Shown here piece after piece: positions 1 to 39,319 of a stretch of DNA of 39,319 bases (the stretch's first letter is position 1; each line of letters starts with the position of its first letter). Below the pieces are notes generated by a model. That model saw nothing but the letters and a program-made list of their open reading frames with translations, searched no databases and was not told the DNA's origin. Source of the stretch: Methylobacter sp. Lineage in GTDB: Bacteria > Pseudomonadota > Gammaproteobacteria > Methylococcales > Methylomonadaceae. The position numbers were made by a program, and so were the translations under genes. The DNA lies in NCBI GenBank assembly GCA_004299305.1, contig SCPZ01000140.1, positions 1-39,319 of the forward strand. The letters run 5' to 3'.

Positions 1-305
1 CAGCCGCTGCCCAGGCTGGTTCCGTAGCCGACTAACAGGCCTGCGATGAGTAACACGGACAATGGCGTGTCGATGCGGATATCCGCTACGTTTTGGTCAA
101 CTAATCTTGAACCCAGCGAGCCTAACAATAGGCCGGTCAGAAAAAACACTCGCCAAGCGGTATCTCCTCGTTGATAAGGCGGGAGTGTTCTACTGATAAT
201 GCCGGAAATGCCTGCAATTCGACCGTTTAAAAGCATTAGCAATGCGGCGGATAATCCGATCAGCAGGCCGCCGCTTAATGCTGAATAAGGGCTAAAGTTT
301 TCCAT
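1..305 (-). CDS. YeeE/YedE-family sulfur transporter, N-terminal fragment (runs off window)
   Basis: Reading leftward from an ATG at 305, an open frame continues to the window edge and gives about 101 residues. It starts MENFSPYSALSGGLLIGLSA and contains three hydrophobic segments. It ends at the window edge in YGTSLGSGC, the typical YeeE/YedE cysteine-containing membrane motif. Members of this family move thiosulfate or other reduced sulfur species across the inner membrane. An AGGA ribosome-binding site lies 8 nt before the ATG. The gene is 43 nt downstream of the FadL-type gene on the same strand, so the two may be co-transcribed. A sulfur importer fits the cysteine/encapsulin operon on the other side of the divergent promoter region. 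The family call rests on the N-terminal third only. Confidence 0.72.
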   Translation of the reverse strand, partial: MENFSPYSALSGGLLIGLSAALLMLLNGRIAGISGIISRTLPPYQRGDTAWRVFFLTGLLLGSLGSRLVDQNVADIRIDTPLSVLLIAGLLVGYGTSLGSG

Positions 306-348
306 TGCTGGCTTCCTGTCGATAAATAAAAAGTTGGCTTAGCCGATT

Positions 349-1674
349 TCAAAAACGACGCGACCAAGCCAGCTGAAATGAGAGCTGGTACATATTTAGG
401 TCAATAGTCTGTCCCGGACTCAAGGGATTCGGGCCGCTGACCGTTTTGCTCGGCGAATACATAAAGGCAAAGCTCAGATCGTCTTTGGCGGTTACGCTGC
501 GAGTGAAGCCGGTGGTCAAATGCCACTCCTGTACGCCGGGCGCCAGGATATTGAACAGCACCTGTGATTCAGGAATAGGTTGCGCGCCGTAACTGACGCC
601 GCCGCGCCATGTCCAGTCCTCGTTTTGCTTCCATTGCGTGCCGAACTTAAATACCGTCATGTCCTTCCAACCGAAGCCCGCCCCATTACTGTTGCCGAGT
701 TGTGCGGTTTGCAGGTTGGGTAGCAGGGAGTTGCCCACCGAATTTACACTGCTGTAACGGATATGCTCGACATCGAAAGCTGCGGTGATGCTGTCATTGA
801 TGTCCCACGCCAGCCCTCCATTAATGCTTTCCGGGATGTCGAAATCACCCTGTTCGGCAAAGAGCCCCGCATAATGCTGGAACGGGGACATGAACACGCG
901 GCTTTTATAGGAAGCGCCCAGACGAAGTCCCGGTAGCAGCTCTACTAAGCCGCCGACCCGAACACCGGCACCGTAGGAATAATTACGGATTTGGTTGGAA
1001 AGATGCTGCGAGTCGCCGGAAAATCCCGCAAATGATCCTAGCCCCTGCGCTTTAAAGGTTTGCAGTGCGAAAATCGGGGCTATGCCCAAGGAAAACCGTC
1101 CGTCGGCAAAACGTCGGGCGTAACTGGGGCTAATGAACATTTGCGCCAAGTCAATACCGGTTTTGCCTGCACAGAACGTTCCGGCGCCTCCGGGCGGGCA
1201 GGTTTGACTGGCAAAACCGGGGTAATCGGTGTTCATACCGCCGTTACCGAACATGGTTATGCCGATAGACTGGTTGTTATCCAGTTTATGATTCCAGCCC
1301 ACCGTAGGAATGGGAAAGTATTCGTTACCGCTTTCAACCGTTCCGGGGTTTAAGGGGAAAGCGCCGGGCGCCATGGTCGGCGCGCCTTGTACTGTGTATT
1401 CGCGTCGCGGACTGAATAATTCCATTTCCAGGTCGAAGCGGTTATCGACAAAAGCCATTCCGGCCGGATTCACCGCCGCCGCCATCGCGTCTTGGGGCAG
1501 GGCGGCTCCAACGCCGGCCATAGCCTTGCTGCGAGCGCCATAGCCGTGGGCAAAATAGCCGTTAGTCGCCTCAGATACGGAAGGAAACACCAACATAATC
1601 GATACAACACCGGCTAATAATCCAGGCTGTCGTGTTGCTTTACTCATCGGCTTATTAAATTCTTTTAGCGACAT
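349..1674 (-). CDS. FadL/TodX-family outer-membrane transport protein
   Basis: 441 residues with the start chosen at 1674, where GGAG lies about 10 nt before ATG; upstream in-frame ATGs lack a ribosome-binding site. The N-terminus has a signal peptide ending near SVSEA, and the mature protein begins ATNGYFAHGYGARSKAMAGVG. This is the conserved FadL hatch region, including the family phrase AAAVNPAGMAF. The rest alternates like a beta-barrel and ends in an aromatic residue (SRRF), as expected for BAM insertion. FadL-type channels pass hydrophobic compounds such as fatty acids or aromatics; the substrate here cannot be read from sequence. A palindromic operator lies about 80 nt upstream of the start and is shared with cysK and tpsB. 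It is followed by the YeeE-type gene. Confidence 0.87.
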   Translation of the reverse strand: MSLKEFNKPMSKATRQPGLLAGVVSIMLVFPSVSEATNGYFAHGYGARSKAMAGVGAALPQDAMAAAVNPAGMAFVDNRFDLEMELFSPRREYTVQGAPTMAPGAFPLNPGTVESGNEYFPIPTVGWNHKLDNNQSIGITMFGNGGMNTDYPGFASQTCPPGGAGTFCAGKTGIDLAQMFISPSYARRFADGRFSLGIAPIFALQTFKAQGLGSFAGFSGDSQHLSNQIRNYSYGAGVRVGGLVELLPGLRLGASYKSRVFMSPFQHYAGLFAEQGDFDIPESINGGLAWDINDSITAAFDVEHIRYSSVNSVGNSLLPNLQTAQLGNSNGAGFGWKDMTVFKFGTQWKQNEDWTWRGGVSYGAQPIPESQVLFNILAPGVQEWHLTTGFTRSVTAKDDLSFAFMYSPSKTVSGPNPLSPGQTIDLNMYQLSFQLAWSRRF

Positions 1675-1752
1675 TAACTTGTTTCTCCAACTCATGCATA
1701 GTTCAAATAGTGGGAGCAATTTAGTATGTTTATATTGTTTAATAAAGCGATA

Positions 1753-1776
1753 TTATTAGAATGGTGTATCTAATAA
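1753..1776. promoter_or_regulatory. Palindromic operator, copy 1 (upstream of fadL-type gene)
   Basis: Half-sites TTATTAGA and TCTAATAA form a perfect 8-bp inverted repeat around an 8-nt spacer, 24 bp in all. The right 12 nt, TGTATCTAATAA, is identical to the right half of the copy before cysK at 2169-2192 and nearly identical to the copy before tpsB at 19307-19330. The binding protein is unknown. Confidence 0.5.
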
Positions 1777-1850
1777 GTAGATACTTTAAAGGGGGCGTAT
1801 ATTTTTCCAATTGAAAACAATAGTGTTGCTGTTATTTAGGTTAATTTTTT

Positions 1851-1900
1851 GGGCGCTTCCAACTTAATCTGTAAAATCGTCGCGCTTTAGATTGGAAGCC
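1851..1900. repeat. Dispersed ~50-bp repeat, copy 1
   Basis: The segment containing CTTAATCTGTAAAATC recurs in diverged form at 9810-9859, where the matching part is CTTAAGCTGTAAAATC. Its ends, CTTCCAA and TTGGAAG, are inverted copies of each other. It has no coding capacity and is probably a non-autonomous genomic repeat. Confidence 0.4.
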
Positions 1901-1949
1901 ATTTTTCACAAAAAATAAATGTCAAGACAGAGTGGAACGGCGTTTTAAG

Positions 1950-2114
1950 GCAACTCGCAATAAATAATCCCCCGCAGCTATCGTTCCCACGCTCCGGCGT
2001 GGGAATGCCGCCAGTGACGCTCCAGCGTCACGCAACGCTGGAGCGTTGCCGGATGAATTCCCACGCCGGAGTGTGGGAACTATTCGGGCTGGGGGGTATT
2101 TATTGCGGGTTACC
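1950..2114. repeat. Nested palindromic repeat cluster (REP/MITE-like)
   Basis: Outer arms around 1950-1973 and 2085-2114 are imperfect inverted copies built on CGCAATAAATA and a C-run. Inside are REP-like palindromes at 1983-2080: GTTCCCACGCTCCGG and its inverted partner at the right end, plus a central GACGCTCCAGCGTC. An 18-nt piece of the left outer arm recurs in inverse at 37488-37505. The architecture is that of a small non-autonomous element. I could not identify a clean target duplication. Confidence 0.55.
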
Positions 2115-2168
2115 TAAATACGATTTATGAAATTCAATTAAATAATAAATATTGATGTTGTTATCCAT

Positions 2169-2192
2169 AAAACAGATATGTGTATCTAATAA
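2169..2192. promoter_or_regulatory. Palindromic operator, copy 2 (upstream of cysK)
   Basis: AGATA and TATCT form an inverted repeat about TGTG, and the right 12 nt TGTATCTAATAA is identical to copy 1. It lies about 180 nt before the cysK start, upstream of the terminator-bearing leader, so it is placed to control the promoter of the encapsulin operon. Confidence 0.5.
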
Positions 2193-2201
2193 TGTCGTTT
2201 C

Positions 2202-2328
2202 TTGATAAGGGTGTTTTGATTTACTATTTGCCTCAATCGTAGCAAAACAGCGTACTTTAAACCCAACATCGCAAGCTGACCGGACAACCGGAAGCCAGTG
2301 ATTCCCTAGGGATCACTGGCTTTTTTTT
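2202..2328 (+). ncRNA. Candidate terminated leader RNA or small RNA before cysK
   Basis: A weak sigma-70-like promoter (TTGATA at 2202, 17-nt spacer, TATTTG) is followed by about 100 nt of non-coding sequence. This ends in a textbook intrinsic terminator 38 nt before the cysK start codon. A small hairpin, CCGG-ACAA-CCGG, precedes the terminator; an extended version of it uses AGC bases of the terminator 5' arm, so weak competition is possible. I do not recognise a known riboswitch class. It could be a cis-acting attenuator of the cysteine/encapsulin operon or a separate short RNA. Confidence 0.35.
2293..2328 (+). terminator. Intrinsic terminator upstream of cysK
   Basis: The stem arms AGCCAGTGAT and ATCACTGGCT are perfectly complementary, the inner CCC/GGG extends the stem with one bulged T, and eight T residues follow. 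It sits between the operon promoter region and the cysK ribosome-binding site, not behind a gene. Confidence 0.85.
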
Positions 2329-2365
2329 GGCCAAAATTCGGCTATTCAAACCACAGGAGGCTCTT

Positions 2366-3343
2366 ATGTCACATTGGTACGAAGACAATTCCCACTCCAT
2401 CGGACAAACCCCGTTGGTGCGGCTTAATCGCATTATCGACGGTGCGCCGGTTACCGTGCTGGCAAAAATAGAAGGGCGTAATCCCGCTTATTCAGTCAAA
2501 TGCCGGATTGGTGCGGCGATGATCTGGGACGCAGAGCGTCGCGGCTTGCTTGGTCCCGGCAAGGAACTGGTCGAGCCGACCAGCGGCAATACCGGTATTG
2601 CGCTGGCCTTTGTCGCGGCGGCGCGAGGCATCCCATTGACCTTGACGATGCCGGAGACTATGAGTCTGGAACGCCGCAAATTGCTGATTGCTTATGGCGC
2701 GAAGTTGGTGTTGACCGAAGGCGCTAAAGGCATGAGCGGCGCGATAGCGAAAGCCGAGGAAATCGCCGCCTCCGATCCCGAACGTTATGTGTTGCTGCAA
2801 CAGTTTAAAAATCCCGCTAACCCGGCTATTCACGAGCAAACCACCGGCCCTGAAATATGGAATGACACGGATGGCGCGATCGATATTCTGGTTTCCGGCG
2901 TCGGCACCGGCGGGACGATTACCGGCGTTTCCCGTTATATCAAGCAAACCCAGGGCAAGGCGATTATTTCGATTGCGGTTGAACCTGAAGCGAGCCCGGT
3001 GCTTAGCCAGCATCGCGCCGGTGAACAGTTAAAACCCGGTCCCCATAAAATTCAAGGCATAGGTGCGGGATTTGTGCCGGATGTGCTTGATCTATCGTTA
3101 ATCGATGAAATACAGCAGGTCAGTAACGAAAAGGCCATCGCTTTTGCGCGCCGTCTGGCCTTGGAAGAAGGCATTCTCTCAGGGATTTCCAGCGGCGCAG
3201 CGGTGGCTGTCGCGGTGCGCGTCGCCAAGCGTCCCGAACACGCCGGAAAAACCATTGTTGTGGTGTTGCCGGATTCCGGTGAACGTTATTTGAGTTCGCC
3301 CCTGTTTGAAGGCGTTTTCGACGCAGGCGGTCTTGCCGTATGA
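2366..3343 (+). CDS. cysK: O-acetylserine sulfhydrylase A (cysteine synthase; SrpG-type)
   Basis: 325 residues, a normal CysK length. It is a PLP enzyme that converts O-acetylserine plus sulfide to cysteine in the cytoplasm. The PLP lysine is K45 in [11 protein letters not shown], the substrate loop TSGNTG is at 72-77, the phosphate-binding GTGGT motif is present, and PDSGERYLS lies near the C-terminus. The SVKCRIG wording and the stretch MPETMS match CysK rather than CysM. The start at 2366 follows AGGAGG at 7-nt spacing; an upstream in-frame ATG at 2327 falls in the terminator tail and is unlikely. It overlaps the next gene by 4 nt, so translation is coupled. In Synechococcus the equivalent srpG-srpH-srpI genes are sulfur-starvation induced (known for that organism, inferred here). 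Confidence 0.95.
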
Positions 3344-4263
3344 ACGATTCCAGCTATCAAGCTGTCAAACAGGATTGGGGCGTTGATGAGTTGGTCGTCA
3401 GGTTGCGCCATTTACGCGTGCAATCGTTGGAAACTAGGCATCGGCGCGACAAGCCGCCCAAGCTGCCGTCGCGCAAGGAACTGCAAAAGATTCTCGACGG
3501 CCTGGGGGCGGTGTTGTTCCCAAACCGCCTGGGCTTGCCCGATGTGAACGACGAGGGTATTGATTACTTTGTCGGTCATACGTTGGACACGCTGTTACGC
3601 GAGCTTTTTAAACAAATTCGCCGCGAACTGCAATTTATTGCTGTCGAGGAACCCTATCAACAGGCTGTCGCTATTACCCGCGAGTTTGCCGGGCGTTTGC
3701 CTGAGATAAGGACATTGCTCGACAGCGATATTCAGGCGGCATACGAAGGCGATCCGGCGGCAAGAAGTTCCGATGAAGTGCTGGTGTGTTATCCGGGCAT
3801 TACCGCGATTATTCATCACCGGCTTGCACATATTCTTCACCAACTGGGTGCGCCGTTGGTGGCGCGGATTATTTCCGAGATTGCCCACTCAGCCACTGGC
3901 ATTGATATTCATCCCGGCGCGCAAATCGGCGAGAGTTTTTTTATCGACCACGGCACCGGTGTGGTTATCGGCGAGACAGCGGTGCTCGGTCGGCATGTTC
4001 GTCTATATCAAGCTGTTACGTTGGGCGCCAAGCGTTTCCAAAAAGACGATAACGGCATCCTGGTCAAAGGCAATGTCAGGCATCCTATCGTTGAGGATGA
4101 TGTGGTCATTTATGCGGGGGCGACGATTTTAGGGCGTATCACCATCGGTCGCGGCTCAACCATCGGCGGCAACGTCTGGCTTACCCATAGCGTATCGCCC
4201 GGCAGCAACATTACCCAGGCGCATGTGCGTAGTGAGTTATTTCAGGATGGGGCCGGAATATAG
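3340..4263 (+). CDS. srpH: Serine O-acetyltransferase (EpsC/SrpH type)
   Basis: 307 residues. It acetylates serine from acetyl-CoA to feed the cysteine synthase encoded just before it. The N-terminal half is helical; from about residue 180 it becomes a left-handed beta-helix with hexapeptide repeats. The catalytic D203-H204 lies in [12 protein letters not shown], and a second histidine-bearing loop lies in the [11 protein letters not shown] segment. It is longer at the N-terminus than E. coli CysE and looks like the EpsC/SrpH branch found beside family 2A encapsulins. The start overlaps the cysK stop by 4 nt (ATGA). A palindromic repeat separates it from the shell gene. Confidence 0.93.
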
Positions 4264-4298
4264 AGGTATAGACAAAAAGCGAAATTAAGTTAAGAAAT

Positions 4299-4380
4299 GT
4301 AGGAGCGGGCCATGCCCGCGATGAAGGAGCTACAACTCTGCAACTGTGGTCCAAACATCGCGGGCGCGGCCCGCTCCTAC
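4299..4380. repeat. Palindromic REP-like repeat between srpH and srpI
   Basis: Arms starting GTAGGAGCGGGC at 4299 and ending GCCCGCTCCTAC at 4380 are inverted copies, about 22 of 24 positions complementary, around a ~34-nt loop. As RNA this would form a strong hairpin inside the operon transcript and could set unequal amounts of enzyme and shell mRNA. No T-tract follows, so it is not a classic terminator. Confidence 0.7.
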
Positions 4381-4437
4381 GGTGTCATTGAGTTAAACAA
4401 CAACTACTAATTACATTAACCACAATAGGAAAAAATC

Positions 4438-5361
4438 ATGTCCGATATTCACGAAGGCCAGACTCATACCGCGCTAGGCGATGTTGCAGCGCGTACCCTG
4501 GCAAATGCGACCAAAACCGCGCCAATGCTGTCAACCATTACGCCACGGTGGTTGGTTCACCTGCTGCAATGGAAACCGCTTGAAGCCGGTATTTACCGCG
4601 TCAATAAAGTTAAAAACGAAACCGGCCTGCTGGTTGATTGCTCCAGTCTCGATGAAAAAGAACTGCCGCAAACCTTTGTCGATTACGAGGAATGGGGTCG
4701 CGAGTACCGCTTGAATGCGGTTAATACGGTGCTCGACGTGCATACCCGTATTTCCGATTTATACAGCAGCCCGCATAACCAGATTCATGAACAGCTGCGT
4801 TTGACCATCGAAACCATTAAAGAACGCCAGGAAAGCGAGTTGATTAACAACGCCGAATACGGTTTGCTGAACAATGTAGCCTCAGGGTTTAGAGTGCAGC
4901 CGCGCACCGGCGCGCCGACGCCTGACGATATGGATGAACTGATTTCAAAAATATGGAAAGAGCCAGGTTTCTTCCTGGCTCATCCATTAGCCATCGCTGC
5001 ATTCGGTCGCGAATGCACTCGCCGTGGCGTACCGCCTGCTACCGTTAGCCTATTCGGATCGCAGTTTTTGACTTGGCGCGGTATTCCTATTGTTCCATGC
5101 GACAAGCTGAAAGTGGTCAACGGAAAAAGTAATATCTTGCTGTTGCGCACCGGCGAAAGCCGTCAAGGCGTGGTCGGTCTTTACCAGCCTAACTTGACCG
5201 GCGAATTGAGCATGGGACTTTCAGTCCGGTTTATGGGCATCAACCACAAGGCGATTGCCTCTTACCTGATCTCTCTGTATTGCTCGCTGGCGGTATTGAC
5301 TGACGATGCGCTCGGCGTGCTCGAGAATGTCGAAGTGGGCAAGTACCATGAATACAAATAA
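4438..5361 (+). CDS. srpI: Family 2A encapsulin shell protein (SrpI type)
   Basis: 307 residues, the usual size for family 2A shells. The N-terminal segment DVAARTLANATKTAP followed by ITPRWLVHLLQWKPLEAGIYRVNKV is the characteristic SrpI signature. The protein should adopt the HK97 phage-capsid fold and assemble into an icosahedral cytosolic compartment. It has no signal peptide or membrane segment. Family 2A shells are known to enclose a cysteine desulfurase and store elemental sulfur; that role is inferred here from the adjacent cargo gene. The start has AGGA about 8 nt upstream (AGGAAAAAATC ATG). The 3' end overlaps the cargo gene by 14 nt, which is consistent with coupled synthesis of shell and cargo. 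Confidence 0.95.
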   Translation: MSDIHEGQTHTALGDVAARTLANATKTAPMLSTITPRWLVHLLQWKPLEAGIYRVNKVKNETGLLVDCSSLDEKELPQTFVDYEEWGREYRLNAVNTVLDVHTRISDLYSSPHNQIHEQLRLTIETIKERQESELINNAEYGLLNNVASGFRVQPRTGAPTPDDMDELISKIWKEPGFFLAHPLAIAAFGRECTRRGVPPATVSLFGSQFLTWRGIPIVPCDKLKVVNGKSNILLLRTGESRQGVVGLYQPNLTGELSMGLSVRFMGINHKAIASYLISLYCSLAVLTDDALGVLENVEVGKYHEYK

Positions 5362-7282
5362 CAGCGATTTTGCACAAAACGCATCACTGCCTGATATAGA
5401 GCAATTGACCAAACTGGCCAATGAGTTGTTTACGGCCTTGCCTTGCGACGGATCGCGCATCGGTATTGCCGCTTCGGCGGTGCAGAGCGGGTTTGCTGCA
5501 CCGTTGGCGGGCGCCGATAAAGCGGGAAGACCGCAAAGTTCCGGCTTGCCGGGGGAAGCCGAGCTGCAAAAGTTGTTTGCTCCGCGTCAACCGTCTTTAG
5601 CGAGCGTTCCCGACAGTCTTGATACCGGGCCGGTGTTCGGCAAGCCGTCTGCGTCGGCAACATCGCCGTTGGCAGGTCTGGGCGAATCGGTGTCGGCGGG
5701 CATTTTACCTCATGATTTCGGGCTGCCTAGTGAGGCGCAATTGCAACAGTTGCTGGTTTCGCGCGCGCCTTCGGGAAGCAGCATTCCTGTAAATGATGAA
5801 GCCGGTTCACTGCCTGCTGTGCCGTCTTCGGCGGCAAGCTATGGTTTGGCTGCGTCCCTGATAAACTTTGACGCGTCATTGATAGCGGGACTTTCGCCTC
5901 AGTCTTATGGGTTGCCGGGCGAAGCCGAGTTGAAAAAGCTGTTTTCGTCTTCAGGACGCATTCCGGCAAGCGTCGAGTCTGATTCATTATTTTACTTTCT
6001 CGATGAATTGAAAAACGGCGGATTTAATGCGCAAGCGCCGAGCTTGGCTTCCGCTCATCCGGCTTTTGATGTCCAGGCGGTGCGCCGGGATTTCCCTATC
6101 CTCAAGGAGCGGGTCAATGGCCAGCCGCTAGTTTGGTTCGATAACGCGGCGACCACGCAAAAGCCGCAAGCGGTGATCGATAGGGTCTCGTATTTTTATG
6201 AACACGAGAATTCCAACATTCACCGGGCGGCGCATGAACTGGCGGCGCGGTCGACCGACGCTTACGAAAAAGCGCGGGATACCGTTGCCAAGTTTATGAA
6301 TGCGCCGTCTGCTGCGGAGATTGTGTTTGCCCGAGGCACCACAGAGGCCATCAACCTGGTTGCGCAAAGCTGGGGACGGCAACATATCGGCGCAGGTGAT
6401 GAGATCGTCATCACCTGGCTGGAGCATCACGCCAATATCGTGCCGTGGAAACAGCTGTGCGATGCGACCGGCGCGACATTGCGCGTCGCGCCGGTTGATG
6501 ACGACGGCCAGGTATTGCTGGGCGAATATCAAAAATTGCTGAATTCGCGCACTAAGTTGGTGGCGTTTACGCAGGTTTCCAACGCACTAGGCACGGTCAC
6601 GCCCGCCGGGGAAATGATAGCGATGGCGCATCGGGTCGGCGCGCGGGTGTTGCTGGACGGCGCTCAGTCGGTTTCTCACTTACGCGCCGATGTACAGGCG
6701 CTGGATTGCGATTGGTTTGTGTTTTCGGGCCATAAGATATTCGGCCCTACCGGCATCGGCGTGTTGTACGGCAAGGCCGAGCTGCTCGAAGCCATGCCGC
6801 CGTGGCAAGGCGGCGGCAACATGATAGCGGATGTGACCTTTGAAAAAATCGTCTATCAGTCCGCCCCCGCCCGCTTTGAAGCCGGAACCGGCAATATCGC
6901 CGATGCGGTAGGCTTGGGTGCAGCATTGGAGTACCTGCTGAAAATCGGTATCGACAATATTGCGCGTTATGAGCATGAGCTGCTGGTGTATGCGATGGAT
7001 GCGTTAAGGAGCATATCCGGCTTGCGTTTGATCGGCACCGCGGCCGAGAAAACCAGCGTGTTGTCGTTCGTGCTGGAAGGGCACAGCAACCAGGATATTG
7101 GCGTCGCCTTAAACCGCGCCGGTATTGCGGTGCGCACCGGCCATCATTGCGCCCAGCCTATCTTGCGTCGTTTCGGCCTGGAAAGCACCGTGCGTCCGTC
7201 ATTGGCGTTTTACAACACTCATGAGGAAGTCGATCTGTTGGTCAGCACGGTGAGACGGATTAAGAGCGGTAAGGATTTTTAG
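5348..7282 (+). CDS. Encapsulin cargo cysteine desulfurase with N-terminal targeting region
   Basis: 644 residues: about 235 of low-complexity, probably disordered sequence followed by a complete SufS/CsdA-type (class II) cysteine desulfurase. The N-terminal part carries three near-copies of one motif at 65-78, 124-137 and 187-200 (core GLPGEAELQKLF, GLPSEAQLQQLL and GLPGEAELKKLF), plus an earlier LTKLANELF helix. These are the likely shell-docking peptides. In the enzyme, K463 of SGHKIFGPTG binds PLP and C601 of RTGHHCAQP forms the persulfide. It releases sulfur from cysteine to alanine. The start at 5348 lies inside the encapsulin gene; the ribosome-binding site is weak, which suits coupling. 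A start at 5306 would add 14 residues and looks less likely. Confidence 0.94.
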   Translation: MNTNNSDFAQNASLPDIEQLTKLANELFTALPCDGSRIGIAASAVQSGFAAPLAGADKAGRPQSSGLPGEAELQKLFAPRQPSLASVPDSLDTGPVFGKPSASATSPLAGLGESVSAGILPHDFGLPSEAQLQQLLVSRAPSGSSIPVNDEAGSLPAVPSSAASYGLAASLINFDASLIAGLSPQSYGLPGEAELKKLFSSSGRIPASVESDSLFYFLDELKNGGFNAQAPSLASAHPAFDVQAVRRDFPILKERVNGQPLVWFDNAATTQKPQAVIDRVSYFYEHENSNIHRAAHELAARSTDAYEKARDTVAKFMNAPSAAEIVFARGTTEAINLVAQSWGRQHIGAGDEIVITWLEHHANIVPWKQLCDATGATLRVAPVDDDGQVLLGEYQKLLNSRTKLVAFTQVSNALGTVTPAGEMIAMAHRVGARVLLDGAQSVSHLRADVQALDCDWFVFSGHKIFGPTGIGVLYGKAELLEAMPPWQGGGNMIADVTFEKIVYQSAPARFEAGTGNIADAVGLGAALEYLLKIGIDNIARYEHELLVYAMDALRSISGLRLIGTAAEKTSVLSFVLEGHSNQDIGVALNRAGIAVRTGHHCAQPILRRFGLESTVRPSLAFYNTHEEVDLLVSTVRRIKSGKDF

Positions 7283-7290
7283 TAATCAGC

Positions 7291-7320
7291 ATGTCGGGTT
7301 AGCGTAAGGTAACCCGACAT
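7291..7320. repeat. Short perfect palindrome after the cargo gene
   Basis: ATGTCGGGTTA and TAACCCGACAT form an 11-bp perfect stem around 8 nt. Only TTT and mixed sequence follow, so I read it as a REP-like element or mRNA 3'-end stabiliser rather than a strong terminator. It may still reduce read-through into the CC-motif gene. Confidence 0.6.
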
Positions 7321-7348
7321 TTGCCACTTCAAGCATTGGAGACATTTT

Positions 7349-7480
7349 ATGAGATTTTTGCATCAACGATATGATCAAAAGGGTTACACCTGTTGTCCGG
7401 CGGATAAACAGATCAATGCGGCAGAGATCGGTGACACGGTTGAACTGCATCTCAAAAACCATCTGGTGTCGCTAATATGA
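7349..7480 (+). CDS. 43-residue protein with a CC motif, coupled to the FAD protein
   Basis: The frame runs from ATG at 7349 to TGA at 7480 and encodes MRFLHQRYDQKGYTCCPADK followed by 23 more residues ending LKNHLVSLI. GGAG lies 7 nt before the start. The stop overlaps the next start as ATGA, so the two genes are translationally coupled. Adjacent cysteines at 15-16 and several histidines and charged residues suggest a metal- or persulfide-binding adaptor, but I do not recognise a family. Its position directly after the sulfur compartment operon is the only functional hint. Confidence 0.6.
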   Translation: MRFLHQRYDQKGYTCCPADKQINAAEIGDTVELHLKNHLVSLI

Positions 7481-8835
7481 AAGCAAAAGTTATTATTATC
7501 GGCGGCGGCCTTTCAGGCGTGTTGGCGGCCATGCAGCTGGCGCAATTTCCGGGCGGTCCTGACGTTCTGCTGATTGAGAAAAATCCGGAGTTACTGGGGC
7601 GCGGCGTTGCCTATCAGTATGATTTTACCCATCAACCCTTGAATGTCGTTGCAGGCGGCATGAGCTTGTTTGCGGACAGGCCGCTGGATTTTGTCGAGTG
7701 GCTTGAAGCTAACCATTTTAAATATAACCATCTGATTGAAAAAGTCTCGCCGCAAGAATTCATCCCAAGGAAAATTTTCGGCGATTACGTGCTCGAAAAT
7801 TTGGAAAGGGTCCAGCATGAGGCTGCCGACAGGCTACAGATTCGTATTGACGAAGCCGTTTCCATCATGGATTTTGGTACGCGAAAAACGGTTGTTCTCG
7901 CTTCCGGCAATGAATTGCATGCCGATCATGTCATATTGGCTCTTGGCAATTTTCCGCCTGCCGATCTTTTCCTGCCGGATAATCCGGTACAGAACGACCC
8001 TCGTTATTATGCCAGTCCATGGTCCGACAAGGTTTATAGCCATATCACAGGGGATGAACATATTCTTCTGGTCGGCTCGGGACTTACTGCGGTGGATATT
8101 GTGTTGGGACTGATTCTGAGAAAGTTCAGCGGAAAAGTCACCATGCTTTCCAGGCGGGGACGATTTCCCTTGCCGCATGATTTGTCACATCCGGCTTTAC
8201 AGATTTTGGAGCCGGAAATTAAGCACCCTAGAAAAATGCTGCTTTGGGTTCGAGAGCTGATCAGGAAAAACCCTGATATTCCTTGGCCTTCAATAATGGA
8301 CGGCTTGCGTCCTTTCACGAAAAAGATATGGCTGGCATGGACGTTGGATGAGAAAAGCTATTTTCTTAGGAAAATCAGGCCCTATTGGGAAATTGCAAGG
8401 CACCGGATTCCGGCAAAATCGTCAGCGTTGTTGAACGAAATGATGAATGCAGGCAAGCTGGAATTAAAGAAAGGTTATATTGTCGAGGCAATAGCAACTG
8501 ACAGCGGAATCGAGATCGTTTACCGTTCCGAACGCAATGATATTCGGCAGGTTTTTCATAAAGTGATTAATTGCACCGGCCCGGAATCAAATTACCGTAA
8601 AGTTCGTTTCCCTATCATCGGCGATCTTATCGGGCAGGGAAAAGTAAAAACAGATGAGCTTGGACTTGGCATTAAATGCACGCCGGAAGGCAGGATTATC
8701 AATCAGCGGGGCGAAATAGAAGAAGGTATCTGGTGCATAGGTCCGATGCGGAAATCCGTATTATGGGAAACTACGGCGCTACGCGAATTAAGGGAACAGG
8801 CGTCGGAACTCGCTTTATTGATTGCCGGGAAATAG
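7477..8835 (+). CDS. FAD/NAD(P)-binding oxidoreductase (YdhS-like)
   Basis: 452 residues, cytoplasmic. The N-terminal KAKVIIIGGGLSGVLAAMQL is a GxGxxG FAD-binding Rossmann motif. The following GRGVAYQYDFTHQPLNVVAGGMSLF is typical of the FAD-NAD(P)-binding family that includes E. coli YdhS. A second dinucleotide fold follows (HILLVGSGLTAVDIVLGL, about residues 192-209), and VINCTGPESNY lies near the C-terminus. The substrate is unknown. Coupled to the small CC protein and placed behind the desulfurase operon, it could reduce or oxidise a sulfur species or a thiol carrier (inference). Codon use appears a little more AT-rich than in the srp genes. Confidence 0.82.
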   Translation: MKAKVIIIGGGLSGVLAAMQLAQFPGGPDVLLIEKNPELLGRGVAYQYDFTHQPLNVVAGGMSLFADRPLDFVEWLEANHFKYNHLIEKVSPQEFIPRKIFGDYVLENLERVQHEAADRLQIRIDEAVSIMDFGTRKTVVLASGNELHADHVILALGNFPPADLFLPDNPVQNDPRYYASPWSDKVYSHITGDEHILLVGSGLTAVDIVLGLILRKFSGKVTMLSRRGRFPLPHDLSHPALQILEPEIKHPRKMLLWVRELIRKNPDIPWPSIMDGLRPFTKKIWLAWTLDEKSYFLRKIRPYWEIARHRIPAKSSALLNEMMNAGKLELKKGYIVEAIATDSGIEIVYRSERNDIRQVFHKVINCTGPESNYRKVRFPIIGDLIGQGKVKTDELGLGIKCTPEGRIINQRGEIEEGIWCIGPMRKSVLWETTALRELREQASELALLIAGK

Positions 8836-8911
8836 CGAGGATTGGGGCAATATTGTGTTGTCGCGCTTTGTTTTGCAAATCCCACTCAGGCTTCTTTGCA
8901 GCATTCCTAAG

Positions 8912-9346
8912 CTACAGCGCAGAATCCAACAAATTCGTAAAAGGTTGGTGATTTTTCCAGCGGTAGGTATGAAAATCGCGTCTGTCTGTAGAAACAATGC
9001 GTCCATGTCCCAGTTCTTCGGCTAATAATACCAACGAAGCATCGGCCAAATCCATTGGTAAGTCGGCGTATTGGGTCATGAGATCGGAGAGTCTAGGTAG
9101 ATGGTTATCCGATAATGAAAATGTAAAAAAATTACCTTGTTGCTGTAACGTTGGTAGAAAAGCTAAAAATTCAAAAGCCAACTGCACATTTTTACGCCGC
9201 ATCAGTAAATGCAAGGTTTCTGTTAACACAGGGAATGTGGTGATCATGGGTTCTCGGCATTGCGTCAAAAATGCTTTGCAGGCAGGATGATAAATATCTT
9301 TACGATCAAACAACCCAAACCAGTAACCACTATCGATAATAATCAT
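8912..9346 (-). CDS. PIN-domain toxin (VapC-like ribonuclease)
   Basis: 144 residues. The start MIIIDSGYWFGLFDR gives the first PIN acidic residue (D5). TFPVLTETLHLL supplies the conserved glutamate, DLADASLVLLAEE the central aspartates, and IVSTDRRDF the last one. PIN toxins are Mg-dependent RNases that cut RNA and are neutralised by a partner. Its start overlaps the upstream gene by 4 nt, the normal toxin-antitoxin arrangement. All catalytic positions look intact. Confidence 0.85.
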   Translation of the reverse strand: MIIIDSGYWFGLFDRKDIYHPACKAFLTQCREPMITTFPVLTETLHLLMRRKNVQLAFEFLAFLPTLQQQGNFFTFSLSDNHLPRLSDLMTQYADLPMDLADASLVLLAEELGHGRIVSTDRRDFHTYRWKNHQPFTNLLDSAL

Positions 9347-9654
9347 TCTGTTGAGCCGTGCTTAAAAGAAAAATCTAATTTTTCTTTATAAGTCGTTGAA
9401 AGTTGTTCATCGGTTTCAATACAACCAATCAAGCCTGCTTGTTCAAAAGCTTGGTAAATCGGCGAAATATCTTTTTTATCGCTTATTTCTTGTTGAGTTT
9501 CTAAGGCGGTTAATTTATTTTTGTGTTTATTGTTTTTTGACAACTTACGCGCTAATTCACTTTGCAAAGATACAACAAAATCCATGACTTTTTGTTGCTC
9601 CTGTTCGGGTAACGTTAAAAGTTGAGCTGTGATTTCTTGAGGCGATAAATTCAT
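9343..9654 (-). CDS. Probable antitoxin of the first PIN toxin pair
   Basis: 103 residues starting MNLSPQEITAQLLTLPEQEQ. The start at 9654 was chosen because AGGAG lies about 8 nt before it; the frame can be extended to 9771 but that part has no protein-like character. The N-terminal helix-rich region followed by a lysine-rich linker and an acidic tail fits a small antitoxin whose C-terminus wraps the toxin. No clear DNA-binding family is visible. The role is inferred from the 4-nt overlap with the PIN gene. Confidence 0.7.
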   Translation of the reverse strand: MNLSPQEITAQLLTLPEQEQQKVMDFVVSLQSELARKLSKNNKHKNKLTALETQQEISDKKDISPIYQAFEQAGLIGCIETDEQLSTTYKEKLDFSFKHGSTE

Positions 9655-9809
9655 TGATTTAACTCCTGTTATAGTTGGCGTACAAATCGTATGGCTAAAT
9701 ACAGTCGCATAGTCCGTATGAAGCTTGTGAAATACAGTATGATTGTAGCCTCGAAGCTTTGAATTCGGCAAACTTCATTCAGGCCGCTTGCTTTGTCCGA
9801 TAGTCTCTT

Positions 9810-9859
9810 GGGCGGCTATCAACTTAAGCTGTAAAATCATCCCGCTCAAACTGGAAGTC
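9810..9859. repeat. Dispersed ~50-bp repeat, copy 2
   Basis: It resembles 1851-1900 in the same orientation, sharing the core CTGTAAAATC with flanking CAACTTAA. It lies immediately beyond the stop codon of the enhancer-binding protein gene. Confidence 0.4.
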
Positions 9860-9861
9860 TT

Positions 9862-10965
9862 CTAGGCCAAATAGCCGTAGCGTTTAAGCCGATGGCGCAG
9901 GATATTCCGGCTGATATTGAGCAGGCGTCCCGTTTGCACTTGGTTGTTCTCGCAATACGCATATGCGGTACGGATGATAGCTTCCTCAACTGTTTCAAAC
10001 AGGTTATCGACGGGCTGTTCGTATAAAGCCGCTAACGCATTTTCGAGCGCTTTAAGCGACGACGATCCGGTTGCAATGGCTTGATCGTTGCTGTGCGACA
10101 CCCCGAAATCAGGGTTCAAATGCAGGTCGGCGGCAGTCACCTTACCGTTTTTGCAAATGAGCAAGACATGATGAATCACGTTTTCCAGCTCGCGGATATT
10201 ACCGGGCCAAGCATAGTCGAGTAAAGCGCGCTCGGCATCGGTGCTCAAATCTATGTGGGGGAGCTTCAAGCGATTGCCATAACGTTCCATGAAATGCCAT
10301 ACCAAGGGCAGAATATCGCCTGGGCGTTCGCGTAGCGGCAATAAATTGAGCGCTGCAACATTCAGGCGGTAATATAAATCCTCGCGAAAGCGTCCAGCCT
10401 GGACGGCCGCCGCCAAGTTAATATTGGTCGCCGCGATAAGCCGCACATCAATAGGAATAGCCGTTCTGGAACCGACACGCACCACTTCCCGTTCCTGCAG
10501 GACACGCAGTATTTTGACTTGCGCGGAAAGCGGCAAATCGCCAATTTCATCGAGAAACAAAGTGCCGCCGTTAGCCGCTTCGAACCAGCCGCTACGTGCG
10601 TTTAACGCACCGGTAAACGCGCCTTTCTCATGGCCGAACAATTCGCTTTCCAGTAACGATTCGGAAAATGCGCCGCAGTTTACCGCGATAAAGGGCCCTT
10701 CTTTCCGATGACTCAGTTTATGGACTTGCCGGGCGACCAGTTCTTTGCCGGTGCCGGTTTCGCCAATGATCAACGCGGTCGCATCGCTAGGCGCAATACG
10801 CTCGATATATTCCAGCAGGCGTATCGATGCGGGATCGGTAAAAACCAGCGCCGTTGCCCTGATCGATATGGCATGTGAATCAGGATCGGGCAAGGTAATA
10901 AGCGGCTTGCCGTAGAAGTCGGACGGTCTGTCGTTAATTTTTTTAGAATCCCTGTATTTATCCAT
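9862..10965 (-). CDS. Sigma-54-dependent enhancer-binding protein without a receiver domain
   Basis: 367 residues. The AAA+ core has Walker A GETGTGKE (68-75), the sigma-54 contact loop GAFTGA (115-120) and Walker B LFLDE (136-140). The C-terminus (about 325-367) is a Fis-type helix-turn-helix with [17 protein letters not shown]. Only about 40 residues precede the core, so there is no receiver, GAF or PAS sensor; activity may depend on a partner or on expression level, as with PspF or SfnR. The C-terminal wording reminds me of SfnR, a regulator of organosulfur use, but I cannot confirm that. It is divergent from a gene with a sigma-54 promoter and two enhancer-like repeats, its likely target. 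The ribosome-binding site is weak. Confidence 0.92.
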
Positions 10966-11077
10966 ACGATATCAATCAAATTTTCCGGTGATGAATAATT
11001 TGCCCGGTCTGCACATTCGTTATCCGTGGCCGAAACAACGCTACTTGGTATTGCCGGTTACTTTAGCAGTCAATGTA

Positions 11078-11112
11078 GATAACTTTAAATGATAAATTAT
11101 CATGATGTTATC
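11078..11112. promoter_or_regulatory. Nested palindrome in the divergent regulator/target region
   Basis: GATAAC (11078) and GTTATC (11107) enclose ATGATAAATTATCAT, a perfect 7-bp inverted repeat with one central base. The block lies 113 nt upstream of the enhancer-binding protein gene and could be an operator for it. The bound protein is unknown. Confidence 0.35.
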
Positions 11113-11237
11113 TGATTTTGGCATATAGTTATCCGAAAAAGTTTTATTGTTGTTGCTGTCCACCGCAGCCGCGCCGTGCGCGCACCCAAACAACTCTATA
11201 ACCCATCTACGCTGCACAGGCGGTATGTTGCCAAGGC

Positions 11238-11285
11238 TGCTGATATAGCAACATCGAATCAGCATCTATTGCTGATCTAGCAACA
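11238..11285. promoter_or_regulatory. Two enhancer-like direct repeats (upstream activator sites)
   Basis: TGCTGATATAGCAACA at 11238-11253 and TGCTGATCTAGCAACA at 11270-11285 differ at one base and are spaced exactly 32 bp, close to three helical turns. Each is itself dyad-symmetric (TGCT, 5 nt, AGCA). They lie about 53 and 85 nt upstream of the -24 element of a sigma-54 promoter, the usual enhancer position. They are the likely binding sites of the divergent activator at 9862-10965. Confidence 0.65.
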
Positions 11286-11337
11286 GCTATTTGCATTGAA
11301 AAATAAAAAATCACTTATAAATCATAATGTTAATCTT

Positions 11338-11352
11338 TGGCACAAGAAGTGC
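11338..11352 (+). promoter_or_regulatory. Sigma-54 promoter of the first PstS-like gene
   Basis: TGGCACAAGAAGTGC has the -24 GG and -12 GC with the obligatory 10-nt spacing and a perfect TGGCAC block. It lies 83 nt before the start codon at 11436. Confidence 0.8.
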
Positions 11353-11435
11353 GTAACTGAGTTAAGTATCAGGTCTTTGGACTTGTAAGCTGCAAACTTT
11401 TTGAATATTACTCATTGGAACAGAAGGTTTTTATT

Positions 11436-13109
11436 ATGAAAAAATCAAACACACTGGCATTGGCCGTCTCATTGCTGGCAGGTGCGCAAAGCGCTTATGC
11501 TCTGACGCCGTGGGCCAACGGCACCCCCCAAATTACCGTCTATACCTCAGGCGGAGCGGCGCAGGACAAGGCTTACGGCCAGGTTGTCACCACCACGCTG
11601 GCAGCGCCGGGCACTGTAGACACATTTAGTGATGTCGATCCGGCAACCGGGTCGGTGGGTTCGCGCTGGACCGCCTATTATTTCACCGGAAACGCCAATC
11701 TGGGCGCAGGACTGGCCGGTAAGAAAATTCTGCTGGAAAAACGTTCCTACGGCGCAGCAGGCTATGGGGTTGTCCCCTTAGTTGGCAATATAGCTCTGGA
11801 GCACTTGAAAATTACGGGGTTGTCACAAGCGGACTGGGACGTGAACGGTACGCAGCAATGGAAAAAAACCATTGACGGCGCCAATGCCGCGACTTACTTG
11901 GTAAAAACCGTTTCCGACGGTGGTTTTCTTGGCGTTGATCCCGACATCCTGCTGAAACCCGGCACGGAAAATTATCCTACGCCCGTTAACGAACTGTCTA
12001 CCGGGTTGCCTGAGTTCAATTGGCCATTGACATTAAAGCAAGTGCCCAGAACCGGCGCCAATGGATTTACCGTGGTTCCTACCGGCGGATTGGTTTACGG
12101 TGTAGCGGTCACTCAGGATTTATATAAAGTGCTGCAAGCCGCGCAGAAAAGAGCCGGTGCGCTGCCAAGCAGCGTCGTTATCGGCAGTTATGATGAGGCC
12201 AGTCTGCCTAATCTTAACCGCAATGTTCTCGCATCGTTGCTGGCAGGCAAAGTCGGCGCTTGGGATCAAATCAAGATTATCGATAAAACAGACGGCGATA
12301 CCGTAAAAACCTTGCTGGACAGCAGTATTCTTGACGATGCTGGCGTTGCGGAGCCTTACAAGGAATCAACAACCGGCGCTAACCTGACGCCGGTTGCCGT
12401 AGGCAGACGCAATAACGGCGCGGCGATCGGCGCGGTTGCTTATGCCAAGTTTCTCAACTATCCCGGTACGCAAAATGCGTTCCCTCCTGCATCAAAAACG
12501 GTTGATAACGCGGTGGACGAAGACGCCACCTTGCCTATCGTCAAATCACCGGGCGGCGCTTCCGATACCGGGAACCTGCTGAAAGACTGGCAGAACGGCA
12601 CCAACGCCACCGGCTACAACAATGTGGTCGATGGTTTGGGCTACGCTAAACGCTGGGGTATCGCGATCAATAGCGCCGACCGTAACAGCTCGGTTACCGC
12701 AGACGGTACCGGCGGCGATCCTTGGCGTTATATCAGGATAGACGGTTACGCGCCGACCTTGGAAAATGTCGCGGCAGGTGTTTACCCGCACTGGGCGGAA
12801 GGCTCGGTTATTTACCGTACCAAGAAGGCTGGCGATGCTCAATGGGCGGTCAAGACAAAGCTTTTGAAAGCCTTCGCCGACGATTTGGGTAGTCCGACGG
12901 TTGCCAATGCGGTTAACACCACGCAAGCTTGGGGCAAAACCGGTATTTTTGCGACCACGGCAGATCCGCGTGGTTTTACTGCGAGCATTCCTTTCAATAC
13001 CAGCAATCCTGTCGTACCGTTAACGCATAATAACGGCGGTTCTACGCACGCCGATATTGTTCCGGTTATTAATAATGCGGTATCAGACCTTGCTATTCAA
13101 TTGAAATAA
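11436..13109 (+). CDS. Exported PstS-like oxyanion-binding protein, paralogue 1
   Basis: 557 residues. The start at 11436 follows GAAGG at 8 nt. A signal peptide MKKSNTLALAVSLLAGAQSAYA is cut before LTPWANGTPQITVYTSGGAAQ. Features recall type II periplasmic binding proteins of the PstS class: SLLAGKVGAWDQIK resembles the PstS 'G.I..W' segment, and APTLENVAAGVYPHWAEGSVIYR resembles the PstS 'P...NV..G.YP' hinge segment. It is longer than PstS (about 320-350). It lacks a lipobox and has no cysteine near the N-terminus. Paralogue 2 (17521-19194) has the same length and roughly 70% identity by eye. No ABC permease lies nearby. Expression is probably sigma-54 dependent. The fold is inference and the ligand unknown; phosphate, molybdate or sulfonate are all possible. 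Confidence 0.7.
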   Translation: MKKSNTLALAVSLLAGAQSAYALTPWANGTPQITVYTSGGAAQDKAYGQVVTTTLAAPGTVDTFSDVDPATGSVGSRWTAYYFTGNANLGAGLAGKKILLEKRSYGAAGYGVVPLVGNIALEHLKITGLSQADWDVNGTQQWKKTIDGANAATYLVKTVSDGGFLGVDPDILLKPGTENYPTPVNELSTGLPEFNWPLTLKQVPRTGANGFTVVPTGGLVYGVAVTQDLYKVLQAAQKRAGALPSSVVIGSYDEASLPNLNRNVLASLLAGKVGAWDQIKIIDKTDGDTVKTLLDSSILDDAGVAEPYKESTTGANLTPVAVGRRNNGAAIGAVAYAKFLNYPGTQNAFPPASKTVDNAVDEDATLPIVKSPGGASDTGNLLKDWQNGTNATGYNNVVDGLGYAKRWGIAINSADRNSSVTADGTGGDPWRYIRIDGYAPTLENVAAGVYPHWAEGSVIYRTKKAGDAQWAVKTKLLKAFADDLGSPTVANAVNTTQAWGKTGIFATTADPRGFTASIPFNTSNPVVPLTHNNGGSTHADIVPVINNAVSDLAIQLK

Positions 13110-13191
13110 GCCGTGTCGGGTATGTACAGCGTACTTGAGCACTGATTCATATCATCTAGGGCGCGCTCCTTAGTTGGCGTTAGCGATAGGC

Positions 13192-13224
13192 AGACCTTCC
13201 AGGTTTTTAAAACCTGGAAGGTCT
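13192..13224. repeat. 33-bp perfect palindrome, copy 1
   Basis: The arm AGACCTTCCAGGTTTT is followed by one T and its exact inverse complement. An identical copy sits at 34839-34871 with the same flanking GC and TAA. It could act as a bidirectional hairpin after the PstS-like gene; I treat it as a dispersed REP-like element. Confidence 0.75.
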
Positions 13225-13361
13225 AATTTGCAACGTTCTGAATAGGCGGAAGATAATAGTCTGGAAAGGGAACATAGCGACTCTTTTCGATGACCAACTG
13301 TATTGGAAATATTGATACTGCTAGCCGAACGAGGCATGTTGCCCCGTCCCGCGTATAAAAA

Positions 13362-13760
13362 TCACAGGAAATTGACCTGCGACACCTTACCTTCCTGAAT
13401 CGCCTTTTTACAAAACCGCTCGTCAAACGTATAAAAAGGCAGGTTCTGTGTATTGGTTAAATGCAACGCATCAGCAAAATCAGCCCCTAAACGATAACAA
13501 TAAATCGCATTTATAAGGGCTTGTTCATTCTCACAAATAATCTGATTTTTCTGTACCAACAATACGAAAAAGTCAGCTATTTCGACTACAGAACGTTTAT
13601 AACGTGAACGCAAAACCCATTCAATTTCAAGCTGTACCGTTCGGCTGATAAAAAACCGATGTTCTGTTAGCGAAGCGATAACTTTTTGATATTGCGTTTC
13701 ATCATCCCTCATGGCTAGGCGAATAATAATATTGGTATCAACAGCAATAACCACGCTCAT
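13362..13760 (-). CDS. PIN-domain toxin (VapC-like), second pair
   Basis: 132 residues. The start VIAVDTNIIIRLAMRDD carries the first PIN aspartate, RTVQLEIEWVLRSRY the glutamate, and GADFADALHLTNTQ and FYTFDERFCKKA the remaining acidic residues. It is a predicted Mg-dependent RNase toxin. It overlaps its antitoxin gene by 4 nt. It differs in sequence from the toxin at 8912-9346, so the two pairs were probably acquired separately. Confidence 0.88.
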   Translation of the reverse strand: MSVVIAVDTNIIIRLAMRDDETQYQKVIASLTEHRFFISRTVQLEIEWVLRSRYKRSVVEIADFFVLLVQKNQIICENEQALINAIYCYRLGADFADALHLTNTQNLPFYTFDERFCKKAIQEGKVSQVNFL

Positions 13761-13999
13761 TCCTCGTTGAAATCAACAGGCTTACAAAGTTCTTCGGTTG
13801 TCAATACAATCGAATTATCTTTAAAAAAACCGCCCAAATCAGAAATGTCATTGCTTTTTTGATCATGCGCCGGACGTAAAACAACGGTATCACCAATGCA
13901 AAACATTTCTAATTTGGAATGCCCCTTCCATGTATTAATCTGTAGAATTTCTGCCGGTAAGGTTATTTGTCCTTGTGGGGAAATAGATAAGGTTGTCAT
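13757..13999 (-). CDS. AbrB/SpoVT-type antitoxin, second pair
   Basis: 80 residues. The N-terminal LSISPQGQITLPAEILQINTWKGHSKLEMFCIGDTVVLRP is the swapped-hairpin AbrB (MazE/VapB) DNA-binding domain. The acidic tail from about residue 50 is the expected toxin-binding part. It represses its own operon in known pairs. It lies directly upstream of the PIN gene with a 4-nt overlap. Confidence 0.88.
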   Translation of the reverse strand: MTTLSISPQGQITLPAEILQINTWKGHSKLEMFCIGDTVVLRPAHDQKSNDISDLGGFFKDNSIVLTTEELCKPVDFNEE

Positions 14000-14072
14000 T
14001 TTTTACTCCGATGTGTAACGTCTATGTGGATTCTTTTGAGCTACTACGCTTGCCGGTTTTGACTCGATTAAA

Positions 14073-14203
14073 CTAAGGAACGAGCATGAAATAAAGTGGA
14101 CAACTGTGTGCAGCAGGAGTGCAAGCTTTGCTTGCGCATGCAGGCGAAGCCTGCACTCCGACTATTGGCAACTTGCCTAAGTTATTCCATGCTCATTCCT
14201 AAG
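14073..14203. repeat. Nested inverted-repeat element (MITE-like)
   Basis: Outer arms at 14073-14094 and 14182-14203 are inverted copies with 3 mismatches in 22 (core GAGCATG). Inside, GGAGTGCA and TGCACTCC form an inner palindrome around 14116-14158. This outer-arm plus inner-palindrome plan resembles the elements at 1950 and 31663. CCGGTTTT occurs on both sides (14053, 14214) but not flush with the arms. The intergenic space 14000-14298 otherwise holds nothing recognisable. Confidence 0.5.
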
Positions 14204-14298
14204 GGTAAATCCACCGGTTTTAAATCGTTCAGGCGACATCCAGGCCATTATAGGCGTGGTGCTATTTGAGTAAAGGGATGATTAATCTCGAATATACA

Positions 14299-15417
14299 TT
14301 ACGCATAATGCGGCATATGCCTATGGCTGGCAACATCAGCGTCAACCATTAAAAAATGCATGGAATGGGTTTTAATCAGGCAATAAATCGTGTCATTTTC
14401 GTGTATATCAAGGCTTGCAAACGCTCTTAGCGTAATCTCAACCGTTAGTGTTGCGCCTGCATCCACTTGCACGAGAACGCGATCTAAACGCGGAATAATG
14501 GCGCAGACCCGTCCTTTAATCTGATTCTGAATGGATATGCCCTGTAGCAAATGCGTGGATAGCGCAATATCCTGCGAACGCAAGCCGACATAATAGGTTT
14601 TTCCACGAACTGCGCGCGGCGTATAGGGTAATACCAGGCGTATTCCGAAAAACATCGCGATAGTGCAACCATAAGCGGGGGCATGTTCCAGTACGTTGAT
14701 GGGTAGAATGTTATCAATCGGGGGACCGCCTGCAAATTCAAGAAGATGTTGGTTAGGGACGATTTGTTGCAGAAAATCCGCCGCCAGCACCTTGCCGTCC
14801 GCCATTAAAATCAAAAAATCAGTTAACCGTAACGCCTCGTCCAGTATGGCTGAGCTGTGGAGTATGCCGATATGATGCTTTTCATGGGCATAGCGAAGAA
14901 AACAGTTAATTTGCATCTTAAGATTGTCATCCAGGGACGATAGTGCATCGTCCAGTAACAAAAGGCGCGGAGCCGCCAATAACGATCGACCGAGCAGGAT
15001 GCGCTGTTTTTCACTGCCGGAAAGATGTTGTGCGCGAAAATCAAGTAAATGTTCAAGTTTTAAAAGATCGACAATGGTAGCAAAATCAAACCGTTGCGGC
15101 CTTATGGCCTGTTTGCTGTAAGCTGTTAACAGATTTTCCCGAACGGTTTTGTCAGCGTCCAGTTGAATATCCTGGGAAACCAGGGCGATAGCTGGATGAT
15201 TAAGCAAGTGATTGATGTTGTTCCGGCTGTCGAACAAGGTTTCCTTATCCAGGGAAATGCGTCCTTCATCCGGTTTAAGCCGTCCGGCCAGCATCGACAT
15301 CAGGCAGGATTTACCGCAACCGGACAAGCCAAAAATGCCGGCATTGATATGGTTCAATTTAAACTTGAGACTGATGGGTAAACGGCCTTGCGAAAATTTT
15401 ATATCAACGTCTAACAT
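14299..15417 (-). CDS. ModC-like ABC ATPase with altered catalytic motifs, orphan
   Basis: 372 residues with the start at 15417, where GGAG lies about 7 nt before ATG and the protein begins like ModC (MLDVDIKFSQG). The frame extends to 15516 without a ribosome-binding site. Walker A GLSGCGKS is at 30-37. The signature is LSGS (132-135) instead of LSGG. Walker B reads LLLLDDALSSLD, so the catalytic glutamate is aspartate (D157) and the usual proline is alanine. The H-loop histidine is present (GILHSS). The C-terminal third has the TOBE/Mop-like oxyanion-binding region, as in ModC. ModC normally powers the ModAB molybdate importer, but no modA or modB is nearby. The ATPase may be slow or regulatory. 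It is divergent from modE with a ModE-box-like site between them. Confidence 0.82.
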   Translation of the reverse strand: MLDVDIKFSQGRLPISLKFKLNHINAGIFGLSGCGKSCLMSMLAGRLKPDEGRISLDKETLFDSRNNINHLLNHPAIALVSQDIQLDADKTVRENLLTAYSKQAIRPQRFDFATIVDLLKLEHLLDFRAQHLSGSEKQRILLGRSLLAAPRLLLLDDALSSLDDNLKMQINCFLRYAHEKHHIGILHSSAILDEALRLTDFLILMADGKVLAADFLQQIVPNQHLLEFAGGPPIDNILPINVLEHAPAYGCTIAMFFGIRLVLPYTPRAVRGKTYYVGLRSQDIALSTHLLQGISIQNQIKGRVCAIIPRLDRVLVQVDAGATLTVEITLRAFASLDIHENDTIYCLIKTHSMHFLMVDADVASHRHMPHYA

Positions 15418-15534
15418 GCGTTTCTCCGGTAAGCGGCCAGACCAGGTCATACGATAGGGCGAAGAGAAGCTTAACTTGTCTAATCCGTCTCGTTGCAGTT
15501 TGGCGATTTGTATCATTTAGTGGCGAGGTTTAGC

Positions 15535-15549
15535 GCAATGGGTATGCCT
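15535..15549 (-). promoter_or_regulatory. Weak sigma-54-like promoter before the modC-like gene
   Basis: On the minus strand, AGGCATACCCATTGC has the -24 GG and a TTGC -12 with 10-nt spacing, but the first T of TGGCAC is A. It would give a leader of about 105 nt. Listed only because two strong sigma-54 promoters serve the neighbouring genes. Confidence 0.25.
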
Positions 15550-15603
15550 CTGGCGAATCCCGTTGCCGTAGCGGTTTCAAAAGCAGCAGGCTTGCTTTTT
15601 ATT

Positions 15604-15627
15604 CGCTATATAGTTTAGTATATAATT
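15604..15627. promoter_or_regulatory. ModE-box-like palindrome between modC and modE
   Basis: CGCTATATA, 6 nt, TATATAATT. The E. coli modA operator, as I recall it, has the same 9-6-9 layout with CGTTATATT and TACATAACG half-sites. The core, including the GTTT of the spacer, is nearly identical to a site at 17395-17418. It is placed to control both divergent genes. Confidence 0.65.
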
Positions 15628-15761
15628 AAAGCTAGCGGCCAAACAAGTAACTATCGAATTTAAAATATGCGATAGCCCGGATAAGGTTTTTACCACGCCC
15701 AATGGAGATGGCGGTGGTCGGCATCGTTCTCCCGTTCTTGAATAAAGTGGTTCAGGGTAGT

Positions 15762-15792
15762 ATGGTTGTACCTTAGTTCACTATATAACCAT
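15762..15792. promoter_or_regulatory. Inverted repeat near the modE start
   Basis: ATGGTTGTA and TATAACCAT are inverted copies matching at 8 of 9 positions, 50-80 nt before the modE start. The right arm contains a ModE-like half-site, TATATAACC. It could be an autoregulatory site or overlap the modE promoter. Confidence 0.3.
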
Positions 15793-15841
15793 CTTGATTT
15801 ATAGGGTTGTGAATGGTTCAACACGCAGGCGGGGAGGGAGT

Positions 15842-16678
15842 ATGAATTCACTATTGCAGGGCACTGAGGTGTCGACAAAGGATAAGTCCTTACAACCGGT
15901 ACTGGTAGAAGGCGATATACGTTTGATAGGTGGTTTGGGGGAGCGGCTGTTTCGGCTGCTCGCGGCTATTGACAGCACCGGTTCCATTAACCAGGCCGCC
16001 AAGAATGTCGGCTTGACCTACAAGGGCGCCTGGGAAATGATTGAGCGCGCCAATAATTTATCGCCAAAGCTGCTGGTTTCCACCGCAATTGGCGGTCGTA
16101 CCGGGGGCGGAACCCGGCTGACACCGGCAGGTAAGAGCATTCTGCAATTATTTATCCAAATTCAGGAAGAACATAATCAGTTTATGGAACAAATCAACCA
16201 ACGCCTGGCTAGCAACCAGGATATTGTCTTTTTATTTAAGGGGTTAATCATGAAAGCAAGTGCGCGTAATCAATTTTCCGGGAAAGTGACCGATGTTGCT
16301 ATCGGCGCTGTTAATGCCACTGTTGTGGTGGGCTTGAAGGGCGGGGAAAATATCGTCGCCACTATCACTAAAGAATCAGTTGAGTCGCTAGGTATTAAAA
16401 ATGGCGTGGATGTCATAGCTCTGGTCAAGGCTCCGCAAATAATCGTCATAACGGATTTCGGCGGTTATCGCATTTCCGCCCGGAATCAGTTAAAAGGCGT
16501 GGTTTCGCGCGTCCAAAAGGGTGCGGTTAATTCGGAAGTTGTTATTGAGCTGACCGGCGGCGACTCGGTAACGGCGACGGTAACCAATGACAGTATCGAA
16601 ACATTGAACCTGTCGCCGGGCAATCCGGCTACCGCCGTATTTAAAGCGGGGTCGGTCATTCTTGGGGTGGCTTCCTAG
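15842..16678 (+). CDS. modE: ModE-type molybdate-responsive regulator with two Mop domains
   Basis: 278 residues; the start at 15842 follows a strong GGAGG. The N-terminal winged helix-turn-helix (about 20-110) carries LLAAIDSTGSINQAAKNVGLTYKGAWEMIERANNL and GGRTGGGTRLTPAGK, the ModE hallmarks. Two Mop/TOBE repeats follow: SARNQFSGKVTDVAIGAVNATVVVGL and SARNQLKGVVSRVQKGAVNSEVVIEL. These bind molybdate or tungstate at the dimer interface. With molybdate bound, ModE dimers bind AT-rich palindromes and usually repress uptake genes. All regions appear intact. Likely targets in this window are the site before itself and the modC-like gene, and the one before the second PstS-like gene. Confidence 0.93.
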   Translation: MNSLLQGTEVSTKDKSLQPVLVEGDIRLIGGLGERLFRLLAAIDSTGSINQAAKNVGLTYKGAWEMIERANNLSPKLLVSTAIGGRTGGGTRLTPAGKSILQLFIQIQEEHNQFMEQINQRLASNQDIVFLFKGLIMKASARNQFSGKVTDVAIGAVNATVVVGLKGGENIVATITKESVESLGIKNGVDVIALVKAPQIIVITDFGGYRISARNQLKGVVSRVQKGAVNSEVVIELTGGDSVTATVTNDSIETLNLSPGNPATAVFKAGSVILGVAS

Positions 16679-16752
16679 ACAATAAGTTCTATAGATCTAA
16701 AGGATTTCCATGGCCGCGTTGGGTATGGAAATCCGAAACGTTTTGCATTGAT

Positions 16753-17184
16753 TTATTCCGGCCAAAACTCAGGATTCATAATCTGATCGAAATTCCAGGG
16801 ACAAGATTCAGGAAACACATTCAATATTCCGGTTTCGTTCTCTGCAAGACGTGCGGCATCGGCCCAAGACTCTGACCAAAAATCAGGGTTTTCAAGGTCT
16901 GGTTTTAAACTGGGGGTTTTGTTGAGTCTGCGTATAATCATGGTGCGCCGGTCTTTGATGGTTCGTTCCCAGCTCTTGCCGCGATGACTAGGCTGATATT
17001 GCCATTTGATTAAGTGCGCAAGCAACACAGCCATTCTGTTTTCAAATTCGCGTTGTTCGCTCTTACCCACGTCTTCAATCTCATCCGCAATATGTTCAAG
17101 GTCGAGCAAATCAAAGCGGCCGGAACGGATAAACGCCGCCTGTTCATTCGCCCATGCTATTGCGTCAGTTTCGTAGCTTTGCAT
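16753..17184 (-). CDS. DUF29-family protein
   Basis: 143 residues starting MQSYETDAIAWANEQAAFIRSGRFDLLDLEHIADEIEDVG, the conserved opening of DUF29 proteins. SEQREFENRMAVLLAHLIKWQYQP and SWERTIKDRR follow. The start at 17184 is an ATG with GAGG about 10 nt upstream; a TTG 24 nt earlier is also in frame. The function of DUF29 is not known. It often occurs as a scattered single gene in cyanobacteria and proteobacteria, including beside mobile DNA. Helical, cytosolic, with no catalytic motif I can name. Confidence 0.85.
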   Translation of the reverse strand: MQSYETDAIAWANEQAAFIRSGRFDLLDLEHIADEIEDVGKSEQREFENRMAVLLAHLIKWQYQPSHRGKSWERTIKDRRTMIIRRLNKTPSLKPDLENPDFWSESWADAARLAENETGILNVFPESCPWNFDQIMNPEFWPE

Positions 17185-17334
17185 CAATAATGCCCTCGTG
17201 TGTCCCAATAGAGTTTAGGCCTTTGCAAAATACCATCTGACCGCACATAAAACAATCCTATTGAGACGCTAAAACTGTCTCATGGCTACTGTATTAATTA
17301 GTCATGCCTGTGTTATGTCGGTTTCACGATAATT

Positions 17335-17350
17335 TGTCACATTACATACA
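17335..17350 (+). promoter_or_regulatory. NifA-like upstream activator sequence candidate
   Basis: TGTCACATTACATACA matches TGT-N10-ACA exactly and lies about 110 nt upstream of the predicted transcription start of the second PstS-like gene, the usual enhancer distance. The pattern is short and can occur by chance in 300 nt, so the call is weak. Confidence 0.3.
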
Positions 17351-17394
17351 CAGCAAAAACTTCGGGGTGGTTGGCTAATGCTTGCTTTATCGTT

Positions 17395-17418
17395 GTTTAT
17401 ATAGTTTGATATATAACG
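17395..17418. promoter_or_regulatory. ModE-box-like palindrome at the second PstS-like gene
   Basis: GTTTATATA, 6 nt, TATATAACG, with an upstream CGTT at 17391. It shares TATATAGTTT and TATATAA with the site at 15604-15627. It ends 8 nt before the -24 element of the sigma-54 promoter, so bound ModE could hinder the holoenzyme or block DNA looping by the activator. Confidence 0.65.
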
Positions 17419-17426
17419 TATGCGGT

Positions 17427-17442
17427 TGGCATCATAGCTGCA
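17427..17442 (+). promoter_or_regulatory. Sigma-54 promoter of the second PstS-like gene
   Basis: TGGCATCATAGCTGCA has -24 GG and -12 GC with 10-nt spacing. It lies 80 nt before the start codon, nearly the same as the 83 nt at the paralogue's promoter (11338-11352). Confidence 0.72.
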
Positions 17443-17520
17443 TTACAAACTACGTTACCGGCCTGAGCTTGTAACCTGTATTCAACATCGCGTTTTATTA
17501 ATTTTCGAAGGAAGGCTTAG

Positions 17521-19194
17521 ATGAAAAAATCAAACACACTCGCCGCAGCCATTGCACTGTTAATCGGTTCTCAAGCCGCTAATGCGCTGACGCCTTGGGC
17601 TGATGGCGCACCGAATATAACGATCTACGTATCGGGCGCTGTGGCGCAAACTAAAGCCTATAGCCAAGTTGTCAGCAGCGCCTTGGCATCGGCCAATAGC
17701 GTAGACACATTCAACGATGTCGATCCGGTTACCGGGTCGGTCGGTTCGCGTTGGACGGCCCATTACTTTACCGGAAATACTGCGCTGGGCAGCGGACTTG
17801 CGGGTAAGAAAATCCTGTTGGTACGGCGTACTGCCGGAGGCTCGGGCTATGGCGTTATTCCACTGATCAGCGATATTCCGCTGGAACATCTTAATATCGC
17901 AGGATTGCCCGCCACGGCTTGGCTTGCCGACGGCACGCAGGCATGGAAACAAACTATCGGCGCGGATAATGCCTCTACCTACCTGACTAAGAAAATTTCC
18001 GACGGCGGTATGATCGCCGTTGACCCGAATATCATCCTAAAACCCGGCACCACAAATTACCCCGATCAACAGCCCGAGTTGATGACCGGCGCGCCTGAAC
18101 CCGACTGGCCATTGAACCTGACTTCGGTGCAAAGCAGTAAAAACAAATTCACCGTGTTGCCTACCGGAGGATTGGTTTACGGCGTAGCGGTCACGCTGGA
18201 TTTGTATAAAGTGCTGCAAGCCGCGCAAAAAAGAGCCGGATCGCTAGCCGAAAGTGTCGTTATCGGTAATTACGGTGAAACGGATATGCCTAACCTCAAT
18301 CGCAACATCGTGGCATCGCTGCTGGCAGGCAAGATCGGCGCTTGGGACCAGATCAAGATCGTCGATAAAACCGACGGCGATACCGTTAAGAGTTTAGTGG
18401 ACAGTAGTATTCTGGCCGATGCCGGTGTGTCCGCGCCTTATAAAGAATCAACGACCGGTTCGAATCTAACGCCGGTAGCCTTGGCTTTAAGGAATAACGG
18501 AGCGGCGACCAGCGTCATTGCTTACTCGGTATTTCTCAATTATCCAGGCACTAAAAATGCGTTCGCACCGGCGGACAAAACAGCCGATAACGCCGTGGAT
18601 GAAGACGCCTCAATGCCTATCGTCAAAGAGCCGATTATTATTTCCGATACCGGAACGCTGCTTAAAGACTGGCAGAACGGCACCAACGTTCTTAGTTTCA
18701 ACAACGTTGTCGATGGTTTAGGCTTTGCCAAACGCTGGGGTATAGCGATTAACACTGCCGATAAAAATAATACCGTTACCGCCACCGGTACCGGCGGCGA
18801 TCCTTGGCGTTATATCAAAATCGACGGTTATGCGCCGACCTTGGAAAACGTTTCGGCAGGCGTTTATTCTTACTGGGCGGAAGGAGCAGTGCTTTACCGC
18901 GCCAATAAAGCCGGTGATTCTCAGTGGGCGCTGAAGACCAAACTGATGAAAACCTTAGCCGACAGCTTGGGCAGCCCGGCGATAGCAGGGACGGTTAATA
19001 CCACCCAAGCCTGGGGCAAAACCGGCACCTTTGCGACCACAGCCGATCCGCGCGGATTCACGGCAAGCATCCCGTTTAATCCCAGCAATCCTGTCGTGCC
19101 TTTCTCGCATAAAAATAACGGCGTCGTACATACCGAAATTGTGCCTGTTGCCGATGGGGCTGCGACCGGCGGTCTTGCGGTTCAGTTGAAATAG
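17521..19194 (+). CDS. Exported PstS-like oxyanion-binding protein, paralogue 2
   Basis: 557 residues starting MKKSNTLAAAIALLIGSQAANA, a signal peptide, with mature LTPWADGAPNITIYVSGAVAQ. It aligns end to end with paralogue 1 (11436-13109). The most conserved blocks are DVDP.TGSVGSRWTA.YFTGN, PTGGLVYGVAVT.DLYKVLQAAQKRAG, LLAGK.GAWDQIKI.DKTDGDTVK, LKDWQNGTN and TGGDPWRYI.IDGYAPTLENV. The central and C-terminal blocks are those that recall PstS. AAGGA lies before the ATG. The preceding ModE-like box and sigma-54 promoter suggest expression tied to Mo or W status. It could be a soluble periplasmic scavenger or, with the TPS/TonB block next door, a secreted or surface-exposed one; neither is shown. 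Confidence 0.7.
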   Translation: MKKSNTLAAAIALLIGSQAANALTPWADGAPNITIYVSGAVAQTKAYSQVVSSALASANSVDTFNDVDPVTGSVGSRWTAHYFTGNTALGSGLAGKKILLVRRTAGGSGYGVIPLISDIPLEHLNIAGLPATAWLADGTQAWKQTIGADNASTYLTKKISDGGMIAVDPNIILKPGTTNYPDQQPELMTGAPEPDWPLNLTSVQSSKNKFTVLPTGGLVYGVAVTLDLYKVLQAAQKRAGSLAESVVIGNYGETDMPNLNRNIVASLLAGKIGAWDQIKIVDKTDGDTVKSLVDSSILADAGVSAPYKESTTGSNLTPVALALRNNGAATSVIAYSVFLNYPGTKNAFAPADKTADNAVDEDASMPIVKEPIIISDTGTLLKDWQNGTNVLSFNNVVDGLGFAKRWGIAINTADKNNTVTATGTGGDPWRYIKIDGYAPTLENVSAGVYSYWAEGAVLYRANKAGDSQWALKTKLMKTLADSLGSPAIAGTVNTTQAWGKTGTFATTADPRGFTASIPFNPSNPVVPFSHKNNGVVHTEIVPVADGAATGGLAVQLK

Positions 19195-19251
19195 CACCGT
19201 TTGTAGTTCCCACGTTCCGGCGTCACTGCCATTAAGTTAAGGATTTTAGTG

Positions 19252-19289
19252 AGCGCTGGTTCCCAAGCTGGAGCTTGGGAACTAGCGCT
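19252..19289. repeat. Strong hairpin after the second PstS-like gene
   Basis: GTTCCCAAGC and GCTTGGGAAC pair around TGGA, and outer AGCGCT blocks extend the dyad. A half-palindrome of the related GTTCCCACG type precedes it at about 19206. No T-run follows; it is REP-like and may stabilise or end the upstream transcript. Confidence 0.6.
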
Positions 19290-19306
19290 GGCCCTGCAAA
19301 ATCTTA

Positions 19307-19330
19307 ATATTAGATATATTTATCTAATAT
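19307..19330. promoter_or_regulatory. Palindromic operator, copy 3 (upstream of tpsB)
   Basis: ATATTAGATA and TATCTAATAT form a perfect 10-bp inverted repeat around TATT. This is the most symmetrical of the three related sites (others at 1753 and 2169). It lies about 140 nt before the tpsB start in an AT-rich promoter-like region. Confidence 0.6.
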
Positions 19331-19467
19331 GATCGTTTTATTAAACAAACAAAGCCTTTTACTATTTGTTCCAACGACGAACAGCAATACATGAATTCCT
19401 CACTCTTTAACCTGTGCGTTTGACCCGGCATTAAGCTTAATTTATTAACCGAAGATAGTCTGATTGA

Positions 19468-21057
19468 ATGGATACATTAGAACGGCACACCTTGATCGCG
19501 TTGATCGTGTTGGGTTTTTCGACACCCTTAGCGGCGCAACAACAAGCGGAAGCTCAACCCAACTTCGATCTGCTGGAAATGCAGGTCGACGGCAATACCG
19601 TGCTGGATCAGCAACTGGTTGAAAAAACGCTGTACCCGTTTTTGGGCGCCGGTAAAACGGTCGACGATGTGGAAAAGGCCAGGCAAACTTTGGAAGCCGT
19701 ATACAAGGAAAAAGGTTATCCGACGGTTCTGGTGGATATTCCCGAACAGGATGTCGTCGAGGGCTTGGTGCACCTGAAAGTGGTTGAAGGCGCTATAGAG
19801 CGGCTTAAAATTACCGGGTCCCGCTATTTTTACCTGGGTAAAATCCGGGATAAAGTACCGGCGCTTGCGGCGGGTCAAGTTCCTTTTATGCCGAACGTGC
19901 AAGAACAGGTCGGCGAGTTGGGCAAGGAATCGTCCGACCGTCAGGTAACGCCTATTTTCCGCGCCGGATCCACCCCAGGAAAAACCGAAGTGGAGCTGCG
20001 CGTCAAAGACGACTTGCCCTTGCACGGCAGCCTGGAAATGAATGGGCGCAACTCGGAAAATACTTCCCGTACCCGCTTGATTGGTTCTGTTCGTTACGAC
20101 AATTTATGGCAAAGCTTCCATAGCGCATCGTTGCAATACCAGGTCTCGCCGGAAAACGTTGACGAAGTCGAGGTCTGGTCCGGCACTTATGTATTGCCTA
20201 CCGGCTGGGCGAATACGCGTCTTGCGATGTACGGCATCGGCATCAATTCCAATACCCAGTTAGGCGCCAGCATCGGCGGTTTATCCGTGGTCGGTACCGG
20301 TGCGATTTACGGGGCGCGCTTAATAAAACCTTTGTCGGGCCTTAACGCTTACAGCCACAGCCTGAGCCTCGGTTTCGACTACAAAAGCTTTAATCAGGGC
20401 ATTAGCCGGTCGGGACAGGATCAACAAACTTCGCCGATTAGTTACGTCCCGTTCCAGATCGGCTACGACGGCAGTTGGCGCTATCCCGGCGTGACCACAT
20501 CGCTGAGCTCGGCTATCCATTTCTCGGTCAGCGGCATCGGCAACGATCAGCAGGAATTCGAGAACCGGCGCTTTAAAGCAAAAGCCGGGTACGCTTATTT
20601 CACCACCGAACTCAAACATTTGCGCGAACTGCCTTGGGATTTGCGTTTTGCAGGCCGTGCGTCCGGGCAAGTAGCCGACTCGCCGCTGATCAGTAACGAA
20701 CAGTTTGCCGTAGGCGGTCAACAAAGCGTGCGCGGCTATCACCAAACCCAGCAATTGGGCGACAACGGCGTCAACCTGTCGGTAGAACTGCAAAGTCCGT
20801 CGCTGAAACCGCAGGATTGGGATTTCGCTCAAAACCTGCGTGGGCATGTTTTCTTCGATTACGCCTATTTGTGGATTCAGGATGCATTGCCGCTTAATCC
20901 GACCGATTACCTGCTCGCCGGTACCGGTGCGGGCTTGCGGATGCAGTTTTTTAAACATTGGTTAGGTGAATTCGACTGGGCTTATCCGCTGTATCGGCAA
21001 GGTACGGTCGATGTAGGCAATCAACGTATCGACTTCCGGTTAGCTTATGAGTTTTAA
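19468..21057 (+). CDS. Two-partner secretion outer-membrane transporter (TpsB, ShlB/FhaC family)
   Basis: 529 residues. After a signal peptide ending PLAAQ come two POTRA regions, the first clear (about 30-110: FDLLEMQVDGNTVLDQQLVEKTLYPF and VVEGLVHLKVVEGAIERLKITGSRYF). A 16-strand barrel follows with SVRGYHQTQQLGDNGVNLSVEL, the VRGY motif on the lid loop that enters the pore. It ends in a C-terminal strand FRLAYEF. TpsB proteins export one large beta-helical TpsA partner, here the next gene, which overlaps by 11 nt. The ribosome-binding site is weak. A palindromic operator shared with cysK and fadL lies upstream. Confidence 0.93.
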   Translation: MDTLERHTLIALIVLGFSTPLAAQQQAEAQPNFDLLEMQVDGNTVLDQQLVEKTLYPFLGAGKTVDDVEKARQTLEAVYKEKGYPTVLVDIPEQDVVEGLVHLKVVEGAIERLKITGSRYFYLGKIRDKVPALAAGQVPFMPNVQEQVGELGKESSDRQVTPIFRAGSTPGKTEVELRVKDDLPLHGSLEMNGRNSENTSRTRLIGSVRYDNLWQSFHSASLQYQVSPENVDEVEVWSGTYVLPTGWANTRLAMYGIGINSNTQLGASIGGLSVVGTGAIYGARLIKPLSGLNAYSHSLSLGFDYKSFNQGISRSGQDQQTSPISYVPFQIGYDGSWRYPGVTTSLSSAIHFSVSGIGNDQQEFENRRFKAKAGYAYFTTELKHLRELPWDLRFAGRASGQVADSPLISNEQFAVGGQQSVRGYHQTQQLGDNGVNLSVELQSPSLKPQDWDFAQNLRGHVFFDYAYLWIQDALPLNPTDYLLAGTGAGLRMQFFKHWLGEFDWAYPLYRQGTVDVGNQRIDFRLAYEF

Positions 21058-24000
21058 CAGAAAAGGTACGCGCAACGTACCCTACCTATTTATGAACCGC
21101 ATAGGCTACGCTGTGCGTACCATTAACCTGATTGCAGGCGGTGTGGTGATGAGCGCCGCTGCGCCGCAAGCACGCGCCGAATTGCCGGTGCCTTCAAATC
21201 CGGTCGCACTGTCGAACGCGCCTGTCGATATAGCCAGCCAAGGCCAAGCCAGCGCTACGGTTTCCGGCAACGCAATGACCATTACCCAAGGCACCGACAA
21301 AGCCAGCATAGACTGGCAAAGCTTTAATGTCGGCGTGGAAAACAGCGTGCGTTTCGAGCAACCGTCATCGACAGCGGTGGCCTTGAACAACATCCACCAA
21401 GCCGATCCCAGCCGGATCATGGGCTCGTTGACCGCTAACGGCCAAGTCTATCTAGTTAACCAGAACGGTTTTGTATTCGGCCAGAATTCGCAAATCAATG
21501 TCAACTCGCTGGTAGCCACCACGCTGGGCATTAGCGAAACCGTATTCCAAAACGGCATCACCAAGGCATTCGACAATAACGGCGATGCGTCTTTACAAGG
21601 CAACGGCGAAGTTTATCTTAAAGATACGCAAGGCAACTTCGTGTTGGACCAGCACGGCGCCAAAATCAAAATCCAGATATTCATCGAGCAGGGCGCCAAC
21701 ATCAAAACCAACGCTCCGGGCGGTCGTGTCATTATCGCCGCTCCTGTGGTCAACAACGCCGGAACCATAGAAACGCCGGACGGGCAAACGATACTCGCGG
21801 CGGCCAAAGACAAGGTTTATTTGCAGGAAGCGGGTAGCGATTCTGATATACGCGGTTTACTGGTAGAAGTCGGCACCGGCGGCGAAACCAATAATGTCGG
21901 CAAAGTGCTGGCCGAGCGCGGCAACGCCAGTTTGATGGGTTTTGCAGTCAACCAGCAGGGCATCGCTTCGGCGACGACTTCGGTCAGCCTGAACGGTTCG
22001 GTCAGGCTGCTTGCCAGAGAGGGCATACAAGACCCATCAGGAACCGGCGGCAAACTATTGCCCAAGTCCACGGTCAGGAGCGTCGATCTCGATGACGGTC
22101 TGGGCACTCAAGCCGCCGTGCATCTGGCCAGTGGTAGTTCGACTGGCGTCGATTTGGATGCGGATAAAGCCGCTACGGCGATTGATGCTCAAGCGCAAAA
22201 CCGCTCACAAATCGAAATCAGCGGGCATGATGTTTATTTGCACGATAAATCCACGGTGCAGGCAAAATCCGGCAATATCGCGATAACTGCTGTCGATAAT
22301 CCCGCCGACAGCAGCGAAAAAGGCGATGCACGGATTTTTATGGAATCAGGTAGCGTAATTGATGCGTCAGGCGTCAAAGACGTGCAACTGCCGATGGAGC
22401 GCAATGTGGTCAAGGTCGAACTGCGCAAGAACGAGCTCAAAGATGCGCCGTTACAGCGCGACGGCGTACTCTACGGCCAAACGGTTTCGGTTGATATTCG
22501 CGATGCGGCGCTGACTTATGATGCCGACGGTAAGTTGAGCAGCGCCAAGATACCGGTAGCGGACATCAAGGGTGCGGTAGATCGTATTGCCCGTAATATC
22601 GACGAGCGCAGCACTTCCGGCGGAACGGTTAAGCTGAAATCCAGCGGCGATGTGCTTAGTCAGTCCGGCAGCGTCATCGATTTTTCCGGCGGCTCGGTGG
22701 CCTATCAGGCTGGCGCTATCGAAACCACCAAGCTGCTTGCCGATGGACAAATTTACGATATTTCAGCAGCCGATGCCGACCGCCATTACGACAGCATTTT
22801 GGGCTTGATTACCGACAATCACCCGCTTTGGGGCGTTAGCGAAAGCTGGACTATTCCAGGTCTAGGCGTTAAACGTTTTGAAACCGCTTATACCGAAGGC
22901 AAGGCGGGCGGCACGTTAAATATTACCGCTTACGAAACCCGGCTGAACGGCTCGCTAAATGGCGCAACCCTTGCCGGAACCTTGCAGAGAACGACTGAGC
23001 AACGTGCGCCGGGCAGCACACTGGCGATTGATTTAAACAACAATGCCTTGCTTAGCAAACAGGATGTCGTCTTTAGTAAGGATGCGGCTTTGATTAATCA
23101 AGGCTTCGACCAAGGTTTCGATGAAGCCTTGCCGAGAAAAGGCGACGATTCGACCGAGGCGGCGGCGCTGGCTATCGATTCCGGCTTATTCAAACGTTCC
23201 GGTATTACTAACGTCAGCATCAAAACCAACGGAGCTATCGCTTTGCAACAAGAGGCGAGTTTGGATTTGCCGGTTGACGGCAGTTTGAACCTGTCGTCTA
23301 GCGGTTACGATATACAGGGTTCGATTATTGCACCGTCCGGTCAGGTCAACCTGAAACCGGTCAACATAGCCGATACGCTGTTGCCCGCAGCCGTTACGCT
23401 GGGCAGTTCTGCGGTGATTGATGTCTCGGGGCTTTGGCTTAACGATGCGCTGGACAGCCGACAAGGTAATGCTTTAGGCGCTGTCGCAAACGACGGCGGC
23501 AGTGTTACGCTGGTTGCCGAGCAAGGCGACTTGCGGCTCGAACCGGGCAGCCGCATCAATGCCGATGGCGGCGCTTGGCTGGATAACCAATCCCGTATCA
23601 GCGCCGGACAAGGCGGCAGCATCAGCCTGACCGCTGCGACACACGATGGCGGCGGCGCGTCTTCCAGCCTGATAGTCGATGGCGAGCTTTCAGCATGGGC
23701 CATCGCACAGGGCGGCGCTTTAAAGCTCAGCAGCAGCGAAGTGATTATCGGCTCCGCAAGCGATGCGCCGCTACGGACGGACTCAACCACTTCGACAAGC
23801 TCAGGACAGGCCGCTTCGACAAGCTCAGGACAGGCCATTACGCCGCTGATCTTGAACCCGGATTTCTTCCAACAAGGCGGTTTTGCCGATTACCGCATCG
23901 ATTCGAATCTTTATGGCCTGAAAGTGGCCGACAAGGTCCAGCTTAAACTGTTGCAAAACAATTTGGCCTTGAACAGCTCAGTAGCTACACAAGCCTCCGG

Positions 24001-27000
24001 CAGCGATTTGCAAGTTTTCAGTCATGTCGTTACCTTGCCGGAATCCGAGCGCAATCCGGTCAAGCTGAAATTGTCATTTAGCGAATTATTAACCCAGAAT
24101 CGTCAGGAATCGCTAAGCATAGGTCATGGCGCGTTGATCCAGACAGACGCGGCAGGGACTGTCGAACTGGATTCGGACACCTCGGTTTTTGTTGACGGCG
24201 TCATCACTGCACCGGGCGGCAATATCGCGATTAACATCAATACGCCGAGCAGCGGCGACAAAGGCTTTTTTGATTCCCAGGGTATTTGGCTGGGAGAGGA
24301 AAGTAGTTTATTGGCGCAAGGCGCGTTCAAGCCTGAGCTGAACGCTTACGGATTAAAAACCGGCGAGGTGTTGTCCGGCGGCGACATTGCACTGACCGCC
24401 AAGCGCGGGTATATCGTCAGCCGTGCAGGTTCCGTGATCGATGCGTCCGGCAGCTCGGAAACCCTGGATTTTCAACAGCCGACCGGTGTCGTGTCGAAAG
24501 CTGTCGCTTCAAACGGCGGGACTATCCAATTCAAGGCTGGCGAAGGCATATTGGCGGACGGAACACTGAAAGCGTCGGAAGGAGGTAGCGGCGCGGCAGG
24601 CGGAACGCTGTCCGTCGAACTGAATCGCGGACTGCGCAACAAACCGCTGATACCTTTGAGCGCCGGTTTGTTCCCGGACGATGAGAATTTGGCGTTACCG
24701 CGAAGCATCGTGATTTCCGCCGATAATAAAACCGCAATTCCTGACGGCCTGAGCCAAGGCGGCAGTATTGCCGCCAATGCTTACAGCGGCCGGGCTTTAT
24801 TCAACGGTCGCCAAATCAACGACGCCGGTTTCGATTCGTTATTGTTTAAAACCGATGTTCTAGGCGCTAACGGAAAATACGCAGGCAGCATCCGCTTTAA
24901 CGGCGATGTGCAATTGGACGCGACCCGGCAAATCGTGCTCGACACCCCGACACTGCAAACCACGGACGGCCAAGTCAGCCTGAACACCGCCTACGCGGCG
25001 CTCGGTTCAACGCAAAGCCGCATAGACACCGACCTGGGCGACGGCGTGTTCTCCACCACGTTGGCTCCCGATGCAAAAACCGGGGCAGGTAAGTTCAGCG
25101 TGAACGCCCAAGGCATCGACCTGGTCGGGGGCTTAAGTTTTAACGGTTTTAATCAAGTAAATCTGAACAGTCAGGGCGATGTTCGCACGGTCGGCATTCG
25201 GGTCAGGTCGGACAGCAAGGACTATCTGGGCGAGTTTAAACTGTCCGGCGATTTAACCATCAAAGCCGCCCAGCTGTATCCGTCCACGCTCAGCGAGTAC
25301 ACGATTTCAGTCAGCGGCTCCGGCGACCGGGCGGTCACTATTCAAAAAAGCGGCGGGACGCCTGCCCCTGTTTATTCGGCCGGCGGCAGTTTGACTATAA
25401 GCGCGCCGAATATCAATCAGCAAGGCGTTGTCAAAGTCCCGTTCGGCTCGCTGGCGCTTAATGCCGATAAGCAATTAAGCCTGGCGGCGGGCAGCCTGAC
25501 TTCGGTTTCCGGTCAAGGCCTGACCGTCCCGTTCGGTCAGGGCTCGGGCGGATTAAACTGGTTGTATCCGCTGGACAGCACCGGAAACACCAATATTGTG
25601 ATCGACAGTCCGCCGGAAAAACGCCTCACCTTGACCGGCAAAGACGTAGCCTTGAACGAGGGGGCCAAGGTCGACCTGTCCGGCGGCGGCGATCTTTACG
25701 CTTATGAATTTATCACCGGACCCGGCGGTTCTGTCGACGTATTGGATGCCGATTCGGCGGGATACACGCAAAAATTCGCCGTGCTGCCGAATCTTGGCAA
25801 TGCGTTGACGCCTTACGATCCGCAGGAATTCTTGTCATCAGGACTCAGCGTCGGCGACAGCGTTTATTTGAGCGCCGGTTCAAACTTGGCGGCGGGCTGG
25901 TATACGCTGTTACCGGCGCATTATGCGCTGTTGCCCGGCGCTTACCTGGTAACGCCAAAAGCAGGCACGCAGGACATGTTGCCCGGACAAACTATTGTTG
26001 ATTTGGCCGGATCCGCCATTGTTGCAGGCCGTTACGGCGCAGCCGGCACCCAGGATGCCCGCTGGCAGGGCTTTGCGGTGGAATCCGGCGCTATTGCGCG
26101 TAGCCGTTCCCAATATACGGATTATTTAGCCGACTCGTTCTTTTCCGCTAAAGCCGCAATCGAGGGCGCAACGGTTTCGGCTTTGCCCAGCGATGCCGGA
26201 AGTTTGGCGATTAGCGCGCAAACCGGTTTGTCGCTGGGTGCCGACTTGTTAGCCGCCCCTGCGGGCAATGGTCGGGGAGGGCAGGTCGACATCAGCGCCG
26301 ATCATCTGGCGATAGTCGGCCGCCGCGAGGATCTAGTAGGGTACGCTGCGGGTACCTTTCCCGAATCCGGCACACCGTCTAAAAAGGGGTACGCGCAGCG
26401 TACCCTACCTGATTCCCCGACCGTAACTCTGCTGGCTGACGACCTGAACAAATTGGATGCGCCGAGCCTGTTGCTGGGCGGTGTGCGCAGTAAAACCAAA
26501 AACGGCCAGCGCGTGACGGTTTCGTCGCAAACCTTGACTGTCGAAGGCGATGCGGTTTTGCAAGGCGATGAAATTCTGTTGGCGGCGAAAAACGAGTTGA
26601 CTATTAAATCCGGCGCGCGTGTCGCGAGTATCGGCAAAACCGACAACGGCGGTATCGATCTTTCAATCTCGAACACCGGCAAAAGCAACAGCGATGGCGC
26701 GCTGCTGCAGGTGTCCTCATCCGGGTTGGCGACCTTGAGCCGCGATAAAGCCGTAAGCGGAAAAACTGGAACGCTGGTTGTAGAAGCCGGTGCGCATCTG
26801 CAATCGGGCAATTCGATGATGTTGGATTCGACTAAAGACACGGTGTTCGATGGAGCTATCGATATGCAGGGCGGCTCTCTGGCGTTGAAAGCGAGCAAGA
26901 TCAGCCTGGGCGATGCGCCGAACGATACATCCGGCCTGGTTTTGTCGGCTGCGCAGTTCAACCTGGATGAATTAAAGCTGAGCAGCGCCAGCAGCCTCGA

Positions 27001-30000
27001 CATATACGGCGAGGTTGCCGTCACCAGCGGCTTGCTCGGCATCGATGCGGCGCAAATCAGCGGTTTTAACAATACAGGTGTAAACGCATCGTTGACAGCG
27101 GACGTCATTCAATTAGCCAATACCGGTTCGAAAGCAAGCGGCAGCGGCACCGGCACCGGCACCGGCACCGGCACCGGCACCGGCACGTTGACCTTGACCG
27201 CTGCGGAGATTCAATTGGGCGGCGGCGATTATGCGGTTAACGGTTTTGCCAAAGTTAACCTGAATGCGGCAAGCGCAATCAAGGGCTTGGGGCAAACGCT
27301 GGATTCGCTGACCGGGCAAAGCTCGTTGGCCGATGCCGGACGCTTGACAGTCGCAGGCGATTTAAACCTGAATGCCGGTCGCTTCATCGGCGATGCGGGC
27401 GCAACGACAGGCATAGACGCAAGCGGTTATCAGGTGGCTATCACGTCTCCTGATGCTGATGCGTTGTCGACTGGTGGACTGGGCGCAAGCTGGTCTATCA
27501 CCGGCGATGCGATTAGCGGTAACGGGCGTTTCGACCTGCCATCGGGCATCTTAAAACTCACTGCCTTAAACGGCGATATTGCACTGAACAGCGCTTCGCG
27601 TATTGACGTGTCGGGCCGGGCGATCAGCTTTGCCGACCTGAATAAATTCTCCTCCGCAGGCAGCGTGTTGTTGTCGGCTGCAGAAGGCAACATCAATCTT
27701 GCCGAGGGCGCTAACATCAATTTGAGCGGGGCCGAGAACGGCCCGGAACAAGCCGGAGACGCCGGATTGCTGGACATCAGCGCAGCACGGGGCCGATTCA
27801 ACTGGGACGGCGCTATCACCGCACAGAGCGGGGCGGCTTTCAAGCAAGGCAAATTCCGGCTCGATGCCGACAGCTTCGGCGGTTTCTCGGCGCTTAATGA
27901 CAAGCTGTCCGCTGCCGGATTCACAGAAGAGCTGAGGCTACAGCAAGGTACAGGCGATGTGACTTTGGCCGAAACCGACACGGTTAACGTACACCGCTTG
28001 CAACTGCTCGCCGACCAGGGCGGCGTCACGATAGCCGGAACCGTCAACGCCGACAGCGACGTCTCGATTTACGGCAGGAACGGCATCACGCTGGCCGCGA
28101 CCGGCAAAATTGCCGCAGTCGGAGGCAGCGTTACGCTGGATACGCTACACCGTGACGATAGCGGCAGCGGTCTGCTGAACCTGTCGCAAACCGGCGGCGT
28201 GATCGATGCTTCGGGCGGTGCGGTGCATTTGCGCGCGGGCCGGGATGACAATCTGCATACCGTTGCAGTAACCGACATCAACACCCGCATCACCGGCAGC
28301 ACGGCGTTGGAAGCGACCCGGATTTATGACGGCCTATCGCTTATTAAAGACGCCAATATTGCCGCATGGCAAAAAGATACCGGCAACTTTATGAATGCCG
28401 CGCCAACGGTGGCTAACTCTTCCGGTACCGAAATAGCCCTGATACCGGGCATAGAAATCCGCAGCAGCGACAATTTAACACTGGCAAACCGCTGGGATTT
28501 GATGAGCTGGCGATATAACGATGCGCAAGGCAACAAAACCCTGCCGGGCTTTTTGACCTTACGGGCAGGCGCTGATTTGAACATTAACGCCACATTGAGC
28601 GATGGATTTGCAACGGCGCTGATTCCCGGCCAAACCTCGACCCAGTTGCAGGACCTGCTGCAACCCGGATTTTCCTGGAGCTATAACTTGATTGCAGGCG
28701 GCGACGTTAAGTTGGCCAATAGCTATTTGGCTCCCGATCCTTACGGTTTCGGCCAGAAAGTCAGCAGCCAGGTGATGGTCAGGACCGGCACCGGTGCGAT
28801 CGATATAGCCGCAGGCGGCGATATTCGTTTTGTCGCTAACGCCAATGATCCCGGCGCGTCGGCAGCGGTTTATACCATGGGTAGACCCGCCGAATATACC
28901 CGCGGGCAATTATTGAGCGGCTTAGTGCCGGGCGTAGCGGCCAAGCTGGCCGACGAGAGCGATGCGGATTACCTGAACCGGCTCGACCTTGGGCAAATGA
29001 ATGCGTTGCTGCGCTACGGTTATTTTAGCGAAACCTTGTTGGGCCTGGTTTTCACGATTGCGGAATACCCGACTCAGGGCGGCGCGGTCGGATTTCATGC
29101 GGGCGGCAATATCGAGGGCATCAATACCGGACAGCAAACCGGCGACTGGCTGGTGCGTAGCGGCGTCATCGACGCAAACTACAAGCCGACTGCCTGGGGT
29201 ATTAATGTCAGCGGCGACCGCACCGCGCCGGTCAATGGTATTTCCTCAAAAGGTAAGCATTATTTCAACCAGAATGTCGGCGCGTTGGGCGGCGGCGATG
29301 TCACTGTCGAGGCGGGCGGCGATGTGCGCAATCTGTCCGTGATGCTGCCGACCACAGGCAAGCCGTTCGGACAATTAAGCGCAGCGGCTAACCAATGGCT
29401 GCAAAACACTACCCTAATCAATGGCGGCGGCGATTTACAGCTTAGCGCAGGCAACGACATCGTCGGTGGTGAGTATTACGTCGGTCGCGGCACCGGCACC
29501 TTGAATGCCGGTGGCAGTGTGGCGCGTTCGGCGAACAATCTCGGCGCTATTCTCGAACTGGGCGACGGCAGTTTTAATGTACAGGCGCGGCAGGATGTCG
29601 TTATCGCATCGGTCTTTAATCCCACCGTACTGAAGCAAAGCGTGGTATTGCCTATCGCTGCGGGCGGCGACTCGATATTTTTTACTTATAACGACAGCAG
29701 CGCCGTCAATTTGACCGCGACTGCGGGCAATGGCGTATTGCAAAACGATAGCGATGCGATCCGGCTGGCTAAGAATCTGGATACCAGCATCTCATCAGGT
29801 TTCGAGTATGCCGTTTACCCTGGAACGCTACGTGCGGCCGCGTTGTCTGGCGATATTCGCATCGACCATTCGATGACCCTGTTTCCTTCCGCTCAAGGCG
29901 AACTGGAATTGCTGGCAAACCGCAATATCGGCACGGATAGCGATGCCGCGCAATTGATCAATATCAATATGTCCGATGCTTCCCCGTCCTTCCTGCCCGG

Positions 30001-31594
30001 CGTTAATGCGCCCGCGCAGCAGCTCGAAGGCAGCTTGAGCGATGGCTTGATCAGGGCCCGTGAACGGCTGGACCCGTCCACGCCGGACGCCACGTTGATT
30101 CATGCCGCCGTGCCGCTTCATGTTGGAGATACTTCCAAACCGGCCATCATCGCGAAGCTGGGTGACATCGCTTTTGCTTCCAGTTCGGAGGTGACGTTTT
30201 TTCTAGCCCAGGCAGCCGAATTCATCGCGGGGCGGGATATTACTAACCTGAGCTTGTCGGGACAGAACCTGTCGGTGAACGATGTCACCCAGGTCAAGGC
30301 CGGGCGCGACATAGGCTTTGACGCGCTGATCGATGGCGACGGCATCGTACAGGCCAATGACAAACAAATCGAATTGGGCGGACCGGGGCAACTGCAAATC
30401 CAGGCAGGCCGAAACATCAGTCTGGGAGGTTCGGCGGGTATCAACACCATCGGCAATACCAAAAATGCCGCGTTATCGGATGTAAACGGTGCGAGCATCA
30501 ACCTGCTGGCCGGTGTTGTTGGGCAGGTCGATTACGCCGGGTTCATAGCCCGCTATTTCACGGTCGGCAGCGCCTATCTCGATGAGCTGAGAATTACTGA
30601 CGATACTGGCAATAACCTTGTCGCCGGACTCACGTCGGAACAAAAGCTTCATTATCTGCAACAACTGCCGGATGCCGGAAAGCAAAAGCTGTTGCTGGAT
30701 GTGCTGTTTAGCGAAATCAAGCTGTCGGCAGCCGCTGCTGCCACAGCCCCGGAAACTGAGCGCAAAGCCTTATATCAACAAGGCTTCGATGCGATTGCGG
30801 CGTTGTTTCCAGATAGCGATTATCAAGGCGATCTGTCGCTGGTGTTCAGCCAGATTAAAACGCTGGCCGGTGGCGGTATTAACCTGGCCGTGCCGGGCGG
30901 AGCCGTTAACGTCGGCCTTGCCGGTAAAGTCGGCGGCATCCAAAAAGGCGCGGATCAACTCGGCATCGTCGTCCAACGCTTTGGGGATGTGAACGCATTC
31001 AGCCAACGTGATTTTAACGTCAACCAATCCCGCGTGTTTACGATGGGCGGCGGAGACATCGCAATTTGGTCGTCCAAAGGCAATATCGATGCCGGTAAAG
31101 GCGCGAAATCGGCTATTTCGGCGCCCGCGCCGATTACCGGCGTCGACGCGAAGGGCAATATCGTCACGATTTTTCCGCCGATTGTTTCGGGCAGCGGCAT
31201 TCAGACCATTAATCCTCAGGATAAAGCGACAAAACAAGGCAATGTCTATCTGGCCGCGCCTACCGGCATTGTCGATGCCGGGGAAGCCGGTATCAGCGGC
31301 GGGCAAATCGTTATCGCGGCCAGCGCCGTGGTCGGGGCTTCCAACATCTCGGCTTCCGGCGGTTCGGTAGGCGTGCCGACGGCGGTAGCGCCGCCGTCGG
31401 TACCGGTCGGGGCTGCCAGTGCGGCAACCAGCGCCGCCAAATCGGCAACACAGGCGAATGGCGAGGATGACGATAAGACCAGCGACAGCGATAAGGCAAA
31501 ATCCGCAGTCAGCATGATCAGCGCCGATGTGGTCGGTTACGGCGATTGCAGCGTCGCGGATGTGCGCGAAGGCAAGGCCGGGTGCGGCGGTTGA
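21047..31594 (+). CDS. Giant filamentous-haemagglutinin-like exoprotein (TpsA)
   Basis: 3,515 residues. A signal region (to about ARA, residue 45) is followed by the TPS secretion domain (VPSNPVALSNAPVDIASQG, then ASIDWQSFNVGVENSVRFEQP and VYLVNQNGFVFGQNSQINVNSLVATT). Thousands of residues of beta-helix repeats rich in G, S, D and N (xIDxSGxx, GGxIxLxA) follow. The C-terminal part (about 3160-3300) resembles the DUF3739 end domain of such proteins. The tail carries a C-X11-C pair (C3501, C3513), the only cysteines I noticed, which may form an anchoring loop as in HMW1. Short palindromic repeats lie in frame at residues 7-25, 916-931 and 1764-1788. The start is uncertain: ATG at 21047 or 21092, neither with a good ribosome-binding site. 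Probably a surface fibre; ligand unknown. Confidence 0.92.
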   Translation: MSFNRKGTRNVPYLFMNRIGYAVRTINLIAGGVVMSAAAPQARAELPVPSNPVALSNAPVDIASQGQASATVSGNAMTITQGTDKASIDWQSFNVGVENSVRFEQPSSTAVALNNIHQADPSRIMGSLTANGQVYLVNQNGFVFGQNSQINVNSLVATTLGISETVFQNGITKAFDNNGDASLQGNGEVYLKDTQGNFVLDQHGAKIKIQIFIEQGANIKTNAPGGRVIIAAPVVNNAGTIETPDGQTILAAAKDKVYLQEAGSDSDIRGLLVEVGTGGETNNVGKVLAERGNASLMGFAVNQQGIASATTSVSLNGSVRLLAREGIQDPSGTGGKLLPKSTVRSVDLDDGLGTQAAVHLASGSSTGVDLDADKAATAIDAQAQNRSQIEISGHDVYLHDKSTVQAKSGNIAITAVDNPADSSEKGDARIFMESGSVIDASGVKDVQLPMERNVVKVELRKNELKDAPLQRDGVLYGQTVSVDIRDAALTYDADGKLSSAKIPVADIKGAVDRIARNIDERSTSGGTVKLKSSGDVLSQSGSVIDFSGGSVAYQAGAIETTKLLADGQIYDISAADADRHYDSILGLITDNHPLWGVSESWTIPGLGVKRFETAYTEGKAGGTLNITAYETRLNGSLNGATLAGTLQRTTEQRAPGSTLAIDLNNNALLSKQDVVFSKDAALINQGFDQGFDEALPRKGDDSTEAAALAIDSGLFKRSGITNVSIKTNGAIALQQEASLDLPVDGSLNLSSSGYDIQGSIIAPSGQVNLKPVNIADTLLPAAVTLGSSAVIDVSGLWLNDALDSRQGNALGAVANDGGSVTLVAEQGDLRLEPGSRINADGGAWLDNQSRISAGQGGSISLTAATHDGGGASSSLIVDGELSAWAIAQGGALKLSSSEVIIGSASDAPLRTDSTTSTSSGQAASTSSGQAITPLILNPDFFQQGGFADYRIDSNLYGLKVADKVQLKLLQNNLALNSSVATQASGSDLQVFSHVVTLPESERNPVKLKLSFSELLTQNRQESLSIGHGALIQTDAAGTVELDSDTSVFVDGVITAPGGNIAININTPSSGDKGFFDSQGIWLGEESSLLAQGAFKPELNAYGLKTGEVLSGGDIALTAKRGYIVSRAGSVIDASGSSETLDFQQPTGVVSKAVASNGGTIQFKAGEGILADGTLKASEGGSGAAGGTLSVELNRGLRNKPLIPLSAGLFPDDENLALPRSIVISADNKTAIPDGLSQGGSIAANAYSGRALFNGRQINDAGFDSLLFKTDVLGANGKYAGSIRFNGDVQLDATRQIVLDTPTLQTTDGQVSLNTAYAALGSTQSRIDTDLGDGVFSTTLAPDAKTGAGKFSVNAQGIDLVGGLSFNGFNQVNLNSQGDVRTVGIRVRSDSKDYLGEFKLSGDLTIKAAQLYPSTLSEYTISVSGSGDRAVTIQKSGGTPAPVYSAGGSLTISAPNINQQGVVKVPFGSLALNADKQLSLAAGSLTSVSGQGLTVPFGQGSGGLNWLYPLDSTGNTNIVIDSPPEKRLTLTGKDVALNEGAKVDLSGGGDLYAYEFITGPGGSVDVLDADSAGYTQKFAVLPNLGNALTPYDPQEFLSSGLSVGDSVYLSAGSNLAAGWYTLLPAHYALLPGAYLVTPKAGTQDMLPGQTIVDLAGSAIVAGRYGAAGTQDARWQGFAVESGAIARSRSQYTDYLADSFFSAKAAIEGATVSALPSDAGSLAISAQTGLSLGADLLAAPAGNGRGGQVDISADHLAIVGRREDLVGYAAGTFPESGTPSKKGYAQRTLPDSPTVTLLADDLNKLDAPSLLLGGVRSKTKNGQRVTVSSQTLTVEGDAVLQGDEILLAAKNELTIKSGARVASIGKTDNGGIDLSISNTGKSNSDGALLQVSSSGLATLSRDKAVSGKTGTLVVEAGAHLQSGNSMMLDSTKDTVFDGAIDMQGGSLALKASKISLGDAPNDTSGLVLSAAQFNLDELKLSSASSLDIYGEVAVTSGLLGIDAAQISGFNNTGVNASLTADVIQLANTGSKASGSGTGTGTGTGTGTGTLTLTAAEIQLGGGDYAVNGFAKVNLNAASAIKGLGQTLDSLTGQSSLADAGRLTVAGDLNLNAGRFIGDAGATTGIDASGYQVAITSPDADALSTGGLGASWSITGDAISGNGRFDLPSGILKLTALNGDIALNSASRIDVSGRAISFADLNKFSSAGSVLLSAAEGNINLAEGANINLSGAENGPEQAGDAGLLDISAARGRFNWDGAITAQSGAAFKQGKFRLDADSFGGFSALNDKLSAAGFTEELRLQQGTGDVTLAETDTVNVHRLQLLADQGGVTIAGTVNADSDVSIYGRNGITLAATGKIAAVGGSVTLDTLHRDDSGSGLLNLSQTGGVIDASGGAVHLRAGRDDNLHTVAVTDINTRITGSTALEATRIYDGLSLIKDANIAAWQKDTGNFMNAAPTVANSSGTEIALIPGIEIRSSDNLTLANRWDLMSWRYNDAQGNKTLPGFLTLRAGADLNINATLSDGFATALIPGQTSTQLQDLLQPGFSWSYNLIAGGDVKLANSYLAPDPYGFGQKVSSQVMVRTGTGAIDIAAGGDIRFVANANDPGASAAVYTMGRPAEYTRGQLLSGLVPGVAAKLADESDADYLNRLDLGQMNALLRYGYFSETLLGLVFTIAEYPTQGGAVGFHAGGNIEGINTGQQTGDWLVRSGVIDANYKPTAWGINVSGDRTAPVNGISSKGKHYFNQNVGALGGGDVTVEAGGDVRNLSVMLPTTGKPFGQLSAAANQWLQNTTLINGGGDLQLSAGNDIVGGEYYVGRGTGTLNAGGSVARSANNLGAILELGDGSFNVQARQDVVIASVFNPTVLKQSVVLPIAAGGDSIFFTYNDSSAVNLTATAGNGVLQNDSDAIRLAKNLDTSISSGFEYAVYPGTLRAAALSGDIRIDHSMTLFPSAQGELELLANRNIGTDSDAAQLININMSDASPSFLPGVNAPAQQLEGSLSDGLIRARERLDPSTPDATLIHAAVPLHVGDTSKPAIIAKLGDIAFASSSEVTFFLAQAAEFIAGRDITNLSLSGQNLSVNDVTQVKAGRDIGFDALIDGDGIVQANDKQIELGGPGQLQIQAGRNISLGGSAGINTIGNTKNAALSDVNGASINLLAGVVGQVDYAGFIARYFTVGSAYLDELRITDDTGNNLVAGLTSEQKLHYLQQLPDAGKQKLLLDVLFSEIKLSAAAAATAPETERKALYQQGFDAIAALFPDSDYQGDLSLVFSQIKTLAGGGINLAVPGGAVNVGLAGKVGGIQKGADQLGIVVQRFGDVNAFSQRDFNVNQSRVFTMGGGDIAIWSSKGNIDAGKGAKSAISAPAPITGVDAKGNIVTIFPPIVSGSGIQTINPQDKATKQGNVYLAAPTGIVDAGEAGISGGQIVIAASAVVGASNISASGGSVGVPTAVAPPSVPVGAASAATSAAKSATQANGEDDDKTSDSDKAKSAVSMISADVVGYGDCSVADVREGKAGCGG
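21065..21121. repeat. Inverted pair of REP-like repeats inside the tpsA 5' end
   Basis: GGTACGCGCAACGTACC with CTACCT (21065-21087) and its inverted relative ATAGGCTACGCTGTGCGTAC (21101-21121) flank a 13-nt loop. The pair encodes part of the TpsA N-terminus, including GYAVRT. A closely related pair occurs at 26336-26408. Confidence 0.65.
23791..23838. repeat. Tandem 24-bp dispersed repeat, two units, in frame in tpsA
   Basis: TTCGACAAGCTCAGGACAGG plus CC occurs at 23791 and again at 23815. The 22 shared bases match a motif I recall as widespread in bacterial genomes. Being 24 nt long, each unit adds 8 residues (STSSGQA plus one) without breaking the frame. The local protein sequence differs from the surrounding beta-helix pattern. 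Confidence 0.8.
26336..26408. repeat. Inverted pair of REP-like repeats inside tpsA
   Basis: Arms 26336-26357 and 26387-26408 (core GGGTACGC and GCGTACCC) are inverted copies with about two mismatches in 22. Together with a 29-nt loop they insert about 24 residues in frame, including GYAAGT and GYAQRT. Same repeat family as 21065-21121. Confidence 0.75.
27146..27186. repeat. Hexanucleotide GGCACC microsatellite in tpsA
   Basis: Six full GGCACC units plus five further bases encode a Gly-Thr run (about residues 2034-2047). Gain or loss of units keeps the frame, so it would change length but not switch the gene off. Confidence 0.9.
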
Positions 31595-31609
31595 TCTCTA
31601 CGTCCTCGT

Positions 31610-31629
31610 TCCCACGCGCTGCGTGGGAA
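31610..31629. repeat. Short palindrome after tpsA
   Basis: TTCCCACGC and GCGTGGGAA pair around a tight loop 15 nt beyond the tpsA stop. It is the same REP-like type as at 1983. It could mark the 3' end of the tpsBA message. Confidence 0.55.
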
Positions 31630-31654
31630 TGCGGTCAAGGCGCGCTGCGCTGTA

Positions 31655-31793
31655 CTTAGTTTGTAACTACTCAGCATGAAAGATAATGGAACACGGATGA
31701 CGCGGATTGGACGGATTGACGCGGATTTTTATCCGCGTCATCCGTGTTCTATTAATCGTAGTCACTATGTTCGCTGAGTAGTTACCTTAGTTT
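31655..31793. mobile_element. 123-bp MITE with IS66-like ends and 8-bp target duplication
   Basis: The element at 31663-31785 has perfect 13-bp terminal inverted repeats, GTAACTACTCAGC and GCTGAGTAGTTAC. It is flanked by the exact direct repeat CTTAGTTT (31655-31662 and 31786-31793). Inside is a long palindrome built on GAACACGGATGACGCGGAT. No transposase is encoded. Ends beginning GTAA with 8-bp duplications are known for the IS66 family, so an IS66-type transposase probably moved it. It sits between tpsA and the exbB-like gene. Confidence 0.8.
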
Positions 31794-31815
31794 TTTAATT
31801 AAACAAACCTAACTC

Positions 31816-33711
31816 ATGAAAAAAATCACATATAAATCCCTCAAACTGGGCTTAATCCTTTTGTTGTTACCGACGGTCGCGCTGGCCTGGTGGAACAGCG
31901 ACTGGTCATCGCGCAAGCCTTTGACATTGGATGCCGGTGCTACCGGCGCAGACATTCAGGAAACCCTCAACGATTTTCCGTTGCTGCTGCGTTTGCATAC
32001 CGGCAATTTCGGTTACTTCACCGAGCTCGCCGAAAACGGCAAAGACCTGCGTTTTATGCTCGATGACAAGACTGCACTGAAGCATCATGTCGAAAAAGTC
32101 GATGCGCTAGCCGAGCTGGGCCTAGTCTGGGTCAAACTGCCGACAGTTCGCGGCGGCGTCAGCGCCGACAGCTTTTCACTGTATTACGGTAATGCCAAGG
32201 TCGCCGACGCCTCAGATCCCAAAGGAATTTTCGATGTTAATCAGGCGCTGGCCTTCCATTTCAACGAAGGCGAAATCTTGCCGCAGGACGCCACTGCTTA
32301 CGCCGTTCATGCGACGGCATCCAAAGCAAGCATAGACCCGGCCGGTTGGATAGGCGCGGCGGCAAAGTTTGACGGGCAGGGCGGCATTAGCGTGGCGGCT
32401 AACCCCGCGTTGGCAATGACGCCGGACAGCGGCTGGACATTCAACACCTGGGCGAAAATCGATCAGCCCCAACAAAACGCGGTGCTGGTTCAAGCCAAGG
32501 ATGCCGCAGCCCGGCTTGAACTGGTCGTGCAGGATTCCGCCATCAGTGCGCGTTATCAAGGGGCGGATGGCTTTGTTGCGCAGACCTCACCCGTCACAAT
32601 GACTCTGAGTCAATGGCAACATATTGCAGTTGTCGCTCAAAAAGACAAATTGGCACTCTACCTGAATGGACAGCAGGTTGCCGATACATCTATCCAGCTG
32701 GCGGCGATGAATCCGGCGGTCGCGATTGCCGAGCAGGGTTTTATCGGCCTGCTCGATGAGGTTCAAATAGCCAAACAGGCGCGTAGTCCCGACTGGATAA
32801 AGCTCCAGTTCCGTAGCCAAAGCCCTGATTTCACTGTGGTCAATTTCGGTCAGGATGAATCCGGCGGCGATGCCGAAGGCCCGAATTATTTCGTCATCAT
32901 CCTGCAAAGTTTGACTGTCGACGGCTGGGTCGTTATCGCGCTGTGCGGCGTAATGTTTGTGATCAGTCTGCTGGTGATGATAGGCAAAGGTCTGGCATTG
33001 AAACGGGCCACCAAAGATAACGCGGCGTTTCTTGAACAATACCGCAATGTCAATGCGTCAAATCTCGGGGCGTTGGACCGGGATGAGAGCGAAGACGAGC
33101 AGGAAATCGGCGATTCCGAATTTCTGTCCTCGATTATCGGCAAGCACGATCATTTCCAGGGTTCGCCGATTTACCATGTTTACCATGCCGGTGTGCATGA
33201 ACTGAAAAACAACTTCGGCAGCAGCGATATCAACACCGTGTTGACGCCTGAAGCATTGAACCTGGTGCGAACGCGGCTGGACGCGGCTGTAGTGCGCGAA
33301 AGCCAAAAGCTGAACAAGAATATGGTGTTGCTGACTATCGCGATTTCCGGCGGTCCGTTCTTGGGACTGTTGGGTACGGTAATGGGGGTCATGATTACCT
33401 TTGCGGTGATTGCCGCGACTGGCGATGTCAATATCAACTCGATTGCGCCCGGTATTTCCGGCGCGTTGGCGGCTACGGTCGCGGGTTTGGCGGTCGCGAT
33501 TCCGGCGCTGTTCGCTTACAACTATTTGCTGACCCAGATCAAGGATGTGACTGCCGACATGCACGTTTTCACCGATGAGTTTCTGGCGATGATTTCCAAG
33601 CGTATCGCCGACCGCCAACGCGGGGATGCCGGGCTGACCGTCGCTTTTACCGATGAATTCATCAATATCATTGCCGAACGCATTGCTCAAAAACAGGGGG
33701 CGCAATCATGA
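31816..33711 (+). CDS. exbB: ExbB/TolQ-type proton channel subunit with N-terminal DUF2341 and lectin-like region
   Basis: 631 residues. A signal peptide (to ALA, residue 24) precedes WWNSDWSSRKPLTL, the opening of DUF2341 (about 25-135). A LamG/concanavalin-like domain follows (about 160-345: WTFNTWAKIDQPQQNAVLVQAKD, then WQHIAVVAQKDKLALYLNGQQ). A transmembrane helix (about 372-396) leads to the MotA/TolQ/ExbB channel with GPFLGLLGTVMGVMITF and ISGALAATVAGLAVAIPALFAYN. The channel part should pair with ExbD to use the proton gradient to drive TonB. A periplasmic carbohydrate-binding-like domain on ExbB is unusual relative to E. coli. It overlaps exbD by 4 nt. The ribosome-binding site is weak. 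Confidence 0.92.
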   Translation: MKKITYKSLKLGLILLLLPTVALAWWNSDWSSRKPLTLDAGATGADIQETLNDFPLLLRLHTGNFGYFTELAENGKDLRFMLDDKTALKHHVEKVDALAELGLVWVKLPTVRGGVSADSFSLYYGNAKVADASDPKGIFDVNQALAFHFNEGEILPQDATAYAVHATASKASIDPAGWIGAAAKFDGQGGISVAANPALAMTPDSGWTFNTWAKIDQPQQNAVLVQAKDAAARLELVVQDSAISARYQGADGFVAQTSPVTMTLSQWQHIAVVAQKDKLALYLNGQQVADTSIQLAAMNPAVAIAEQGFIGLLDEVQIAKQARSPDWIKLQFRSQSPDFTVVNFGQDESGGDAEGPNYFVIILQSLTVDGWVVIALCGVMFVISLLVMIGKGLALKRATKDNAAFLEQYRNVNASNLGALDRDESEDEQEIGDSEFLSSIIGKHDHFQGSPIYHVYHAGVHELKNNFGSSDINTVLTPEALNLVRTRLDAAVVRESQKLNKNMVLLTIAISGGPFLGLLGTVMGVMITFAVIAATGDVNINSIAPGISGALAATVAGLAVAIPALFAYNYLLTQIKDVTADMHVFTDEFLAMISKRIADRQRGDAGLTVAFTDEFINIIAERIAQKQGAQS

Positions 33712-34112
33712 AAGTCGGAGAAGAAGGCAAGGTTTACGACGACATCAACATAACGCCGATGCTGGATGTGGCTTATGTGCTGCTGCTTATTTTTATCATC
33801 ATGACCACCGCGACGGTTCAGGGCATTACTGTGAACCTGCCTAAGGCGAGCAGCACACCGGCTTTGTCCAAACCCAAGACCAAGGCGATCTCTATCACCA
33901 AGGACGGCACGATTTACCTGGATACCTACCCGATCTCGTTAGCCGACCTGGAAACCCGCCTGGGCCAATATAAGGCGGCCACGCCGGATCTGCCGGTGGT
34001 GGTGAAAGCCGATGCGGCGGTCCAGTATGAAAAAGTCATCGAAGTGCTGGATGTGGTTACGCGCCTGGAAATAAGCCAGTTAGGTCTTGTGACCCAGAAG
34101 CTGGTCAAGTAG
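33708..34112 (+). CDS. exbD: ExbD/TolR-type biopolymer transport protein
   Basis: 134 residues. A short cytoplasmic N-terminus with INITPMLDVAYVLLLIFIIMTT contains the single membrane helix and the essential proton-binding aspartate D20. A periplasmic domain follows, with AISITKDGTIYLDTYPISLADLE and VVVKADAAVQYEKVIEVLDVV, the standard ExbD fold. The start overlaps the exbB stop (ATGA). It ends 6 nt before tonB, so the three are one operon. Confidence 0.95.
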   Translation: MKVGEEGKVYDDINITPMLDVAYVLLLIFIIMTTATVQGITVNLPKASSTPALSKPKTKAISITKDGTIYLDTYPISLADLETRLGQYKAATPDLPVVVKADAAVQYEKVIEVLDVVTRLEISQLGLVTQKLVK

Positions 34113-34118
34113 GCGCTT

Positions 34119-34793
34119 ATGGATAAATACAAACGCTGGCTGCGCAACCTGCCGTTGTTGATCGGCATTGTTTTGACACTGGTCATCGCGGTAGCGGTGT
34201 ATTTTCTTCAGGACATGTTCCAAAAACCGGCGCAGGCCAAAAAGCAGGTTCAGCAGATCACGATGATACAACCGCCGCCTCCGCCACCCCCTCCGCCGCC
34301 TCCACCTGAGCAAAAACCGCCGGAACCCGAGCCGGAAAAACTGCCGGAGCCGGAACCCGAAAAAGAACCGGAACCGGCGCCGGAAGAGGCTGAAGAACCT
34401 GCCGGTGAAGAGTTGGGCGTGGATGCCGACGGCGGCGCAGGATCGGACGGCTTCGGGCTGATCGGCAAGAAAGGCGGTCGGGGATTATTGGGCGGTAGCG
34501 GCGGCAGCGCGATTCTCTGGTACGGCGGCCAGGTCAAGCGTGGTCTTGAAGAAGCGCTGCAAAACGAACTGGCGGACAGTAGCGCCCGGAAAGCCGCTTA
34601 TACCGTGCAGCTGAATATCTGGATAGCGCCTGACGGTAGCGTTAGTCGTGCCGAGCTGTCGGGTTCCAGCGGCAAGCCCGATGTCGATCAGGCTATTCGT
34701 GCGGCATTGCCGAAGGTGCGCTTTTCGGTGTCGAAACCGCCGCCGGAGAATATGCCGCAACCGTTGAGGATTCGGGTGACGTCGAGAAATTGA
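34119..34793 (+). CDS. tonB: TonB-family energy transducer
   Basis: 224 residues. The N-terminal membrane anchor is at about 12-30 (LPLLIGIVLTLVIAVAVYF). A run of 12 prolines follows, then Pro-Glu-Lys repeats (about 53-95) that span the periplasm, and a Gly-rich linker. The C-terminal TonB domain contains YTVQLNIWIAPDGSVSRAELSGSSGKPDVDQAIRAALPKVRFS. It should deliver proton-motive energy to an outer-membrane protein. No TonB-dependent receptor lies in the window; the nearest outer-membrane partners are the TpsB transporter and the porin. Confidence 0.95.
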   Translation: MDKYKRWLRNLPLLIGIVLTLVIAVAVYFLQDMFQKPAQAKKQVQQITMIQPPPPPPPPPPPPEQKPPEPEPEKLPEPEPEKEPEPAPEEAEEPAGEELGVDADGGAGSDGFGLIGKKGGRGLLGGSGGSAILWYGGQVKRGLEEALQNELADSSARKAAYTVQLNIWIAPDGSVSRAELSGSSGKPDVDQAIRAALPKVRFSVSKPPPENMPQPLRIRVTSRN

Positions 34794-34838
34794 GCGATGT
34801 CTTGTAGGGCGTGCCGTGCGCGGCTTATACCGCTATGC

Positions 34839-34871
34839 AGACCTTCCAGGTTTTTAAAACCTGGAAGGTCT
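34839..34871. repeat. 33-bp perfect palindrome, copy 2
   Basis: Identical to 13192-13224, with the same GC before and TAA after. It lies between tonB and the porin gene and may separate two transcripts or trim the message. Confidence 0.75.
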
Positions 34872-34909
34872 AACTTGAGACGAACACAACACAGTAACGA
34901 GAGTAAAAA

Positions 34910-36703
34910 ATGAACACCAAAAAAACCCTGGCTGCCTTGTTGGCAAGCTCGCTGATAGCGCCGGTAATGGCGGATGAGAAAGAAGAACTACTCAAGCTCA
35001 AGCAAGAGATTGCCGGTGAGCGTGAGGAAGTGCTTAATTTGAAAAATACCACCGTCAACCTGATTGATATTTTCGTACAGCAAGGCCTGCTGGATAAACA
35101 AAAAGCCGAAACCTTGATGAAAGCGGCTAAAGTTAAGGCCGCTGTGGATGCCAAGCAGCAACTGGCGACAGAGGCGGCTGAACAAACCGACGCAAAGCCT
35201 AAAAATCCCAAAAGCATTCGCGTTACCTACGTTCCTGAGTTCGTCAAAGACGAAATCCGCCGGGAAGTTATCGCAGGCTTGACCGACAATGTTGTCAAAG
35301 AAGTCAAGGCTGATGCGAAAAAAGAACAATGGGGCGTACCTGCCGCGCTGCCGGAATGGCTGGGCAACATCAAGATTTCCGGCGATATGCGCTTGCGCGC
35401 ACAGGACGATTTTTTCGGATCGGATAACGCCCAAAATGCCTATCTGGATTACCTGAACATCAACCAGGATGGCGGTGTTCTGGCTGCGCAGAATAAAAAT
35501 CAAGCCTATCTGAATACCAGCAAAGACCGCTTGCGTCTGCGTGAACGTTTCCGTCTTGCTATTGACGCCAAAATCACCGACGGTTTGAAAGCCGGTTTGC
35601 GCCTGGCGACCAGCAACCAGTTCAGCCCGGTTTCCAGCAATCAGACCCTGGGCAACACTGGGGAAACCTACCAGGTTGCTATTGACCGGGCTTTTTTGCA
35701 ATACGATTTTATCGACGATAAGCACAACGACTGGTTCAGTCTTTACGGCGGGCGTATCGCTAACCCCTGGATGTCTACGGAGATGGTGTACAGTCCCGAT
35801 CTGAGTTTTGAAGGCTTTGCCGGAACCTTCCGCTGGCGGATGAACCAGGACGATCCTGTTGTGAAAGGCTACCAACCCGCCCAAGCCAACAGCCGTTTCG
35901 GCTTGCAAATGGGTCCGCAAACGCCGGATACCCTGTTCATGACTCTGGGGGCGTTTCCTATCCAGGAGGTTAATTTTTCGACCTCCGACAAATGGATGTT
36001 CGGCGGCCAGCTCGGCGCCGATTGGCTGGTGCATAACGATTCCCGGTTGAAAGTCGCGGCGGCTTATTATGATTATAAAAACCTTCGTGGCCGTGCCAAT
36101 GCCCGTGATAGTTTCACCAATGACTGGACCGCGCCGCAGTTCACCCAGAAAGGCAATTCGATGGTGCCGATCAACAGCAACGACGGTTTTAACAGCCGCT
36201 GCACCAATAGCCAAAGCTTGCCGGGCCAAGGCTGTTTGTTTGGTCTCGCCTCGGATTTCAAAATCTTCAATGCCACGGTCATGTATGATTTTGCCGATTT
36301 TGCGCCGGTTCATGCCTTGCTGTCGCTGGATTATGCCAAAAATATCGGCTATGACGCGAAGCGCATTGAGCGGGAATTTCCCGGTTATTTGGGGAATAAT
36401 AACAAGGCCAGAACCGATGCCGCCCAGGTCAGGCTTGATGTCGGCGATCAGGAGATCAAGCGCTTTAAGGATTGGAGCGCGATTGTCGCTTATCGTTATG
36501 TGCAGCGCGATGCGGTCTTGGATGCGTTTACCGATACTATTTTTCATCAGGGCGGAACCGATGCCAAAGGTTGGATGATAGGCGGCAATTACGGTCTGGC
36601 TAAAAATACCTGGCTGATGTTCCGCTGGTTCAATACCGAAAGCATTGACGGCCCGCCGCTGAGCGTTGACACCGCCACACTGGACCTGAACGTGCGCTTG
36701 TAA
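34910..36703 (+). CDS. Putative outer-membrane porin with N-terminal coiled coil
   Basis: 597 residues. A signal peptide ends at VMA (residue 22). A helical, probably coiled-coil segment follows (about 25-95: DEKEELLKLKQEIAGEREEVLNLKN). After EWLGNIKISGDMRLRAQDDFF come amphipathic strands of a large barrel, ending in the C-terminal strand TLDLNVRL. The layout matches the family annotated as putative porin (Porin_5-like) found with ExbB/ExbD/TonB clusters. The helical part may trimerise or contact TonB or the peptidoglycan (inference). Substrate unknown. A clear GAG-rich site precedes the ATG (ACGAGAGTAAAAAATG). Confidence 0.85.
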   Translation: MNTKKTLAALLASSLIAPVMADEKEELLKLKQEIAGEREEVLNLKNTTVNLIDIFVQQGLLDKQKAETLMKAAKVKAAVDAKQQLATEAAEQTDAKPKNPKSIRVTYVPEFVKDEIRREVIAGLTDNVVKEVKADAKKEQWGVPAALPEWLGNIKISGDMRLRAQDDFFGSDNAQNAYLDYLNINQDGGVLAAQNKNQAYLNTSKDRLRLRERFRLAIDAKITDGLKAGLRLATSNQFSPVSSNQTLGNTGETYQVAIDRAFLQYDFIDDKHNDWFSLYGGRIANPWMSTEMVYSPDLSFEGFAGTFRWRMNQDDPVVKGYQPAQANSRFGLQMGPQTPDTLFMTLGAFPIQEVNFSTSDKWMFGGQLGADWLVHNDSRLKVAAAYYDYKNLRGRANARDSFTNDWTAPQFTQKGNSMVPINSNDGFNSRCTNSQSLPGQGCLFGLASDFKIFNATVMYDFADFAPVHALLSLDYAKNIGYDAKRIEREFPGYLGNNNKARTDAAQVRLDVGDQEIKRFKDWSAIVAYRYVQRDAVLDAFTDTIFHQGGTDAKGWMIGGNYGLAKNTWLMFRWFNTESIDGPPLSVDTATLDLNVRL

Positions 36704-36715
36704 TAGGAGATCGAT

Positions 36716-37414
36716 ATGAATTGGAACCATAGTATTTACCTGCTGACGATCGTATGTTTGTTGCATGGCGCACAAATCGGCGCTGCCCCTAAACAGGAAA
36801 CGCCGGAACAGCAGGCATTCAAAAAAGCCCAGGGCGTTGTACGGCAGTTGAGCGAAGAAAAGCGTGCGCTGGAAACGGAAAAAGCCGGATTGCTGGAGCA
36901 GGTGAAAAAACTTGAAAGCCTAGTCCGGCAGCTCGAACCCTTGCAAGGCGAAGTCCAGCAGCACAAAACCCAGGCTGAAACCTTGCGTAACGCCAACAGT
37001 ACATTGACCGCGCAGCTGAACGGCGAGCGCGAGAAACAACAGGGTTTGCATAGCAAAATAAAAGACATAGTCGCAGAGGCCAAGCTTATCCAGGCTGACA
37101 ATCGGCTCCTGGTCGCCGCCGTCAACGAGCGTGAGCGATGGACAAGCCAGTGTTCGGACAAGAATCGGCAATTGCTTGATGCCAATCACGCGTTGGTCGA
37201 CCAATATAAGGAGCAGGGTTTTTGGGACAAGTTGGCTGAAGTAGAACCGTTTACCGGCATAGGCAAAGTCGAGGTCCAAAATACGGTAGAAACTTATCAA
37301 TTTAAGTTGGACGATCTTAAAGTCACTGCTTTTGCCGGTGAGGCGGATGCGCTACAGCAAGAAAAATCGAAACAAGACGCTCCGAAATTGCCATTGGATA
37401 ATCGGGAAAAATAA
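36716..37414 (+). CDS. Periplasmic coiled-coil protein of unknown function
   Basis: 232 residues, 12 nt after the porin gene with AGGAG before the ATG. The signal peptide is about 1-23 (LTIVCLLHGAQIGAA). A long heptad-rich coiled coil follows (about 30-130), with EEKRALETEKAGLLEQVKKLESLVRQL. The C-terminal part has FWDKLAEVEPFTGIGKVEVQNTVETYQFKLDDL, a small possibly beta domain. I do not recognise a family. As the last gene of the TPS/TonB/porin block, it may be a periplasmic spacer or assembly factor for the porin (inference). Confidence 0.75.
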   Translation: MNWNHSIYLLTIVCLLHGAQIGAAPKQETPEQQAFKKAQGVVRQLSEEKRALETEKAGLLEQVKKLESLVRQLEPLQGEVQQHKTQAETLRNANSTLTAQLNGEREKQQGLHSKIKDIVAEAKLIQADNRLLVAAVNERERWTSQCSDKNRQLLDANHALVDQYKEQGFWDKLAEVEPFTGIGKVEVQNTVETYQFKLDDLKVTAFAGEADALQQEKSKQDAPKLPLDNREK

Positions 37415-37487
37415 CGGGCTAAGGTATGTTCGATTTGTCCCACGAAGCTAAAGCCCTCCAACTGGATTATCCTAAAAATACGGTATT

Positions 37488-37505
37488 TTATTTATTGCGA
37501 GTTGC
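37488..37505. repeat. 18-nt inverse copy of the 1950 element arm
   Basis: TTATTTATTGCGAGTTGC is the exact inverse complement of 1950-1967. It lies between the coiled-coil gene and chrA and is probably a remnant of the same repeat family. Confidence 0.6.
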
Positions 37506-37519
37506 ATAAGCCCCCCTTG

Positions 37520-38893
37520 CTAAGCAAGCCAAGGCTTGATGAAGAATAGCAACAGCCCCGCCGCACCGCAAACGGCTATGACCGGAATGACTCCCGTCTT
37601 GTACCGGAACAATGCCAGCAACGCACCCACCCCGATCAGCGCTGCAATGCCGTCGAAACGACCTTCGAAACCTTGCGGCCAGAACACGTGGTAAGCAAAA
37701 AATACGGCAAGATTAAGAATCACCCCGACCACAGCGGCGGTAATCGCCGACAGCGGCGCGGTGAATTTTAAATTGCCATGCGTAGATTCCACTAGCGGGC
37801 CGCCTGCCAGAATAAACAGGAAACTGGGCAAAAAAGTGAAATAAGTCGCCACGACCGCCGCAACCACACCGGCCATTAATAAAGCATCCGGGCCGAACGG
37901 CAACTGGCTCCAACCGCCCAGAAAGCCGACGAAGGTGACGATCATGATCAGCGGGCCGGGCGTAGTTTCGCCCAGCGCCAGGCCGTCGATCATTTGCGTG
38001 GCGCTCAGCCAGTGGTAATGTTCCACCGCGCCTTGGTACACATAGGGCAAAACCGCATAAGCGCCGCCGAAAGTCAGCAGCGCCGCTTTAGTGAAAAACC
38101 AGCCCATTTGCGTCAATGCACCGTTCCAGCCGTATTGCCCGCACAACAAGCCCATTACGCCGCCCCACAAAATCAATCCTACCGCGACAATCTTAAGTAA
38201 GTGCGACCAACGGAATCGGGCATGATCGGGAATGGGGGTGTCGTCATCGATCAGCGCAGGGCCGTAGTTTTGTTTGACCGCCCCATGACCGCCGCCCACC
38301 GCAAATTTATCAGGAGCGATGCGCCCGCCAATAGCTCCCAAACAGGCTGCGATCAACACGATCAACGGGAACGGCACATGCAATGCGAAGATCGCGAGAA
38401 AGGCCAGCGCCGCAAGCGTCCATAATACGCCGTTTTTTAAAGCCCGCGAGCCGATGCGCTGCGCTGCGGACAGCACAATCGCGGTGACGGCGGGTTTGAT
38501 GCCGTAAAGCACACCGGCCACGACCGGAACCTGGCCGAAGCTTAGGTAAATCCAACTGAGCAGGATCAACAAGAACAACGACGGCAGGATAAATAACAGT
38601 CCGGCAACCATGCCGCCCCAGGTGCGATGCATCAGCCAGCCCAGATAAACCGCGAGTTGCTGCGCTTCCGGCCCAGGCAATACCATGCAGTAATTCAACG
38701 CATGTAGGAAACGCTTTTCCGAAATCCAGCGCCGCCGCTCGACCAATTCCTGATGCATGATAGCGATTTGCCCGGCAGGGCCGCCGAAACTGATAAAGCC
38801 GAGTTGTAGCCAAAAGCGGAACGCCTGCCAGAAACTCACCGGATCTGGCCGGGTTAAGGTGTTATCGGTTAAGTGTTTTTTAGATTGTGTCAT
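37520..38893 (-). CDS. chrA: Chromate transporter family protein ChrA
   Basis: 457 residues, about 10-12 membrane segments, built of two CHR domains: SFWQAFRFWLQLGFISFGGPAGQIAIMH with GPEAQQLAVYLGWLMHRTWGG in the first, and TFGGAYAVLPYVYQGAV with GETTPGPLIMIVTFVGFLGGW in the second. Full-length ChrA exports chromate using the proton gradient and may handle other oxyanions. The ribosome-binding site is strong (GAGGAGG about 9 nt before ATG). It stands alone, reading toward the TPS/TonB block. No chrB or chrF is next to it in the window. Confidence 0.93.
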   Translation of the reverse strand: MTQSKKHLTDNTLTRPDPVSFWQAFRFWLQLGFISFGGPAGQIAIMHQELVERRRWISEKRFLHALNYCMVLPGPEAQQLAVYLGWLMHRTWGGMVAGLLFILPSLFLLILLSWIYLSFGQVPVVAGVLYGIKPAVTAIVLSAAQRIGSRALKNGVLWTLAALAFLAIFALHVPFPLIVLIAACLGAIGGRIAPDKFAVGGGHGAVKQNYGPALIDDDTPIPDHARFRWSHLLKIVAVGLILWGGVMGLLCGQYGWNGALTQMGWFFTKAALLTFGGAYAVLPYVYQGAVEHYHWLSATQMIDGLALGETTPGPLIMIVTFVGFLGGWSQLPFGPDALLMAGVVAAVVATYFTFLPSFLFILAGGPLVESTHGNLKFTAPLSAITAAVVGVILNLAVFFAYHVFWPQGFEGRFDGIAALIGVGALLALFRYKTGVIPVIAVCGAAGLLLFFIKPWLA

Positions 38894-39319
38894 TCGGAAC
38901 TTCCTCCTCTATCCTAAAAAATCAGTTAGCCACGGATTCACACGGATAACCGATAATCCTAAAAACCGCAGTTTATCCACGAAAAGCACGAAAGACACTA
39001 AATAAAACAATATGTTGTATTGATTTAGTCACTCACTCTTTGGGTAACGGCCTACGGTTTGATAACCTTTTGAAGTTTTTCGTGTCGCCTAAAGCGCCTA
39101 CTGTTGGTTTTCGTGGACGAAATGATTTCAAATGGTTCCCACGCCGGAGCGCTCATTTTTATACACAAGTGCCTGAGGTACACCGTCATTCCGGCAGGGA
39201 TTGCCGGAATCCACGACTGCACGGATGCAGGAGGTAGAGCAATGCATGGAGCAATTGCCGAGAGCACAGGGATGTGAACACTTGATTTTATTGAGCAGTC
39301 TCCATGTGACACTTGCGTC
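38894..39319. other. Gene-free end of window with dispersed repeat fragments
   Basis: No convincing gene. GCCACGGATTCACACGGAT (about 38930-38950) and TATCCACGAAAAGCACGAAA (about 38973-38995) are fragments I recognise as common dispersed sequences in proteobacterial genomes. CATTCCGGCAGGGATTGCCGGAATCC at about 39187-39212 contains a short palindrome (arms ATTCCGGCA and TGCCGGAAT). Small frames here have no ribosome-binding site or protein-like composition. Confidence 0.5.

Follow-up and report, generated by a model that had tools for sequence, protein, structure and literature searches.

The 39,319-nt stretch of DNA analysed here (the window) encodes two exported PstS-like proteins of 557 aa, PAR1 (11436..13109, + strand) and PAR2 (17521..19194, +), which share 70% identity and apparently are split between two sigma-54 circuits. 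We give an even chance to the proposal that PAR2 and the genes that follow serve the Mo nitrogenase by capturing molybdate at the outer membrane or beyond it, under a promoter switched on by NifA and off by ModE-molybdate. Molybdate is usually thought to cross the outer membrane by diffusion through general porins and, to our knowledge, outer-membrane Mo acquisition by diazotrophs in Mo-poor habitats is poorly known. If the proposal is true, methane-oxidising nitrogen fixers own a dedicated nif-controlled Mo capture system, and a first function can be given to a large uncharacterised family of PstS-like proteins linked to two-partner secretion (TPS), for which the cultured PAR carriers Methylovulum miyakonense HT12, M. 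psychrotolerans Sph1 and Methylocucumis oryzae Sn10-6 offer a testable handle. Among open-licence papers we found no description of this locus or of a TPS-linked PstS-like Mo system.

An earlier note on this DNA had placed both paralogues in a single Mo-linked ModE/sigma-54 regulon, an interpretation that is partly supported as a whole. All the genes that it listed were recovered: both 557-aa ORFs, a ModC-like ATPase (14299..15516, −), ModE (15842..16678, +) and a sigma-54 activator (9862..10965, −). The modC-like gene and modE lie between the paralogues, together with a DUF29 gene and a PIN/MazE-like pair, whereas the activator, also said to be flanked, stands outside the pair, upstream of PAR1 and divergent from it. 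The window contains no modA, modB or permease gene, as had been stated, but modABC is present on another contig of the genome; the genome's sole match to the ModA model TIGR01256 is on contig C42. An Rfam search of the window gave no match.

The sigma-54 promoters announced for both paralogues were confirmed. The -24/-12 element TTGGCAY-N6-TGC is found at two places in the window, at PAR1 (11337..11352, +) and at PAR2 (17426..17441, +), compared to a mean of 0.27 in shuffled windows, with two occurrences in 1 of 100 shuffles. The distance from the -12 to the ATG is 83 nt at PAR1, as claimed, and was measured as 79 nt at PAR2 instead of 80. In the comparison with other loci, counts of PAR1 and PAR2 types leave out two fragments (L061, L062) as well as L064-L066, which duplicate named loci; a recognisable sigma-54 site was absent from the expected place in L048 and L060. 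The NifA consensus is TGT-N10-ACA. An exact copy (17335..17350, +) is located 92 bp upstream of the PAR2 -24, a position (-92/-93) occupied in 4 of 11 PAR2 loci, window included. A degenerate site, TGTCGGTTTCACGATA (17316..17331, +; ATA for ACA), is located 111 bp upstream; 8 of 10 orthologues have an exact TGT-N10-ACA at the aligned position. Sites placed 110-112 bp before the -24 were found in 8/11 PAR2 promoters versus 0/12 PAR1 promoters, and 13 of 17 readable nifH promoters carry one at 110-115 bp. Since the window's own -111 site is mismatched and TGT-N10-ACA is common in controls (present in 34 of the 176 upstream stretches used as controls, and at other positions in 4 of 12 PAR1 regions), it is the position and conservation of the site that carry the argument for NifA. 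An excerpt of one paper prints the NifA site as TGT-N10-TCA (PMC3916325).

The PAR2 control region also carries a ModE-like box (17396..17417, exact core 17398-17415), 8 bp upstream of the -24/-12 element, that matches 15 of 16 half-site letters, a score equalled by 0/200 shuffles. Such a box was found in 11/11 PAR2-type regions, with 12-15 of 16 letters matched and a score equalled by no more than 3 of 200 shuffles, between the enhancer site and the promoter and at near-fixed spacing, whereas it stood out against shuffles in none of the 14 PAR1-type upstream regions. In the tree, a branch with 100/100 support separates the PAR rows bearing the box from the rest. The data support this pairing of sigma-54 promoter and ModE-like box, kept across species, for one paralogue and not for both, and we rejected a shared regulon, as the upstream sites differ and the ModE-like box is at PAR2 alone. 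Because PAR2-type regions carry a NifA-type site besides this box, NifA is the likely activator of PAR2, judging from the sites. The neighbouring activator was set aside for this role, the PAR1 palindrome described below being absent from PAR2 regions (best 8-10 of 14 letters across 11/11 regions, equalled by 26 to 100 of 100 shuffles). The genome's NifA exceeds the TIGR01817 cut-off and is encoded on contig C117, and nifA was present in 9/9 PAR2 genomes searched. The occurrence of nifH over its cut-off in 10 of 11 PAR2 genomes is weak support, since many relatives fix nitrogen.

PAR1 would be under its own dedicated sigma-54 activator. The divergently encoded protein has an AAA+ domain (PF00158, 238 bits) and a Fis-type HTH (PF02954); we found no sensor domain in it, and no domain before residue 42. 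It was rejected as NifA, with a TIGR01817 score of 329.4 bits, below the cut-off of 528.85. A homologue adjoins PAR1 in 10 of 16 PAR1-type loci, window included. The palindrome ATCAGCA-N5-TGCTGAT (11258..11276), 80 bp upstream of the PAR1 -24, is a candidate enhancer site of this activator and the single exact copy in the genome. A form of it lies at 79-81 bp in 7 of the 8 PAR1 promoters examined (8 of the 14 loci used), and it outscored shuffles (no more than 5 of 100 equal) in 9/14 PAR1-type regions; it was no better than shuffles in the other five (L051, L053, L056, L057 and L058). With up to two mismatches, the palindrome occurs at 48 places per strand in the genome versus 9 for the reversed control. 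A sigma-54 site was sought at the exact copy and at the four one-mismatch copies: no convincing one was found downstream of the four copies elsewhere in the genome, one of which has a poor 6/12 match at 94 bp. The PAR1 activator also seems to drive TpsB in several relatives; at 5 of 11 TpsB promoters (window, L044, L053, L058 and L059) no palindrome accompanied by a sigma-54 site was found.

PAR2 is followed, after a gap of 273 nt in which a scan detected no terminator (weak evidence), by the adjacent genes of a two-partner secretion system: TpsB, a ShlB/FhaC-type transporter with a POTRA domain (19468..21057, +; PF03865, PF08479), and TpsA, a 3515-aa filamentous-haemagglutinin-like exoprotein with a TPS domain (21047..31594, +; PF05860, PF12545). 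Next come an ExbB-type channel with DUF2341 and LamG domains (31816..33711, +; PF01618, PF10102, PF13385), ExbD (33708..34112, +; PF02472, 100.4 bits), a TonB C-terminal domain protein (34119..34793, +; PF13103), a Porin_5 family protein (34910..36703, +; PF16930, 618 bits) and a 232-aa protein with a weak ZapB-like stretch (36716..37414, +), homologues of which adjoin the porin in L049 and L071. A TpsB homologue follows PAR2 in 9/9 loci long enough to tell, and TPS genes follow PAR1 in three PAR1-type loci (L053, L058 and L059, the last two from Nitrosomonas). PAR2 may be co-transcribed with the genes after it and may cooperate with the TPS and porin proteins. The feature most often seen in the PAR family is TPS linkage, in 14 of 20 stretches from the same genome and its relatives and in 11 of 14 from other Gammaproteobacteria (where BLAST found mod genes in 0/14), and most PAR-family loci are TPS-linked without any mod gene. 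This linkage and the nature of TpsA would fit a possible, if rather improbable, explanation in which PAR2 is delivered together with the exoprotein and acts at the surface or in the matrix, serving aggregation or protection from oxygen while nitrogen is fixed; NifA and ModE would then report nitrogenase production, and the PstS fold would be reused with no Mo feed. However, family members are found in mod clusters: a remote one, in G054, has modABC, modE and a Porin_O_P gene as neighbours, and ModE-like boxes precede both this member and the porin gene. Moreover, Mo transport genes are often marked by related boxes in relatives: in 6 of the 12 additional regions inspected, such boxes lie by modE/modC, modABC, modBC, modA-like or modC-like genes.

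The predicted structure of PAR2 has a PstS-type PBP-II fold and its nearest folds are phosphate-binding proteins; the earlier note had named a fold unrelated to type II binding proteins as evidence against itself, and this did not occur. The likeness to PstS holds for the predicted fold but not for family membership: PAR1 and PAR2 matched 0 Pfam and 0 NCBIfam families up to E 0.1, the ModA model matched neither in the NCBIfam search, and a PDB sequence search with PAR2 and two profiles as queries gave no significant match. As a profile alignment to the genome's PstS was confined to a C-terminal stretch, the correspondence with PstS rests on motifs and fold. The residues of the SD and RxxGSGT motifs have recognised roles in the phosphate pocket. 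PAR1 and PAR2 differ at both (SD to IA/LG and the like, GSGT to GAA[TIV]), while most remote relatives keep the phosphate-type GxSD and RxxGSGT. This retention, together with the nearest folds, speaks for binding of another oxyanion (phosphate, sulfate, vanadate or tungstate) by PAR2, with ModE control secondary. We consider this unlikely in view of the changed pocket motifs of PAR1 and PAR2 and of cis-elements that are of Mo and nif type. PAR proteins may bind an oxyanion and act as scavengers. They are unlike PstS, DING proteins included, in their 557 aa with large insertions, in matching no PstS family, in their altered pocket and in having no pst permease beside them.

ModE resembles its E. 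coli and Azotobacter vinelandii counterparts in having an N-terminal winged HTH and two C-terminal Mop/TOBE domains (PF03459, 112 bits; TIGR00638, 141.8 bits, cut-off 55). HTH_1 scored 26.0 bits against a cut-off of 26.6 in one search and 28.7 in another, which returned six matches. Unlike in these species, scores fell below equivalog or domain cut-offs for ModE (PRK10676, 160.5 of 369; TIGR00637, 89.9 of 98.5) and for the orphan ModC-like ABC ATPase with a TOBE domain (PF00005, PF03459; TIGR02142, 226.9 bits, cut-off 285.05), in which Asp replaces the usual Walker B Glu (LLLLDDALSSLD), and the strongest boxes are at modE/modC-like and PAR2 instead of modABC. These two boxes, already seen in the earlier note, are the only exact TATATA-N6-TATATA places in the 4.49-Mb genome (reversed-pattern control, 0), the first lying between the modC-like gene and modE (15605..15626, exact core 15607-15624). 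With up to two mismatches there was no enrichment (159 sites versus 198 for the control), so that near-exact sites alone are meaningful. No strong box was found near the genome's modABC (seven stretches around modA and weak sites, best 12/16) and a box precedes modE in 3 of 6 modE loci compared, both odd for a classic Mo repressor. In relatives, the top rank of PAR2 boxes (8/11 sites with at most one mismatch) is partly circular because the 22-letter pattern was drawn from them; with up to three mismatches, counts about equalled the control. ModE can also activate, for example at some E. coli promoters. The box between enhancer site and promoter is where a DNA-bending protein could help, but we regard it as very unlikely that ModE-molybdate activates PAR2 by giving architectural help to the sigma-54 promoter, with the genes expressed under sufficient Mo for its handling or storage and not for scavenging, since a dimer bound 8 bp from the -24/-12 would more probably hinder the polymerase and the closest analogue, morAB, is repressed according to the available part of PMC6925177.

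In the molybdate capture that we propose, a shortage of fixed nitrogen would bring NifA onto TGT-N10-ACA and turn on the PAR2 sigma-54 promoter, and plentiful Mo would place ModE-molybdate on the box just upstream of the -24 and block it. PAR2, an exported PstS-fold protein with a pocket drifted from phosphate-type residues, would have as partners the two-partner-secreted exoprotein and the ExbBD-TonB-energised porin module, and ModABC would move the anion over the inner membrane. We advance only tentatively the fuller reading of a new high-affinity molybdate acquisition in methanotrophs (those with one nifH above the family cut-off), combining an exported PstS-fold protein that a giant TPS exoprotein holds at the outer membrane or outside it, a TonB-energised porin and a NifA and Mo-shortage switch. 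Capture of Mo by PAR2 is argued from the precedent of Rhodobacter capsulatus morAB, which the available part of the source describes as NifA/RpoN-activated and Mo-repressed through Mo-boxes by the ModE-like MopA/MopB (PMC6925177). Mo-uptake-type genes under NifA/RpoN and Mo control would be common to that case and ours, but morAB/morC encode ModA/B/C-like transporter parts, in contrast to the PstS-fold exported protein, TPS and TonB-porin found here; in the same part, Mo-nitrogenase activity was unaffected by deletion of the ModABC-like mor genes in the conditions tested. In A. vinelandii, Mo represses vnfA1 and anfA through ModE paralogues, and anfA has an RpoN promoter (PMC9542535). In Pseudomonas aeruginosa, ModA is secreted by the H2-T6SS, with IcmP, as stated in a section of a review (PMC8602904). 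That case would share with ours a molybdate-binding protein working beyond the inner membrane together with a partner in the outer membrane, molybdate being the presumed ligand here, but involves ModA, type VI secretion and Anr instead of a PstS fold, TPS and NifA-/ModE-type sites. With FhaB/FhaC-type systems our locus shares the TPS secretion, ShlB and POTRA_2 domains, and differs in being linked to a gene for a binding protein and to an ExbB-ExbD-TonB-porin module. Finally, homologues in Methylomonas and Methylomagnum gave a lead towards plasmids.

Corresponding to contig C20 of a genome of 4.49 Mb, the window encodes two exported PstS-like paralogues of 557 residues, PAR1 (11436-13109) and PAR2 (17521-19194), which are 70% identical; a third copy, 31% identical, lies on contig C14 with its own TpsB homologue alongside. 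Among named assemblies, the closest that carry PAR2 belong to Methylobacter and Methylovulum. The interval between PAR1 and PAR2 contains a PIN/MazE-like pair, an orphan ModC-like ATPase, ModE and a DUF29 protein, and a sigma-54 activator, in which no sensor domain was recognised, is divergently encoded upstream of PAR1. On the 3' side of PAR2 are found the two-partner secretion (TPS) transporter TpsB and exoprotein TpsA (3515 residues), ExbB with DUF2341 and LamG, ExbD, a TonB protein and a Porin_5 protein. PAR2 and TpsB are separated by 273 nt, so that a single transcript for both stays putative. The modABC genes, nifH and NifA of this genome are located on contigs C42, C50 and C117, respectively.

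Upstream regions of 11 PAR2-type genes and 12 to 14 PAR1-type genes were compared. All 11 PAR2-type regions carried a ModE-like box, with 12 to 15 of 16 letters matching (0 to 3 of 200 shuffles equal). A TGGCAT-type -24/-12 element was present 75-86 nt from the start in nine of them, and a NifA-type site, TGT-N10-ACA, was found 110-112 bp upstream of the -24 in eight; four regions, the window among them, displayed this site at a second position, -92/-93, and the -111 site of the window reads TGT-N10-ATA. At L048 and L060, no clear -24/-12 element was seen where one would be expected, and the TGT-N10-ACA enhancer site was missing as well. As a measure of chance, 176 upstream stretches of 200 bp were used as controls, and 34 had TGT-N10-ACA at some position. 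Nineteen nifH loci from the searched genomes served as positive control: among the 17 with a readable promoter, 13 had TGT-N10-ACA 110-115 bp before the -24 (at -112 for the genome's own nifH), and in the remaining four the site was at -84 or -121, or was absent.

No ModE-like box above shuffle level was detected in the 14 PAR1-type regions, and none of 12 had TGT-N10-ACA at -110 to -112, the site occurring at other positions in four. Nine of the 14 contained a form of ATCAGCA-N5-TGCTGAT (matched by at most 5 of 100 shuffles), and five had no form beating that shuffle level. This palindrome lay 79-81 bp before the -24 in seven of eight promoters measured. A related palindrome, ATCARCA-N5-TGYTGAT, placed 80-91 bp upstream of a sigma-54 element, was found ahead of TpsB in 6 of the 11 TpsB loci examined; all six belong to the eight TpsB loci downstream of PAR2, and the window TpsB is one of the two in that group lacking it. 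A homologue of the activator adjoins PAR1 in 10 of 16 PAR1-type loci. Because of this distribution of sites and the position of the activator beside PAR1, the neighbouring activator would most likely serve PAR1 and, in relatives, TpsB, and NifA would most likely serve PAR2. Genome-wide, ATCAGCA-N5-TGCTGAT with at most two mismatches was counted at 48 places per strand versus 9 for the reversed control.

The identity of the box was assessed by its distribution. The genome contains exactly two copies of TATATA-N6-TATATA, and both are at this locus. Across ten related genomes, a 22-letter form with at most one mismatch gave 11 sites, eight of them PAR2 promoters, a ranking that is partly circular since the pattern derives from PAR2 boxes; the other three lay about 400 nt before PAR2 (genome G001), beside a modC-like gene (G065) and elsewhere (G064). 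With three mismatches, counts were close to the control. Twelve further regions outside the known loci were inspected (11 having sites with at most two mismatches, one with three), and in six the site adjoins a modE/modC, modABC, modBC, modA-like or modC-like gene. Two observations count against a ModE box: the genome's own modABC had no strong box within the 12 kb inspected, and modE is preceded by a box in three of six loci (window, L043, L044) and not in L039, L047 and L054.

In a tree of 38 family members, all 11 box-bearing rows lay to the same side of a branch supported at 100/100, and none of 500 label shuffles was equally clustered, the tree bootstrap being not fully settled. Of the 11 PAR2 genomes, 10 gave a nifH match above cut-off and one, a low-coverage MAG (L041, G063), did not; overall, 19 of 26 genomes gave such a match. 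Each of the 19 had a single one, so Mo nitrogenase is probably their only nitrogenase. NifA was above cut-off in all nine genomes searched. As nif genes are common in the group, these co-occurrences are context rather than proof. Control of PAR2 by NifA and ModE is a likely arrangement. A search of open-licence papers found no account of this locus. In R. capsulatus, morAB depends on NifA and is repressed by Mo via MopA/MopB Mo-boxes (PMC6925177), the same regulatory logic with different proteins, and two ModE paralogues of A. vinelandii mediate Mo repression of vnfA1 and anfA (PMC9542535).

The PAR family was present in 17 of 274 genomes searched within the class, own included. TpsB follows PAR2 in all nine loci of sufficient length (as a split gene in L048), contig ends L054 and L060 being outside this count; TpsB and TpsA also follow three PAR1-type loci, L053, L058 and L059, the last two from Nitrosomonas. 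TPS genes were present in the fetched stretches of 14 of 20 regions taken from this genome and relatives (none in L065, L066, L070, L072, L074, L082) and of 11 of 14 from other Gammaproteobacteria (none in L206, L212, L216). The conserved cis-elements and gene order are well supported; a surface machine uniting the PAR proteins with TPS and porin is a tentative and rather doubtful extension. According to a review (PMC8602904), P. aeruginosa captures molybdate with IcmP and a ModA that it exports through a type VI system.

A remote PAR member is found near modA, modB, modC and modE genes in G039 and G054, two genomes from the same genus; this is a second tie of the family to Mo, but in a single lineage. 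In G054 (L072, 2634-12087), modE-, modC-, modB- and two modA-type genes are divergent from a Porin_O_P gene, the PAR gene that follows it, and a gene for a PKD-domain protein; ModE-like boxes precede the porin (2 of 300 shuffles equal) and the PAR gene (0 of 300). The G039 arrangement is interrupted by an IS transposase, and its box is less distinct (12 of 300). The motifs GxSD and RxxGSGT, which resemble PstS phosphate contacts, are retained by most remote members. In PAR1 and PAR2 the SD pair is gone, as is the serine of GSG; the G039 and G054 members retain SD but read GAST. Without a carboxylate acceptor, the pocket would be suited to a fully ionised dianion, for example molybdate, a reading kept conditional because the alignment to PstS is weak. 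We give repression combined with molybdate capture an even chance.

Several further features were observed. The ModC-like ATPase (14299-15516) has Asp for the Walker B Glu, as in L166, which suggests that hydrolysis may be slow or absent. PIN-domain genes at 8912-9771 and 13362-13999, each with a small neighbour, flank the PAR1 region as probable toxin-antitoxin modules. In the Methylovulum/Methylobacter loci L038, L039, L040 and L043, the genes upstream of PAR2 include those for a di-haem MauG/CCP-like protein and for a small exported protein that weakly matches Oxidored_molyb; the small protein recurs in L044, and the pair beside a remote PAR in G060 (L081, 10542-12622). A second ModE-like site in G001 precedes the gene of this small protein, and in Methylovulum sp. 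STC_68 (L171, G065:C43) nifA, a ModE-like site and modABC stand side by side. A chromate transporter family protein (PF02417, 37520-38893) is encoded at the distal end of this module of porin genes, and L046 has a homologue (76% identity) near PAR1 and the activator. A Family 2A encapsulin cluster (SrpI-like, PF19307; 2327-7282), which adjoins PAR1 in G001, also encodes a PALP enzyme, a hexapeptide transferase and a class V aminotransferase, presumably of cysteine-desulfurase type; we take it to be like the known sulfur-storing cluster. Finally, inside tpsA, at 23787-23834, a CTTCGACAAGCTCAGG-type repeat of 24 nt occurs twice in tandem, presumably akin to a widespread short mobile repeat.
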